Shown here piece by piece: positions 1 to 59,959 of a DNA stretch of 59,959 nt; positions within the stretch are counted from its first letter, which is position 1; each line of letters opens with the position of its first letter. A program made the position numbers and the translations under genes. Source of the stretch: Desulfuromonadales bacterium (GTDB lineage Bacteria > Desulfobacterota > Desulfuromonadia > Desulfuromonadales > BM103); contig JAQYVY010000020.1 in NCBI GenBank assembly GCA_030145195.1, positions 1 through 59,959 of the forward strand, given 5' to 3'. The notes under the pieces were generated by a model that saw only the letters and a list, made by a program, of their open reading frames with translations, was not told where the DNA came from and did no database searches.

Positions 1-881
1 TTCGCACCGACAATCGCCTTGTTCGGTTGCACAACGATCCCGGTGATGGTCGAAAGTAACCGACTGGCCGTGTAAATGTGCTCCGTATGGATGTTGTTGT
101 CATAAGGCATGATATCGCGCCGTGTCCGCAGCGCCATGACGACCTCTTCCAGTGAGCAGTTGCCAGCGCGCTCACCGATACCATTTATAGTACATTCAAC
201 CTGCCCGGCTCCAGCCTGAATCGCCGCCAGAGAGTTGGCGACCGCCAGACCGAGGTCATTGTGACAATGAACAGACAAAACCGTCTTGTCGATATTCGGC
301 ACATTGTCCTTCAAATATTTGATGATGTTGAAAAACTCAAAAGGAATCGCATAGCCGACCGTATCTGGGATATTGACGGTCGTCGCTCCGGCATCAATAA
401 CCGCCTCAACCATCTCGGCAAGAAAGTCCAAGCGGGTGCGTACCGCATCTTCACAAGAGAACTCCACGTTGGAGGTGTAAGATGCCGCATGTTTGACGGC
501 CTTGACAGCTGTTGCCAGGACCTTCGCGGGCGCCATTTGCAGTTTACGCTCCATGTGAATGTCAGAAGTGGCAATAAAGGTATGGATCCGGCCACGCTCT
601 CCGGCGTACTTCAGCGCATCCCAGGCGCGATCAATGTCCATGACGCTAGCTCGGCAAAGACCCGCGATCTCAGGGCCCTTGATCGTCTGGGCCACCCTCT
701 TCACCGCCTCGAAATCACCATCTGAAGCAATCGGGAAGCCTGCTTCGATCACATCGACATTCAGTTTCTCAAGTTGAGTGGCAATTCGCAATTTCTCTTC
801 GATGTTCATGCTGGCACCAGGAGATTGCTCACCGTCACGTAAAGTTGTATCAAAAATCTTAATGGTCTTATTCTTACTCAT
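1..881 (-). CDS. leuA: 2-isopropylmalate synthase (3' part outside window)
   Basis: First committed step of leucine synthesis: condenses 2-oxoisovalerate with acetyl-CoA in the cytoplasm. The translated N-terminal 293 residues start [22 protein letters not shown], the DmpG/HMGL-like TIM-barrel signature (DTTLRDGEQ). They include the metal-binding HCHND motif and the NGIGERAGN segment before the window ends, so the C-terminal LeuA regulatory domain lies outside. The start ATG (881-879) follows AGGAG on the minus strand. The gene is read behind a leucine T-box RNA and its own promoter, downstream of pssA. Assignment to LeuA rather than citramalate synthase rests on the HMGL motifs and the leucine specifier of the T-box. 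Confidence 0.95.
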
Positions 882-1045
882 CACGAACTCCTAAAGGTCA
901 GTGTGGGATTGCGATTGACTGGGACAGTTCCGTGCCGACAGCCATATTTTTTGTTCTCTTACCCGACAACCAAACTAGATCCACTAGGTCAGATTCCACA
1001 GAACCACCCCCTTTTCCTCAATTGACTCGCAGTAGAAACGTCTCC

Positions 1046-1300
1046 AAAAATAAAAAAACCCCCACCCCATATCAGGGGCGAGAGCTTACGCTTCGCGGTA
1101 CCACCCTGTTCCAATCCCGATATTTCCGGAATCCTTGATTTTCCAATAACGCTGGATCGCGGCAAAAGCTACTGGGGCTAACAGCCTGTTCGCGTTCGCG
1201 GCTCCGAGGCGAGTTCGAATCTTCCTGTACCGGTTCACAGCAACCACCGGCTCTCTGAAAACAGGGAATAGATTCTACTACTCCTCATCACTGCCTTTAA
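1046..1300 (-). ncRNA. T-box leader riboswitch, leucine type, upstream of leuA
   Basis: On the minus strand the 14-nt T-box AGGGTGGTACCGCG lies at 1107-1094. It is followed at once by a GC-rich hairpin and a run of seven T (about 1080-1046), the terminator conformation. Stem I lies upstream (about 1300-1205): it has the GATGAGGAGTAGTA bulge region and an apical part around GAGCCGGTGGTTGCTGTGAACCGG. In the specifier loop GAACTCGCC, the triplet CTC at 1213-1211 is a leucine codon, matching leuA downstream. Expected behaviour: uncharged tRNA-Leu favours antitermination. The T-box call is firm; the exact specifier position is inferred by analogy. Confidence 0.9.
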
Positions 1301-1312
1301 GAATATTCATTA

Positions 1313-1341
1313 AGTAAACAGACATTTCAGCACAATGTCAA
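1313..1341 (-). promoter_or_regulatory. Probable sigma-70 promoter of the T-box/leuA transcript
   Basis: Minus strand TTGACA (1341-1336), 17-nt spacer, TTTACT (1318-1313). It sits between the pssA stop and the T-box, so leuA can be transcribed independently of the ilv-psd-pssA genes. Confidence 0.6.
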
Positions 1342-1365
1342 GATACCTGGTTTATTTTTCTCTCT

Positions 1366-2169
1366 TTATGGCGATTCCTCGACCGCATCAGAGTCAGACC
1401 GAACCCCACCTTCGACCTCACTTGCGCCCTTCTTTCGACGAATTCGTCGTAAAACAGAGGTCACTAGACCTGAGGCTGCATAAACCGAGGCCAGAGCAAA
1501 CAGCATGATCTCAGGCTGAGCAACAATCACAATGATGAAAAAAATTGCCAGCACGAGAAAACTGAATGGCTGCCTCTTAACCAACTCTGGATCCTTAAAA
1601 GAGTTGTATCGATGATTACTAACCATAAGGTAAGCCAGCACATAGATCAACAACAGGACCGAGACCTTTTTAATATCACCGGAACCACCGAGGTGATAGA
1701 AAATCAGGACACAGGAGGAAACCAGCCCCGCCGCAGCAGGGATCGGCAAGCCGACAAAACGTTTTGACTCTACGGTGTCTACCTGGACATTGAATCTGGC
1801 GAGGCGAAGCGCACCGCATACGACATAAACAAAAGCCGCCAGCCAACCGAGTTTACCAAAAGACTTGAGCGCCCAAGAATACATCAATAGTCCGGGAGCC
1901 ACACCGAAAGCAACCAAATCAGCCAAGGAGTCGTACTCAACTCCAAACTGGCTAGTAGTACCGGTCATACGGGCAACCTTACCGTCGAGGGTATCAAATA
2001 CTACGGAGATAAGGATGAACCAGGCGGCCAGCTCATAGTCGCCGTTCATCGTGGCAACAATCCCGTAGAAACCGGCAAACAGGCTACCGGTAGTCACCAG
2101 ATTCGGCAGGAGGTAAACGCCACGCTTCAGACTCTCACGACGACCGTATGAACCTCCACTTTGACTCAT
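1366..2169 (-). CDS. pssA: CDP-diacylglycerol--serine O-phosphatidyltransferase
   Basis: Inner-membrane enzyme joining CDP-diacylglycerol and serine to phosphatidylserine, the precursor of phosphatidylethanolamine. The 267-aa protein has the CDP-alcohol phosphotransferase signature D-x2-D-G-x2-A-R-x8-G-x3-D-x3-D (DTLDGKVAR...GVEYDSLAD, about residues 59-84) and several hydrophobic segments typical of the PssA type II family. It overlaps psd by 4 bp, so the two consecutive steps are translationally coupled. The C-terminal tail (about 25 residues) is charged and probably not part of the fold. Placement between ilvC and leuA is the arrangement seen in Geobacter relatives. Confidence 0.95.
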   Translation of the reverse strand: MSQSGGSYGRRESLKRGVYLLPNLVTTGSLFAGFYGIVATMNGDYELAAWFILISVVFDTLDGKVARMTGTTSQFGVEYDSLADLVAFGVAPGLLMYSWALKSFGKLGWLAAFVYVVCGALRLARFNVQVDTVESKRFVGLPIPAAAGLVSSCVLIFYHLGGSGDIKKVSVLLLIYVLAYLMVSNHRYNSFKDPELVKRQPFSFLVLAIFFIIVIVAQPEIMLFALASVYAASGLVTSVLRRIRRKKGASEVEGGVRSDSDAVEESP

Positions 2170-2813
2170 GGCAGAGACCCCATTACAGTTTCACCAGCGA
2201 CTGTTTTATCACCCAGCTTGGTGATGACCTCAACACCCTCGGGAAAATAGACATCGACCCGCGAGCCAAATCGGATGAGACCGTAGCGACAACCACGCTC
2301 CAGAAGATCGCCAATCACCGGATAGGTGACAATTCGTCGCGCGACCAGCCCGGCAATCTGTACACAGAGCAGTTTATAGCCGCTAGCTGTTTCGATCAGC
2401 ATTCCCGCCTGTTCATTTTCAATAGCAGCCTTATCGAGAGAAGCGTTAAAAAAACGCCCCTGATTATAAAATTGCGCCGCGACTTTGCCACTAATCGGCG
2501 TACGATTGATATGGACGTTAAAAACGTTCATAAAAATACTGACTTTGGTCACTTCTTGACCATCGAAGTAACGATCTTCCGGGACCTTGCCAACAAAGAT
2601 AACTTTGCCGTCAGCCGGGGCCACAATGGCTTTCTCATCTGCCGGTGGATGTCGATCAGGATTACGGAAGAAATAGACCGTAAAAGCGGTCAGACCGAGA
2701 CCAATGGTTGCGAGGCAAGACCAGCCAACGGCAGCACAAAAGAGAGAAATAAAGGCAAATAAGCCGATGAAAGGATAACCTTCAACGGCCACGGGCTGAT
2801 GCTGATTTTTCAT
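2166..2813 (-). CDS. psd: Phosphatidylserine decarboxylase (short form)
   Basis: Makes phosphatidylethanolamine from phosphatidylserine. At 215 aa it is the short archaeal-type proenzyme: two N-terminal hydrophobic stretches (about 12-50), the FFRNP...DRHPP segment, FMNVFNVHINR, and a C-terminal FGSRVDVYFP. The Gly-Ser pair of that last segment is the expected self-cleavage site that creates the pyruvoyl group. The gene lies 64 bp after ilvC and overlaps pssA, giving a psd-pssA pair inside the branched-chain amino acid cluster. Confidence 0.95.
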   Translation of the reverse strand: MKNQHQPVAVEGYPFIGLFAFISLFCAAVGWSCLATIGLGLTAFTVYFFRNPDRHPPADEKAIVAPADGKVIFVGKVPEDRYFDGQEVTKVSIFMNVFNVHINRTPISGKVAAQFYNQGRFFNASLDKAAIENEQAGMLIETASGYKLLCVQIAGLVARRIVTYPVIGDLLERGCRYGLIRFGSRVDVYFPEGVEVITKLGDKTVAGETVMGSLP

Positions 2814-2877
2814 GGGTAAATGACGCCTTTTGATTAATTAAGCTGAGGCATGATGCCCCCGCTACAGGATGAGTTAA

Positions 2878-3891
<1,014 letters not shown>

Positions 3892-3953
3892 CTATTTCTT
3901 CCTGCGGACACTTTATGCATTAGCATGAAATGTCAATTATATATCACAACAGA

Positions 3954-3990
3954 GCGGGCCATGCCAGATTTATATCCCGACATGGCCCGC
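3954..3990. other. Intergenic hairpin between ilvH and ilvC
   Basis: Perfect 10-bp inverted repeat GCGGGCCATG / CATGGCCCGC with a 17-nt loop. No T-run follows on the minus strand, so it is more likely an RNA-processing, stability or attenuating structure than a simple terminator. A TTGACA-like element (minus, about 3936-3931) downstream of it could be an internal ilvC promoter. Confidence 0.5.
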
Positions 3991-4022
3991 CTTAAATGTA
4001 GCGACAACAGGCTCTGCTCCCG

Positions 4023-4517
4023 TCAGTTTCCCTTCCAGCCCTTTGGCCCACGACCAAGAACAACCGGCCCGGACCGCACCAGTTCCTTGATCCCCATAGG
4101 GCGTAAAAGATCAAGAATGGCATTGACCTTGACCGGCGATCCAGTCACTTCAACCGTATAACATTTTGGAGTAACATCGACTATCTTGCCGCGAAAAATA
4201 TCGCAGATACGCAAGATTTCTGCACGGGTTGTCTCTTCCGCGGTGACCTTGATCAGAGCCATTTCTCGCTCGATAAAGTCCTCGCCGGTAAAATCGATGA
4301 CCTTGATTGTGTCGATCAGCTTGTTGAGTTGTTTGTTGACCTGCTCGATAATACGATCGTCACCACTGGTGACAATTGTCATACGCGAAAGAGTCGGGTC
4401 AAGCGTCGGCGCAACCGACAGACTTTCGATATTGAAGCCCCGGCCGGAGAAGAGGCCCGCGATCCGCGTCAACACCCCAAATTCATTTTCCACCAGTATC
4501 GATATAGTATGTCTCAT
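4023..4517 (-). CDS. ilvH: Acetolactate synthase small (regulatory) subunit
   Basis: Regulatory subunit that binds IlvB and confers valine feedback control. The 164-aa protein starts MRHTISILVENEFGVLTRIAGLFSGRG, the classic ACT domain, and has the second conserved half (LIKVTAEETTRAEILRICDIF, VEVTGSPVKVNAIL). Length is normal for the family. It lies 34 bp downstream of ilvB and is presumably co-transcribed. ilvH and ilvN names are used interchangeably for this single-copy type. Confidence 0.95.
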   Translation of the reverse strand: MRHTISILVENEFGVLTRIAGLFSGRGFNIESLSVAPTLDPTLSRMTIVTSGDDRIIEQVNKQLNKLIDTIKVIDFTGEDFIEREMALIKVTAEETTRAEILRICDIFRGKIVDVTPKCYTVEVTGSPVKVNAILDLLRPMGIKELVRSGPVVLGRGPKGWKGN

Positions 4518-4551
4518 GACTTATGTGTTCTCCTAAATATCTTCAACCGGC

Positions 4552-6249
4552 TCAGGAAGCCAGAACCATTTCATTAAGACCGGCGCCAGCTGGCACCATC
4601 GGCATCACGTTTTCTTCACGAGACACCTTGAATTCCATAATAACCGGGCCAGGAGTCTCGAAGGCTTTTTTAATAACAGCTTCGACCTCCTCCGGCTTGG
4701 TTGCACGCAGACCAGTGGCACCGTAAGCTTCCGCCAGCTTGGTGAAATCTATCGGCAGCTCCATACAAGTTTGACTGTAACGTTTGTCGAAGAAAAGTTG
4801 CTGCCACTGCCGGACCATGCCAAGAAAATTATTATTAAGAATAACAATCTTTACCGGCAGGCGATATTGAACCAAGGTTGCCAGTTCCTGAGAGTTCATC
4901 TGAAAGGAACCGTCACCGGAAACATCAATAACCTGGCGTTCGGGAAAGGCCGCCTGGGCTCCGAGCGCAGCCGGCAAGCCATAGCCCATAGTACCCAGGC
5001 CACCAGACGAGAGGAAGGTTCGTGGCTGGGTGAAATCAAAAAACTGGGCGGTCCACATCTGGTGCTGACCGACCTCAGTGGTCACAATGGCGTCATCGTT
5101 GGAAAGCTCACGCAATTTCTCAATCACAAACTGCGGTTTGATCTCCGTTTTTGAGTGTTTGTAGGACATCGGGTGATCTTTGCGCCAGGCCGCAATTTCT
5201 TTGAGCCATGGCTTAATCGCCTCGTTCTCCTGCACAACTTCATCCTTGTGCTCCGCAAGCTTTTTATTCATCTTTTTCAAGACATCACGCAAGTCGCCAA
5301 CGATCGGCAGATCGACTCTGACATTCTTTTTGATCGAGGTTGGGTCGACGTCGACATGGATAATTTTGGCGTGCGGCGCAAAGGTGGAGATTTTACCGGT
5401 AACCCGGTCATCAAAACGGGCACCAAGAGCGATCAGCACATCTGAATTGGTAACGGCCATATTGGCATAATAGGTCCCATGCATACCGAGCATCCCCAAA
5501 GAGAGAGGATGCCGTTTCGGAAAGCTGGCCATCCCCATCAGGGTCGTGGTTACCGGCATTTGCAGGGTTTCCGCCAGCGCCATCAATTCGGCGTGAGCAT
5601 CGGTAAGCGTCGCGCCGCCGCCAACATAGAGCACGGGCTTCTTTGCCGCCAGCATCATTTTGACGGCTTTTTCGATCATGCGCACGTTGCCGCCAAAGGT
5701 TGGTTTGTAACCACGCAGTTCGACCTTCTCTGGATACTCGAACTCGGTGATCGCCATCTGCACGTCCTTGGGCAAATCAATAACCACCGGACCGGGACGG
5801 CCGGTACGGGCAATATAAAAAGCCTGTTTGATGATACGTGCCAGGTCTTTAACATCCTTAACCAGGTAATTATGCTTGGTAATCGGTCGCGTGATACCAA
5901 TCAGATCAGCCTCCTGGAAAGCGTCGTTACCGATCAGTCCGGTCGGGACCTGGCCAGTAATAACAACCATCGGAATCGAATCCATGTAGGCGGTGGCAAT
6001 ACCGGTAATTGTATTGGTGGCACCAGGACCGCTGGTCGCAAGAGCGACTCCAACCTTACCGGTGGCACGAGCGTAACCGTCTGCCGCATGCACAGCCGCC
6101 TGCTCGTGACGTGTCAGGATATGTTTGATGGAAGAGTCCATGAGATCATCATAGATGTTGATGACGGTGCCTCCGGGATAGCCGAAGATCGTCTCAACGC
6201 CTTCCAGGAGCAGACTTTCCAGAAGAATTTTCGATCCGGTCAGTTTCAC
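4552..6249 (-). CDS. ilvB: Acetolactate synthase large (catalytic) subunit
   Basis: Thiamine-diphosphate enzyme forming acetolactate from two pyruvates, or acetohydroxybutyrate with 2-oxobutyrate. The 565-aa sequence shows the N-terminal FGYPGG...[20 protein letters not shown] segment (catalytic Glu in RHEQ, about residue 49), the central FAD/TPP domain and the C-terminal TPP motif [16 protein letters not shown]...ILNNNFLG. The C-terminus [16 protein letters not shown] is typical of biosynthetic acetohydroxyacid synthases. It sits between ilvD and ilvH. Confidence 0.97.
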
Positions 6250-6309
6250 TTTTTTCTCCTCATATAAATAATTTATTCAGCACTCATCGCACAGAACTCA
6301 GCACTGAGT

Positions 6310-7977
6310 TTAAGCCTCACAGATTGCACCTGTATTGGCTGAGGTGACCACCTTGGCATAACGTGCCAGCCAGCCGGTCTTAATTTTCGGTTCAGGTGCC
6401 TGCCAGGCTTCTTTACGCTTCACCAGTTCCGCCTCGTCGACCAGCAGCTCAAGCTTACGGTTGGGGATGTCGAGTACAATTTTGTCGCCATCCTCCACCA
6501 AAGCAATCGGCCCACCCACAGCGGCTTCTGGAGAGATATGGCCAACACATGGCCCCCTGGTGCCGCCGGAGAAACGCCCGTCGGTGATCAGAGCTACACT
6601 GTCGCCCAGACCGAGGCCCATAAGGGTCGCAGTCGGGGCAAGCATCTCCCGCATCCCGGGACCGCCTTTGGGTCCCTCGTAACGAATCACCACAATATCA
6701 CCAGCAACGACTTGCCCACCCATCAGGGCCTCCATGGCACCTTCTTCGGAGTTAAAGCATCGCGCTCGACCTTCAAAGGTCATCATCTGCTCTGATACAC
6801 CAGATTGTTTAACCACAGAACCAAGCGGAGCAAGGTTGCCGAATAAGACGGCTAACCCACCCTCGGCACGGATCGGGCTGTCAACGGGATGTACAACCTC
6901 TTCGTCAACGGAGGCAATGCTCGCCACAATTTGCTTAATGGTCGGCCCGGTTAAAGTCGGGTTGTCATTGATCAGGTCACGCAATTGATAGAGCACCGCG
7001 GCCACACCACCGGCAGTATCAAGGTCTTCCATGAAGTGTTTGCCGCCAGGATTCATCGACGCCAACTGCGGGGTCTCACGACCCAGACGATCAAATTCCT
7101 CCAAGGGCAACTCTACCCCGGCCTCACGAGCAATAGAGAGCAGGTGCAAGACCGTATTGCTGGAACCGCCCAGAGCAAGATCGACCCGAATCGCATTTTC
7201 GAAGGCTTCGCGAGTCATAATTTGTCGAGGGGTGATATTCTCACGCACCAGGCTGACAATCCGCTCACCACTAGCAAAAGCGATGCGCCGCTTCAGCGAC
7301 GAAACAGCCAGAGCCGTACCACATCCGACCAAACTCATACCAAGGGTCTCGGTCAGAATCGCCATGGTATTTGCAGTGAAAAGCCCTTGACAAGAACCTG
7401 CGGTTGGACAGGCTTTGTCCTCACAGGCCATCAATTCCTGTTCATCGATAACACCGGCTTTGTACTGGGCCATCGCTTCAAAGGTGTCGGTGACAAAAGA
7501 GAACTTGCGCCCTTCTCGGCCAGACCCAGTCATCATCGGCCCAGCAGTCACAACAATGCACGGAATATCCAAACGGGCTGCGGCCATCAGCATCCCGGGT
7601 GTAATCTTGTCGCAGTTGGTCAATAGTACCAGACCATCGAGACGATGAGCTTCGGCAATGGATTCAACCATGTCGGCAATCAGTTCACGTGTCGGCAGAG
7701 AATAGTGCATCCCCTTGTGACCCATAGCAATACCGTCACAGACGCCAGGGATACCGAAGATAAAAGAATATCCGCCGCCGGTGTGCACACCTTTTTCAAT
7801 GAATCGCTCAAGGTCGCGCATACCGGTGTGTCCAGGGATCAGATCGGTAAACGAAGAGGCAATACCGATAAACGGTTTGTCCATCTGATCCTGCGGAATG
7901 CCGGTCCCCTTCAGGAGTGCTCGATGAGGAGTTCTTTCAAAGCCTTGAGTAATTGCATCACTGCGCTTTTTAGCCAT
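6310..7977 (-). CDS. ilvD: Dihydroxy-acid dehydratase
   Basis: Fe-S dehydratase giving the 2-oxo acid precursors of valine and isoleucine. The 555-aa protein has the family landmarks [39 protein letters not shown] (cluster and Mg region) and [21 protein letters not shown] near the C-terminus. It is the first gene of the ilv block. A strong terminator separates it from the upstream DUF465 gene, so it needs its own promoter; TTTACC-17-TATAAA on the minus strand near 8045-8075 is a plausible but weak one. Confidence 0.97.
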
Positions 7978-8084
7978 TTTTGGGAGAATCTCCTAATCCT
8001 TCAAGATTTTAAAACCATGTTTGCCAACGAACAAAACATTTCATCTTTATACTCGTGGACAAGTGGCAGGTAAAGAGTAAAAGT

Positions 8085-8133
8085 AAAAAAACCGGGCCAA
8101 TCTCCCCCTTTCAAACAAGGGACAATGGCCCAG
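8085..8133 (-). terminator. Rho-independent terminator before ilvD
   Basis: Minus strand: CTGGGCCA (8133-8126) pairs with TGGCCCGG (8099-8092), with an inner CCCTT/AAGGG pairing, followed by seven T (8091-8085). It ends the short DUF465 transcript, or acts as an attenuator in front of ilvD. No leader peptide rich in Ile/Val/Leu codons was found. Confidence 0.75.
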
Positions 8134-8187
8134 AGAAAAACCAAGGGCCGTTGAATGCCAGCCCCTGTTTGCGTCAAACGGTTCTAT

Positions 8188-8412
8188 CTATACTTGGCGA
8201 AAATCCCGCAAGAGAGATTCCATCTCATCCTTGCCAGCCAATTTGAGTTTCTGAACTTTCTTCCGTTCAATATCATCCTCTTCAGAAAGAAAAGGTCTTT
8301 CATCTATTTCAAGCAATCTTTTTTCAAAGAGTACGTGTTCTTCATGCAGCTTGCGAAACCGGGGACTCTCTTCTGTCAACTGCTGGATCACGCTCAGGTC
8401 CTGTTCTGCCAT
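8188..8412 (-). CDS. YdcH/DUF465 family small protein
   Basis: A 74-aa, highly charged, helical protein: MAEQDLSVIQQLTEESPRF then LHEEHVLFEKRLLEIDERPFLSEEDDIERKKVQKLKLAGKDEM. The H-x3-L-E/D-x2-I spacing and K-K-x-K-L-x-x-K-D tail are those of the DUF465 (YdcH) family of predicted two-helix coiled-coil proteins, whose function is unknown. An excellent Shine-Dalgarno sequence (AAGGAGG, 5 nt before ATG) and a good promoter precede it, and a terminator follows, so it is a monocistronic gene between tsaB and ilvD. Confidence 0.85.
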   Translation of the reverse strand: MAEQDLSVIQQLTEESPRFRKLHEEHVLFEKRLLEIDERPFLSEEDDIERKKVQKLKLAGKDEMESLLRDFRQV

Positions 8413-8458
8413 GAGTACCTCCTTGGGTTACGATGTTTAAATGTAAACAGCTCTTAAA

Positions 8459-8487
8459 AAATAACGAACGCAAGCCGGAATTGTCAA
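8459..8487 (-). promoter_or_regulatory. Promoter of the DUF465 gene
   Basis: Minus strand TTGACA (8487-8482), 17-nt spacer, TTATTT (8464-8459), about 50 bp upstream of the ATG. Confidence 0.5.
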
Positions 8488-8520
8488 CTGGTATTACCCG
8501 TTTTTTTTTATTTTCGCTAA

Positions 8521-9219
8521 TTAGTTTCCAGAGGGGTTCCAGTTAATTTCTGCGTCCGAGGCTCTTAGATATGTCGGCGTAAGTTCCTCTGGAGAAAAAA
8601 GCCGCCCGGCCTCCCATTCCAAAACCGCCAGACAAGCAGCGGCTCCCGCCCGAGGAAGGTTCAACATTGACGGTGGGAAATGCGCCCGACCCCCCAACTG
8701 GCGGACGATCAGAGTTCTGTAGAGAGAGGCACCACTACCAACAAAAAGGGTATCCTCGGCAATACCCTCAAGCAGAGCATCAGGCCTTAAGACACGCTCG
8801 TCACTGACGGCTTGCATGCGGCCCGACTCCCATGAATACAAAGCAGCGTAAACCTCTTTCTTGCGTGCATCAAGCATGGCGCAAACCGGCAAGCGGGAGA
8901 AGGGAATTTGCATAGCGAGAGTTTGCAGTGAAGAGACACCCAACAACGGGCAACCTGTTGCCAGAGCCAAACCTTTTGCGGTCGCCAAGCCAACTCTCAA
9001 ACCGGTAAAAGAACCTGGTCCCCTGACAATACCGATAGCATCAAGATCAGATCTTTGCAGTTCGCTCTTAGCGAGAAGGTCATCCACGGCATCAAGCAAC
9101 CATTCCGTGGGGTTTTTACGGATATCCAGATTGATTTCAGCCAACAACCGCTCTCCATCGGAGAGAGCAAGGCTTCCAGCAGGGACTGCCGTTTGTATGG
9201 TTAGAAGAATCGGCGGCAC
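8521..9219 (-). CDS. tsaB: tRNA threonylcarbamoyladenosine biosynthesis protein TsaB
   Basis: Partner of TsaD/TsaE in forming t6A37 on ANN-decoding tRNAs. The 232-aa protein is an inactive ASKHA-fold paralogue of TsaD: N-terminal LLTIQTAVPAGSLALSDGERLLAEINL, the conserved GIVRGPGSFTGLRVGLATAKGLALA block (about 62-86), and the C-terminal PTYLRASDAE. It begins with GTG (9219-9217), 1 bp from the rseP stop codon, so it is the last gene of the rpsB-to-tsaB block. The GTG start is supported by the position of the conserved N-terminus. Confidence 0.93.
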   Translation of the reverse strand: MPPILLTIQTAVPAGSLALSDGERLLAEINLDIRKNPTEWLLDAVDDLLAKSELQRSDLDAIGIVRGPGSFTGLRVGLATAKGLALATGCPLLGVSSLQTLAMQIPFSRLPVCAMLDARKKEVYAALYSWESGRMQAVSDERVLRPDALLEGIAEDTLFVGSGASLYRTLIVRQLGGRAHFPPSMLNLPRAGAAACLAVLEWEAGRLFSPEELTPTYLRASDAEINWNPSGN

Positions 9220-9220
9220 G

Positions 9221-10543
9221 TCAACTTCCTATCATGCGAACGATATCATTATAAAAGGCCAACACCATCAGCATGATCAAGAGAATCAAGCCAACCTGTT
9301 GCGCCCACTCCCTGGCACGCAGTGACATTGGACGACGGAACACAACCTCAAAAAAGTAGAAGAACAGATGCCCGCCATCAAGGATCGGAATCGGCAACAG
9401 GTTTAGGATTCCCAGTTGGATGCTCAGGAAGGCCAGAATGCTCAGAATACTTGAGACATCGGTTTGCGCAGCCTGCCCAGCAATCTGCACAACGGTAATC
9501 GGCCCACCAATATTGTCCGTCGAGACATGCCCGGAAAATAGTTTCTGAATAAAGACCAACGTCAGTTCAATCAAACTAACAGTACGATCAGCCCCGGCCT
9601 TGATCGCATCCCAAAACTGGAAACGTTTGAAGACCACGACCTCCTGCGGCGCAATGCCTACGAGAAAATCGTCACGATCCTCCACTTTGCGCGGCACAAG
9701 TTCTAAGCTGAGTAGTTCCTCCCCCCGTTTGATCAGGAAGATCGTCGGATTGCCGCCAACGACTTGAATCGCATCTTTCAATTCATACCAGGAGAGAATT
9801 TCACGACCACCAATCGACAGGATGCGGTCACCTTCTTCAAGCCCGGCCTCAATCGCGGGCATTTTGGGAGCCAACCCACCGATAACAGCATCCTGAAGAG
9901 GAAGCAAACCGATCGCCTGCAATCCCTCCAATGAGCCATTGTCGGCATCCAGTACCAGTTCGGTTCGGCTACCATCGCGGTCCAGAGTAAAAACAACCGA
10001 TTCACCGGCGCTGTTAACCAAAGCCGGGCCAGTATCAGTCCAGCGCAAAACATCGGTGCCGCCAATTTTGACGATGCAGTCGCCGTTGCGGAAACCACTA
10101 TCGGCAGCTTCCGATTCCGGCAGGACGTAACCGACACAAGGAGGCTCTTCAAGGAAGGCCGGGAGATTGACACCAATCATATAGGACAAGGGTAAAATCA
10201 AGAATGGCAGAATCAGGTTCATAATCGGACCGGCGGCGACGATCGCCATGCGCCGTGAGACCGGCTGTTTGGCAAACGAGCGGTGATCCTCGGCCGGGTC
10301 GAGCTCTGAATCCTCGCCTTGATCACCCCCACCTTCACCTAGCATCTGGACATAGCCACCAAGCGGAATGGCACAAATCATATACTCGGTCTCACCATAC
10401 TGCCTAGAAACCAGCCGAGGGCCGAAACCAAGAGAGAATTTAAGAACTTTAACGCCACAAAACTTAGCGACACAGAAATGCCCCAGTTCGTGAATAAACA
10501 CCAGAACACCCAGTATGGCAATGCCTGCGGCAATGGTAATCAT
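9221..10543 (-). CDS. rseP: Site-2 intramembrane zinc metalloprotease RseP
   Basis: M50 family membrane protease that performs the second cleavage of anti-sigma factors and clears signal peptides. The HELGH zinc motif lies in the first membrane segment (residues 18-22). The second motif, [13 protein letters not shown], is in the C-terminal half. Two PDZ domains lie between (about 115-210 and 210-295; for example [12 protein letters not shown]). Its 440 aa match the two-PDZ form. It overlaps dxr by 4 bp and precedes tsaB; the dxr-rseP pairing is common across bacteria. Confidence 0.95.
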
Positions 10544-11706
10544 GCGTGCAAATCTCCTTGACTGACAATTGTATGTGCCGCCTGACGCGCCCAGGAATCG
10601 GCCGCCAACACCAACTCCAAGCTGTCTGCCGACCCGACCTCATGTTGCGCCACAACATTCTCAATAATATACGGAATGCCGAGAAAATTAATTTGCCCCT
10701 GCAAAAAAGCCTCGACAGCAATCTCGTTGGCAGCATTCAGGACCGCCGGAGCGGTCCCGCCTCGACGAATAGCATCGTAAGCAAAATCAAGACAGGGGAA
10801 ACGCTGACTATCCGGTTCTGAGAAATGCAGTTGACCCAACCGACAGAGATCAAGCGGCGGCAGATCAAGCGGCATCCTTTCTGGATAAGACAGGGCATAG
10901 GCAATCGGAGTCTTCATGTCTGGGATCCCCAACTGGGCGATAACTGCACCATCAACGTACTCGACCATAGAATGGACAATGCTCTCTGGATGAATGTGTA
11001 CAGCGATCCTGTCAACCGACAAATTAAAAAGCCAATGCGCTTCAATGATTTCAAGGCCCTTGTTCATCATGGTAGCCGAATCAATAGTGATCTTACGCCC
11101 CATGTCCCAGTTCGGGTGAGCCAAGGCATCTGCGGGTGTCACCTGCCGAAGTCCGTCCATGGACATGTTACGGAAAGGTCCTCCCGAAGCGGTCAGGATC
11201 AAACGCTTGACATCCTCTTTACGATGGCCTTCAAGAGACTGGAAGATTGCCGAATGTTCACTATCAACCGGGAAAAGCCGCCCGCCGGATTGCGCAACCG
11301 AACGCATAACCAGCTCCCCGGCCGCAACCAGAGTCTCCTTGTTAGCCAAGGCGACATCTTTACCGGCGTTTATCGCTGCCAGAGTCGGCTCAAGTCCAGC
11401 GGCACCAACAATAGCCGAAACCACCATCGCGGCGTCGTTTTCGACAGCGCAAGCGACCACGCCATCGGTACCATACAAAATACGCGGACCGGAAGAACCG
11501 ACCCGCGCCTGCAACTGCTTTGCATCTTCCTGATCAGCGACCGCCACCATCTCCGGATGAAAAGAGGCAATCTGCTTTTCAAGCAACGAAAGATTTCGAC
11601 CTGCAGTCAAAGCGACAACCTGAAAATGCTCCGAGTGGGCGGCAACGATCTCCAGAGTGCTTACACCGATGGAACCGGTGGAACCGAGAATCGTCAGACG
11701 TTTCAT
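10540..11706 (-). CDS. dxr: 1-deoxy-D-xylulose 5-phosphate reductoisomerase
   Basis: Commits deoxyxylulose phosphate to the MEP isoprenoid pathway, which feeds the undecaprenyl carrier made by UppS nearby. The 388-aa protein has the NADPH motif [17 protein letters not shown] at its N-terminus, the metal/substrate segment [25 protein letters not shown] and [11 protein letters not shown]. Start and stop overlap cdsA and rseP by 4 bp each, indicating one tightly coupled transcript. Confidence 0.97.
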
Positions 11707-12503
11707 GCAAACACCCAGATCGCGTAGTAATAGGTTATGGGAAAGGCCAGCAGCAGACTGTCGAGACGATCAAGGATGCCACCATGCCCTGGAATAATGG
11801 TCCCGGAATCTTTTACGCCGAAACTGCGTTTCAATAAAGATTCAATGAGGTCACCAAGCTGACTGAAGATTCCGACACCTATGCCGAGTAAAACAACATC
11901 CATCAGACTCAATTCGGAGAAAAACCACAGTTTGCAGACCAAGGCACCGATAAGACTTCCAGCCAAGCCACCCACTGCTCCCTCGATGCTCTTCTTGGGA
12001 CTGACAGCTTCATAAAGCCGACGCCGTCCCCAGGTTTTTCCGACAAAGTAGGCGAGAGTATCGCTCGCCATAACGATGAGGAGGACGAGGAAAATCCAGT
12101 CTCGACCGTCCGGGAGCAAGCGCAGCAATCCAGCGTGCGCCAGCAACAACGGCACATAAAGCAACCCCAGCATGCTGACAGCCATGTCCCTGCCGACCTG
12201 CTGCATGTCCTGGAAACGGAAAAGATAGAGTAACGCGAGGAAGATTACTGAGAAAACGGGGCCAGCCAGAGCGAGTGGTGAATCGACAGCAAAGATCAGC
12301 CCCGCGCAGAGCAGCACACCGGTCGCAACAGAGAGAGAGGCTTCAAGTCGGCGGCTTGTGGGCAAGCCCATACGGTAAAATTCGTGCAATCCCAGAGCAC
12401 AGATGACGCAGATCACTCCGCCAAAAAGAACCGGGCTGGCATAGAGGACACAAAGGATGAGCAGAGGGAGGGCAATAAGTGCGGTCAGAATACGCTGTTT
12501 AAT
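11703..12503 (-). CDS. cdsA: Phosphatidate cytidylyltransferase, probable ATT start
   Basis: Makes CDP-diacylglycerol, the substrate of PssA earlier in the window. It is a polytopic membrane protein with the CdsA signature in its C-terminal part ([21 protein letters not shown]...[14 protein letters not shown]). Family members start (M)KQRILTAL-like, which in this frame is preceded by ATT at 12503-12501. A GGAGG Shine-Dalgarno lies 6 nt upstream, and no ATG, GTG or TTG lies near: the next Met is about 45 residues inside the protein. I therefore place the start at ATT, overlapping the uppS stop by 5 bp, which gives 266 aa. Reading further upstream in frame yields non-family sequence antisense to no known domain. 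Confidence 0.88.
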
Positions 12504-13245
12504 GGTTCTCCTCCGTGGTCTGAACGCTGCTTTTCTGCAATTGGGCACCAACCAGTCCGAAGCGTCGCTGGCGAAGGCTGTACTCTTGAAGAGCCAAGTG
12601 CAGTTGCTCTCTTGAGAAATCGGGCCAAAGGGTGTCCGTGAAATAGAGCTCCGAATAGGCCGCCTGCCAAAGCATAAAATTACTGATGCGCATTTCACCG
12701 CTGGTCCGAATCAACAGATCTGGATCGGGGAGACTGGCTGTATCGAGCCTGTTCGCAATCATTTCTTCAGAGATATCGGCCGCCTGTAGTTTGCCAGCGG
12801 CAACCTCACGCCCTATTTGCTGCACGGCTCGGGTCAATTCATTACGAGAACCGTAAGAGAGCGCCAAGTTCAGCACCATACGATCATTGCCAGCGGTTTC
12901 TTCCATGATCTCACGAAGAACATCGCTGATTGGATCCGGCAGTCGTTCCAGTTCCCCAATCGCCATCAAACGAATACCACGCTTCTGTAGCTGCCGTAAC
13001 TCTTTCTTCAGAAAAGACCCAAGCAGGCTCATAAGCGCCTCAACCTCATCTTGAGGGCGCCCCCAATTCTCGGAACTGAAAGCGTAGAGTGTCAGGCAGC
13101 GGATTCCGAGAACAAGGCATTCGTCGACAACGGACTGCACGACTTCCACCCCCTTGCGATGGCCGAGAATACGCGGCAGATGACGACGTTCAGCCCAGCG
13201 GCCATTGCCATCCATGATAATTGCAAGATGATTCGGAATCTGCAT
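12499..13245 (-). CDS. uppS: Undecaprenyl diphosphate synthase (cis-prenyltransferase)
   Basis: Builds the C55 lipid carrier of peptidoglycan and O-antigen synthesis from farnesyl diphosphate and isopentenyl diphosphate. The 248-aa protein starts MQIPNHLAIIMDGNGRWAERR; the catalytic Asp is in MDGNGRWA. It has LTLYAFSSENWGRP and the C-terminal DLLIRTSGEMRISNFMLWQAAYSELYF. Length is normal. It precedes cdsA with overlapping reading frames and follows the ferredoxin gene across a terminator-like hairpin. Confidence 0.97.
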   Translation of the reverse strand: MQIPNHLAIIMDGNGRWAERRHLPRILGHRKGVEVVQSVVDECLVLGIRCLTLYAFSSENWGRPQDEVEALMSLLGSFLKKELRQLQKRGIRLMAIGELERLPDPISDVLREIMEETAGNDRMVLNLALSYGSRNELTRAVQQIGREVAAGKLQAADISEEMIANRLDTASLPDPDLLIRTSGEMRISNFMLWQAAYSELYFTDTLWPDFSREQLHLALQEYSLRQRRFGLVGAQLQKSSVQTTEENH

Positions 13246-13349
13246 ATAAAAAACGATCCAAGTAAATCCAGGTAAAAGTTCAAGTTCAGTAAAATATCAC
13301 AATCATTATCAACCAGGCAACCGGCTGAGAAACATTTCAAAATTAAGAA

Positions 13350-13369
13350 AGGGCGCCCTGAGGCGCCCT
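13350..13369 (-). terminator. Terminator-like hairpin between ferredoxin gene and uppS
   Basis: Minus strand AGGGCGCC, TCAG loop, GGCGCCCT: a perfect 8-bp GC-rich stem with a tetraloop directly after the ferredoxin stop. The following T-tract (TTCTTAATTTT) is imperfect, so read-through into uppS is likely. Confidence 0.55.
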
Positions 13370-13372
13370 GAA

Positions 13373-13531
13373 TCAATCGGAAATTGCATTAACGGGACAT
13401 GTATCAACACAAGTTTGGCACTCGGTGCATTCGTCGATGATTGCGTAAATTTCACCCGACTCCACAATCGCATCGACCGGGCAGGAATCAACGCAGGTCC
13501 CGCATGAGATGCACTCTTCTGTAATTCTCAT
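13373..13531 (-). CDS. Small 2x[4Fe-4S] ferredoxin, 52 aa
   Basis: Electron carrier of the clostridial/bacterial 2[4Fe-4S] type. The 52 residues hold two complete C-x2-C-x2-C-x3-C-P motifs: CISCGTCVDSCP (Cys 7, 10, 13, 17) and CTECQTCVDTCP (Cys 35, 38, 41, 45). They are separated by a short loop, with the pseudo-twofold symmetry of the family. It starts at ATG 13531-13529 and stops with TGA 13375-13373. It lies inside the widely conserved frr-uppS interval, where most bacteria have no gene. A terminator-like hairpin follows. The redox partner cannot be told from sequence; an anaerobic metabolism is consistent with it. Confidence 0.93.
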   Translation of the reverse strand: MRITEECISCGTCVDSCPVDAIVESGEIYAIIDECTECQTCVDTCPVNAISD

Positions 13532-13565
13532 AGATAAAAACCTCCACATCAGTTCGGTGCGAAGA

Positions 13566-14123
13566 TCAGATCTCCATCAGATCCTTTTCCTTGTCCGCAA
13601 CCACCTGATCGACACGACCGACAAAAGCATCAGTCACTTCCTGAATTTCTTTTTCGCCACGTTTCAGTTCATCCTCGGAGATGTCTTTGTCCTTCTCCAA
13701 TTTTTTCAAAGTATCGTTGGCTTCACGACGCGCGTTGCGCACAGCAACCTTGCCATCTTCCCCCATTCGTTTGACTTGTTTGACCATCTCTTTGCGTCGC
13801 TCTTCAGTCAATGGTGGGAATGCCAGACGAATGAGCAGTCCATCCGACGACGGGTTTAAGCCAAGATCAGACTTAAGAATCGCTTTTTCAATCTCAGAAA
13901 CCAGGTTTTTTTCCCAAGGCTGGATCGTGATCAGGCGCGGTTCGGGAACAGCCAGAGTTGCCACCTGATTGAGTGGCGTTGGCGTTCCGTAGTAATCGAC
14001 CCGTACATCATCAAGCACAGTAAGAGAAGCACGACCGGTACGCACTTTGCCCAAGTCGCGCTTAAACGAATCCAGGGCTTTCACCATAGTAGCTTCGGCA
14101 ATCGATTTAACATCGGCAATCAT
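13566..14123 (-). CDS. frr: Ribosome recycling factor
   Basis: Splits post-termination ribosomes together with EF-G. The 185-aa protein has the expected two-domain make-up: N-terminal helix [20 protein letters not shown], the beta domain [29 protein letters not shown], and the long C-terminal helices with [38 protein letters not shown]. It follows pyrH by 4 bp, the standard order. Confidence 0.97.
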
Positions 14124-14127
14124 GGCA

Positions 14128-14877
<750 letters not shown>

Positions 14878-15792
14878 TTACTTGGTCATCGCAGCAACTT
14901 CAGCCGCAAAATCATCTGCCTTCTTCTCAATGCCTTCACCAAGTTGGTAGCGAGAATAAGCCACGAGGGTTGCCTGACCACCGAGTTCCTTAGCCAAATC
15001 CTCTATAACCTTACTCACTTTCCTATCAGTATCAATGACATAAACCTGTTCGAGCAGACAGGTTTCACCAAAGAACTTATTGATCTGGCCTTCAATAATT
15101 TTTTCGACAATATTTTCTGGTTTACCACTCTCCAGAGCCTTGACGCGCATGATTTCCTTCTCACGCTCAACGATATCTGCGGGGACATCGTTACGGCTCA
15201 AGTACTGAGGACCAGCTGCGGCAACGTGCATAGCGAGCAGACGGGCGGTCTCAGCAAGCAGGGGCGAATCGGCCTTGTCGGAATCGATCTGCACCAACAC
15301 TCCGATCTTGCCACCGCCATGAACATAGGAAGCCGTCACACCAGGCTTCGCTTCAAGACGAGTAAAACGGCGGATATTCATATTCTCGCCAATTGTCGCA
15401 ATTTGGTGGGTCAACTCGTCACCAACACTACGACCAGAAGCGGCAGAATCAAGGTCTTTGAGTGCATCGAGATCCGCAGGGGATTGATTCAGAATGACAT
15501 CAGCAACGCCATTAACAAAACCTTGGAAAGCCTCATTTTTAGCGACAAAGTCAGTTTCGGAGTTAACCTCCACCAAAGCGCCACTGGTGCCATTACCGAC
15601 AGCGGCAATCATACCCTCGGCAGCGACCCGGCCTGATTTCTTGGCCGCAGCGGAGAGGCCTTTTTTTCGTAGCAGGTCGATTGCCTGCTCCATATCACCG
15701 TTCGCTTCGCTCAGAGCTTTTTTACAATCCATCATACCGGCACCAGTTTTGGCGCGCAGTTCACCTACCATTTTTGCAGTAATTGTTGCCAC
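14878..15792 (-). CDS. tsf: Translation elongation factor Ts
   Basis: GDP-exchange factor for EF-Tu. The 304-aa protein is the long form: N-terminal UBA-like domain MATITAKMVGELRAKTGAGMMDCKKALSEANGD, EF-Tu contact segment VNSETDFVAKNEAF, and a duplicated core domain. The mid part includes VGVLVQI-type and QPYLSRNDVP-type segments (here IGVLVQIDSD and PQYLSRNDVPADI). It lies 27 bp upstream of pyrH but nearly 300 bp after rpsB, behind two terminator-like hairpins. Confidence 0.97.
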   Translation of the reverse strand: MATITAKMVGELRAKTGAGMMDCKKALSEANGDMEQAIDLLRKKGLSAAAKKSGRVAAEGMIAAVGNGTSGALVEVNSETDFVAKNEAFQGFVNGVADVILNQSPADLDALKDLDSAASGRSVGDELTHQIATIGENMNIRRFTRLEAKPGVTASYVHGGGKIGVLVQIDSDKADSPLLAETARLLAMHVAAAGPQYLSRNDVPADIVEREKEIMRVKALESGKPENIVEKIIEGQINKFFGETCLLEQVYVIDTDRKVSKVIEDLAKELGGQATLVAYSRYQLGEGIEKKADDFAAEVAAMTK

Positions 15793-15893
15793 TGTAGACC
15801 TCCTGTTTTATGACCGTTGGTTCCTAAAATGTGAATACGTAGTTAAATTTCGAAGGCAAAAAAGGAAAGCACTTGGGCTGGATAATTACTTCA

Positions 15894-15946
15894 AAAACCT
15901 GAGCTGAACCCAATAACGTTCAGCGATATTTTTTTGGGTGCTCAGG
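15894..15946 (-). terminator. Bulged terminator-like hairpin upstream of tsf
   Basis: Minus strand CCTGAGC...GCTCAGG (7 bp) plus ACCCAA/TTGGGT (6 bp) with a 3-nt bulge, followed by TTTTTG. It is the second terminator-like structure between rpsB and tsf and could be an attenuator that sets the S2:EF-Ts ratio. Confidence 0.55.
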
Positions 15947-16032
15947 CAATCCAGTGACTTGCTCTCTTTGCCATCAGTCACTTACAAATTCAGGATAAAA
16001 GCTGAAAACAGATAATCTTAACCGACTCTGGT

Positions 16033-16064
16033 AAAAAGGCGGCTGCAAAGCAGACCGCCTTTAT
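16033..16064 (-). terminator. Terminator downstream of rpsB
   Basis: Stem AAAGGCGG...CCGCCTTT with inner CTGC/GCAG pairing, then TTTTT on the minus strand, 20 bp after the rpsB stop. Confidence 0.7.
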
Positions 16065-16086
16065 TATTTCAACTCATTTCATAGGT

Positions 16087-17049
16087 TTAGGCTTTCTTTG
16101 GAGCGTCCACATCAGCGGCAGGTTCAGCAACCTTTTCGACCGGGGCAGCAACCTCTTCAACCGGGGCAGCAACTTCTTCGACCGGGGCAGCAACCTCTTC
16201 GACCGGGGCAGCAACCTCTTCGACCGGGGCAGCAACCTCTTCGACCGGGGCAGCAGCCTTTTCGACCGGGGCAGCAGCCTTTTCGACCGGGGCAACAGCG
16301 GCAGCTTCGACTTTTTCCTCAACCTCCTGGTCTGCGCCTTCGGCATCGTTGCGCAGCTTCTCTTCACGCGCGGCGGCCCCTTCAATACAGGCTTCAGCCA
16401 TTTTGGAAGAGAAGAGTCGGATGGCGCGGATGGCGTCATCGTTGCCGGGGATAATATAGTCGATACCGTCAGGATTACAGTTGGTATCAACCACGGCTAC
16501 GACCGGGATTCCAAGCTTGCGGGCTTCCTTAACAGCGATTTCTTCTTTGTTAGGATCAACAATGAAGATGGCAGCTGGCAAACGGGTCATATTCTTGATT
16601 CCGCCAAGACTCTTTTCCAGCTTGGCTTTTTCACGATCCAACTGCAGGACTTCTTTCTTGAGAAGCAAATCGTAAGTACCGTCTTCAGACATGACTTCGA
16701 TTTTCTTGAGACGATCAATACTGCGCTTGATGGTGGAGAAGTTGGTCAACATGCCACCCAGCCAGCGATTGTTAACATAGTACTGGTCGGAGCGAACAGC
16801 TTCTTCCATAATCGAATCCTGAGCCTGCTTTTTGGTCCCCACAAACAGGACCTTTTCGCCATTTTTGGCGATTTCGCTGACAAAGCTGTAAGCGTTCCGG
16901 AAATAACGAACCGTCTTTTGCAGGTCGATGATGTAGATACCATTGCGCGCGCCGAAGATATAAGGCTTCATCTTGGGATTCCAGCGACGAGTCTGATGAC
17001 CGAAATGAACGCCAGCCTCCAGTAATTGCTTCATTGTAATCTGTGCCAT
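16087..17049 (-). CDS. rpsB: 30S ribosomal protein S2 with repetitive C-terminal tail
   Basis: Ribosomal small-subunit protein; the first about 240 residues are ordinary S2 ([27 protein letters not shown]..., [50 protein letters not shown]). The protein is 320 aa, about 70 longer than usual. The added tail is acidic and built of eight heptads of the form APVE(E/K)(V/A)A. SD AGGAGC precedes the ATG. Promoter TTGCCT-17-TATACG lies about 120 bp upstream. The leader contains a perfect hairpin at 17109-17125 and may take part in S2 autoregulation. Confidence 0.97.
16126..16310. repeat. 21-bp in-frame tandem repeat in rpsB 3' end
   Basis: About eight units of 21 bp encode the APVE(E/K)(V/A)A heptads; the central five units are nearly identical at the DNA level. 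Length polymorphism by replication slippage in multiples of 21 bp would keep the frame. Confidence 0.95.
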
Positions 17050-17168
17050 TGTGTAGCTCCTTAATTCTTAGGTTTTTGGCCGCCGTCTCCGTCATCCCCG
17101 CATGCCGACCTGATACAATATCAGGCACCCGACTCAGGTCAGAAGACGTGTGTATTGAACAGCTCATC

Positions 17169-17197
17169 CGTATAGCATGAGACTTTTTATAAGGCAA
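17169..17197 (-). promoter_or_regulatory. Promoter of rpsB
   Basis: Minus strand TTGCCT (17197-17192), 17-nt spacer, TATACG (17174-17169). The transcript would have a leader of about 110 nt containing CCTGATA-TTG-TATCAGG (17125-17109), a possible S2 operator. Confidence 0.55.
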
Positions 17198-17252
17198 GGG
17201 CTTTTTCGACATAAACCCCGTTTACAACTTCGTTAAGACTGTAATAGTATGC

Positions 17253-18440
17253 GTGACTATGCCTGGATCACAAGTTTATCGATATATCCTTCGGGAGGTC
17301 CTAGGACCTACCCTGCTCTGTCTCCTGATCTTCACTATGGTTCTGCTCATGGGACGCCTCGTCAAGTTGGTCGATTTGATCATCAACAAGGGGGTTTCTC
17401 CCAGCGACATCATGGTGCTGTTCGCGACCCTGTTGCCATCCTTTCTAACCATATCCTTACCGCTGGCCTTTCTCATGGGGATCATGATCGGCCTCGGCCG
17501 CATGTCGGCCGACAGCGAAACCGTGGCACTCAAGTCAGCAGGCATCGGCCTGGCGAGGATTTCTATTCCCGTCTTCGCCCTGGCACTCATTTTTGCGTTA
17601 CTGACTGGCATGGCCGGGCTTTGGGCCAAGCCCTGGGGTTATCGTGCCTTTAAAGCCAAATCCTTCGAAATCACTAAGCAAAAAGCAACCATCGGTTTTC
17701 AACCACGAATTTTCATGAACCAGTTCGACAATCTAGTGGTCTATGCCAATGAAATCGATGAACACGCTGACCAGATGCATAATCTTTTTATTGTTGAGAA
17801 AAAACCGGAGGCCACCTCCTGGGTCTTTGCCGACACCGGCAACATCATGACTGACGAACAGAATGAAACCGTGACGATCCGCCTGCACGACGGAGTTATT
17901 CACCGTCAGAAAACCGACTCGGTGGACAACTACCAACTGATTCACTTTCGCAACTACGATGTTCAACCCAACATTTCTTCAGCAGTAAACACAGTCAGAA
18001 CAGGCCGACAACGCCCCAAAGAGCTCCCTACGGGGAAACTATGGACCAGCATCGATCAAGCAAAGAATCCCGCCAGAGCCCAGGCACTGAAGGCCGAACT
18101 GCACCAGCGGCTCTGTTCACCCCTGGCGCCGCTACTCTTTGCTCTCTTCGGCCTGCCCTTCAGCATGCAATCGCACCGCTCTGGCCGCAGCGGCGGCTTT
18201 GTCATGGGCCTTATTATCTATCTCTGCTACTATTTCCTATTGTCCGCAGCAGACACCCTTACGGTGGAAGCCGCCGTATCACCATGGCTCTCCTTCTGGG
18301 CCCTCCACGCGGCACTATTCATCATAGGAATCTATCTCCTGCGTCAAAGCGCTCTGGAAAAACCGAATCTACTAGCGATTTGGGTCGATCAAACGCTGGA
18401 CACCATCAAAAAGAGGACGCAAAAAGATGCTGACCGTTGA
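17253..18440 (+). CDS. lptF: LPS export ABC transporter permease LptF
   Basis: One of two inner-membrane permeases that, with LptB2, drive lipopolysaccharide through the Lpt bridge. The 395-aa protein begins SQVYRYILREVLGPTLLCLLIFTMVLLMGRLVKLVDLIINKGVS, the YjgP/YjgQ family start. It has three N-terminal membrane helices, a periplasmic beta-jellyroll (about 120-260) and three C-terminal helices including FALFGLPFSMQSHRSGRSGGF. The start is GTG 17253 or ATG 17259; neither has a clear Shine-Dalgarno. It overlaps lptG by 14 bp and is divergent from rpsB. Confidence 0.93.
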   Translation: MTMPGSQVYRYILREVLGPTLLCLLIFTMVLLMGRLVKLVDLIINKGVSPSDIMVLFATLLPSFLTISLPLAFLMGIMIGLGRMSADSETVALKSAGIGLARISIPVFALALIFALLTGMAGLWAKPWGYRAFKAKSFEITKQKATIGFQPRIFMNQFDNLVVYANEIDEHADQMHNLFIVEKKPEATSWVFADTGNIMTDEQNETVTIRLHDGVIHRQKTDSVDNYQLIHFRNYDVQPNISSAVNTVRTGRQRPKELPTGKLWTSIDQAKNPARAQALKAELHQRLCSPLAPLLFALFGLPFSMQSHRSGRSGGFVMGLIIYLCYYFLLSAADTLTVEAAVSPWLSFWALHAALFIIGIYLLRQSALEKPNLLAIWVDQTLDTIKKRTQKDADR

Positions 18441-19512
18441 CCGCTATATCCTGGCCACCTTCGGCAAGAGCCTGGCGGTTGTTCTACTCGCTCTGGTTTC
18501 CCTCTACAGCCTGATCGAATTTTTGGAAAAGGTTGATGACTTCATCGAGCACCAGGCAAACCTGACGCATTACCTGCTCTACCCGCTGCACCATTTGCCG
18601 ACCATGCTCTCCAACGCGTTGCCAATGGCGGTCCTGTTGGCGACCTTTGCTACCGTTGGCAGTCTCTCGCGAACCAGCCAGTTGACAGCGATGCTGGTCG
18701 GCGGCATCAGCTTCAATCGCATCAGCAGACCGCTTTTTCTCGGTAGCCTGCTGCTAAGCGGCCTGGTCTTTCTGGCCAATCTCTGGCTGGTACCCTGGTC
18801 AGCACGCGAAGCTGAATATATTTTGGAAACCGAAATCAAAGGCAAAGGTACACAGACTGTATCCAAACAGGATCTGTACTTTCGTGACCATGACCGGATC
18901 GTCAGCGCTGCCCACGCCTTCCCGACCAAAGGCCTTATTGTCGGGCTGACCATTGTTGAGTTCAACGATCATTTTCAACCACTCAGACGCATTCAGGCTG
19001 AGCAGGCCCAACATGTCGAAGACGGCAAGTGGCAACTCATCAATGCGGTCACTTGGAAGTTCTCTCCAGAGACCAGAGCACTGGCCTCCTTTGACAAGAC
19101 GCCTAAGCTGACCTTTGACCTGCAACGACGCCCGGAGGAAATGCTGCAACTCTGGAAAGACCCAACAGAAATGACTTTCGGCGAGCTGCTTCATTTTACC
19201 GAAAAACTCAGCCAGGAAGGACACGACCCGAAGCCCTACCAGGTTGAGACCCATATGCGCATTGCCCGGTCGGCAACACCGCTGATCATGGTTCTGCTCG
19301 GCATCCCCTTTGCCCTGCAACGCGGTCGCAATGCCAGCTTCGCTCTCGGCATCGTCACCAGCCTGATTATCTTTCTGGTCTACTTTCTGCTTTATGCCGT
19401 CTTCGCCGCCTTTGGTGCCGCCGCGATCTTGCCGCCCGTTCTGGCGGCCTGGGCAGCCAACATCCTGATGGCCCTGATCGGCACCTGGTTCTTTTTACGA
19501 GTTCAAGGTTAA
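18427..19512 (+). CDS. lptG: LPS export ABC transporter permease LptG
   Basis: Partner of LptF. The 361-aa protein has the same layout: MLTVDRYILATFGKSLAVVLLALVSLYSLIEFLEKVDDFIEH at the N-terminus, LSNALPMAVLLATFATVGSLSRTSQLTAML (the second/third membrane helices), a periplasmic domain, and C-terminal ATPLIMVLLGIPFALQRGRNASFALGIVTSLIIFLVYF. Overlap with lptF implies coupled translation and equal stoichiometry. A bidirectional terminator separates it from the convergent ahcY. Confidence 0.93.
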   Translation: MLTVDRYILATFGKSLAVVLLALVSLYSLIEFLEKVDDFIEHQANLTHYLLYPLHHLPTMLSNALPMAVLLATFATVGSLSRTSQLTAMLVGGISFNRISRPLFLGSLLLSGLVFLANLWLVPWSAREAEYILETEIKGKGTQTVSKQDLYFRDHDRIVSAAHAFPTKGLIVGLTIVEFNDHFQPLRRIQAEQAQHVEDGKWQLINAVTWKFSPETRALASFDKTPKLTFDLQRRPEEMLQLWKDPTEMTFGELLHFTEKLSQEGHDPKPYQVETHMRIARSATPLIMVLLGIPFALQRGRNASFALGIVTSLIIFLVYFLLYAVFAAFGAAAILPPVLAAWAANILMALIGTWFFLRVQG

Positions 19513-19536
19513 TTCTCGTCCCAAAGAAAACAAACA

Positions 19537-19575
19537 AAAAAGCCAGGACCGATTTAAACCGGACCTGGCTTTTTC
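19537..19575. terminator. Bidirectional terminator between lptG and ahcY
   Basis: AAAAAAGCCAGG...CCTGGCTTTTT with additional GACC/GGTC-type inner pairing. It has A-rich and T-rich flanks on both sides and is placed between two convergent genes. Confidence 0.85.
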
Positions 19576-19599
19576 TATATCAAACTTCTCAGAGAATAA

Positions 19600-21057
19600 T
19601 TAATACCGGTAGGTATCAGGCTTGTACGGCCCCGCTACCGGAATTCCGAGATAATCAGACTGCTCCTGACTGAGGACCGTCAATTGTGCACCAAGTTTGC
19701 CAAGATGCAGACGGGCGACCTTCTCATCAAGAGACTTGGGCAAAACAAAAACCTCATTTTTATACTGGTCTGAACGCAAGAACAGTTCGATCTGCGCCAT
19801 GACCTGGTTGGTAAAGCTGTTCGACATCACAAACGAAGGGTGGCCGGTAGCGCAACCCAGGTTGAGGAGACGGCCCTCGGCCAGAATGATAATGGCGTGG
19901 CCATCAGGGAAAATCCACTGGTCGACCTGGTTGCCATGCTCACGTGGATTCTTGATATTCACTTTTTGAACACCAGCGACCTTTTCCAGTTGCGCCATCT
20001 CAATCTCGTTGTCAAAGTGTCCGATATTACCAACGATGGCGTTATGCTTCATCTTCTCCATGTGCTCGACCCGGATGATATCCTTGTTGCCGGTGGTGCT
20101 GACAAAAATGTCAGCCGTAGCGACGACATTTTCGAGGGTATTCACTTCGTAACCCTCCATCAAGGCCTGCAAAGCACAGATCGGGTCGATCTCGGTGACG
20201 ATCACGCGAGCGCCCTGGCCGCGCAGCGACTGGCAGCAGCCTTTACCGACATCACCATAACCACAGACCACAGCGATCTTGCCGGAGATCATCACATCCG
20301 TCGCTCTCATGATGCCGTCAACCAGACTATGGCGGCAGCCGTAGACATTGTCGAATTTGCTTTTGGTGACCGAGTCATTGACGTTCATCGCCGGGAACGG
20401 TAGCTTGCCATCTTTCTGCAACTGATAAAGGCGATGCACCCCGGTGGTGGTTTCTTCGGTTACACCTTTGATCGAATTGCAGATGGCGGTCCAATCGATT
20501 TTCTTGCCTTCAATAGAGTTTTTCAGGTTACTGACCATTTCGCGCCAATCTTCCGGGTCGTCCTCGGTGCAGACGGGCACACCCTGCTCCTGCCACTCCG
20601 TTCCGTAGAGAACCATCATCGTGGCATCGCCGCCGTCATCAAGGATCATGTTCGGCAACTGGCCGTTTGGCCAATTCAAGGCCTGCTCCGTACACCACCA
20701 GTACTCATTGAGGGTCTCGCCCATCCAGGCAAAGACCGGAACCCCTTTGGGAGCATCGACCGTACCGTCACGCCCCACGGCAACAGCCGCGGCAGCCTGG
20801 TTCTGAGTCGAAAAAATATTGCACGAGGCCCAACGCACTTCAGCGCCAAGATCGACCAGCGTTTCGATCAACACGGCCGTCTGAATCGTCATATGCAGAG
20901 AACCGGTGATCCGGGCACCTTTAAGCGGCTGCTGATCGCGATATTCATCGCGCAAAGAAACCAGGCCCGGCATTTCGATTTCGGCCAGTTCGATTTCCTT
21001 GCGGCCCAGAACTGAGAGGGACAGGTCTAAAACTTTAAAATCCTGATTCATTGACAT
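19600..21057 (-). CDS. ahcY: S-adenosylhomocysteine hydrolase
   Basis: Cleaves S-adenosylhomocysteine (SAH) to adenosine and homocysteine, relieving product inhibition of methyltransferases. The 485-aa sequence has the NAD-binding [20 protein letters not shown], the substrate segments [36 protein letters not shown] and [13 protein letters not shown], and the C-terminal KPDTYRY. I place the start at ATG 21057-21055 ([12 protein letters not shown]): AGGAG lies 9 nt upstream and in-frame sequence further upstream is hydrophobic and unlike the family. The ArsR-methyltransferase gene upstream on the same strand suggests SAH-linked control. Confidence 0.97.
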
Positions 21058-21177
21058 CTGATAATTCTCCTGTGATTGGTTTATGGTTTTACAAACTTGA
21101 AAAGTTACAACTCTATAACCCAAACATAGATAATACGTCTTTACACCAAAACAGTAAGAGTTGAAAACAAAAGACCA

Positions 21178-21290
21178 ACGCAAAGGCGCTAAGAAAAACC
21201 AAGAAAGAGGCAAAGGGAGACTATCCTCGTATTTTAGTATGGTTTTCTTTGCGGGCTTTCTCTACCTCTTTGCGTCTTTGCGATAAAACC
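21178..21290. repeat. Long imperfect inverted repeat of the CGCAAAGACGC type
   Basis: The left arm starts ACGCAAAGGCGCTAAGA; the reverse complement of the right arm reads TCGCAAAGACGCAAAGAGG. The unit fills the 350-bp gap between ahcY and its upstream neighbour. A single arm with 20/23 identity recurs at 59931-59953, so this is an interspersed repeat family rather than a local terminator. No coding potential was seen in the gap. Confidence 0.75.
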
Positions 21291-21407
21291 TTGTAGCCTT
21301 TGTTTGGGTTATAAGTCCGTTTAAAAAAGGCTTTATTTGTCTTTGCTTTTATTTTGGTTATAGACTCATAAAAGTTATAGCCCTGCTCTGTTTACTAAAG
21401 CGTCAAC

Positions 21408-22331
21408 TTACGGTCTGATGCTGGCAGTCAGTAACAAAACTGTTTGCTGCCTTGAATTATTACCTATAACGCGATAGCTGGTAAGTCCCATCCCAACTTC
21501 AACAAACCAGCTTTCAATCTCTTCACGATTGAACCCAAGCCACTGATCGGCTAATTGATCCCGGGTCCAGTCGTGATCATGTCGAGTCAGATCCGCTAAA
21601 ACCAAAAGTCCGTCAGCCTTCAGTATACGTTTGATTTCATGAAACACCATGGCTGGATGCTCCGCATGATGAAGCACCTGATTAAGCACAACGGTCTGTA
21701 CCGTTTCAGCAGCCAGAGGCAAGTGGTTCATTTCAGCCAGACGGACTTCCACGCTCTCGGAAAGGCCATGTTGTGCCACGGTTTCTCTGGCAAGCGCAAC
21801 CATTGAAGGGGAATAATCGATACCGACAACGCGATCAGCTCGTTTTGCCAATTCAGAGAGCAAGGCCCCGGAACCGACCCCGACTTCAACAATCAGCCCA
21901 CCTTCTGGAACCAACGATAAAAGCTCGACTTTATAATCAGGCAGCGCCAGCAGATCAACATGGATATGGTCCCAATCTCTGGCATGTTGATCAAAAAAGT
22001 GTTGGCTGCGCTGACGCCTTTCCGCCATAACCTGTGAAACGCCAGCGACATCATGCTCGTACTCGGGAAGATGGTTCAGCTGTAAATCAATAAAAGGCCA
22101 GAGATCATCGAAGAAGTTATCAGACGATGCCAGTCGGTAGTAGTGCCAGGTGCCCTGCTTTTCGACTTGCAGGAGTCCACCCTCACTGAGTAACTTCAAA
22201 TGCCGGGAGATCCGCGATTGCCCCATCACGAGAATCTGCATCAAATCCTGCACGGTAAAATCGCCCTGCCGCAAAATACGCAACAGACGAAGTCGGGTGC
22301 TGTCAGCCAGAATTTTAAAGAGATTCAGCAT
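21408..22331 (-). CDS. ArsR-type HTH regulator fused to SAM-dependent methyltransferase domain
   Basis: The 307-aa protein has an N-terminal winged HTH of the ArsR/SmtB fold (residues 1-75: ILADSTRLRLLRILRQGDFTVQDL, then MGQSRISRHLKLLSEGGLL). It lacks the Cys residues of metal-sensing members. The C-terminal class I methyltransferase fold has motif I VEVGVGSG (149-156), VVGIDYSPSMV and a Methyltransf_11-like tail. The same architecture is described for SahR, a regulator of SAH/methionine metabolism in Proteobacteria. With ahcY directly downstream, an SAH- or SAM-sensing regulator is more likely than a catalytic methyltransferase. That role is inference. Confidence 0.8.
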   Translation of the reverse strand: MLNLFKILADSTRLRLLRILRQGDFTVQDLMQILVMGQSRISRHLKLLSEGGLLQVEKQGTWHYYRLASSDNFFDDLWPFIDLQLNHLPEYEHDVAGVSQVMAERRQRSQHFFDQHARDWDHIHVDLLALPDYKVELLSLVPEGGLIVEVGVGSGALLSELAKRADRVVGIDYSPSMVALARETVAQHGLSESVEVRLAEMNHLPLAAETVQTVVLNQVLHHAEHPAMVFHEIKRILKADGLLVLADLTRHDHDWTRDQLADQWLGFNREEIESWFVEVGMGLTSYRVIGNNSRQQTVLLLTASIRP

Positions 22332-22356
22332 AGATCAATCTATCCATTTTTCATAA

Positions 22357-22372
22357 ATCAAGATTTATTGAT
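22357..22372. promoter_or_regulatory. Inverted repeat near the start of the ArsR-methyltransferase gene
   Basis: ATCAA-N6-TTGAT, 25 bp before the ATG, followed by a second small palindrome TAGAT-CA-ATCTA at 22331-22342 overlapping the start. It is a plausible autoregulatory operator, but the assignment is only by position. Confidence 0.35.
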
Positions 22373-22449
22373 ATAACAAAGCCGCGCGGAGGGCAAGAAG
22401 TTTTTACCATCAAGTCTGGTGACGCCAACCTGCGGCAACGACAAAGTAC

Positions 22450-22485
22450 AGATGCCCCCCTGCAAGTTATCTCAGGAGGGCATCT
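22450..22485. other. Strong hairpin without T-run
   Basis: AGATGCCCCCCTG pairs with CAGGAGGGCATCT (12 of 13 bp) around a 10-nt loop. No T-tract follows on either strand. It lies in the 500-bp non-coding stretch 22332-22831, which also holds the small-RNA candidate. Confidence 0.5.
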
Positions 22486-22589
22486 CAGATTGTTGACAAA
22501 CTTCACACTGAATCGATATGGGGGGATTCCTACAGGTTCGATTGTGTCACTGTTTTTTAAGTCGTTTTAGAGCAACAGGGCCTCAGAAC

Positions 22590-22755
22590 AAAAAAGAGCC
22601 CCACAGTTCGGAGGTAGTGAACTGTGGGGTAATATTTTCTTTTTCTTTGGAGGTATGAAGAAGCTTTAGGACCCGCTGCCACGGCAGGTCTTTAACTTAT
22701 CTCTGGGCCGTCGCCACAACGCCCCTTTGATGGTTCTTAAGATAAGTGATTCGTT
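22590..22755 (-). ncRNA. Candidate orphan structured small RNA, about 165 nt
   Basis: On the minus strand a near-consensus promoter (TTGAAA-16-TATAAT) is followed by four consecutive stems and a textbook terminator. Stem 1: AGATAAGT/ACTTATCT (22740-22747 with 22695-22702). It encloses stem 2, GGGCGTTG/CGACGGCCC (22705-22724). Stem 3: GACC-TGCC/GGCA-GGTC (22670-22690). The terminator is CCCCACAGTTC/GAACTGTGGGG followed by CTCTTTTTT. There is no start codon with a ribosome site and no gene directly downstream, so a trans-acting RNA is more likely than a riboswitch. It is not recognisable as 6S, tmRNA, SRP, RNase P or GEMM. Identity unknown. Confidence 0.5.
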
Positions 22756-22761
22756 AAAGTA

Positions 22762-22789
22762 ATTATACGTGAAGATTCGCAAATTTCAA
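22762..22789 (-). promoter_or_regulatory. Promoter of the small-RNA candidate
   Basis: Minus strand TTGAAA (22789-22784), 16-nt spacer, TATAAT (22767-22762). It points away from the Sel1-repeat gene, whose stop codon is only 40 bp upstream. Confidence 0.6.
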
Positions 22790-22831
22790 ATCGCGACCGC
22801 GCGAATCCTGACTGTGCAGATGCACATTAAC

Positions 22832-23593
22832 TCATTTCTCGATGCCAGACCATAACTCGGCAGCCAGCTCTCTTCCGTCGGCAATTTGAGCCGGGGTCAT
22901 CATCTCGGTCAATTCTGCCAGGTGGGCTTTGGCGATAGCGTTGTTCTGCTGAGCGGCGAGGCTGAGCCAGGCGTAGGCTTCTATGAGGTCTCCAGGGGAA
23001 CGCCGTCCGGCATAGAGTTGAAACCCCAGATTGCTCTCGGCAAGAACATATCCCTGCGAAGCGGACAAACGATACCAGCGCTTCGCTTCATCGATGTCCT
23101 GTTCGACCCCCCGGCCCATTTCGTAACTTCTGCCAAGAGAATTCTGGGCCTCGGCCAAACCTTCAAGAGCGGCCCGACGAAACAACTTTACCGCTTCTGA
23201 GGCATTAACTTCACCCCCCTCCCCCGATTCGTACAACAGGCCGAGGTTGTATTGGGCCAACAAATCCCCACGCTCAGCAGCCTGACTGTACCAATAGGCG
23301 GCTTTAGGACCGTTCCGCTCGACCCCGGTTCCGGTCGCAAACATCTGGCCGAGATTGTATTGCGCCCCGGCATGGCCACGCTCAGCAGCTCGCAACCACC
23401 AACGCATAGCTTCAGGATAGCTCTGGGCAACACCTTCGCCGATTGCATAGCGGACGCCAAGCTCGTTCTGCGCAGACGGACTCAGGGCCGTCTCGGCGTC
23501 AGCTGGCTTGAGAGAAAGGTCCTCACTTGCCTGGGAAAGCGCAGCCAGCGTCAAAGACAAACAAAGGAACATCATCAAATAAAGTCGACTCAT
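22832..23593 (-). CDS. Sel1-like repeat protein, exported
   Basis: The 253-aa protein begins with a signal peptide (MSRLYLMMFLCLSLTLAALSQA, cleavage near residue 22), so it is probably periplasmic. Residues about 38-235 form five or six Sel1/TPR-like repeats of 36 aa with the A-x2-W-x2-[RK]-A-A-x2-G consensus: AMRWWLRAAERGHAGAQYNLG, AAYWYSQAAERGDLLAQYNLG, AVKLFRRAALEGLAEAQNSLG and AKRWYRLSASQGYVLAESNLG. Such solenoids mediate protein-protein contacts, often with cell-envelope or signalling partners. Nothing nearby identifies the partner. It lies between katG and the small-RNA candidate. Confidence 0.85.
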   Translation of the reverse strand: MSRLYLMMFLCLSLTLAALSQASEDLSLKPADAETALSPSAQNELGVRYAIGEGVAQSYPEAMRWWLRAAERGHAGAQYNLGQMFATGTGVERNGPKAAYWYSQAAERGDLLAQYNLGLLYESGEGGEVNASEAVKLFRRAALEGLAEAQNSLGRSYEMGRGVEQDIDEAKRWYRLSASQGYVLAESNLGFQLYAGRRSPGDLIEAYAWLSLAAQQNNAIAKAHLAELTEMMTPAQIADGRELAAELWSGIEK

Positions 23594-23636
23594 AGCGAAC
23601 GGATCTTAAATTGGGAAAAGGTTATGTTGTTTGGGG

Positions 23637-23678
23637 CCAAGTCTTGAATGGTGCGACGAAGCACCATTCAAGACTTGG
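23637..23678. other. Perfect 18-bp palindromic hairpin
   Basis: CCAAGTCTTGAATGGTGC and its exact reverse complement surround a 6-nt loop (GACGAA). It lies between the Sel1-repeat gene start and the katG 3' end. No T-run follows. It may terminate katG transcription with Rho, or be a protein-binding or mobile-element relic. Confidence 0.7.
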
Positions 23679-23762
23679 TAGAGGAATGTAACATTAAGAC
23701 AGGTACGATGTCATCCGACTCTCAAATACGCCCCAGAAAGCCCGCTGACGTTGCTGCTGCAC

Positions 23763-26009
<2,247 letters not shown>

Positions 26010-26124
26010 TCAGGCAAATTTTGCCGGACATGAAGTTAAGTTTTACCCACAATTGGAGGTGTAACGATTGTTGAAATGAAGAGGACGTTTTTCCTTGAGA
26101 GCAAAATACCGGTTGAATTCGGTA

Positions 26125-27648
26125 TCAATGACTAGAACAGGGTCCTTTCACAAACCCAATCCGCACCGATTCTTCCATGCCGGCAAGTTCACTCTCAGTC
26201 AAAAAAGCAAAAAAAGACTCACTTTTATTGGCAGAAAGACGGCCGTTGTTCTGAAGACAAAGTTGAATAAAAAGGTCAATCAGACGGTCTGGCATGTCAA
26301 CGATTTCCTGAATCAGCGCTCTAGTCATATCATAACTGGACAGAAAATCGAGTTCCTCTACAAGTTCCTGCGCGATGGTAAGCTGTACAAAATCATAAAG
26401 GGCTTCAGCCTGGGCCGTCATGTCGATGTTCCGATACCAGCGGCTGGTTTCACCTGCGACAGTCATCCGACCGAGTTCGTCAAGGTCATACTCGATCAAT
26501 TGCATCAGAGGGTTTGAGAATGCCTCCAGGGATTGATCATAAAGCGCAGGATTCTTCAGCATAGCGGCAGAGACCGGAAACATGAGACCTTGCGGAATAG
26601 CACCGCGCAGGGAAAGGATATTGTGGATGAGAAAACGATGGATACGACCGTTGCCATCATCAAAAGGATGCAGAAAAACAAACCCCCAGGAGATGGCCGC
26701 AGCATGGACCACAGGCGGGATACCACCTTCTTTCATCATCCGGTGTGAAGCGAGCAAGCCGTCCATGAGTTCGGAGAGGTCTTCGGGTTTCGGGCAGACA
26801 TAATGAACGAGCTGTTTTTGATATGAAATCGTCTGCCCGACGTAATTCTGGCTGCTTCGGTAATCGGTATCGCGAAAACGTGGATCGACGATGCGGTTCT
26901 GTACATCGATCAGCAGAGGCTTCTCGCAAAAATCCCGGTGTTCTGCCATCTCCAGCAAACCGATAAATTTTTCAGTACGGGAAGCGCTCGGTTTTATCTG
27001 CTCGATCTCAAAGGATGACTTTGTTTCCTTGCTGTACAGGTAACTCAAAGCCCTTCTGAGCAGTTCCGGTGAATAGGCGGTGATGACCTGCTCGCATTGC
27101 TGATGCAGATCTATCCCCTCCATGACGGCCAGCTTTTCTGTGCGCCGAATGATGGGACAAAAAGATCGTCCGCCGAGCAGATTGTCGACTACCCGTTGAC
27201 GTTGCACCCACCGACCGGGCGCTGTGGTGTAGTAGCGGTCCGCTTCCAGCAGGTCAACATAATTCCCCCTGGTCAGATCCGGCAGCGGCAACTCTTTTCC
27301 GGTCAGGAACTCAAAGAGAAACCAAATTTTGCGGGTATACTTTCCGGTGGGTTTCGAGAAGATCCACTCCGTAAGCTCCGTTTCGGGGATCACTTCGAAA
27401 AGTGCCGAAAGAATCCCCAGATTCACCCCGTCGTACTTCAAGGCAAATTCCAGGTGATTCCCCGTCCCGTCTCCCGGCCAATAAGACAGCGGATAGACCG
27501 ATTCAACACGACCACCCTGAATCGTTGACCGTAGCGTTCCGGTCTGACAGACCGAGGCTCTGTGCCAGTTCGGCAAAAGGTTTAATCGGTAGCGATCACA
27601 CAGGAACGTATAGCCAGCCAACCGATTTTGTGCAGCTTCCTCAGCCAT
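26125..27648 (-). CDS. Fic domain protein (predicted AMPylator), 507 aa
   Basis: Fic enzymes transfer AMP or related groups from nucleotides to protein hydroxyls. The canonical motif HPFDDGNGRIHR is intact, inside VHAAAISWGFVFLHPFDDGNGR (about residues 335-360). Upstream, TKSSFEIEQ resembles the inhibitory S-x3-E helix of class II Fic proteins, though the following residue is Q rather than G/N. The first about 200 residues are unrecognised and the C-terminal about 100 look helical. The gene stands alone between katG and the polyene cluster; no antitoxin-like neighbour. The AT-rich region upstream (27649-27930) carries no gene and has three GATTAC repeats. The target is unknown. Confidence 0.85.
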   Translation of the reverse strand: MAEEAAQNRLAGYTFLCDRYRLNLLPNWHRASVCQTGTLRSTIQGGRVESVYPLSYWPGDGTGNHLEFALKYDGVNLGILSALFEVIPETELTEWIFSKPTGKYTRKIWFLFEFLTGKELPLPDLTRGNYVDLLEADRYYTTAPGRWVQRQRVVDNLLGGRSFCPIIRRTEKLAVMEGIDLHQQCEQVITAYSPELLRRALSYLYSKETKSSFEIEQIKPSASRTEKFIGLLEMAEHRDFCEKPLLIDVQNRIVDPRFRDTDYRSSQNYVGQTISYQKQLVHYVCPKPEDLSELMDGLLASHRMMKEGGIPPVVHAAAISWGFVFLHPFDDGNGRIHRFLIHNILSLRGAIPQGLMFPVSAAMLKNPALYDQSLEAFSNPLMQLIEYDLDELGRMTVAGETSRWYRNIDMTAQAEALYDFVQLTIAQELVEELDFLSSYDMTRALIQEIVDMPDRLIDLFIQLCLQNNGRLSANKSESFFAFLTESELAGMEESVRIGFVKGPCSSH

Positions 27649-27930
27649 ATCATCCCTTAAAAAAACGATTACGGGCCTTTAAATATTCTTACCTGCAAAG
27701 TACTTTTTAAAAATATAGTTAATATTTACATAAATTTCAATAAAATGATTACAGAGTGACTTCATTAGATGTCGTTCGGCCAGATGCTCAAAAAATGTTT
27801 ACAATTTCAAAAATGTTGTTACCAGTGGCCTATTGCAGCAATTTTCGATTACAATCAGGCAACGGACAAACTCGCCCCCACAACCAACTTCGGCACGGGA
27901 CAGGCTCAGAAGAGTTGGTTTTTGTCCTAC

Positions 27931-29151
27931 TTAACGGCGGAAAATCAGAGAGGTATTAATTCCTCCAAACGCAAAATTATTGCTCATCAAATATTCAATA
28001 TCGAGATTACGCCCCTCCCCGTTGAGATAATCAAGGTCACCACATGCGGGGTCAATATTCTTTAAATTCAAGGTCGGGGCAAACCACCCTTCGTGCATCA
28101 TTTTGATTCCAAGCCAAGACTCAATGGCACCACACGCGCCAAGGGTGTGTCCAAAATAGCTCTTTAAGGAGCTAATTGGCATTGCCGAGCCAAAGACGTT
28201 GCTCGTAGCGTTTGACTCAACAATATCTCCAAATCCTGTAGCTGTACCGTGAGCACTGACGTAACCGATCGCATCAGGTGCCAGATCAGCACAATCAAGT
28301 GACATTTCGATACATTTCTGGATGGTTCCCAGATTCGGTTGAGTAATGTGTGTCGCATCACAATTGGTGGCAAAACCAACGATTTCTGCGTAAATGTGAG
28401 CACCTCTGGCAACCGCATGCTCTCTTTCTTCAAGAACCAGGGTTGCCGCCCCCTCCCCAATCACGAGACCATCTCTGTCGACGTCAAACGGACTCGGAGT
28501 GGTCTTGGGCTCTTCATTTTTAAGACTGGTTGCAAACAGGGTGTCAAAGACTGCCACCTCGGTAGGGCAAAGTTCTTCCGCCCCGCCAGCAACCATGATG
28601 GTCTGGTAACCATTGCGGATCGCTTCAAAGGCATAGCCAATCGCCTGGCTTCCCGAGGTACAGGCGCTAGACGTTGGCACCAGTCTGCCTCGCAAACCGA
28701 AAAAAAGTGCGACATTCACGGCAGCGGTGTGACTCATCATCTGCATGTACGTATTCGCATTGATAGCGCGAGTAGAATTTTCTTTCAGCATGACACCGAA
28801 ACTTCGCAGCGTATCTGGACTGCCAGTAGATGAGCCATAGGCCACGCCCACCTCTCCTGAGGTAAGAATGTCAGCTCCAAGCAGTCCGGCCTTTTGTAAT
28901 GCCTCTTCGGTGGCGACAGTTGCCATCTTGGCAACGCGTCCCATACTGCGAGTTTGCCTTCTTGTGTAATGCGCAGGGACAGAAAAATCAGGCGCTGGGG
29001 CAGCGAGAAGAGAGTTCAGACCTTCATAAATGGTCCATTCGTCAACTTTCACCACAGCATTTTCCAGTTGCTTCAATCGGGAAAGAATCGTAGTCCATTC
29101 CTGACCAAAAGCAGTCACTCCACCCATCCCGGTCACAACGACGCGCTTCAT
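27931..29151 (-). CDS. apeR: Beta-ketoacyl-ACP synthase of aryl-polyene cluster (ApeR-like)
   Basis: FabF-type condensing enzyme of 406 aa. The Cys-His-His triad is visible: SSACTSGSQAIGYAF, SAHGTATGFGD and YFGHTLGACGAIES. It starts MKRVVVTGMGGVTAFGQEW. It is the last gene of the cluster, and its ATG overlaps the TAA of the reductase gene by 1 bp. In characterised APE systems ApeO and ApeR type ketosynthases extend the polyene chain with ApeC as partner. The exact division of labour here is inferred from order and similarity. Confidence 0.88.
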   Translation of the reverse strand: MKRVVVTGMGGVTAFGQEWTTILSRLKQLENAVVKVDEWTIYEGLNSLLAAPAPDFSVPAHYTRRQTRSMGRVAKMATVATEEALQKAGLLGADILTSGEVGVAYGSSTGSPDTLRSFGVMLKENSTRAINANTYMQMMSHTAAVNVALFFGLRGRLVPTSSACTSGSQAIGYAFEAIRNGYQTIMVAGGAEELCPTEVAVFDTLFATSLKNEEPKTTPSPFDVDRDGLVIGEGAATLVLEEREHAVARGAHIYAEIVGFATNCDATHITQPNLGTIQKCIEMSLDCADLAPDAIGYVSAHGTATGFGDIVESNATSNVFGSAMPISSLKSYFGHTLGACGAIESWLGIKMMHEGWFAPTLNLKNIDPACGDLDYLNGEGRNLDIEYLMSNNFAFGGINTSLIFRR

Positions 29152-29876
29152 TAAATCATCCCTCCATTGATCGAGATAGCCTGTCTGGTGACATACGCTG
29201 CAGCATCTGAACAGAGGTAAGCGACCAGGCCAGCGACTTCTTCAGGCGTTCCCAAGCGTTGCGTTGGAATAATTTTCAGGGCTTCTTGACGAATTTCTTC
29301 AGTAACCATCCCGGTATCAATCAAACCTGGCGCAACACAGTTAACCGTTATCTTTCTTTTTGCAAGCTCTACGGCTAAAGCCTTTGAAGCCCCGATCAAA
29401 CCTGCCTTTGTCGCACTATAGTTGACCTGGCCACGATTGCCCATCAGCCCGGAGACAGAAGACATGACAACGATACGTCCGCCCTTTCGCATCTGCACCA
29501 TCGGCATCACACAAGGCTGGATAACATTATAAAAGCTGTCGAGGTTTGTATGAATGACCTCGTCCCACTCTTCTTCCGGCATGGCCGGGAAAGCGTTGTC
29601 GCGGGTAATTCCAGCACAGCTTACGATGCCGTAAAAAGCGCCATTCTCCTCAATGAAGCCTTCCAGGGCACTTCGGCACTGCGCACGATCTTTTACATCA
29701 AACTGCATCAGGCGACAGACGCCATTGCTTGCACTAATCTGCTGCAAAGTTTCTTCAGCACCAGGACGGTCACTATTGTAATGGGCAACCACATGGAATC
29801 CTTCTGTAGCCAGCTTGACTGCGACGGCCCGTCCAATGCCCTTACTGGCACCTGTAACAAGAACTTGTCGACTCAT
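29151..29876 (-). CDS. apeQ: 3-oxoacyl-ACP reductase (FabG/ApeQ-like)
   Basis: Short-chain dehydrogenase reducing the beta-keto group after each condensation. The 241-aa protein has the cofactor motif TGASKGIGRAVAVKL, the catalytic Ser in VMSSVSGLMGNRG, YSATK for Tyr/Lys, and the C-terminal DAAAYVTRQAISINGGMI of FabG. It overlaps both neighbours by 1 bp, showing strict translational coupling between dehydratase, reductase and ketosynthase. Confidence 0.92.
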   Translation of the reverse strand: MSRQVLVTGASKGIGRAVAVKLATEGFHVVAHYNSDRPGAEETLQQISASNGVCRLMQFDVKDRAQCRSALEGFIEENGAFYGIVSCAGITRDNAFPAMPEEEWDEVIHTNLDSFYNVIQPCVMPMVQMRKGGRIVVMSSVSGLMGNRGQVNYSATKAGLIGASKALAVELAKRKITVNCVAPGLIDTGMVTEEIRQEALKIIPTQRLGTPEEVAGLVAYLCSDAAAYVTRQAISINGGMI

Positions 29877-30334
29877 CAGAAATCTCTCTCCAAAATTTGC
29901 TGTAACTCTTCTTTGCCAGGCAGGTAGGTGTTCACCTGCGCGTTTGCGACGATTTTATCGTCGAGGTGGATTGCACACTGAAACACGCCCATATTTCCAT
30001 CCAGAAGAACTTTTTCTGCAGTAACAATTAATCTCGATCCGGCAGGAAAGACCCCCACCTGAGATTCATACTTCCTGCTCCCCAGTAACAAACCGATATT
30101 GACGTCATGACCTGCATTTTCTGCGTGTCGCGCGCCCCATACTCCAATCGTCTGCGCCATGAGCTCAATACCAACCCAACCCGGCAGATCGCCGTTATCA
30201 TCAACAAAAGGGAGTTCCCTGGCAACATAGGCCTCACAACAGGAACCATTTTCATCAACAGAGACTACTGACGACAGCAGCAGCATCGGTGGTTCATGAG
30301 GAAGGAGGTTTTCCAGGCGCAGTTGTTCAGTCAT
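29876..30334 (-). CDS. apeP: 3-hydroxyacyl-ACP dehydratase, ApeP-like hotdog protein
   Basis: Dehydrates the 3-hydroxyacyl-ACP to the conjugated ene during polyene growth. The 152-aa hotdog-fold protein has MTEQLRLENLLPHEPPMLLLSSV, then VGIELMAQTIGVWGARHA and LLLGSRKYESQVGVFPAG, like APE dehydratases. I place the start at ATG 30334-30332 with GGAAG 7 nt before it. It overlaps apeO by 8 bp. The alternative start 45 bp upstream adds a Cys-rich stretch unlike the family. In known systems ApeP works with ApeI as a dehydratase pair. Confidence 0.88.
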   Translation of the reverse strand: MTEQLRLENLLPHEPPMLLLSSVVSVDENGSCCEAYVARELPFVDDNGDLPGWVGIELMAQTIGVWGARHAENAGHDVNIGLLLGSRKYESQVGVFPAGSRLIVTAEKVLLDGNMGVFQCAIHLDDKIVANAQVNTYLPGKEELQQILERDF

Positions 30335-31505
30335 CAGTTCTTCCAAAGAGCAAAGACACATTATTGCCGCCAAAAGCAAAGGAGTTGGACATACAGACGG
30401 GTGAACTCAAAACATCTTCCCTGCCAGCAATTCTTATCTTGCCAAGGTCAGGATCGTTCACACTATCCCACAAATGAGGTGGTGTTTTCATCTCATTCGG
30501 TTGCGTTAAAACCAGCCAGCAGAGCGCGGCTTCAATCGCACCGGCAGCGCCAAGGGTATGCCCCGTTAATGGTTTCGTGGAACTGCATGGAACCGAAGAG
30601 CCAAGAACCTTTGCGATCGCCTTTGACTCCATGCTGTCATTCAATCGGGTCGCGGTGCCATGAAGGTTCACGTAGCCAATGCGACTCGCTGTTATTTTTG
30701 CTCTTTCTATCGCCATACGCATAGCCGCTACGGCCCCCGTCCCTTCGGGATCAGGCGCGGAGACATGATAGGCGTCCGACGATTCACCGACACCAAGCAG
30801 AGCGACCTGAGCACGTTCCCTGCTAAGCAGGAAGATTGCAGCGCCCTCACCGATGTTAATACCATCACGATTCAGGCTCAAAGGATTACACACGCCAGTG
30901 GCGATCGACTCCAGCCCGTCAAAGCCGTTGAGGGTCAGACGACACAAGGTATCCACTCCGCCAACGATAACAGCATCACAGAGCCCTGCGTCGATTAAAT
31001 GTGTCGCGCTGACAAAAGCTCTGGCACTCGATGAACATGCGGTAGAGAGCGTATAAGCCGGACCTTTCAATGCGAGGTAATTCGCTAGAAGCTCGGAGAG
31101 CGAGCCGATCTCCTGTTGCAGATAGTGATATTCCTCAGGCAGAACTTTCTCTGTTCGGTACAGATCAAGAGCGGCCTCTCCCGCAGAAATACCAGAGGTG
31201 CTTGTGCCCAGCACAATACCGACACGCTCGGAGCCATATCGCTTGATGGCAGCATCAACCGGCCCTCTGATCTGCTCCAAAACGGCAAAGAGCAGCCGAT
31301 TGTTGCGACAATCGTATGGCGCAAAAGTCGCAGGCAATTTTGGCAGTAGATCCGTCACCTCGCCAACAACCGTGCGGCGACCGCTGGTCAGCAATGCCTC
31401 GGTCTCTCGCATCCCCGGACTGACGCCTTGCAGGAGGTTGTCACAGACCGTCTCTGGGTTGCTGCCAAGAGCACAGCTGATACCGACAGCATTAAGGTAA
31501 ATCAT
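30327..31505 (-). CDS. apeO: Beta-ketoacyl-ACP synthase of aryl-polyene cluster (ApeO-like)
   Basis: Second complete ketosynthase, 392 aa, with STACSSSARAFVSAT, NLHGTATRLNDSME and TGHTLGAAGAIEA (Cys-His-His). It starts MIYLNAVGISCALGSNPETV. The overlap with apeM is 14 bp. APE clusters need more than one ketosynthase; ApeO in Xenorhabdus forms a heterodimer with ApeC, the partner lacking the active-site Cys. A similar pairing with the gene at 40970-41689 is expected here. Confidence 0.9.
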   Translation of the reverse strand: MIYLNAVGISCALGSNPETVCDNLLQGVSPGMRETEALLTSGRRTVVGEVTDLLPKLPATFAPYDCRNNRLLFAVLEQIRGPVDAAIKRYGSERVGIVLGTSTSGISAGEAALDLYRTEKVLPEEYHYLQQEIGSLSELLANYLALKGPAYTLSTACSSSARAFVSATHLIDAGLCDAVIVGGVDTLCRLTLNGFDGLESIATGVCNPLSLNRDGINIGEGAAIFLLSRERAQVALLGVGESSDAYHVSAPDPEGTGAVAAMRMAIERAKITASRIGYVNLHGTATRLNDSMESKAIAKVLGSSVPCSSTKPLTGHTLGAAGAIEAALCWLVLTQPNEMKTPPHLWDSVNDPDLGKIRIAGREDVLSSPVCMSNSFAFGGNNVSLLFGRTDD

Positions 31506-33867
31506 GGTGTCCTTCCCCCCTCTTCCTCACATCTTGAAGAGAACGATCGTAGGCTGAGGGTGCCAACACAAAGGCGACCAATATGCCAACGAGAACAACC
31601 AGGCCAAAGGTTTGGATTGCAGCCGTCTGGCTCAAAGACAACAGACCGAAAGAGAGCACCGTCGTGCAGGCCGAAAGAGAAACGGCCAGGAGTGTCGACA
31701 CAGGCGTTTCGCGGCATTCTGCCATAAACAGTGTGTAGTCAATACCGATGCCGAGCACCAGCACCAAGCCTAAGATCCCAAAAAGATTTAAGGGCAGACC
31801 CAAAAGGGATAAGACGGCCAGAGAAGCCGCTCCTGCAAACAAGGGTGCATCCAGAATACGTATGGCTCGGGACAACCCGTATCGCCAACAAAGCAACAGC
31901 AAGATGGCAGCGTAACTGGCCGCAAGTAAAACGGTGATTTTCACGCGATAGAACCCGAACAGCTCTGACAACTCATCAGCAGGCGACACATAATCAACGC
32001 CATCATATTTCGCGGCAAGGGATTCGATAGCAGCGGCATCGGCAACACCATCCAGGGGAATGATTGCTCCTTGGTGCTCGCCAACGCCGCCCAACCACAT
32101 CATTCGCCAACCTCTGCTTACCGAGCTACGCAACCAGCTGTCAACGGTCAGAGGGGTAAACTCTTTATCGCCGGAGTCACCAGGCTCTGGAGTCCCAAGC
32201 TTGAGCTGTTGATGCAATACCGGAAGCAAAGGGATCATAAGCTGATCACGAATCAGAACAAAATCATTTTCCTGCTGCTGTCGGGATGGGACCAAAACCG
32301 AAAGACTGCGAAAACTCTCCAGAGCGCCCTCGCTGACAGCATTGTTCAAAGCAGAAGAGACGTTTTCCAGTTTCTGCAGAACCTCTTCGTCATCACGGCC
32401 GCGCACAACCAGCATTTGTTGACTCATAGTCGATCCGACAATGGCAGCAATCTCTTGACCCTGCCGTCTCAACCCTTCCGGCGCGGCCTGAAGTTGACGG
32501 ATATCATCGTTTGTTTTCAGCTGAGGGATGGCAAAGAGCGCCAGCACCAGCAGCGACAATCGGAGAGCACGTGATACCGCTGGCGTCCGCACCAAACCCA
32601 GCCAGAAATTAAGCACTCCAGCCAGCGGCATAGGCCGCACTGAAGGCGACTTCAACAAGAGCGGATAGAGCAAAACAACGGTCAGGAAAGCAGCCAGCAG
32701 ACCGGCACTTGAGAAGACAGCTAACTGCTTCAACCCTGGGAAGGGAGTGAGCAAAAGGACCAGATAGGCCATAACGCTGGTTAAAAACCCCATGCAGATC
32801 GCAGGCAGGATACGACGCAAAGCAACCAACGGTTGCCAGCCTTCCTGATCCGACAACCATTCACAGAGGTAGTGAAAGGAATAGTCGATTGAAACACCGA
32901 TGAGGCTCGCACCGATCACGAGTGTAAAAATGTGAATATTCCCCAAAACCAGGATCGTCGTAACTGATGCGAAAAGCAAACCACAAGTGACCGACAGAGC
33001 CCCCAACAGAAAGGGCTGAAAACGTCTAAAGACAGCGCCAAGCAAAAGAATCACGCCCAGAACGGAGCCTACGCCAATCGTCGAGATTTCAGTTTGTGCC
33101 TGTTTTATCCCGTGGGCGGCATAGAAGAGCGTCCCATGCTGCAAAAACCTCAATCCGGGTTGGTCATTTTCGAGTCCCTTGAGCACGCGGGAGAGCTCTG
33201 TTATCAAAGTGTTTGAACCGACCAGAGTGTATGGGTTGATCGCAAGTTCTGCCGTCACCAGAACATAATGAATATCATTGACCGGCTCGGAAACCAGCCA
33301 ACCATCATCGTGCTGCAGCTTGCCTTGATATTGTTTCAGATTCATAAAAAAGTTGCGCGTCAGCAACATGGGATCGGTCCGCAATTCTTCAGCACCGACA
33401 GCAGCGAAGGGGCTATAGACCTGAGCCATGACCCGTTGCACCCAGCCTTGGCCCTCCCCTCGCCTCAACATTGATCTGACATCGTCAGTCAAAAGCTGTG
33501 ACGCGTAAGGAGAGTAGAGCTGCCACCACTGCTTTTCATCTTCGCCCGACATGCGTGACAGCACACGTTCAATCTTGGCATGCTGGTCAAGCGCTGTCGC
33601 CAATCGTGCTGCAGAGACTTTCGCGACGCTCAGATCTGCATGCCCGACCAGGAACACAAGCTGCCTGTCGACGTCTTGCCTGACGCGATGCAGAGCCTGT
33701 TCAACCTCGGCATCCTTCTCTATTGCCGGGAACAGAGTCATCAGGTCCGTTTCCAGCAGGTCTCCGGAGTGCCAGAAAGCCGCCATCAGAAAGATAGCGC
33801 CGACCGACAGGGCAACCCAGAGCAAGGCTAAGGCCTGATTAGTTCGCGAAATATTGTTTCTCATCAA
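31492..33867 (-). CDS. apeM: MMPL/RND-family exporter (ApeM-like)
   Basis: A 791-aa inner-membrane protein with the typical duplicated RND plan: one helix, a large periplasmic loop (about 45-240), five helices (sterol-sensing-like, IGASLIGVSIDYSFHYLCEWL), then a repeat of the pattern with VLGIGIDYTLFMAECRE near the C-terminus. The Asp of each GxDY motif is present for proton coupling. It is predicted to move the polyene lipid or its precursor across the inner membrane, with the LolA-like protein encoded next to it. The N-terminal start is MM at 33867/33864. Confidence 0.9.
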   Translation of the reverse strand: MMRNNISRTNQALALLWVALSVGAIFLMAAFWHSGDLLETDLMTLFPAIEKDAEVEQALHRVRQDVDRQLVFLVGHADLSVAKVSAARLATALDQHAKIERVLSRMSGEDEKQWWQLYSPYASQLLTDDVRSMLRRGEGQGWVQRVMAQVYSPFAAVGAEELRTDPMLLTRNFFMNLKQYQGKLQHDDGWLVSEPVNDIHYVLVTAELAINPYTLVGSNTLITELSRVLKGLENDQPGLRFLQHGTLFYAAHGIKQAQTEISTIGVGSVLGVILLLGAVFRRFQPFLLGALSVTCGLLFASVTTILVLGNIHIFTLVIGASLIGVSIDYSFHYLCEWLSDQEGWQPLVALRRILPAICMGFLTSVMAYLVLLLTPFPGLKQLAVFSSAGLLAAFLTVVLLYPLLLKSPSVRPMPLAGVLNFWLGLVRTPAVSRALRLSLLVLALFAIPQLKTNDDIRQLQAAPEGLRRQGQEIAAIVGSTMSQQMLVVRGRDDEEVLQKLENVSSALNNAVSEGALESFRSLSVLVPSRQQQENDFVLIRDQLMIPLLPVLHQQLKLGTPEPGDSGDKEFTPLTVDSWLRSSVSRGWRMMWLGGVGEHQGAIIPLDGVADAAAIESLAAKYDGVDYVSPADELSELFGFYRVKITVLLAASYAAILLLLCWRYGLSRAIRILDAPLFAGAASLAVLSLLGLPLNLFGILGLVLVLGIGIDYTLFMAECRETPVSTLLAVSLSACTTVLSFGLLSLSQTAAIQTFGLVVLVGILVAFVLAPSAYDRSLQDVRKRGEGHHDLP

Positions 33868-34450
33868 TACTCAATACAGTGGGAGACGTTGAGAGATCAT
33901 CAAAATGAATCACAGTTCGGTTGCCACTAGCCTCGACGATCTCAACATCCTCGACCAAGAGGCGGCCCTGCAACTTGACGCCGGAAAAGACCTTCTTGAT
34001 TTTTGCAATATTGGGGGTCAGGTTCATTTCCCAGCGATCATCATTCAGAGAAACAAAATCAATCTTGAACGTTTTTTCCAGAGCCGCCTTGTCTCCGTCA
34101 AAGATTGACGAAAAGAAGCCGACAAACCGGAAGAGCTCGCCGTGATCAGCCTTGCTTTTGATCTTACGGGGCTGGTCACCAAAAGTTTCGGCAATCATTT
34201 CATCGGTCAGAACAAATTGCACCTGAAAGGGTTCCACCTGCGACCACACAACCCCTTTGTTTCTGACCAGCAGCAATGTGCCGGAGGAGTCCAAGGGAGC
34301 ATCTAGCCCCGAGATAAAACGTGTCTGTCGATACTGCGCTCGCAGCACATCAACACCAGACAGATTACTTTCCAACTCGGGGAAAGTGACGGCGGAGCAA
34401 GGCACCACCAACGAGGCCCCAAGGCAGAGACAGAGGAACAGTGTCCTCAT
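33839..34450 (-). CDS. apeL: LolA-like outer-membrane lipoprotein carrier (ApeL-like)
   Basis: A 203-aa protein with a signal peptide (MRTLFLCLCLGASLVVPCSA) followed by a LolA/LolB-type half-barrel: LSGVDVLRAQYRQTRFISGLDAPLDSSGTLLLVRNKGVVWSQVEPF. It is probably a periplasmic shuttle for the polyene lipid. It overlaps apeM by 29 bp and apeK by 4 bp. Distinct from housekeeping LolA by its cluster context. Confidence 0.87.
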   Translation of the reverse strand: MRTLFLCLCLGASLVVPCSAVTFPELESNLSGVDVLRAQYRQTRFISGLDAPLDSSGTLLLVRNKGVVWSQVEPFQVQFVLTDEMIAETFGDQPRKIKSKADHGELFRFVGFFSSIFDGDKAALEKTFKIDFVSLNDDRWEMNLTPNIAKIKKVFSGVKLQGRLLVEDVEIVEASGNRTVIHFDDLSTSPTVLSIDEKQYFAN

Positions 34451-34860
34451 GAAGAGACCCCGAGTTTATCCAGAAGAACCTGAGGAGAAGCAAAGCACAT
34501 CTCATTACTCTGCATATCGACCGCGACCTGGGTGGTTTGACCCTTGGTTGTCCGTTCTCCAGATTCTGCATCGAACAGCTCATAAGCAATTTTGAGCCGA
34601 CATTCGTACTCGACCAGTTTTGCCCGTACCAACACAACCTGCTGGAGCAACAAAGGTTTAACGTATTTCACCTGCGCCTCAACAACAGGCCAAGCGTAAC
34701 CAGAGGCCTTCATCTCGAAGTAGCTGAAATCAATTTTATCCATAAGCTCAGCGCGAGCCTCTTCAAAATAGCGCAAATAGTTTCCATGCCAGACAATTCC
34801 CATCACGTCGACATCCTGAAAGGGAATTTTGATTGTGATCTCTGCTGTTAAATCAACCAT
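34447..34860 (-). CDS. apeK: 4-hydroxybenzoyl-CoA thioesterase family protein (ApeK-like)
   Basis: Hotdog thioesterase of 137 aa with the signature DVDVMGIVWHGNYLRYFEEARAELM near the N-terminus (catalytic Asp in the DVDVMGIVWHGNY block). It could release mis-primed acyl chains or the finished chain from the carrier protein. It overlaps the ammonia-lyase gene by 8 bp and apeL by 4 bp. Confidence 0.88.
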   Translation of the reverse strand: MVDLTAEITIKIPFQDVDVMGIVWHGNYLRYFEEARAELMDKIDFSYFEMKASGYAWPVVEAQVKYVKPLLLQQVVLVRAKLVEYECRLKIAYELFDAESGERTTKGQTTQVAVDMQSNEMCFASPQVLLDKLGVSS

Positions 34861-36406
34861 GATACAAATCCCATCTTTTTTGTTGAATCAGGGAAACAAA
34901 ACGACGCAGGTCCGCTTCCAGAGGACGATCTTCGTCCAGGAAAGGAAACTCCGCCTGACACTCTTGCCACATGCTTTCAAGTCTCTCAGCGACCTGAGGC
35001 ATTTCTTCATCCTCACTTCTGTTCCTGAGCTCCAAAGCCTGGCCTGCTGCGATCAGACTGGCGGCAGCAACCTGCTCAGTCAGGGTCAGAATCCGCAGGC
35101 AATCTCTTGCGGCAATCGTACCCATGCTCACCTTGTCCTGATTGTGACATTCGGTAGACCGAGAAAAAACACTCGCAGGCATGGTCAACTTGAGGGCTTC
35201 CGCCGTCCAGGAAGAGACGGCAATCTGCACCGCCTTGAAGCCATGATTAATCATAGAACGATCCGGCTGTGAACCGCTCAGGTTTGCGGGCAAGCCATGG
35301 TTGAATTTTGGATCAACCAACTGCGCGAGCTGTCGATCCAGCAAATCCGCGATATTTGCAACAGCGACCTTCATGGAATCCATCACCATCGCAATATGGC
35401 CGCCATAAAAATGGCCGCCGTGCATCACCGTTTCATTCTCACCGTCGATCAGTGGGTTATCGGTAGCACTATTGACCTCATTCTCAATCATCTGCCGCCA
35501 CCAGGACATGCTGTCAGCCATAACCCCGATAACGTGGGGGGCGCAGCGCAGAGAATACCTGTCCTGAAGTCTGTGGCTGTTTCGAGGCAGCTTTTCGTTG
35601 TCGAGGTCTAACCTTATCCAGGCAGCGATTTGTTGTTGGCCTGGATGTGACTTCGCAGCAAAGAGCTGTTCGTTGAAATGAAAAGTGTTGCCTTTGATAG
35701 CGGCAACAACAATGGCGGTAATGCGCGCAGCAAGCCTCATCAGATACTCTGCGCGATCATAAGCCAGGCACGCCAGCCCGGTCATCGCAGCGGTGCCATT
35801 CATCAGCGCCAAACCTTCTTTAGGGCGCAAGGGGATCGGCTCCAGGCCGAGTTTTTGATACGCCTCGGCTGTCGGCATCAGCTGATCCTCGTAGAAGACC
35901 TCACGCTCGCCCGCAATCACCGCGGCGACGTAAGACATTGGGGTCAAATCGCCACTCGCGCCGACAGATCCTTCCTGCGGAATCCTCGGCGCAACATCGT
36001 GATTAAGGAGATCGATCAATCGTTCAAGGATGACGGGCCTGACACCGGACAAGCCGCGGGACAAAAAGGATAAGCTGGTCGCCATGATTGCCCGCGACTG
36101 TACGCGACTGAAATTGTCTCCCATGCCGCAGCCGTGGAAACGGACCAGATGTGCAGGGAGTTCCGGAACAAGTGACATCGGGATGTCAACCGTACACGAA
36201 TCCCCATAGCCTGTTGTCACGCCATAAATCAGACCGTCCTCTTTTAACAGTGCGTCCAAAAAATCGACACTTTTCTGTAGCTTGTTCCGATAATCTGGAG
36301 CCTCTGAAAGCACAGCATCAGAGGCTCCTTGAGCGATAGAAACTATTTTCTCTATTGAGATGTGATCACGACCAAACACTACGGTCTCACGGTTTGTTTT
36401 TTTCAT
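34853..36406 (-). CDS. Aromatic amino acid ammonia-lyase (HAL/TAL family) in aryl-polyene cluster
   Basis: MIO-dependent lyase of 517 aa. Ala-Ser-Gly at 150-152 (GSVGASGDLTPMSY) forms the MIO group, and Tyr61 (YGVTTGYG) is the expected catalytic base. The specificity loop reads HLVRFHGCG, placing F90-H91 where tyrosine lyases have His-Leu and histidine lyases Ser-His. In a pigment cluster, tyrosine to 4-coumarate (starter for the AMP-ligase encoded nearby) is the likely reaction, but histidine or phenylalanine cannot be excluded from sequence. The start is ATG 36406 (MKKTNRET) with AAGGGA before it, overlapping apeJ by 20 bp. Confidence 0.88.
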   Translation of the reverse strand: MKKTNRETVVFGRDHISIEKIVSIAQGASDAVLSEAPDYRNKLQKSVDFLDALLKEDGLIYGVTTGYGDSCTVDIPMSLVPELPAHLVRFHGCGMGDNFSRVQSRAIMATSLSFLSRGLSGVRPVILERLIDLLNHDVAPRIPQEGSVGASGDLTPMSYVAAVIAGEREVFYEDQLMPTAEAYQKLGLEPIPLRPKEGLALMNGTAAMTGLACLAYDRAEYLMRLAARITAIVVAAIKGNTFHFNEQLFAAKSHPGQQQIAAWIRLDLDNEKLPRNSHRLQDRYSLRCAPHVIGVMADSMSWWRQMIENEVNSATDNPLIDGENETVMHGGHFYGGHIAMVMDSMKVAVANIADLLDRQLAQLVDPKFNHGLPANLSGSQPDRSMINHGFKAVQIAVSSWTAEALKLTMPASVFSRSTECHNQDKVSMGTIAARDCLRILTLTEQVAAASLIAAGQALELRNRSEDEEMPQVAERLESMWQECQAEFPFLDEDRPLEADLRRFVSLIQQKRWDLYHG

Positions 36407-37346
36407 TCTGTCCCTTCCAAAAATCAAAGAAATTGAACCAGTCCAGGGGAGCATTCATACAATGAGAGGCCAGGCGATCGGCAAAGTTCTGAACGATTGG
36501 ACAAAGAGCTTCCACTCTGTTCGCCCGGGGCAAAACCAACGGTTCTGACAAGAACTCAAAATAAATTTTCAGCCCGGATTTTTCGTTAAGACCGAACATC
36601 AGGTAAACCGGGCACTTCATAAGTGAGGCCAGCACAAAAGGCCCTTGGGGGAAAGCTGCCTTGTGACCAAGGAAATCCGCTTCAACAACACTCTTTTTCG
36701 TATGCAAAGGAGTTCTGTCGGCAACAATGACAACCCACTCTCCTTGATCAATCTTCTGTTTCAACATGATCGCCGTATCAGGGCCGATCTCAGAGACCTG
36801 AATAAGGTTCACATTGGCACGCGGGTTAACTGACTTCAACAGCTGATTGAATTGTTGCGCGTGCTGGGTAAAGACGATGGCGTTAATTTGGACATCACCG
36901 GCCTCATCGCCTAGCGCCCGGCATAGCTCAAGGTTGCCCAGATGTGAACCGATGACCACAATCCCTTGACCGGAGGCAACGACCTCACGATAAAGGTCAG
37001 CTGAAGGAAAATCGACGTCATTCAGCGTGATATCGCCATTCCAGGCCGCAATTTTATCAAGGATTGAGTGACCGAAACAGAGGAAATGTCTGAAGCTGTT
37101 CAGACCTGCGGGCAATGTCTCCCCTATCGTCAAAGCATAGCTCCGAAGCCGTTGCAGATAGTCATTGGAGGCCCTGCGTGCCTGGTGTCCTGTCAACCAG
37201 AAGTAAGCCATAACCGGGTAAAGCAGCAGGCTGAACAGCCCACGACCAGCAACACGGTAAGCCCATAGCATAAACGTTAACCCGAATATGCCACCCCGCT
37301 CCTTTACGATCGACCAATGACGTTGACCAGAAATTTGGCTTTTCAT
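36387..37346 (-). CDS. apeJ: LpxL/HtrB-like lipid acyltransferase (ApeJ acyltransferase half)
   Basis: About 319 aa from ATG 37346 (MKSQISGQRHWSIVKERGG). Frames from 37394 (ATG) or 37430 (TTG, overlapping apeI) are also open, so the start is uncertain; none has a clear ribosome site. It has one N-terminal membrane segment, then VVIGSHLGNLELCRAL (the H-x4-D/E-like catalytic block), VIVADRTPLH and FPQGPFVLASLMKCPVYLMFG of the lauroyl/myristoyl acyltransferase family. In Enterobacteria ApeJ is a fusion of a family-2 glycosyltransferase with this domain. Here only the acyltransferase is present. Confidence 0.82.
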   Translation of the reverse strand: MKSQISGQRHWSIVKERGGIFGLTFMLWAYRVAGRGLFSLLLYPVMAYFWLTGHQARRASNDYLQRLRSYALTIGETLPAGLNSFRHFLCFGHSILDKIAAWNGDITLNDVDFPSADLYREVVASGQGIVVIGSHLGNLELCRALGDEAGDVQINAIVFTQHAQQFNQLLKSVNPRANVNLIQVSEIGPDTAIMLKQKIDQGEWVVIVADRTPLHTKKSVVEADFLGHKAAFPQGPFVLASLMKCPVYLMFGLNEKSGLKIYFEFLSEPLVLPRANRVEALCPIVQNFADRLASHCMNAPLDWFNFFDFWKGQNEKNKP

Positions 37347-37422
37347 AGATCCAGAAAGCGGCTTAGTCTCCCGCTTTACCTTGGTTGTGCACATGAGGAA
37401 TAAAAACCGGAACAGCAGACCA

Positions 37423-37770
37423 TCAACCAAGCATTATGCGACCGCTGCTAAGATCTTTTCCAGCGAGAGAGTAACGAAAGGTCAAGAGCGACTTTTCGGC
37501 AGCCCACTCCAGAAAAACATTCAACTCATCCTCTGGTCTGGCGGGCAAATGGAACTTGACCTGTTTCATACCGATAAATTTTTTATTGAGACCTAAATGA
37601 CGCTGCCCCCACAACATCGCCCAGTGTATCTGTACAACCCCGGGGAGAATGGGCTCCTGCGGGAAATGCCCTTTAAAATAGAGCAGATCATCAGGCAGAA
37701 CTGTAAAAAACTCAGCCCGGCTATCTGTAATCTTCAGCCCGGTGATCTCGGGCAACCAAGCAAACGACAT
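37423..37770 (-). CDS. apeI: FabZ-like 3-hydroxyacyl-ACP dehydratase (ApeI-like)
   Basis: Hotdog dehydratase of 115 aa with YFKGHFPQEPILPGVVQIHWAMLWG, the FabZ/FabA active-site block (catalytic His in GHFP). The ATG (37770-37768) overlaps the TGA of apeH as TGATG, a strong coupling signal; a GTG 3 bp earlier is less likely. Works as one of two dehydratases in APE synthesis. Confidence 0.9.
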   Translation of the reverse strand: MSFAWLPEITGLKITDSRAEFFTVLPDDLLYFKGHFPQEPILPGVVQIHWAMLWGQRHLGLNKKFIGMKQVKFHLPARPEDELNVFLEWAAEKSLLTFRYSLAGKDLSSGRIMLG

Positions 37771-39113
37771 CACACGAACAACTCCTCGAGACTACTCACT
37801 TCATACTTCCCTTGACTATTTACTGGCATTTCATCGACAAACCGGAACCGGCGAGGCACGCCTACGGGCTCAATATATTCAACCAGAGTTTGCCTGAGCC
37901 TTTGTATAAAATTTTGTTTACCGCGTTGCTTTAAATGAATCAAACCTTCATCCGTTAACAGAATGACAGCTCCGAGCTCTAAACGTGCCGACGAAGGCAA
38001 CGGCACAACAACAGCTTCCCGGACCTCCACAAGCCGCTGCAGACAGTGTTCAATCTCCAGCAGAGAAATCCTCTTTTCGGAGATTTTAACGACGCGATCT
38101 GCGCGACCTTTCAGGTGGAATCTTCCGTCAGGCAGAAGCGAAACGCGATCATCCGTTGCGTACCAATCTTCTGAAGCCAGAAAGGATGATTTTATTGCCA
38201 ACCGATCTTCATTTAAACAACAGAGCTCTATTTCTGGAAAGGACTGCCACGGCTCATCCTCGGAGCGTTGTTCTCTCCAGCCTATCCCACCGGTTTCACT
38301 GCTTCCATAAATTTCAAGGGGCAACTCACCAAACAGCGCCCGGCACTCCTGCGCAGCTTGGCACGACAAAGGCCCTCCGGAAGAGAAGACTTTACGATAA
38401 CCATGATCAACCGTTTCTGCCGTTAATCTTTTCAGCAAAGCCGGACTACTGATCAGGACCCTCTTCTCCGAGGAGTGCCTTGAAACCTGATCAGGATATT
38501 CGAGCCTTTTTGCCGAGAACGGCACCCCCAGCGCCAAAGGCAATAACACGCGAAATAAAAGCCCATAGATATGTTGATGTGAAACGGTTGCCAAAACCTC
38601 TCTGCCAACAAAGAACTCTCTAAAGAGCGCAGAGAGGACAGCGATTTCGGCATCAAGCTCTTTAAAAGTTTTCTTAATTGCTGTCGCGTTCGAGGTCGAA
38701 CCAGAAGTAAACAAGGTAACGCTGGTTGCAAGCAAAGACCGCTCCGGGATTGGAACCAGCGTTGTTCCAGTCTCAGGTGTCAGCAAAGGACAATCAACAG
38801 CTAAGGGAAGATCACTCAAGATTGCATCGTAATGATCCAGCAGCAGAACGAGCGCCTTTTTACTGTTGATGTTGCCGGGGACCACAATGTCTTTGCCAGC
38901 AACAGCCAAAGCATAGAGTGAGACGGCAAACCAGTAGCTATCTTCGAAGCAAAGAGCCCAACGGATTTCGCGCATCACAGAGAGTCGTGAAACGAGAGAG
39001 CCGACATCACGCCGGAAGTCACGCCAGAGGATCACCTGCCCGGAACGGCTCAGAGCAACAGGATCGTCATCGGCACGCTTTCGTGAAAGCAGATCAGTAA
39101 AAGAGCCAATCAA
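37770..39113 (-). CDS. apeH: Acyl-CoA/AMP ligase activating the aryl starter (ApeH-like)
   Basis: Adenylate-forming enzyme of 447 aa. It has the phosphate loop TLFTSGSTSNATAIKKT (atypical but recognisable), IYGSSETGGIGWR, WYATDDRVSLLPDGRFHLKGRADRVVKISEKRISLLEIE and a C-terminal VNSQGKYE with the catalytic Lys. In APE systems this enzyme loads the aryl acid on the carrier protein. I place the start at TTG 39113-39111: AAAGG lies 8 nt before it and the TTGA overlaps the apeG stop. The longer frame to 39149 has no ribosome site. Confidence 0.88.
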   Translation of the reverse strand: MIGSFTDLLSRKRADDDPVALSRSGQVILWRDFRRDVGSLVSRLSVMREIRWALCFEDSYWFAVSLYALAVAGKDIVVPGNINSKKALVLLLDHYDAILSDLPLAVDCPLLTPETGTTLVPIPERSLLATSVTLFTSGSTSNATAIKKTFKELDAEIAVLSALFREFFVGREVLATVSHQHIYGLLFRVLLPLALGVPFSAKRLEYPDQVSRHSSEKRVLISSPALLKRLTAETVDHGYRKVFSSGGPLSCQAAQECRALFGELPLEIYGSSETGGIGWREQRSEDEPWQSFPEIELCCLNEDRLAIKSSFLASEDWYATDDRVSLLPDGRFHLKGRADRVVKISEKRISLLEIEHCLQRLVEVREAVVVPLPSSARLELGAVILLTDEGLIHLKQRGKQNFIQRLRQTLVEYIEPVGVPRRFRFVDEMPVNSQGKYEVSSLEELFV

Positions 39114-39685
39114 GATGAAAGCCTTTTGCGATAATAATGCCGGAAGCAATATTCACCAGCGGCAAGAGCGGCAATAAGCAGATAGCTTATAAATCCGTTA
39201 TAAAGAGTCCAAAGCTTCAAATCGCCAACAAACACGGTATAGAGTGCGACAGAGCCATTAAAGACGAAGAAAAAGCACCAGATCAGGGTCACATTTTTTG
39301 TGTATTTGACTCCCGATTCTGGCAAGTCAGGCTCCCTCAAACGAGCAAATCTCTCAACCATCGAAGGTGGCGAGAGAAGTGTGTAACTGAACAGGAGCAG
39401 AAAAATCAGGTTAACGACAACAGGATAATAACAAAACCATTGTGCCTCTTGCATCAGCCAGGAAACAAGCGCCAAGGAGAAACCAATAACGGCCAGAGAA
39501 CGGATCACAATCACATATTTTGAGAGCGCACTCGAACCGGACGGAACAAAAAGTCGAAGCAGGAACAGACAAGCAACAACGAATGCCGTACTCCCAATAC
39601 CGAAGGAGCTTAGCCCCCAGTACACCGCCAGTGGGTAAGCAAGAATGGCCGCTCCGGCAATAATCGAGGCGAACCTAGACATCAT
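39110..39685 (-). CDS. apeG: COG4648-type membrane protein (ApeG-like)
   Basis: A 191-aa integral membrane protein with about five or six hydrophobic segments (AAILAYPLAVYWGLSSFG, AFVVACLFLLRLFV, WFCYYPVVVNLIFLLLFSY, WCFFFVFNGSVALYT). It has the family signature FARLREPDLPESGVKYTKNVTLIWC. It is found in APE clusters between the carrier proteins and the AMP ligase; its biochemical role is not established. Overlaps apeF by 11 bp and apeH by 4 bp. Confidence 0.85.
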   Translation of the reverse strand: MMSRFASIIAGAAILAYPLAVYWGLSSFGIGSTAFVVACLFLLRLFVPSGSSALSKYVIVIRSLAVIGFSLALVSWLMQEAQWFCYYPVVVNLIFLLLFSYTLLSPPSMVERFARLREPDLPESGVKYTKNVTLIWCFFFVFNGSVALYTVFVGDLKLWTLYNGFISYLLIAALAAGEYCFRHYYRKRLSS

Positions 39686-39938
39686 CCTCTACGAGCAGGC
39701 CTTTGACCGTTTTGACGATGTCGCTGACGGTTCTAACCGTCTTGAATTCGTCCGGCTTAACCTTCATGCCCGTTTCATTTTTCAACCTAACAACCAGGTC
39801 GATTGCATCAATGCTATCGAGACCAAGATCCTGTGACAAATGCGCATCAAGGGTTACCACCTCTTCTTCAAGTTCAAACAGATCCACCATCGCGTTACGG
39901 ACCTTCTGAAAAACATCATCATCGGTATAAGCGGCCAT
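39675..39938 (-). CDS. apeF: Acyl carrier protein (ApeF-like)
   Basis: 87-aa carrier protein with the phosphopantetheine site LGLDSIDAIDLV (Ser in DSI). I chose ATG 39938 with AGGA 6 nt upstream; a TTG 6 bp earlier overlaps the apeE stop. In characterised APE systems ApeE and ApeF carry the growing chain, with different partners. Confidence 0.92.
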   Translation of the reverse strand: MAAYTDDDVFQKVRNAMVDLFELEEEVVTLDAHLSQDLGLDSIDAIDLVVRLKNETGMKVKPDEFKTVRTVSDIVKTVKGLLVEDDV

Positions 39939-39940
39939 CG

Positions 39941-40204
39941 TCAATCCTGTATTTTCTGTGATTTGATAAAGCTGGCGAGAGTAGAGACGGAACGAAAGGC
40001 TTCACGGGTATGAACGTCATCCGAGTTGAGATTAATATCGAACTTCTTCCTCAGCGCAATGCCAAACTCAAGAGCATCGATAGAGTCCAAACCGAGTCCA
40101 TCACCAAAGAGCGGTGCTTCCGATTCAATATCTTCAGGTTGAATATCTTCGAGACATAAAGATTCAACAACCAGCTGTTTAATTTCGTTTTCCAGATCCA
40201 TCAT
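39941..40204 (-). CDS. apeE: Acyl carrier protein (ApeE-like)
   Basis: 87-aa carrier protein, acidic, with GLGLDSIDALEFG for phosphopantetheine attachment. Start ATG 40204 after GAGAG; a second ATG follows directly. The two carrier proteins share the D-S-I-D core but differ elsewhere, so they are not a recent duplication. Confidence 0.92.
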   Translation of the reverse strand: MMDLENEIKQLVVESLCLEDIQPEDIESEAPLFGDGLGLDSIDALEFGIALRKKFDINLNSDDVHTREAFRSVSTLASFIKSQKIQD

Positions 40205-40217
40205 AGAGATTCTCTCT

Positions 40218-40994
40218 TTAACAAGTCTCAAGAGTTAACGCTTTGGACAAATACTCTGTCAACTTTCTCGCAGCGACAGAATCAGCAGTCGACTCATCAG
40301 CAAAGTTGCGTATATTAACTTTTTCCATCACCTGAACCAAGAAAAATGGCTTTACAACAGGTAATTGATGCCACTTTTTGCCCTTATTGAGGAAAGATGG
40401 AGCGCAATGGATATGGATGACCCTCAAGTCGCAGCGAGAACGAACTGCAATCTGGGCCGCGCCGCGCTTAAGCTGCAACTTTTCTCCGGGGATCGTTCTT
40501 GTCCCCTCGGGGAAAACCAGCAATACGCGTCCCTTTTTCAGCAAGGTGTCACACTTTGACAACATCTCAGCGGTGTCAGAATTATCAACATATCCGGCAG
40601 CGGTAATTGCCCCCCGGACGAAAGGGTTGTGCCACAAGGCCTCTTTAACAATGCAATCGCACTGTGGCAACAATGAGGTTATCAAAACATAATCAATCAA
40701 AGTCGGATGATTGGCGACGAGCACGCAGCCCCGATCCTGTTCTAAAAGCTCACGACCTTCAATTTTGACATCAATCACTCTCAGCCATTTTATCTCTGCG
40801 ATAAAAAACCGGAAAGCCTGCCGGATCGTACTTTGAGCAACAGCTTTACGTCTTTCAACATCAGAGACGAAAAGATGTACCAGTGGGAAAAACACCAAGG
40901 TCAGAAAAAGCCCGCCAACGCCAAAGGTAAAAAAGCCGAATGCGGTGGCAAAGAGACGCCACAGTTGATTTATTTTACGCAAGTCCACATCCAA
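40218..40994 (-). CDS. apeD: PlsC-like lysophospholipid acyltransferase (ApeD-like)
   Basis: 258-aa membrane-associated acyltransferase. The first 40 residues are hydrophobic, then come NHPTLID (N-H-x4-D catalytic motif, about 94-100) and VFPEGTRTIPGEKLQLKRGAAQIA. It probably attaches the polyene to a lipid. The frame opens at TTG 40994, overlapping apeC by 25 bp; starts a few codons later are possible since no clear ribosome site is present. Confidence 0.87.
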   Translation of the reverse strand: MDVDLRKINQLWRLFATAFGFFTFGVGGLFLTLVFFPLVHLFVSDVERRKAVAQSTIRQAFRFFIAEIKWLRVIDVKIEGRELLEQDRGCVLVANHPTLIDYVLITSLLPQCDCIVKEALWHNPFVRGAITAAGYVDNSDTAEMLSKCDTLLKKGRVLLVFPEGTRTIPGEKLQLKRGAAQIAVRSRCDLRVIHIHCAPSFLNKGKKWHQLPVVKPFFLVQVMEKVNIRNFADESTADSVAARKLTEYLSKALTLETC

Positions 40995-41689
40995 TCATGA
41001 CGAGTCCCCGAAACAGTAAATTGACTCTCTTCATTGAGGTAGTGTTGCAAAAACTGAAGCGCCTGAGGCATCAAGGCTTTATCACTCCACTCAACCGCGT
41101 CCGCAGACGCAACTTTCCAGTCCTCGCCATTTTTCAGGATCAACCCCAGAGCACACGGGAACAGCTCTTCATCAACAAAGGATGAATAGACCTCGGGAAG
41201 AACATCATCGAAATAGACAAGCAGTATCGTGTTGTCAGACGAACCATTCAAACGCGCACACGCTTCTATCATCCCCTGCTGAAAGCTATCCTTGCCAGCG
41301 GCAAGCGAAGTGATGGGAAACTTTTCCTGCGCTGCAATTGAAAACAAACCTGAGGCAGTATTGTGTACAGACTGAGAGAAGGCAATAGGTGAGGCCTCAT
41401 CTCCAGACAAAATCTCAGTTATCAGTTTGCAGGTTCGTTGTAATTCACCGTGGCGGCTAACAAAGATTGCTGAATCGACTTTATGCTTTTTTGACAGTGA
41501 AAGAGCGGTCTGCACGGCCAGCTTGCTCGCCAAACTCATTCGCCGGCGCGAATTAGCCGGGATAAGGTCATAGGCAAGCTCTTCAACACTTTGTTTGTGA
41601 CCAGAATGGGCCCAGGCACACCAATCTTTCTCACAGCAAAGGGCTGGCGCGAGAGCAAACCAGTCAAATATTTTCACTTCAATCTGCAT
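40970..41689 (-). CDS. apeC: Ketosynthase-like chain-length-factor protein (ApeC-like)
   Basis: A 239-aa protein related to the N-terminal half of beta-ketoacyl synthases, lacking an active-site Cys. The block SQSVHNTASGLFSIAAQEKFP, with LAAGKDSFQQGM following, is typical of the short APE family paired with ApeO. It begins the operon. The ATG 41689 (MQIEVKIFDW) is preceded by GAAAG. In Xenorhabdus the ApeC partner is needed for ApeO activity; the same is assumed here. Confidence 0.85.
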   Translation of the reverse strand: MQIEVKIFDWFALAPALCCEKDWCAWAHSGHKQSVEELAYDLIPANSRRRMSLASKLAVQTALSLSKKHKVDSAIFVSRHGELQRTCKLITEILSGDEASPIAFSQSVHNTASGLFSIAAQEKFPITSLAAGKDSFQQGMIEACARLNGSSDNTILLVYFDDVLPEVYSSFVDEELFPCALGLILKNGEDWKVASADAVEWSDKALMPQALQFLQHYLNEESQFTVSGTRHDWMWTCVK

Positions 41690-41942
41690 CAAGATCTTTC
41701 AGAGAAATCGCGCGGACACTAAGCGTTTCAGAGCCTGCTGGTCGTTTAATAAAACCGGGAAAGGAAGGTCCATATAGTACCACAGGGAGTTTATATACCG
41801 GGGGATTAAATGGTTGCCTGCTTAAGCATCGGGCCGAAGCGCGCTCCCGTAATACGAGTGACTCTGTCTGCTAAGCGAAGCCAAGCCACGAGTCACTGCG
41901 GTTCGAACCGAAGAAACTGGGTTCTAGAGAATGTAAGCAAGG
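41690..41942. other. Non-coding region upstream of the polyene operon
   Basis: 250 bp between apeC and the lipoprotein gene, both on the minus strand. It must hold the operon promoter, but no strong -35/-10 pair was found. There is an AGTGACTC/GAGTCACT inverted repeat (about 41854-41899) with a 30-nt loop, and no regulatory gene adjacent. The GGTTCGAACCG at about 41900 resembles a tRNA T-loop but no tRNA can be folded around it. Confidence 0.4.
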
Positions 41943-42680
41943 TTAATTGAGAAGGACTTTATTGTCTATCTTCGCACTCATACATTCAGCGGTGTAACCA
42001 TCGCTATCGAAACAGACATCAACAAGTTTACTTCCGCCCCGCTGTCGTTTCGTTGGATAATAGACCCAGACACTACTTCTTTTATAGTCTGGCGTAAATC
42101 TCTCCATAGGATAGCCAACAGAGTTGATAACTTGTTGTTTTGTCATTCCTTCAACAACAGCACCTTGATTGATCGCCGTCAAAATTTCAGCATCATACTG
42201 GCTTAGCGTTTCATTCATATCTTGTGCTGTTAGAAGCTTGTTGAGATAACTAAACATTGTGAGCCCGGGATGGCGTCGACGAGAAAAAGCCAGTTCATAT
42301 TCGAGCCCCTCTCTGGTTACAAAACTAATGTTGTCGCTATAACTCGGGCTGAAACCATCACTCATTCGCTTCTTTTCTTCTACGACAGTCCCTTGATCTG
42401 TATTGTAATGAAGAATCGTTTTTAGTTCCTTTGACTCCAATTTAACTGAAGTTATTTCTGTGCCAATGGGCAGCATTGGGCCCCTTCGACTGCTGCCAGC
42501 GTAAATCACGCGATGCTTCCCCCACAAATTACAGGCAGTGTAAAGTTTAGGTGCTTCAAATAGTGTAACTTTTGTTCTTTCTATATCTGCTTTCGTAGGT
42601 AGGCTACTGCACGAAGCAAGGAATAAAAAACCAATAATGGCCAGGGTTTTAAAATATATGCGAATACTGTTTAAATTCAT
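41943..42680 (-). CDS. Lipoprotein with C-terminal BamE/SmpA-like domain
   Basis: A 245-aa protein with a lipoprotein signal (hydrophobic segment then LASC, Cys about 24), so probably outer-membrane anchored. The middle part is unrecognised. The last 70 residues (NQGAVVEGMTKQQVINSVGYPMERFTPDYKRSSVWVYYP...KLVDVCFDSDGYTAEC) match the BamE/SmpA pattern G-M-T-K-x-Q-V-x3-G-x-P. I chose ATG 42680 (GGGGAG 11 nt before) over GTG 12 bp upstream. A 6-bp-arm palindrome (CTGCTA-AA-TAGCAG, 42716-42729) sits just upstream. Its function is unknown, and a link to polyene transport is only positional. Confidence 0.75.
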   Translation of the reverse strand: MNLNSIRIYFKTLAIIGFLFLASCSSLPTKADIERTKVTLFEAPKLYTACNLWGKHRVIYAGSSRRGPMLPIGTEITSVKLESKELKTILHYNTDQGTVVEEKKRMSDGFSPSYSDNISFVTREGLEYELAFSRRRHPGLTMFSYLNKLLTAQDMNETLSQYDAEILTAINQGAVVEGMTKQQVINSVGYPMERFTPDYKRSSVWVYYPTKRQRGGSKLVDVCFDSDGYTAECMSAKIDNKVLLN

Positions 42681-43073
42681 TTTACGTCTCACTCCCCAAA
42701 TGCTATAGAGTCAATCTGCTAAATAGCAGTCTATTTACATCAATTATTAAAACACACAAAACAAACTGACTTCAGGTTTTACCTTATGCCTATAGCCATG
42801 TCAAACCTAAAGGCCGAGAGCCAGATATTGATTTGAGAGCTACCAGTCAATCATGTAAAGTGCTAAGGATTTAAGCTATTTAGTCTCAAAACAGCACAAT
42901 AGAAAAGAGCGGAAAAAAGATCTTCCAGAACGGCATCCGCGACATGCGATAATTCACAATATGTGGTGTTTTGAGAGCACCATCAATACTGTGGATCTAG
43001 TGACAGGGCTATTACAATACAATCCATTTGAATCTCCTAATAAAGCAAATGGGTGAAATAAAGGTCTTCACAT
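42681..43073. other. Divergent intergenic region
   Basis: 390 bp, AT-rich, between the lipoprotein gene (minus) and the serine hydrolase (plus). Apart from the palindrome at 42716-42729 nothing recognisable: no RNA, repeat family or short gene with a ribosome site. Confidence 0.5.
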
Positions 43074-44282
43074 TTGTCTTCAATACTGACAAGAATTTTC
43101 ATAACAATTTCGCTAATAGTTTCAACCACAGCATGTGGAACCTTGAGCACGATTCAACTCGACGCTACAGGTGCTGAAGCGGAACGCTATGCCCGGACTC
43201 AGAACCTGACCGCAGAAGTTGAAGAGCTGGCAAAACCCATGGTTGAAAATGGCCACACCCCAGGCATAGTAATCGGCGTGTTGACTCCCGATGGAACTCA
43301 GCACTATTTTGCCTACGGTGTCGCAGATAAAACCAGCGGCATCACACCTGATGCAGATACGTTGTTCCCCGTGGGTTCTCTCAGCAAAGGCTTCCTGGGA
43401 GTAATGACGGCATTAATGATTGAAGATGGGGCCTTCTCCTGGGACGATACTCTTAAGGAGCTTTTGCCAGAAGACACTCCGCTCAGCGATGCTGCCAGCA
43501 AGATAACGCTCCGACAGCTGGCGACACATACTTCTGGCTTACCGCGCCAACCCATGACCTTCCAGACCATGACGTCTTTCATCAAGTATCTCTTTACGGG
43601 TGAAAGCTTCTACCAGCACTTAGACGATAAATACGTGCTTAATTTCATGTCGAGTTTCTCGGCACCAGCAGAGATAGAGCCGCACTATTCGAATATTGGT
43701 TATGGCTTGCTCGGCTACATCCTGGAGTTAAAGAGCAACAAGCCTCTCGACCTGCTACTGAAAGAAAAAATCACCGCGCCCCTCAACCTGACTCAGACCG
43801 GGTACGAGCCGAGTGAAATATCAGGCTATTCGCAACGGGCCAGAGGCTATGCCGGTGATCATCCCAAGTTTATTAGACGCGGCACTGCCGTACCGGACTG
43901 GGATTTCACAACAATAATGAAAGGCTCCGCAGCGATACATTCAACTGCGCGCGATCTTTTGAGTTTCGCTCAAGCACATTTATGCAATGATGAGAGCGCT
44001 TACTGCTCCGCATATTTAGACACTCTAAAAGTCCGCTACCCAAGAGAGAGTAAAGCAGCCGCAATCGCCTGGGTGGAGGATAACATCAACGACCATCAGA
44101 TTTCGTATCAGGTCGGAGTCGTCGCCGGGTACACCAGTTACCTTGGACTCGACGTAAAGAGCCGTACGGCGGTGGTCGTATTACAAAACAGTTTCAACTG
44201 GGGATTTGATATCGGACATCGCTTGTTGTTGCGTATGGCACCAACAGCAGAGACACAAGCAATTGCTTACCGAACAGATTGA
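43074..44282 (+). CDS. Beta-lactamase-family serine hydrolase, lipoprotein
   Basis: 402 aa with a lipoprotein signal (IVSTTACG, Cys about 21). The class C beta-lactamase/esterase fold follows: GSLSKGF gives the S-x-x-K nucleophile (about 96-102), YSNIGYGLLGYILE the Y-x-N motif, and TLRQLATHTSGLP a conserved segment. Family members are esterases, D-aminopeptidases or penicillin-binding relatives; the substrate is not predictable. It starts with TTG 43074 after AAAGG. Only 1 bp separates it from the glycosyltransferase gene, so the two are likely co-transcribed. Confidence 0.82.
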   Translation: MSSILTRIFITISLIVSTTACGTLSTIQLDATGAEAERYARTQNLTAEVEELAKPMVENGHTPGIVIGVLTPDGTQHYFAYGVADKTSGITPDADTLFPVGSLSKGFLGVMTALMIEDGAFSWDDTLKELLPEDTPLSDAASKITLRQLATHTSGLPRQPMTFQTMTSFIKYLFTGESFYQHLDDKYVLNFMSSFSAPAEIEPHYSNIGYGLLGYILELKSNKPLDLLLKEKITAPLNLTQTGYEPSEISGYSQRARGYAGDHPKFIRRGTAVPDWDFTTIMKGSAAIHSTARDLLSFAQAHLCNDESAYCSAYLDTLKVRYPRESKAAAIAWVEDNINDHQISYQVGVVAGYTSYLGLDVKSRTAVVVLQNSFNWGFDIGHRLLLRMAPTAETQAIAYRTD

Positions 44283-44283
44283 A

Positions 44284-45012
44284 ATGAAACCTTCTGCCTT
44301 TCCAGACAAAACCTTTGTGGTCGTGCCGGTATATAATCATTCGACAACCTTGAGACAAGTTGTCGAAGAAAGCCTTAAACGCCACCCTACGGTTCTGGTG
44401 GTTGACGACGGCAGCACTGATGGAAGCGCTGCAGCCGTGAGCGATCTGCCTGTTGAAATACTACGCCACCCGCGCAACCAGGGTAAGGGAGCGGCACTTA
44501 TAAGCGCCGCCGAATGGGGCTTACAGCGCGGGATGAGCCACATGATTTCGCTGGATGCTGATGGACAACATAGTACTGAAGACCTGCCAAAATTCTTTTC
44601 TTCAATAACAGAGTTCCCTCGTGCATTAATTGTCGGACATCGTGATTTCGCTCAGACATCGATCCCGGGTTCTTCACGTTTCGGCAGAAGTTTCTCTAAT
44701 TTTTGGTTGCGATTACAAACCGGAAGCCGCCTTAAAGATACCCAGAGTGGCTTTCGGGCTTATCCGCTGTTGATCTTTCAAGAGCTAAACTTTTTAACTC
44801 ACCGCTATAACTTCGAGATCGAAGTGCTCGTTCGCTCTGCTTGGGCAGGCATCGAATTACGCGACGTCGACATCTCGGTTTACTATCCCCCTGACAACGA
44901 ACGAATTTCTCATTTTCGTGGTTTCATGGACAACTGGCGCTTAACGCTGCTCAATACCTACCTGACGTTACGTTCGATGCTCCCTTGGCCACACCGCAAA
45001 ATATCGGAGTGA
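44284..45012 (+). CDS. Family-2 glycosyltransferase (ApeJ N-terminal-half-like)
   Basis: 242-aa GT-A enzyme: FVVVPVYNHSTTLRQVVEE, VLVVDDGSTDGS (UDP-sugar binding), NQGKGAAL, LDADGQH (DxD) and TQSGFRAYPL. It is DPM1/DolP-mannosyltransferase-like without membrane anchors. The pattern DADGQH...IPGSSRFGRSFSNFWLR...DTQSGFRAYPL is close to the glycosyltransferase half of enterobacterial ApeJ as I recall it, so it may supply the activity missing from the acyltransferase-only ApeJ here. I start at ATG 44284 (MKPSAFPDK); the longer frame overlaps the hydrolase. Link to the polyene cluster is inference. Confidence 0.82.
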   Translation: MKPSAFPDKTFVVVPVYNHSTTLRQVVEESLKRHPTVLVVDDGSTDGSAAAVSDLPVEILRHPRNQGKGAALISAAEWGLQRGMSHMISLDADGQHSTEDLPKFFSSITEFPRALIVGHRDFAQTSIPGSSRFGRSFSNFWLRLQTGSRLKDTQSGFRAYPLLIFQELNFLTHRYNFEIEVLVRSAWAGIELRDVDISVYYPPDNERISHFRGFMDNWRLTLLNTYLTLRSMLPWPHRKISE

Positions 45013-45098
45013 CGCGTATTCCGAGCCAAGGTTGTAAGTCGGCACGCTTAACATAGAATTCTATAGCATTGTTCGTGACCTCGATTTAAGCTGGACAG

Positions 45099-45791
45099 AT
45101 GAACCTGCTTGCCCCGCAACAACTTGGAGACACCTCTGTTTGCTCCTACTTACCAGAGCAAATCCGTTGTGATGAGTATTTTCTGGCTACGGACATAACA
45201 GCAAAAGAGTTGGACAAACTCTTGTCAGAAGGTTGGCGTAAGTTTGGTTGTTATTTTTTCAGGCCCTCCTGTCGTTCCTGCCAGGCATGTACCCCTTTAA
45301 GAATCCCGGTTAATGACTTCAGACCAAGGCGTAACCAAAAGCGGGCTCTTAGCAAAGGCAGGCTCTTAGATGTAACCTTCGGTCCTTTAGACTTCAGCCC
45401 CAGGGTGTTCGAAATTTACCAAAGCCATAGCCGGGTTCGGTTTGGCCGCGAAGATTGCGACCTTGAGGATTTCCTGTTCTGTTTCTATGCGCCATCCTGC
45501 CCAGGCTTGCAGGTGTCTATCTCTTTAGCCGGAGAGTTGGTTGGCGTTGGGTGGCTGGACCGCGGAGAGATTTCCTTGTCGAGTGTCTACTTTTGCTTTG
45601 ATCCAGAGCACTCCAAGCTGAACCTCGGGACCTACAGTATTTTGGCGGGGCTTGATTATGCTCAAAAGCAGGGGCTTCAGTGGAATTACCTCGGATACTT
45701 CGTAGATGGAGATAATCCCACGGCATACAAAGACAACTTCCGGCCCAGAGAGCATTTTGATTGGAAAACAGGAGAGTGGCACCAGCAGTGA
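45099..45791 (+). CDS. bpt: Aspartate/glutamate leucyltransferase (arginyltransferase family)
   Basis: Transfers leucine from Leu-tRNA to proteins with N-terminal Asp/Glu, feeding the N-degron pathway. The 230-aa protein has the conserved CYFFRPSCRSCQACTPLRIPVNDFRPRRNQKRAL (Cys-rich N-terminal domain), a GNAT-like C-terminal half with VGVGWLDRGEISLSSVYFCFDP, and YKDNFRP. Length fits Bpt. It stands alone; GGACAG precedes ATG 45099. Confidence 0.9.
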   Translation: MNLLAPQQLGDTSVCSYLPEQIRCDEYFLATDITAKELDKLLSEGWRKFGCYFFRPSCRSCQACTPLRIPVNDFRPRRNQKRALSKGRLLDVTFGPLDFSPRVFEIYQSHSRVRFGREDCDLEDFLFCFYAPSCPGLQVSISLAGELVGVGWLDRGEISLSSVYFCFDPEHSKLNLGTYSILAGLDYAQKQGLQWNYLGYFVDGDNPTAYKDNFRPREHFDWKTGEWHQQ

Positions 45792-45858
45792 GTCGTGTTA
45801 ACTCTTCTCAGGCTGTCTTGGTGGGGAGAAGTGTGCAACCTTGCAAGCCTCATCTTAA

Positions 45859-45989
45859 ACATCGGCCAAAACATCGGCCACAATCTACATATAAATTGCT
45901 TTTTTCTGTTACAAACCAACAAAACACATCTATTTATTAGTAGCTTAATTGCGAACACATAAAATACTATACCTGATAAATATCGGCCA
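45859..45989 (+). repeat. Three direct A(C/T)ATCGGCCA repeats upstream of a Fic gene
   Basis: ACATCGGCCA at 45859-45868 and 45871-45880 (12-bp period) and ATATCGGCCA at 45980-45989, all in the same orientation within the promoter region of the Fic-winged-helix gene starting at 46067. A plausible binding site for its C-terminal DNA-binding domain; nothing else is found in this 275-bp gap. Confidence 0.5.
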
Positions 45990-46066
45990 TTTTTCTGGTC
46001 ATAACAAACAAATTGATGTAAGCTTCGGTTAAGTCAGCCTTGCCAAGACATAGACTGGAGTTTCAA

Positions 46067-47284
46067 ATGACCAAAGAACCTATTTACACTCGCAGCTCTC
46101 AAATGGAGCCAATGTTCCCATCGGGCCAGGATTCAAGCCTTACCGATTTGGCTGTTGAGGTCATTCGACAATCAGCCGCGCTCAGTGCAACCCTGCATCC
46201 AACGTCCCAGCAAGCGATTGTCGAACTGGTGCGGTCGATGAATAGCTACTACTCAAACCTAATCGAAGGTCATAACACTCATCCTGTTGATATTGAACGA
46301 GCTTTAGCCAAGGACTACTTTCTTGACCCCGCGAAACGAGCACTACAAATAGAGAGCGCCGCACATGTAGAGGTCCAGAGACTCATAGAGGTGCAGCTGG
46401 CAGAGAGTGTTCATACTGACATCTGCACACCGGATTTCCTCTGTTGGGTTCATCGTGAATTTTACGAGCGACTTCCCGATGAATTCCGTCATATAAAAAC
46501 TCCTGAAGGAGAGGTGAAAGTTGTGAGACCTGGGGAACTTCGCCAAGACGAGGTTGCCGTAGGTCTGCACCTCGCTCCCGGGTTTCGCTCACTGCAAAAT
46601 TTCTTGATGCACTTCCATGCCTCCTATGAGAGTCCAAGGTTGAGTGCAGTGCAGAAAGTGATTGCCGCAGCAGCTTCACATCATCGACTGGCCTGGATTC
46701 ATCCTTTTCTGGATGGCAACGGCAGGGTCACCCGTCTCTTTTCACATGCTTACCTCGTCAAAGCACGCATTGATGGTCATGGCATGTGGACCGTTTCTCG
46801 CGGCATGGCGCGCAATCGAGATCGCTACCTGGCTACGCTTGCGGGTGCCGACAGCCATCGTCAAGGAGACATGGATGGTCGTGGCAACCTTTCGAACAAG
46901 GGGCTATCCTCCTTTTGCACCTTTTACCTGGAAATGGCTCTTGACCAAATTGGGTTCATGTCTACCCTGCTCAATTTTGACGGGCTGCAAAAACGCATCA
47001 TGGGTTATGTAGATCGCCAGACAGCCCTTGGAGAGCTACAACCTGAATCAGGGTATCTTTTGCGGGAGATTTTGTTGCGCGGAGAAGTGCCTCGCGGTGA
47101 GGCTGCGAGAATAACTGGAAAAGCAGAACGTACGGCACGACGTATTCTCAAGGATCTTCTGGATAAGAAACTTCTGCGTTCTGAAACGGAGAAAGGTCCG
47201 GTGCGTCTTTCCTTCCCCACTCGTGCTGTGGGTTATTTTTTCCCGCGGCTTTATCCTGAAGGCGTTGAGCTGAGCGTAGACTAG
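46067..47284 (+). CDS. Fic protein with C-terminal winged helix, class II
   Basis: 405 aa. An N-terminal inhibitory helix carries SNLIEG (S-x3-E-G) about residues 69-74, the hallmark of class II autoinhibited Fic proteins. The active-site motif HPFLDGNGRVTR is intact at about residue 212. The C-terminal 90 residues form a winged-helix domain (GYLLREILLRGEVPRGEAARITGKAERTARRILKDLL), so it may bind DNA and regulate itself through the upstream repeats. Start ATG 46067 has GGAG 6 nt before it; the longer TTG frame has none. Likely substrate: unknown protein AMPylation. Confidence 0.87.
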   Translation: MTKEPIYTRSSQMEPMFPSGQDSSLTDLAVEVIRQSAALSATLHPTSQQAIVELVRSMNSYYSNLIEGHNTHPVDIERALAKDYFLDPAKRALQIESAAHVEVQRLIEVQLAESVHTDICTPDFLCWVHREFYERLPDEFRHIKTPEGEVKVVRPGELRQDEVAVGLHLAPGFRSLQNFLMHFHASYESPRLSAVQKVIAAAASHHRLAWIHPFLDGNGRVTRLFSHAYLVKARIDGHGMWTVSRGMARNRDRYLATLAGADSHRQGDMDGRGNLSNKGLSSFCTFYLEMALDQIGFMSTLLNFDGLQKRIMGYVDRQTALGELQPESGYLLREILLRGEVPRGEAARITGKAERTARRILKDLLDKKLLRSETEKGPVRLSFPTRAVGYFFPRLYPEGVELSVD

Positions 47285-47367
47285 GCAGGGGCATACAATG
47301 GCTCCGGGGACAGGCACGCGTGGCTGTCCCCAAATCATCGGCTGAGAAATCTGCTAAGATTGACAAC

Positions 47368-48243
47368 ATGACTCTCACACTTTTAGATGGCGGTATGGGC
47401 CAGGAACTTTTGCTGCGCTCGCAGCACGCTCCGACTGGACTCTGGTCCGCCCAGGTTATGATTGACAACCCCGCGCTGGTGCATGCCGTGCATCGCGACT
47501 ATTTCAGGGCGGGCGCCGATGTGGCCACCACCAACAGCTATGCCGTTCACCGGACGCGTCTGCAGCGCTTCGGCATTGAAGATCGCTTTGACGAAATGCA
47601 CCGCCAGGCCTGTCAACTTGCCGTCGCGGCCCGTGACGAACATGGCCGCGGGTTGGTAGCCGGGTCGCTTGGACCGGTCGAAGGCTCCTATCGTCCCGAC
47701 CTTGTCAAGCCGGCTGAAGAGACCGCCGAACTGTATGCGGAGATCGCACGCTTGCAGGCGCCTTATGTCGATTTGTTGCTTTGTGAAACCATGTCGTCGG
47801 TTGAACAGGCACGGGGTGCCGTCATGGGGGCGCAGGTCGTCAACAAGCCGGTTTGGCTGGCGGTGACCGTAGACGACAGCGATGGCCGCCGACTTCGCTC
47901 CGGGGAGCCGCTCACCGACGTGCTGCCGCTTCTCGACGCCTTCAACTGCGCGGCGCTACTGGTTAACTGTTCTCCCCCCGAAGCGGTCGACCAGGCGATG
48001 CCGCTCCTGACCAATCAGGTTTGCCAGGTGGGCGCATACGCCAACGGCTTTGTGACCATCAACGACGATTTCCTGGTCGATGGTGCCACGGTCGAGGTCC
48101 TCGAAAAACGCACCAACCTGGGGCCCGATGTTTATGCAGATTTCGCAGAGGGCTGGGTCCGCCAGGGAGCTGCCATAGTCGGTGGTTGTTGCGAAGTGGG
48201 TCCGGCGCACATTAGGGAGTTGGCTAGGCGACTGAAGGAATAG
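47368..48243 (+). CDS. mmuM: Homocysteine S-methyltransferase family protein
   Basis: 291 aa. Starts MTLTLLDGGMGQELLLRS, with VATTNSYAVHRTRL, LLLCETMSSVEQARGA, ALLVNCSPPEAV and GGCCEVGPAHIREL: the three zinc-binding Cys (one in NCS, two in GGCC) are present. Transfers a methyl group to homocysteine from S-methylmethionine or a similar donor; the physiological donor is not clear. The coding sequence is richer in GC at third positions than both neighbours, which suggests recent transfer. Start ATG 47368; no strong ribosome site. No metabolic partner adjacent. Confidence 0.85.
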   Translation: MTLTLLDGGMGQELLLRSQHAPTGLWSAQVMIDNPALVHAVHRDYFRAGADVATTNSYAVHRTRLQRFGIEDRFDEMHRQACQLAVAARDEHGRGLVAGSLGPVEGSYRPDLVKPAEETAELYAEIARLQAPYVDLLLCETMSSVEQARGAVMGAQVVNKPVWLAVTVDDSDGRRLRSGEPLTDVLPLLDAFNCAALLVNCSPPEAVDQAMPLLTNQVCQVGAYANGFVTINDDFLVDGATVEVLEKRTNLGPDVYADFAEGWVRQGAAIVGGCCEVGPAHIRELARRLKE

Positions 48244-48367
48244 GCGGTGACGTAAGCTTCGCTAAAAGGCAATTCAGTTTTAGGGGTTGTTGGTAAGTTA
48301 CATAACTTTCCCCCCTTATGCACCGCATCTTGCAACTTTGCAGGCTTGGCCTCACGCCAGAATCTAT

Positions 48368-48955
48368 TTACGAACGAACAAAGGCCAGTAATGGCCCATA
48401 GTCATGACTGTCTGCGGCTTGCAAGGCTTCTATGTAACGACGGCGGAATTCGACAGCATTGGTCAGGTTCTCCTGCCCCCAGCTGAAACGTTCCCGTCCC
48501 AGCAGATGAACCAGCAGAACATCTGCCATCAGGCGAGCGTGTCGGCCATTGCCATTTGCGAAGGCATGAATGGCAACCAACCGATGATGGAACCGGGCCG
48601 CTATCTCATCGGGTGGGTACGCCCCGTACTCCAGCCAACCATCGACCTCATCAAACAACTGATGCAGAGCAACCGGCACCTGCATCCACTCGATACCGAT
48701 ATTGTTCTGGCTACGACGAAAGTTCCCTGCCCAGCGCCAGACATTGCCAAGCATCTTTTTGTGCAAAGCGCGAGCATATTTCTCAGTCAAAACATCCTTC
48801 TGCCGCCGCCTGAAAACGCGGTCTTCGGCCTCAGAGATATTCTCTTGCTCCCATCGATCAAGCTCAGCTCTGGTGCCAATGTGTGACAACAAGAGCCCTT
48901 GAGCCTCATTGAGATCGAGCGGTGTTGCCCCTCTGGGATATTCGAAATTCATCAC
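48368..48955 (-). CDS. Mobile mystery protein B (Fic/Doc family), altered Fic motif
   Basis: 195 aa with the N-terminal MNFEYPRGATPLDLNEAQGLLLSHI signature of mobile mystery protein B and a Fic core. The motif reads HAFANGNGRHARL: the acidic metal-binding residue of H-P-F-x-D/E-G-N-G-R is replaced by Asn and Pro by Ala, so AMP transfer may be weak or changed. It overlaps the upstream HTH gene by 4 bp. Such A/B pairs are seen on mobile elements and are thought to act as toxin-antitoxin-like units; activity is not established. Confidence 0.85.
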   Translation of the reverse strand: MMNFEYPRGATPLDLNEAQGLLLSHIGTRAELDRWEQENISEAEDRVFRRRQKDVLTEKYARALHKKMLGNVWRWAGNFRRSQNNIGIEWMQVPVALHQLFDEVDGWLEYGAYPPDEIAARFHHRLVAIHAFANGNGRHARLMADVLLVHLLGRERFSWGQENLTNAVEFRRRYIEALQAADSHDYGPLLAFVRS

Positions 48956-49419
48956 TTGTCCGACCAGAAGTCCTTAGGCAGCTCGCGGATAAGATCTTCC
49001 ATCTTGGCATTGAGCATCTTTTGCTGATCATCATTCGACACCTGTTGATCTTCTAGCAGCATGGTATGTGAGGTTCGGGAAAGGCGCTTGACTGCGACTT
49101 TTTTGGCCTGATCTTGCATGGTCTGTTCGAGGCTGGTGCGAGGGACCAGGGCATAAACAAACATGCAATCCATGGCTTCTGCGACCTGGCGCATGGTCTT
49201 CAATGTCAGTGCCCCGCCGAGTTCGTCCTTTTCCATCTGGACGACTCGTGGCTGGCTGACTCCAATGCGCTCACCCAGCTGCTTACCAGACATCCCCAGG
49301 GCTTCACGGATTGCACGCAGCCATCCCTTAACAGGCGGCTGCACTTCCCTGATCTTGCTTAGCGTTTCAAACGTTTTATCCAACTGGTCCCGCATGATGC
49401 GGCGATGTTTTGATTGCAT
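48952..49419 (-). CDS. Mobile mystery protein A (HTH regulator)
   Basis: 155 aa. An Xre-type helix-turn-helix lies at about residues 33-95 (WLRAIREALGMSGKQLGERIGVSQPRVVQMEKDE). It carries the C-terminal ELPKDFW typical of mobile mystery protein A. It is the probable antitoxin or regulator of the Fic-like partner. A pair of 12-bp AT-only inverted repeats just upstream (49435-49492) could be its operator. Confidence 0.85.
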   Translation of the reverse strand: MQSKHRRIMRDQLDKTFETLSKIREVQPPVKGWLRAIREALGMSGKQLGERIGVSQPRVVQMEKDELGGALTLKTMRQVAEAMDCMFVYALVPRTSLEQTMQDQAKKVAVKRLSRTSHTMLLEDQQVSNDDQQKMLNAKMEDLIRELPKDFWSDK

Positions 49420-49434
49420 TTTATAACCTCTATA

Positions 49435-49492
49435 TTATTTATTTTATCATTATTTATAACATTTATATTATATAAATCAATAAAATAAATAA
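49435..49492. promoter_or_regulatory. Candidate operator of the mobile mystery A/B pair
   Basis: TTATTTATTTTA and TAAAATAAATAA, a perfect 12-bp inverted repeat 34 bp apart, about 16 bp upstream of the HTH gene start. Very AT-rich, so part of the symmetry may be chance. The rest of 49493-49662 shows no gene. Confidence 0.4.
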
Positions 49493-49662
49493 CAGAAGGA
49501 TTATATTGTTACTGTGATGACCCGCCAACGAATTGTGAAAATCGCCTCTTTGCTGGTCTTCTGACTCCTCTGCTTTTCTAACTTCTCAATCAAGTGGCTA
49601 AGGTCGAGAATTGAGTGGCTGGTTGCAGAAGTGTCCAAGGTCAAGTGCTGACCCTTCCACGC

Positions 49663-49697
49663 AAAAAAGCGCCCGACTGGCAATCAGTCGGGCGCTT
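49663..49697 (-). terminator. Displaced native terminator of ssrA
   Basis: Minus strand AGCGCCCGACT/AGTCGGGCGCT (11 bp) followed by TTTTTT. It begins 5 bp beyond the att copy at 49702. If the element were removed, this hairpin would follow the tmRNA CCA end directly, so I infer it to be the ssrA terminator before integration. Confidence 0.85.
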
Positions 49698-49701
49698 CAT
49701 T

Positions 49702-49721
49702 TGGTGGAGGTGGCGGGAATC
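49702..49721. repeat. att site, distal copy
   Basis: 20-bp sequence TGGTGGAGGTGGCGGGAATC, identical to the ssrA 3' end at 55227-55246, with different flanks. It marks the far boundary of the element. Confidence 0.9.
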
Positions 49722-49818
49722 AAAAAGTGGCCATAACTGACCGATATTCAAGAACAAACGTCTTTTTCATAAGGTCATATACCCCGAAAAGCACCCCTAA
49801 AAGTAGATTATCAATAAG

Positions 49819-50223
49819 TTATTCTTGTAAGTTTGAAATTTTCATGACTTTTTTCTGTTCAACAATAAGTTTCTTGCCAGAACGCAACTTAAACTCAATC
49901 GACATGTCACCTGTAGAAGGGATATTAACCAAGGGGAACACTACTGGCAAATTGACAATAGTCACATCCCCAGAGAGCGGAGCTTCTCCCTCTGCTTGCA
50001 CTAGTTCATTGCCATCGAACATGACCTTAATTTCAAACTTATATTTTTTGGGTTTTAAACTGTTTACCAAACGAATAAAACAAGAAAGCCTAAACGCTAT
50101 TGGCCAAGCCTCATCTGGCACCTTTGAAAACTTTATATCATTAGCATAAATCCCCATTAGCGAGAACTTGCTACCTAATTCACTACGAATGTCATCACAT
50201 ACAATAAAATCTGTAATTATCAT
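49819..50223 (-). CDS. DUF6941-like protein (third gene of distal unit)
   Basis: 134 aa, no membrane segment or signal. It starts MIITDFIVCDDIRSELGSKFSLMGIYAND and is rich in predicted beta strands. I recall the I-V-C-D-D-x-R-x-E-x-G-x-K-x-S-L-M-G-x-Y opening as DUF6941; function unknown, and the family name is from memory. It follows the zinc-ribbon/HTH gene by 4 bp, so it is co-transcribed and probably part of the same module. A beta-sandwich structural or immunity role is conceivable but not shown. Confidence 0.65.
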   Translation of the reverse strand: MIITDFIVCDDIRSELGSKFSLMGIYANDIKFSKVPDEAWPIAFRLSCFIRLVNSLKPKKYKFEIKVMFDGNELVQAEGEAPLSGDVTIVNLPVVFPLVNIPSTGDMSIEFKLRSGKKLIVEQKKVMKISNLQE

Positions 50224-50227
50224 AATA

Positions 50228-50839
50228 TTAACCTGCTACTTTTGAATAAGTTGGGAAGATATGACCTACGTTAGTCGTCTCTACTCCTCTGGCATCAAAA
50301 CCCTTCGACAAATTTATTGTAACATTTGTTTCTCTGTCAGAAGCAGTCGCAACTGAGGCGCTAACATTAATGCCACATGCTTTAAAATAATCACCCGCAC
50401 TAGCGCAAGCGTTCCGAACTAAATGTGCTTTTGATGCCTCCGCTTTAAAACCTTCATCTGCAACCTCAAGCAACCAAGGGTACGTGCTAACACATCGCAG
50501 TAAAGCGAGTGCCGAAGCAGATAATTTCCCTTGCTTCCAACGTGAAACGGTTCTTACAGGAAGTTCAAGAGAACGCTCAAGATATGACATTTTTACGCCA
50601 TTATTGGCGAGAAAGGTCAACATGTCCTCAACGGAGTGATTAATGGAAATAGCTGTTGCTTTGTCAACCAAATGATCGTTCTGACCAGTAAAGTCACCAA
50701 CCTCTCCACATATTTGGCAGGTAAAGATTTGCTTATCAACATCAACTAAGGGACCAAAAGGAACCCTTACACTGCCCTTTTTAACTTCAACCGTGAGCTC
50801 ACTTGAACAACACACCGGACAACAAGTTTTTGTACTCAT
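50228..50839 (-). CDS. MqsA-like zinc-ribbon plus HTH protein
   Basis: 203 aa. The N-terminal zinc ribbon is Cys7-x2-Cys10 and Cys41-x2-Cys44. A helix-turn-helix at about 72-125 reads MSYLERSLELPVRTVSRWKQGKLSASALALLRCVSTYPWLL, close in pattern to the MqsA/YgiT antitoxin HTH (SR[YW]-x2-G...LLR-x4-P-x-LL). The additional 75-residue C-terminal domain is unrecognised. It follows the 122-aa gene by 18 bp, the toxin-first order of mqsRA. Probably the autoregulator/antitoxin of the unit. Confidence 0.75.
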   Translation of the reverse strand: MSTKTCCPVCCSSELTVEVKKGSVRVPFGPLVDVDKQIFTCQICGEVGDFTGQNDHLVDKATAISINHSVEDMLTFLANNGVKMSYLERSLELPVRTVSRWKQGKLSASALALLRCVSTYPWLLEVADEGFKAEASKAHLVRNACASAGDYFKACGINVSASVATASDRETNVTINLSKGFDARGVETTNVGHIFPTYSKVAG

Positions 50840-50857
50840 TTTGAACTCCTCACTGAA

Positions 50858-51226
50858 TTATTTCCCGATCTTGCGATTTCCTACTGATTTTCGTGGGTCA
50901 GGATCAGTGTTTTTCTTAAATGACTTTATGATAAATTTTTTGGAAGCTGTCGAATAGAAAAAAGCTAAATATCCGTATAGGGGCCCTGAGTAAAAGCTAT
51001 ATGCTGCTACAATTATCCCCGGATCGCCGGTCGCTCCTTTACGAAGAGGTTCATCAGTTATATGTACTGGTGATTCTAGACCGCCTGAGTTAATAAACTC
51101 ATAAATCTTTGTTTTAGTGCGAAGTTTAAAATCATCGTCTGCTGTAACCTCTGCAGAAGGGCGAACAAACATACATGCAGGATCAGCACAGGCGTCAATG
51201 AAGGCTTGAAGATTATATGTAGCCAT
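50858..51226 (-). CDS. Unknown 122-aa protein, candidate toxin
   Basis: No recognised domain. The sequence begins MATYNLQAFIDACADPACMF and continues with LRTKTKIYEFINSGGLESPVHITDEPLRKG. A beta-rich C-terminal half GPLYGYLAFFYSTASKKFIIKSFKKN ends in a basic tail. Size, position before an MqsA-like gene and the FIIKSFKKN ending (MqsR ends VSFKEK) suggest a RelE/MqsR-type RNase toxin, but catalytic residues cannot be assigned. The GTTACGTTACGTTAC run at about 51246-51258 lies in its promoter region. Confidence 0.7.
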   Translation of the reverse strand: MATYNLQAFIDACADPACMFVRPSAEVTADDDFKLRTKTKIYEFINSGGLESPVHITDEPLRKGATGDPGIIVAAYSFYSGPLYGYLAFFYSTASKKFIIKSFKKNTDPDPRKSVGNRKIGK

Positions 51227-51326
51227 AGCTGATTCCGCACACTCGTTACGTTACGTTACACAATATTACCAATCAGCGTGTTTTATGTCAAAGAGAGAAA
51301 CAAGTCAAGGACATAAACGTTTATAC

Positions 51327-51749
51327 CTATTCATCCCCACAGGCGGCCATAACAATCCGTGAAAAAAGGCTGATGTTGTTTGTAGACTCTCCTCGCTGAA
51401 GCCTTGCCTTGTCAAACAGTATCGCTGCAGCGGTGATCCTTGAGGCTGGAGCCATGCTTTTTATGTCACTGGGCGTTAGGCTCTGCAACAGAGCAACCTG
51501 ATATGCCTCCAGCAAATCTCCCTTATGAGACTTCCACGCATCAAGTTGATCTAACGGTAGATCACGGTATGGTGCCAAGGCCTGAGTGACGGCTGATCGG
51601 GAACAGTTGAAGTGCCGAGCGATGTCTGCTTGTGACACTCCTTTCAGGCGCAGTTCCAGAGCCTTTTTGACGTTGACCTTGGCATCCTTGCGGCGGGGGC
51701 GCTTTGTTAAGGCTTTGGGAATGGTAAGTTTGTCGTTGTCAGCAACCAT
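51327..51749 (-). CDS. Phage-like HTH protein, 140 aa
   Basis: The N-terminal 30 residues are basic (KALTKRPRRKDAKVNVKKALELRLK). Then comes a homeodomain-like helix-turn-helix (GVSQADIARHFNCSRSAVTQAL, about 38-60), with a helical C-terminal half (SITAAAILFDKARLQRGEST). It resembles small-terminase or regulatory proteins of satellites. SD GAGG lies just before the ATG. Function unresolved. Confidence 0.7.
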   Translation of the reverse strand: MVADNDKLTIPKALTKRPRRKDAKVNVKKALELRLKGVSQADIARHFNCSRSAVTQALAPYRDLPLDQLDAWKSHKGDLLEAYQVALLQSLTPSDIKSMAPASRITAAAILFDKARLQRGESTNNISLFSRIVMAACGDE

Positions 51750-51910
51750 GACGACCTCCTCGTTAATTCGGCAGATTATGGACTATGTATATTATGAGTA
51801 CTTGGGTCTTTATCCTTGAGAACCTTGAGAACCTTGAAACCTTGAAAACCTTAAACCTTTAACCCTTGAAGTGTCGTTTAATGATGTAACCACCTAATCC
51901 TTTGCCACAA

Positions 51911-53014
51911 TTACCACGAATCAACCTCAGCTAAACGTTTGCGCCATAAGTTAATCTGATGTTCCTCTTGCTGTTCCCCAGCAACCATATCTTCGGTACG
52001 TGGCAGATATTGCAATCTCATAATGTTGCAGACTTCAGCATTTTCAGTCTCAGAGACATAAACAAAAAGTCTCTTTCCCACACAAAAAACATTACGGTGA
52101 ATATCACCCAGAACCCCCACTGCAGCACTTAACATGTCACTTGCCAGCCCTGAGGGAAGACCACCCTTTTCCTTAGCTTTATTCCTGCGATAACGATCAA
52201 AAACATAAAGCGGGTACAGCGGGTTACTCTCTGGGTGAGTAACATCACCGTCATATACCATCGCAACTTCATAGATCAGGTTAAGTTTCCGCAGGTTTGC
52301 CAATGCCGCCCAAAAACGCTCGGAGTCACCTTTTGTAACTTCTGATATAAACAAATTGTTTGTATGGGGGTTCTTGGCTGGAGTCTCTGGAGGGATAGCA
52401 GAGCAGAAGAACAAACCTCCCTTTGTTTCCAAAAGCCCAACAGGAATGTCCTCAACAAATTGACCCTCTTTGTAACATTCCCATGGATTGCGAAGAATGG
52501 CAGGGTCAATCCCACCGTAATCAAGCAAAGAGTGATTTTCATAGAGCTTCAACAGCAGCCATAGCGTGTCTGCACGATCTGGTTTTGGCAAGTGATCCAT
52601 AATTTTTCTAAGCGGAGGGTTGTTTTTGCCAGCCCCAACCCCATCAACAAGATCATTGGGAAGCCACACACGGGGGCCCTCAGGCACAGGCAAGACCTTT
52701 GTACGTATATTGTTGCCATAAAGGGGCAAGCTGTTACCTGTGAGGTGATTCCAGACACCAGTGTCAAGTAATGCCACGTCTTGATCCCCAGAGCCCCATT
52801 GAGTCTTACGAAGAACCTTGATCAGTTTGTCGGCTTTATGTCTGCTACCACCAAAACAATTACGAATAGCCCCTTCTCCGGCTGTTGTTATAAGACAGCC
52901 ACCTTTGGAGTGCCTTGCCAATACTATGTAAGCTAACGCAGCCTCAACAGTACCGGTGTTATCAAGAACAACTCTTATCACCTGTAACGATACCGAGAAA
53001 AAACGCCCTACCAT
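51911..53014 (-). CDS. Unrecognised 367-aa element protein
   Basis: No domain I can name. The N-terminal 75 residues (VEAALAYIVLARHSKG...TTAGEGAIRNCFGGSRHKADKLIKVLRK) look like a winged-helix region of the replication-protein type. The middle is rich in Gly/Pro turns and the C-terminal half (about 225-330) has NLRKLNLIYEVAMVYDGD and GLASDMLSAAVGVLGDIHRNVFCVGKRLFVYV. The position between alpA and the cargo, where satellites keep replication genes, makes a replication initiator possible. This is inference only. Confidence 0.6.
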   Translation of the reverse strand: MVGRFFSVSLQVIRVVLDNTGTVEAALAYIVLARHSKGGCLITTAGEGAIRNCFGGSRHKADKLIKVLRKTQWGSGDQDVALLDTGVWNHLTGNSLPLYGNNIRTKVLPVPEGPRVWLPNDLVDGVGAGKNNPPLRKIMDHLPKPDRADTLWLLLKLYENHSLLDYGGIDPAILRNPWECYKEGQFVEDIPVGLLETKGGLFFCSAIPPETPAKNPHTNNLFISEVTKGDSERFWAALANLRKLNLIYEVAMVYDGDVTHPESNPLYPLYVFDRYRRNKAKEKGGLPSGLASDMLSAAVGVLGDIHRNVFCVGKRLFVYVSETENAEVCNIMRLQYLPRTEDMVAGEQQEEHQINLWRKRLAEVDSW

Positions 53015-53115
53015 ATCAATCTCCCAGATTATTACTGATCAGAAGCGCCACGGGAGATAACGTTATTTCGTTACACGACCCAAACCCTGCGCCAATCATA
53101 TTGTTCAAAAAAACC

Positions 53116-53286
53116 TTAGATAGCCCCGGTATTTTTTTCAAGATCAACGGGTTTTGGTCTACGCCCCATACGGTAATACCAAATTGGGCAGTCATAAGAC
53201 TTGCATAGACGCACTTCAAGATGTTGCTTATTGGTGCAATCCAGACACTTCAGGCGAATGGCCTTGATCGGTGTAGGAATTACCAT
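53116..53286 (-). CDS. 56-aa Cys-rich phage-type protein
   Basis: MVIPTPIKAIRLKCLDCTN, then EVRLCKSYDCPIWYYRMGRRPKP: Cys14-x2-Cys17 ... Cys29-x4-Cys34, a probable zinc finger. The pattern I-K-A-I-R-x-K-C-x2-C...C-x4-C-P-x2-x-Y-R-x-G-x2-P recurs in small phage and satellite proteins of unknown role. Its ATG overlaps the TAA of the AlpA-like gene as TAATG, a strong sign of real translation. The short frame on the same strand at 53016-53219 is a shadow. Confidence 0.85.
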   Translation of the reverse strand: MVIPTPIKAIRLKCLDCTNKQHLEVRLCKSYDCPIWYYRMGRRPKPVDLEKNTGAI

Positions 53287-53564
53287 TACTCGGCACCTGC
53301 CTTTTCGATCAGGGCATTAATGTCTGACATCCTCCAGACAGTACACCGCTCAGAGAGCTTCACAGGCTTTGGAAAGCGACCATCTTTAACACCAGCCCAC
53401 CACGTAGAGCTGCTAACGGGGATTATAGGAACAATTGCAGCCCTTGCCTTTCTTGGCCCAACCCCACGAGCCTTATTTGCGATTGCTTGCTCAGAAGAAA
53501 CAGCCTTCTGCCCAACAATTTGGGTGAGTCGCAAAAATACATCTTTGTGAATTTTGTTTGTCAT
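53286..53564 (-). CDS. AlpA-like excisionase/regulator
   Basis: 92 aa with a MerR-like HTH: VFLRLTQIVGQKAVSSEQ...SSSTWWAGVKDGRFPKPVKLSERCTVWRMSDINALIEKA, with the W-x-x-x-V-x-x-G-x-F-P-x-P-V-K-L hallmark of AlpA-type regulators (about 53-68). Members activate integrase or act as excisionases. It is translationally coupled to the 56-aa gene and lies about 185 bp downstream of the integrase gene stop region. Confidence 0.88.
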   Translation of the reverse strand: MTNKIHKDVFLRLTQIVGQKAVSSEQAIANKARGVGPRKARAAIVPIIPVSSSTWWAGVKDGRFPKPVKLSERCTVWRMSDINALIEKAGAE

Positions 53565-53748
53565 GTCAGAACGGCCTCCGCAGGTGATTGTTGGGAAAGA
53601 GACACAGAAAGGAACTGGTTGGTCTTGATGTCACTCAAGGGAGAGCAAAAATGATGCTTTTTATTTTGGCTGGGTTACTCAGGACAACTGATATATAAGC
53701 ACCCACCTACCGTCAGCATAGGCACCCACGCCCCCCCCCTAGGCAGGT

Positions 53749-55002
53749 CTACTGATTAACACGAAGGGGAATAACGTTGGCTCCGGCCTTAAGCCCATCA
53801 AGATAATCTGCCCACCTCTGCATCATAACTTTTCGATCAGCAATAAAGTTGGTTCTGTTGTAAGCCCGTCCAAGAGGGTCACGAACAGCATGTGCCAACT
53901 GGTGTTCGATCAGATCAGGCCGCTCCTGCAACACTTCATCAAGGATCGTACGTGCCATAGCCCGGAAACCATGAGCTGTCATCTCATCTTTCTCGTAACC
54001 CATACGACGCAAGGCTGCATTCAAGGTATTGTCGCTGATGGGCCTGTCAACAGAACGAACGCCGGGGAAAAGATAACGCCCGTTACCTGTGAGCACTTTC
54101 AACTCAGTTAAAATTTCAACCGCTTGTTTGGACAGAGGGACTAGGTGTGCAGCCTTCAGCTTCATACGTTCAGCGGGAATATTCCATTCAGCAGACTCAA
54201 GATCAACCTCAGCCCACTCCGCCATCCGCAGCTCCCCAGGGCGTACAAAAACCAGTGGGGCCAGTTGAAGGGCCAATTTAACGACATCATAACCATCATA
54301 ACCATCAATCGCTTTAAGTAAGCCTTTCACTTTCTTTGGGTCAGTAATAGCAGCCAAATGATTCTTCTTTGATGGCGGGACAGCACCGACAAGGTCCGCA
54401 GCGGGGTCTCGCTCTGCACGGCCAGTCGCAATGGCGTAACGAAAAACATTACTACAGATGCCACGAACACGGTGCGTCGTCTCCAGATGACCCTTTGACT
54501 CTATCTTCCTCAAGACCATCAACAAATCAGGAGCCGTTATTTCGTTGACCGGTTTATTACCCAACCACGGGAAAACGTGGTTTTCCAACCGATCAAGCGT
54601 TGTTTTGGTATGAGTCGCTGACCATCTCACAGAAAACTTTTCATGCCATTCTCTGGCAACAACCTCAAAGCTACTCTCTGATTTATTAACAGCAAGTTTT
54701 TTTGCTTTCTTCTCCTCGCCGGGATCAATACCAGCAGCAACTTGTTTACGTGCCCTGATACAGAGGTCTCGTGCTCCATCAACCCAGCTATTAGCATCAC
54801 CACTTTCAAGAAAACAGCCCTTCAAAGAGATTTCTGGATATGTGCCAAACGCAAGCGTTTTTTCCTTACCACCAAACCTATATTTTAAACGCCAGTATTT
54901 GCCTCCCTTTGGAGTGACCAGCAAGTACAGGCCATTACCATCAAAAAGTTTGAACTGCTTTTCCCTCGGCTTGGTTTGCTTGATTTTAATGTCAGTAAGC
55001 AT
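53749..55002 (-). CDS. Tyrosine recombinase integrase, P4 type
   Basis: 417 aa. The N-terminal arm-binding domain (DUF4102) starts MLTDIKIKQTKPREKQFKLFDGNGLYLLVTPKGGKYWRLKYRFGGKEKTLAFG. A SAM-like core domain follows at about 110-200. The catalytic domain has Arg in FVRPGELRMAEW, H-x2-R in HGFRAMART, and the terminal H-x..-Y in LAHAVRDPLGRAYNR. It directly neighbours ssrA with the integrase 5' end toward the att site. P4-type integrases often use tRNA or tmRNA 3' ends. Confidence 0.95.
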   Translation of the reverse strand: MLTDIKIKQTKPREKQFKLFDGNGLYLLVTPKGGKYWRLKYRFGGKEKTLAFGTYPEISLKGCFLESGDANSWVDGARDLCIRARKQVAAGIDPGEEKKAKKLAVNKSESSFEVVAREWHEKFSVRWSATHTKTTLDRLENHVFPWLGNKPVNEITAPDLLMVLRKIESKGHLETTHRVRGICSNVFRYAIATGRAERDPAADLVGAVPPSKKNHLAAITDPKKVKGLLKAIDGYDGYDVVKLALQLAPLVFVRPGELRMAEWAEVDLESAEWNIPAERMKLKAAHLVPLSKQAVEILTELKVLTGNGRYLFPGVRSVDRPISDNTLNAALRRMGYEKDEMTAHGFRAMARTILDEVLQERPDLIEHQLAHAVRDPLGRAYNRTNFIADRKVMMQRWADYLDGLKAGANVIPLRVNQ

Positions 55003-55029
55003 ATCGACCTCTGTTGGGGTATCTACGTT

Positions 55030-55086
55030 ACCTGCAAGTCCATGTACCCCCAGTAAACGTACCTGAAGTCCACGTACCCCCAGTAA
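55030..55086. repeat. Two direct repeats upstream of the integrase gene
   Basis: ACCTGCAAGTCCATGTACCCCCAGTAA (55030-55056; near-identical ACCTGAAGTCCACGTACCCC...AGTAA at 55061-55086), about 31 bp apart. Located between the integrase start and the att site, where arm-type integrase sites or a regulator operator would be expected. Confidence 0.65.
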
Positions 55087-55140
55087 TAGCCACAGATAAA
55101 CCAGATGTCAAACACTTTAAAAAAGTATTGCTGGACTCAA

Positions 55141-55174
55141 AAAAAGTAAAAGCCCCCAGAATATGGGGGCTTTT
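55141..55174 (-). terminator. Replacement terminator downstream of ssrA, carried by the element
   Basis: Minus strand AAAAGCCCCC/GGGGGCTTTT with a 7-nt loop, then ACTTTTTTT; about 55 nt after the tmRNA CCA end. The element provides it in place of the native terminator now at 49663-49697. Confidence 0.8.
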
Positions 55175-55226
55175 GGGGTTACAACGAACAGATAGTACCA
55201 CTTAGGGCTAGTCTGTCCGGTACAAG

Positions 55227-55246
55227 TGGTGGAGGTGGCGGGAATC
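55227..55246. repeat. att site, ssrA copy
   Basis: The last 20 nt of ssrA (minus strand), matching 49702-49721 exactly; flanks differ on both sides. Confidence 0.9.
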
Positions 55247-55576
55247 GAACCCGCGTCCGAAAATCTTTCACGACAAGCGTCTACATGCATAGTTCGTGTT
55301 TTGATTAACCGGCAAGATCTCCCACGAACAGGATATTTTACAGGCGAGTCTGCTTAAGTTTCGCCTCAGGACCACAGACACTCCCTGAAACTATCCCACT
55401 AAATAACGTCTCGAGTCCCACATGGGCGATGAATCAAGAGACGTAGCAACAATTAAGCTGCTAGTGCGTAACGAACGTCAGTATCGGCGTTTGTATGTGT
55501 TGGGCTTTGTTACGGAGCCAGCCCACTCCGGCATGCAACCAGCGCTTCCAATCCCCGTCGAAACCTTGGCACCCCC
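55227..55576 (-). ncRNA. ssrA: Transfer-messenger RNA (tmRNA)
   Basis: Rescues stalled ribosomes with SmpB. The 350-nt RNA begins GGGGGTGCCAAGGTTTCGACGGGG (tRNA-like 5' half) on the minus strand and ends GGGTTCGATTCCCGCCACCTCC then ACCA, with the T-arm and encoded CCA. The tag reading frame (55488-55453) gives ADTDVRYALAA followed by TAA, the expected hydrophobic -ALAA degradation signal. smpB is directly upstream. The 3' end serves as integration site of the 5.5-kb element. Confidence 0.97.
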
Positions 55577-55691
55577 ATATAAATCGTAATTTCTTAGTTA
55601 AAAGTGACAAGCTAGGTCAGCATTATACAGCGAAACCCTTAAAACTTGCAACTTAACGATTGCCAACCATAGCACAAGCAGCGATGGTGCA

Positions 55692-56144
55692 CTAACTTCT
55701 ATCCCTGATCGCCCGATCCGATTCGCGATCGGCTTGCTTTCTTTTTAAAGTCTCGCGTTTGTCGAACAACTTCTTGCCGCGACAGACTCCGACCTCGATT
55801 TTAGCGCGACTATCCTTGAAATAAATCTTGGTCGGCACCAGGGTCAGACCCTTCTCCGCAACTTTCTTGATTAACTTGTCAATCTCATCACGATGCAGCA
55901 GTAGCTTGCGCTCTCGCAGCGGATCGTGGTTCTCGCGATTCCCCTGTTCATAAGGGCTGATGTTCATGTTGTCAATAAACACCTCGCCGTTACGGATGCG
56001 ACAATACGACTCTTTGATGCTGACCTGCCCCATGCGCAGCGACTTGACTTCCGTCCCCTGCAACATAAGACCGGCCTCATAGACTTCATCAACGAAGTAC
56101 TCGTGATAGGCTTTTTTATTATTTGCGATTATCTTGATACCCAT
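55692..56144 (-). CDS. smpB: SsrA-binding protein SmpB
   Basis: Brings tmRNA to the stalled ribosome. The 150-aa beta-barrel protein has [47 protein letters not shown], then the [33 protein letters not shown] block. The basic C-terminal tail ([27 protein letters not shown]) enters the mRNA channel in relatives. It is 115 bp upstream of ssrA. Confidence 0.97.
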
Positions 56145-56161
56145 TACAAAATCCAGATGTA

Positions 56162-56208
56162 AGCTGTCAGCTTTAAGCTCTAAGATTGTAGCTTAAAAAC
56201 TTACAGCT
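56162..56208. repeat. Imperfect inverted repeat AGCTGTCAGCTTTAAGCT
   Basis: AGCTGTCAGCTTTAAGCT (56162-56179) pairs with AGCTTAAAAACTTACAGCT (56190-56208) around 10 nt, between smpB and rseC. Low-complexity TAAGCTGTAAGCT-type inverted repeats occur in other Desulfuromonad spacers. It may terminate rseC transcription. Confidence 0.55.
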
Positions 56209-56229
56209 AACGACTTACTGCTTAGTGCT

Positions 56230-56679
56230 TCAGGAATCCTCTCTGAGAATTTCTGAAATCTTTGGCATGTAGTTTTCGTGCCTTAAAGCACTGCTACCGA
56301 CCCGGATGACCACAAAACTACCGGTCATAAAAAACACCCCGAAAATCGCCGAGAGCAGATTAGGATCAAGGCCCGAATCGATAATGCGTTCGCCAACCAG
56401 TTCCCCGGCAATGGCACCAATCACCAGAGCAATCAGCGGCACGATATAGAGCAGAAACGACGATTGCAGAAACGAGCGGGTACTGGTAACAATCCGCACC
56501 CGGTCGCCAACCCCGGCCCCGAGACTGTTATGCACCTCAATGATGCGGGTGCGCGCATCATCGTCGAGCGCGCAGTGGCCATTGCTGGCGCAGTTTTCAC
56601 ACAAACTGCTCTTCTTGCACATCACCATCACGGTGTGTTTGCCTTTGAGCTCAACAACAGTACCAATCTCTTCAATCAT
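56230..56679 (-). CDS. rseC: RseC/SoxR-reducing system protein
   Basis: 149-aa membrane protein with N-terminal MIEEIGTVVELKGKHTVMVMCKKSSLCENCASNGHCA (four Cys, CxxC-rich soluble part), a central pair of membrane helices (SFLLYIVPLIALVIGAIAGEL and LLSAIFGVFFMTGSFVVIR), and a C-terminal cytoplasmic tail. RseC-like proteins take part in sigma-E control or SoxR reduction with the Rnf complex; neither partner is in the window, so the role is uncertain. Confidence 0.85.
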   Translation of the reverse strand: MIEEIGTVVELKGKHTVMVMCKKSSLCENCASNGHCALDDDARTRIIEVHNSLGAGVGDRVRIVTSTRSFLQSSFLLYIVPLIALVIGAIAGELVGERIIDSGLDPNLLSAIFGVFFMTGSFVVIRVGSSALRHENYMPKISEILREDS

Positions 56680-56779
56680 GACAACCTGCCGGTAAAGACC
56701 TTTTCACACTGACAACTGCTTCATTGTAACCCGGAACCACGGGAGATGGCGAAGAAAGAGCGGCGATTATAGGGGGGAG

Positions 56780-58048
56780 CTAGTTATGAAGCAAGATATT
56801 CTGTGCCGAAAGATATAGCCCCTGCACCATCAGATCTGGACCCGCGGTGCAGAGCGCCTCTGCCAAGTCATGCGCAGATGGCAGTTGCGGCAAGGCAACG
56901 ACCTGAAAAGAGGCTTCACGACCGGAGGTGAATTGACCCATGCGACCACCCAGGCCAAGAGCTTTCGCACCGCCACGGGTCGCCATCTCCAGCCAGGTGG
57001 TGGCTGCAACTTGACCGTCATACTGATTGAAAGCAAAAGCAATTTCATCCCACAACGAAAGGCTCGGCGCACTGGCAAGGCTATCGGTGCCAAGCGCCAA
57101 CGGCACTCCGGCGGCCAGATACTTCTCAACCGGGGCGACGCCGACACCGAGGGCGGCATTCGAGCGCGGGCAGAGCACCACGGTACTTTCCGAGGATTTT
57201 AACAGCGCAACATCAGCGTCATCAACCTGAACCGCGTGAACCGCCAAATCGCCTTTTTTTAACCGACCTTGACGACAGAGGTAGGCGACCGAACTGCAAC
57301 CAGGTGGAGGTTCGAGCTGTGGATCCCAACCGGCCGCAGCATAGAGCCTTTCGGCCAGAACACCATCCCCGGTAGCGAGGAACTGACTCTCTTCGACCGA
57401 TTCGGCCAGGTGAATGCAGCTTTTGAGTTTGCGACTTGAGGCGGCGGCAAAGACCTGATCCAAAGTTTCGGCGGACAAGGTGTAAGGCGAATGCGGTGAA
57501 AGCCCCCAAGCGAAAGAGCTTTCGGAGGCCTTGGCCGTCTGTTGATCAAAGGCGTTGATGCGGGAGGCGACCGACTCTTGATCGCGGCCCAACACTTCGG
57601 CAAAGGCCACCCCGCGCAGGGGCGTGTGACGATACGCATCTGCGACGCTATAGGAGGTCAGGATATCACCAACCGCGCCGGTCCCGGCGGCCAAAGACTT
57701 TTGCAAACCCACGTGCAACGAGACCGAAAAAGCGGCGTCCTCGACTGTACGCCGCACCCGCATCAGGCGCAGAATCCAGTCGACAAAAGAGGTTGGCACA
57801 GAAGCTTCGCCAGCGGCCTCGGCCCACTGTGGGAAGTGGGTCAGTTCCAGATGGGTGTGGGCATTGACCATCGGCGGCAACAGCACCGCCTCGCCAAAAT
57901 CAATCACTGGCGCGCCGGGAAGAACTGCCGTCAACTCTTTACGCGTGCCAACAGCCAGAATCCGCCCATACTCAACCAACATCGCGCCGTCTTCTAGCAA
58001 CGGCGCAGCAATAGGCAGCAAGTACCGGGCGGTAATAATTCGTGGCAC
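56780..58048 (-). CDS. Amidohydrolase, ATZ/TRZ-type (possible aminofutalosine deaminase)
   Basis: 422 aa with a metallo-dependent hydrolase fold: VNAHTHLELTHFP (His64, His66), SPHSPYT and CIHLAESVEES (further metal His), VCPRSNAALGVGVAPVEKYLAAGVPLALGTDSLAS (Asp of GTD). Closest in pattern to the deaminase/chlorohydrolase family; MqnX (aminofutalosine deaminase of menaquinone synthesis) is one member seen in these bacteria, but nothing nearby supports it. It starts with GTG 58048, 2 bp from the panC stop, so the genes are coupled. Confidence 0.85.
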   Translation of the reverse strand: MPRIITARYLLPIAAPLLEDGAMLVEYGRILAVGTRKELTAVLPGAPVIDFGEAVLLPPMVNAHTHLELTHFPQWAEAAGEASVPTSFVDWILRLMRVRRTVEDAAFSVSLHVGLQKSLAAGTGAVGDILTSYSVADAYRHTPLRGVAFAEVLGRDQESVASRINAFDQQTAKASESSFAWGLSPHSPYTLSAETLDQVFAAASSRKLKSCIHLAESVEESQFLATGDGVLAERLYAAAGWDPQLEPPPGCSSVAYLCRQGRLKKGDLAVHAVQVDDADVALLKSSESTVVLCPRSNAALGVGVAPVEKYLAAGVPLALGTDSLASAPSLSLWDEIAFAFNQYDGQVAATTWLEMATRGGAKALGLGGRMGQFTSGREASFQVVALPQLPSAHDLAEALCTAGPDLMVQGLYLSAQNILLHN

Positions 58049-58050
58049 GG

Positions 58051-58908
58051 TTAGTTGACCTCTTCGGCTAAGAGCTGGTTGTCGATCAGGCGGGTCTTGC
58101 CGACCCGTACCGCCAGCAGAATAACCGTTTCAGCATCGACAGTCGAAACCTCGTCGAGTGTCTGGGCATGGCAGGCTTTGACATAGTCAATGACCAATTC
58201 CGACTCTTGAACCAGGCGTTGCCGGATCGAAGCCAGAACCGTTTTCGCCTCGGTCTCGCCAGCCCTGACGACGGACCGCGCCTGACGCAGGGAGGCGACC
58301 AGTGACAGCGCCTGCTGACGCTCTTTCGGCGACAGATAAACATTGCGTGAGCTCATCGCCAAACCATCGGCTTCGCGCACAATCGGCATGCCGATAATTT
58401 TCACCGGCAGATTGAGATCGGTGGTCATGCGACTGATCACCGCCAGTTGCTGAAAATCCTTGCGCCCAAACAGCGCCAGATGCGGTTGCACAATCAGGAA
58501 GAGTTTGGCGACCACCGTAGTCACACCACGAAAATGGGTCGCGCGACAGGCCCCTTCCAGGGTCGTGGTCAGCGGACCTTCGACCGCAACATAGGTCGCG
58601 TAACCAGAGGGATAAATCATCTCTGCGGTCGGATAAAAGATCAGGTCGACGCCCGCCTTGCGCGCCAAAGCTTCATCGCGCTCGAAATCACGCGGATAAC
58701 AATCCAGATCCTCGCCCGGAGCAAATTGCGTTGGGTTGACAAAAATCGACAACACCAACAGGTCAGCGCGTTTGCGCCCCTCCTGCAACAACGAAAGATG
58801 GCCATCGTGCAAAAAGCCCATGGTCGGCACAAAGGCAATGGTTTGCCCGGCGGCACGTGCTTGCAGGCAACGATCCTGCATGGTTTTGATATCAGAAATA
58901 GTTTCCAT
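58051..58908 (-). CDS. panC: Pantothenate synthetase
   Basis: Condenses pantoate with beta-alanine (ATP to AMP) in the cytoplasm. The 285-aa protein has FVPTMGFLHDGHLSLLQEGR (HDGH = HxGH nucleotidylyltransferase motif), VLSIFVNPTQFAPGEDL, LFGRKDFQQLAVI and GLAMSSRNVYLSP (KMSKS-like). I start at ATG 58908 (METISDIKTMQ); upstream in-frame sequence is not conserved-like and the ribosome site is weak. It lies downstream of panB across 115 bp with an imperfect inverted repeat, so panB-panC form the pantothenate pathway pair. Confidence 0.95.
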   Translation of the reverse strand: METISDIKTMQDRCLQARAAGQTIAFVPTMGFLHDGHLSLLQEGRKRADLLVLSIFVNPTQFAPGEDLDCYPRDFERDEALARKAGVDLIFYPTAEMIYPSGYATYVAVEGPLTTTLEGACRATHFRGVTTVVAKLFLIVQPHLALFGRKDFQQLAVISRMTTDLNLPVKIIGMPIVREADGLAMSSRNVYLSPKERQQALSLVASLRQARSVVRAGETEAKTVLASIRQRLVQESELVIDYVKACHAQTLDEVSTVDAETVILLAVRVGKTRLIDNQLLAEEVN

Positions 58909-58923
58909 AGAATCAGTGGCGTG

Positions 58924-59016
58924 GGACGAGGAACGCGGTAAGCGAACATCACAACCCAGAGCCAAACACCTCTGCTTTTGATTGTTGTTAACTTGCTCGT
59001 ACCTCGTTCCGCGTGC
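58924..59016. repeat. Imperfect inverted repeat of GACGAGGAACGCGG type
   Basis: GACGAGGAACGCGGTAAGCG (left) and the reverse complement of the right arm CACGCGGAACGAGGTACGAG agree at 14-15 of 20 positions, around a 45-nt loop. It lies between panB and panC, so a shared transcript would contain this stem-loop. Confidence 0.5.
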
Positions 59017-59022
59017 CGAGAA

Positions 59023-59835
59023 TTAAAAAGAGTGTTCCGGCCCAGGGAATGACCCGCCCTTGACCTCGCTGATGTAATCATCAATCCCCTGGCGGATGGT
59101 GCCAGAGACATCGGCAAAACGCTTGACGAACTTGGGCGAATATTTCTCGCAGAGACCGAGAATGTCGTGAATCACCAGCACCTGGCCATCACAATCGACA
59201 CCGGCGCCGATGCCGATGGTCGGGATGGCGACGGCGGCGGTAATCTGTTTAGCCAGGTCAGCCGGGATGCCTTCCAGCACCACGGCAAAAGCCCCAGCCT
59301 CAGTGACCGCGACCGCATCCGCCAGCAACTGTTTGGCCTGAGCGTCTTCGCGCCCTTGGACCCGGTAACCACCCATGCGATGAATCGATTGTGGGGTCAG
59401 GCCGATATGGCCGACCACCGGCACATCCATGGCGACAATCGCCCGAATGGTTTCAGCCACATTCTCGCCACCTTCAAGCTTGACCGCCTGGGCTCCACCC
59501 TCTTTGATCAGCAGACCGGCGTTGCGTCTGGCCTCAGAGAGATCAACCTGATAGGACAAAAACGGCATATCGGCAACCACCAACGCCCGCTCAACACCAC
59601 GCACCACAGCACGGGTGTGATAGAGCATCTCCTCCATGGTGACCGGCAAAGTGGTATCGTAGCCCGCCACCACCGAACCGGCCGAATCACCGACCAGAAT
59701 GATGTCGATCCCGGCCTGATCCATAATTCGGGCAAAAGGAAAATCGTAAGCAGTTAAAACTGCGATCTTCTCACCCGAGGATTTCATCGCCTGCAGATCA
59801 AGGATCGTGCGGCGCTTAACTTTGGTATTGCTCAA
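59023..59835 (-). CDS. panB: 3-methyl-2-oxobutanoate hydroxymethyltransferase
   Basis: First step of pantothenate synthesis: adds a hydroxymethyl group from methylenetetrahydrofolate to 2-oxoisovalerate, the metabolite made by the ilv genes in this window. About 270 aa with ILVGDSAGSVVAGYDTTLPVTMEEMLYHTRAVVRG, KLEGG, GHIGLTPQSIHRMGGYRVQGR (binding region) and GIGAGVDCDGQVLVIHDILGL. The start is more likely TTG 59835-59833 (AGGTG 6 nt before) than GTG 59844, which lies inside the ribosome site. Starts a minus-strand panB-panC unit. Confidence 0.95.
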   Translation of the reverse strand: MSNTKVKRRTILDLQAMKSSGEKIAVLTAYDFPFARIMDQAGIDIILVGDSAGSVVAGYDTTLPVTMEEMLYHTRAVVRGVERALVVADMPFLSYQVDLSEARRNAGLLIKEGGAQAVKLEGGENVAETIRAIVAMDVPVVGHIGLTPQSIHRMGGYRVQGREDAQAKQLLADAVAVTEAGAFAVVLEGIPADLAKQITAAVAIPTIGIGAGVDCDGQVLVIHDILGLCEKYSPKFVKRFADVSGTIRQGIDDYISEVKGGSFPGPEHSF

Positions 59836-59930
59836 GGTTCTCACCTCTCAACTTATTGTTTCGGGATTACAAATCAAACAAAGACAATACATTTTGTGTC
59901 CAGACAATAGAATCTAAAGCAAAAAACCTA

Positions 59931-59953
59931 ACGCAAAGACGCCAAGAGAAACC
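59931..59953. repeat. Single arm of the ACGCAAAGACGC interspersed repeat
   Basis: ACGCAAAGACGCCAAGAGAAACC matches the left arm at 21178-21200 at 20 of 23 positions. The window ends shortly after, so the rest of the unit cannot be seen. Confidence 0.6.
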
Positions 59954-59959
59954 AGTAAA

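Follow-up and report, generated by a model that had tools for sequence, protein, structure and literature searches.

The window, by which we mean the whole stretch of 59,959 nucleotides that was analyzed, carries an aryl polyene (ape) cluster of 16 co-directional open reading frames on the minus strand (27931-41692, -), all 16 of them open, in the order C-D-E-F-G-H-I-J-lyase-K-L-M-O-P-Q-R. For each of the 15 non-lyase proteins the best match in the ape cluster of E. coli CFT073 is its namesake, colinear and at 32-66% identity. These genes, together with a glycosyltransferase gene outside the cluster to which we return below, are as follows (percentages are identities).

40970-41692, minus: apeC, chain length factor (PF13723, E 1.5e-66; 35% to E. 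coli ApeC)
40218-40994, minus: apeD, lysophospholipid-type acyltransferase (PF01553; 46% to E. coli ApeD)
39941-40231, minus: apeE, acyl carrier protein (PF00550; 52% to E. coli ApeE)
39675-39944, minus: apeF, acyl carrier protein (PF00550; 49% to E. coli ApeF)
39110-39685, minus: apeG, membrane protein (no Pfam match; 49% over 130 aa to E. coli ApeG)
37770-39149, minus: apeH, AMP-dependent acyl-ACP synthetase, presumed to activate the starter (PF00501/PF13193; 35% to E. coli ApeH)
37423-37773, minus: apeI, hotdog dehydratase (PF22818; 38% to E. coli ApeI)
36387-37430, minus: apeJ, acyltransferase half only (PF03279; 43% over 315 aa of the 558-aa E. coli ApeJ)
34853-36454, minus: aromatic amino acid ammonia-lyase, MIO family (PF00221, E 2e-162; probable start Met17)
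34447-34860, minus: apeK, thioesterase (PF13279; 54% to E. coli ApeK)
33839-34450, minus: apeL, LolA-like periplasmic carrier (PF19574; 32% to E. coli ApeL)
31492-33867, minus: apeM, RND/MMPL-type exporter (no Pfam match; 34% over 780 aa to E. coli ApeM)
30327-31505, minus: apeO, ketosynthase (PF00109/PF02801; 52% to E. coli ApeO; NF006618 above cut-off)
29876-30379, minus: apeP, hotdog dehydratase (PF22817 ApeP-like, E 4e-28; 37% to E. coli ApeP; probable start codon 16)
29151-29876, minus: apeQ, ketoreductase (PF13561; 66% to E. coli ApeQ)
27931-29151, minus: apeR, ketosynthase (PF00109/PF02801; 66% to E. coli ApeR; NF006587 above cut-off)
44206-45012, plus: GT2 glycosyltransferase (PF00535; the genome's best match, 37%, to the GT2 half of the ApeJ of the sister, Geobacteraceae MAG Ww292)

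The enzymatic core of an aryl polyene (APE) cluster is present, namely the ketosynthase-chain length factor pair ApeO/ApeC and the ketosynthase ApeR, as judged by profiles and E. coli namesakes, the ketoreductase ApeQ, the dehydratases ApeI and ApeP, the carrier proteins ApeE and ApeF, the ligase ApeH and the thioesterase ApeK, and so are the export and attachment genes for ApeD, G, J, L and M, with ApeJ reduced to its acyltransferase half. ApeM matches the NCBIfam HAE3/HpnN models under their cut-offs, E. coli ApeG is given as COG4648 in PMC8253772, and the genome holds two genes of the phosphopantetheinyl transferase family. A megablast search of 36387-41692 against E. coli genomes gave 0 matches. 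Promoter- and terminator-like sites at both ends of the cluster are few and close to the means of shuffled sequence, the exception being the 3' end with four promoter-like sites against 1.3, and we draw no conclusion from them. The initial annotation had described sixteen genes in C-to-R order with near-continuous overlap, and this is what we find: with the longest reading frames, neighboring genes overlap at 15 of 15 junctions, the overlaps measuring 1 to 68 bases. Starting the lyase at Met17 reduces its overlap with apeJ from 68 to about 20 bases, starting ApeP at codon 16 leaves 8 bases instead of 53, and starting ApeE at the ATG of codon 10 opens a 13-base gap behind apeD. The lyase, likewise described as sitting inside the operon, overlaps both of its neighbors whichever of its two candidate starts is used.

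How unusual is such a built-in lyase? Using six patterns, we found 67 related loci, all in other species and for the most part in Gammaproteobacteria; in 51 of them apeJ and apeK flank the lyase (of the remaining 16, L040 and L063 have the J-lyase junction only, and the other 14 are arranged differently or offer too little DNA). What is more, an ammonia lyase has already been named as part of Aliivibrio fischeri-type APE clusters (PMC8719888, PMC5851621), so the rarity that the initial annotation implied does not stand. Among 53 lyase-type clusters, within the fetched DNA and with each gene sought anywhere in the locus instead of at a fixed place, a flavin oxidoreductase homologue occurs in 45 and an apeN homologue in 48, and an ApeB homologue is missing from 46, the window counted. 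By similarity, L064 and L067 have no apeN, and L067 has an unassigned, lipoprotein-like reading frame in the apeN place.

The lyase is the only PF00221 gene of the genome, has an intact Ala-Ser-Gly MIO triad and, in the alignment, retains the catalytic Tyr, Asn, Tyr and Arg. It is 80-81% identical to the two copies of the Geobacteraceae MAG and about 50-62% identical to the lyases of most other related loci, and in a quick, midpoint-rooted tree it lies together with 66 related-locus lyases and L130, a plasmid sequence found by tblastn, on one side of a branch marked 100*. Its selectivity pair is Phe-His (FH), which recurs in 66 of the 66 aligned related-locus lyases, a count that is partly biased by the fact that one of the six locus-finding patterns contained the FH motif; the pair is YH in L130, and L068, a short fragment, was left out of the residue alignment. 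At a column that we take to be that of HAL Glu414, the window lyase has Gln, as do 65 of the 66 related-locus lyases (the other has a gap). Of 42 rows of the class, 16 have Glu there, and these all fall within the HAL-type branch; the 42 rows hold some genes twice and comprise 35 distinct 70-residue cores. The best-scoring NCBIfam models for the window lyase are of the HutH type, but below cut-off (406.5 vs 539.15 bits and 416 vs 524), where the lyases of L065 and L007 also fall; two of the Glu rows, L100 and L114, pass both cut-offs.

The initial annotation proposed an aromatic amino acid as the origin of the starter, in place of chorismate-derived 4-hydroxybenzoate (4-HBA), and this is the best-supported reading, since the lyase in the cluster is the sole PF00221 gene, no match to UbiC (chorismate lyase) or to urocanase was found in the genome, the urocanase search having matched in 5 of 14 control genomes, and the lyase is probably not of the histidine type. 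In particular, a role in histidine catabolism was rejected as improbable, given the lack of a urocanase match, the Gln in place of Glu and scores below the HutH cut-offs that L100 and L114 pass. UbiC is present in 1 of 277 genomes of the class and also in 16 of 24 lyase-bearing genomes, the 16 gammaproteobacterial hosts tested all having it, and because of this co-occurrence the lyase does not simply stand in for UbiC. A search for chorismatase PF21168 gave no match in the genome and none in the controls either, and is thus uninformative, so that another source of 4-HBA is conceivable. The ligase does not discriminate between starters: the best NCBIfam model for ApeH is TIGR02372, a 4-coumarate ligase, below cut-off, but this was dropped as a sign of a coumarate starter because E. 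coli ApeH, an enzyme of 4-HBA according to PMC8253772, gives the same best model.

Given that the selectivity pair is Phe-His, the choice between tyrosine and phenylalanine is ambiguous, HL being typical of tyrosine and FL of phenylalanine ammonia-lyases, and the pair could mean a cinnamate starter. A lyase that deaminates phenylalanine, yielding a cinnamate starter and a bare phenyl head group, is a possibility that we doubt but take seriously. Its Phe occupies the place of residue 89 of RsTAL, where RsTAL has His, and a change to Phe at that position reportedly makes RsTAL favor phenylalanine, PDB 2o78 being that mutant. On the other hand, the nearest solved chains are one deposited as 'putative histidine ammonia-lyase', which we take to be RsTAL itself, and a tyrosine aminomutase. 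The His at the next position is common to the tyrosine aminomutases SgcC4 and CmdF, an argument for tyrosine that is weak because the same His also occurs in HAL-type rows. Finally, FlxA, the lyase of a polyene (flexirubin) cluster, has a first motif reported to be HAL-like and yet is a tyrosine ammonia-lyase that gave no product from histidine, as described in PMC3992019.

That said, to call the cluster "complete", as was done initially, overstates the case: it is without apeN, apeB, apeA, the flavin oxidoreductase gene and the GT2 half of ApeJ. The absence of ApeN and of a methyltransferase had been noted before, and both observations agree with ours. Namely, the 14-base overlap of apeM with apeO leaves no space for apeN, the best genome-wide match to apeN (DUF3261, LolB-like) has an E-value of 0.155, under cut-off, and no methyltransferase lies within the cluster. 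ApeN is usual but not universal in APE clusters, and we did not take its absence as excluding membership. The genome's best match to the sister's ApeB reaches 24% identity in a genome-wide search, and, with no ApeB orthologue, an unmethylated head group is plausible. Judged by eye, the region of that 24% match resembles another natural-product cluster. Neither apeA, nor the flavin oxidoreductase gene typical of lyase-type clusters, nor the GT2 half of ApeJ was found for this cluster. In L002, one of the two sister clusters, ApeJ is fused, and the ApeJ of the window is 66% identical to its residues 239-556. Among 57 apeJ clusters (the window and 56 loci, with E. coli L121 left out), GT2 lies beside apeJ in 55 and is absent from the window and from L026, whose apeJ is cut by a contig edge, which makes the window the sole cluster with an uncut apeJ and no adjoining GT2. 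We weighed whether the GT2 gene at 44206-45012 might be the ApeJ half, relocated, and dropped the idea, its product being 32-37% identical to the compared APE GT2s, which are 41-77% alike among themselves; that it substitutes for the absent half is possible but unproven.

Could the cluster then be a partly decayed remnant that makes no product? The loss of GT2, seen elsewhere only at a contig edge, would fit such a reading, as would the missing apeN, apeA, apeB and flavin gene, with a truncated product as an alternative outcome. We consider it unlikely, however: all 16 frames are open and tightly overlapping, the cluster proteins are 53-81% identical to those of the sister, and both sister clusters (L002 and L065) are also without apeN and the flavin gene, so that these losses are shared. 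That the cluster is of the flexirubin type, with the polyene esterified to a dialkylresorcinol, is very improbable; a lyase-started aryl polyene is common to flexirubins (PMC3992019), but the window lyase scores 336 against a cut-off of 700 bits with the FlxA equivalog NF053541, and the genes follow the order seen in the ape clusters of E. coli and Pseudoalteromonas. Least tenable is a histidine ammonia-lyase merely sitting in an operon whose pigment uses another starter, for which the HutH-type best scores could be cited, below cut-off as they are, and against which stand the missing urocanase match, the Gln where 16 HAL-type rows have Glu (two of them above the HutH cut-offs) and the same intra-operon place in 51 of 67 loci.

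The reading that we prefer, with a probability of roughly 85%, is an APE cluster of the lyase-containing, A. fischeri-like kind in the Desulfuromonadia, with a lyase-fed route. The route proposed starts from the observed gene content and order, the family memberships, the absences within our searches and the residue pattern, and the pathway of the E. coli ape cluster is described in PMC8253772. The lyase would deaminate L-tyrosine to 4-coumarate (or L-phenylalanine to cinnamate), and ApeH would load this starter onto the carrier proteins ApeE and ApeF. ApeO-ApeC and ApeR would carry out condensation with malonyl units, ApeQ reduction and ApeI/ApeP dehydration, and ApeK would release the polyene acid. 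ApeD and ApeJ would then join this acid to a lipid, and ApeL and ApeM would presumably carry the product to the outer membrane. Since the search of the genome yielded no UbiC, the aryl starter probably comes from the lyase alone; the predicted product is probably unmethylated and may be without the usual sugar.

Such systems have been described before and are common in other bacteria, and what we describe is a further host, related to bacteria of the Geobacter type. The new points are modest, namely a Desulfuromonadia host in which UbiC was not found, and a trimmed gene set. APE terms were absent from the best 30 of 916 matches in the literature on Geobacter-type bacteria, which is weak evidence of absence. 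Taken jointly, and quite tentatively, the findings could mean that where chorismate lyase is lacking (Desulfuromonadia, with relatives in Spirochaetota and Fibrobacterota), the FH-type lyase enables a pathway of the proteobacterial style, that this lineage lost the flavin-dependent step and ApeN, and that this genome, alone of those examined, also lost the glycosyltransferase, leading to an unmethylated, possibly non-glycosylated APE lipid from 4-coumarate or cinnamate. As pigments, aryl polyenes are very widespread among bacteria. With its full enzymatic core, its internal lyase and no UbiC match, this genome offers a clean test case for lyase feeding and for the amino acid that the lyase takes. 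Moreover, because FH is common to all 66 aligned lyases, a single lyase assay could inform the annotation of the family.

How does the cluster compare with named systems? All 15 non-lyase genes are colinear with those of E. coli CFT073, which, unlike the window, has no lyase but has apeA, apeB, apeN and a fused ApeJ, and for which the published model (PMC8253772) takes 4-HBA from UbiC of the ubiquinone pathway as the starter. The flexirubin cluster of Chitinophaga pinensis is alike in that an MIO lyase and a ligase start an aryl polyene, and FlxA in this sense serves as a precedent for a lyase-started polyene; its first motif, reported as HAL-like (PMC3992019), differs from the FH pair of the window lyase, which falls under the FlxA model cut-off. 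By description, the cluster is likened to APE_Vf of A. fischeri (MIBiG BGC0000837), the lyase-containing type of PMC8719888 and PMC5851621. The plasmid NZ_CP077771 of Pseudoalteromonas shioyasakiensis has the same order, with a lyase 62% identical to that of the window between the ApeJ acyltransferase and ApeK, but also a separate GT2, a flavin oxidoreductase and apeN, none of which the window has; UbiC, found in the 16 gammaproteobacterial hosts of lyase-type clusters tested, was not found in the window genome. The two copies in Geobacteraceae MAG Ww292 (L002, L065) differ from the window in their fused GT2-acyltransferase ApeJ (556 and 559 aa) and in a divergent apeB-apeA pair adjoining apeC, and are like it in having neither apeN nor the flavin gene, in their closely similar lyases and in the same C-to-R order.

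The initial annotation had described sixteen genes in C-to-R order with the lyase between J and K, and these open reading frames are indeed present in the window, with support from Pfam and from pairwise comparison, the latter being the only source of the assignment for ApeG and ApeM, which have no Pfam match. The cluster and its surroundings are composed as follows.

23763-25958, minus strand: large catalase-peroxidase-like ORF (named by eye), just downstream of apeR
26125-27648, minus strand: Fic-domain gene, just downstream of apeR
27931-41692, minus strand: aryl-polyene (ape) cluster of 16 ORFs, apeC-D-E-F-G-H-I-J-lyase-K-L-M-O-P-Q-R
46040-47284, plus strand: second Fic-domain gene, on the other side of the ape cluster
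53749-55576: phage-type integrase adjoining a tmRNA gene; a second, doubtful tmRNA call overlaps the integrase

The last of these is probably an element integrated at ssrA. As for the near-continuous overlap of the genes claimed earlier, it holds at 15 of 15 junctions if the longest ORFs are taken; that said, with likelier starts several overlaps shrink and one turns into a 13-base gap. The overlap of the lyase with both of its neighbours persists under either choice of starts. The minus strand also carries, about 250 bases upstream of apeC, a gene for a lipoprotein-like protein (41943-42692) with a BamE-like match slightly below the Pfam cut-off; the DNA fetched for the two sister clusters of the Geobacteraceae MAG Ww292 (L002 and L065) gave no homologue of it.

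The absences in the window's genome, which refer to an assembly in 100 contigs whose completeness is estimated at 99.95%, agree with what had been claimed for apeN and the methyltransferase. Namely, there is no room for apeN because apeM and apeO overlap, and no protein of the genome reaches the cut-off for DUF3261 (ApeN). Similarly, tblastn detected neither apeA nor apeB in the window, and the genome's best ApeB match, at 24% identity, sits in a region that resembles, by eye, another natural-product cluster. What is more, ApeJ of the window consists of the acyltransferase half alone (347 aa). Of the 57 clusters with detectable apeJ (the window and 56 loci), 55 have an APE-type GT2 no more than 200 bases from that gene; the two exceptions are L026, whose apeJ is truncated at the contig edge, and the window. 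At 43074-45012 (plus strand), divergently from the ape operon, a beta-lactamase-family gene is directly followed by a GT2 gene (44206-45012), which is the best match in the genome to the absent half of ApeJ but is not of the APE type. Finally, of 53 clusters in which J, lyase, K, M, O and R are all present, 45 have a flavin oxidoreductase homologue, and none was found in the window, L002, L065, L047, L048, L050, L053 and L062, where these missing-gene counts refer only to the fetched DNA, with flanks of up to 10 kb for the 67 related lyase-bearing loci. The M-O gap was read in eight loci: in six, this gene lies between apeM and apeN (or an unassigned ORF occupying the place of apeN), and in L050 and L053 it is missing. 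Its copy in Pseudoalteromonas has matches to Trp_halogenase and FAD_binding_3. Contig C14 of the window's genome has, at 80000-99900 (L137), what looks by eye like a natural-product region other than the ape cluster: a PKS-like gene of large size lies there with acyl-ligase and methyltransferase-like genes and a PF01648 PPTase.

Apart from the lyase (E 2e-162), no PF00221 gene was found in the window's genome; the solved chains closest to the lyase are 2o78 (E 9.6e-76) and a tyrosine aminomutase (E 3e-75). The former was deposited as a putative histidine ammonia-lyase (HAL), and we take it to be a mutant of the R. sphaeroides tyrosine ammonia-lyase (TAL). Eight NCBIfam models match the lyase, including hutH, PAL, FlxA, BagA/FevW and the aminomutases, all below cut-off, and therefore none of the curated names fits; the APE lyases of L065 and L007 likewise stay below the cut-offs, and the HAL-type class proteins L100 and L114, taken as a control, exceed those of both HutH models. 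In the alignment, the catalytic Tyr, Asn, Tyr and Arg are retained. The column of the HAL glutamate holds Glu in 16 class rows, every one HAL-type, and Gln in the window, in 65 of 66 related-locus lyases (one gap) and in the remaining 26 class rows. The selectivity pair is Phe-His in the window and in all 66 related-locus lyases, and Ser-His in the 42 class rows. Judging from these residues, Phe-His would be compatible with either Tyr or Phe as substrate. According to an excerpt on the flexirubin-cluster enzyme FlxA, its first motif is HAL-like and its second TAL/PAL-like, and it is a tyrosine enzyme giving no product from histidine (PMC3992019).

Where, then, would the aryl starter come from? 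Neither UbiC nor urocanase has a match in the window's genome, and UbiC occurs in one of 277 genomes of the class. Among 24 lyase-bearing genomes, hand-picked from the 67 loci, UbiC is present in 16, all gammaproteobacterial, and therefore the lyase is not simply its substitute; it was not found in the other eight (five Spirochaetota-labelled or Brevinematales, one Fibrobacter, one deltaproteobacterial MAG and one Geobacteraceae). In these eight and in the window's genome, the lyase is the evident candidate for the source of the starter, UbiC being the 4-HBA source surveyed in the eight. The proposal of a starter from an aromatic amino acid instead of chorismate-derived 4-HBA is thus the best supported, with tyrosine and phenylalanine both compatible.

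The nearest relatives are the two copies in Ww292, whose lyases are 80-81% identical to that of the window and whose cluster proteins are 53-81% identical; contig coordinates match this MAG to G005, which shares its family with the window's genome, and the class is therefore taken to be Desulfuromonadia from the NCBI lineage of Geobacteraceae. Each of its two lyase-type clusters has all C-to-R genes except N as well as a divergent apeB-apeA, and the GT2 halves of their ApeJ proteins are 77% identical. PF22817, the ApeP-like family, has matches at E 0.001 or better in 32 of 277 class genomes, of which three matches are strong (97-108 bits; one in the window's genome, two in Ww292), all others being at or below 29.7 bits. 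In a lyase tree made by a quick method with midpoint root and several long branches flagged, the window and the two Geobacteraceae copies group together at support 100*, and a further branch of support 100* has 68 rows including the window on one side (Pseudomonadota 52, Spirochaetota 10, Thermodesulfobacteriota 2, Myxococcota 1, Fibrobacterota 1; the window and L130 carry no group). The closest neighbours outside the window and Geobacteraceae group are gammaproteobacterial, with weak support (80), and therefore a horizontal origin of the window lyase is possible.

A different polyene-like cluster occurs in Desulfuromonadia (L124-L128, in G125, G033, G089, G100 and G226), and its full gene set is seen in L125: ketoreductase, ketosynthases, FAD oxidoreductase, ACP, acyltransferase, AMP-ligase, a Ser-His lyase, hotdog protein, LolA, MMPL exporter, thioesterase, ketosynthase and a CLF-like protein. 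Its lyase has Gln in the HAL-Glu column, the L125 copy falling slightly below the HutH cut-offs. Of the 32 genomes carrying a PF22817 match, 19 have it no more than 500 bases from a PF00221 match; the window's genome, as against this second type, has the ape lyase only.

The J-lyase-K order is found in 51 of the 67 fetched loci, and in public records the gene, adjoining an acyltransferase and a thioesterase, is already annotated as "aromatic amino acid ammonia-lyase". Permuted clusters are seen in L047, L048, L052, L057, L062 and L063: the Methylomonas type has the N-R block before C-M, and L063 reads J-lyase-O; some Spirochaetota-labelled loci have the lyase at one end rather than between J and K. 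In the portions of the literature consulted, an ammonia lyase is listed as a characteristic APE gene, APE_Vf of A. fischeri being the reference (PMC8719888), ammonia lyase genes resembling that cluster are mentioned (PMC5851621), and flavobacterial APE genes include a "histidine ammonia-lyase" group (PMC5932025). Given this order, the records and these papers, the window cluster is a system of a known kind, with a somewhat trimmed gene set, in a host group that is new for it. All 15 non-lyase proteins find their best match in their namesake of the ape cluster of E. coli CFT073 (L121), at 32-66% identity, and the genes are colinear with it.
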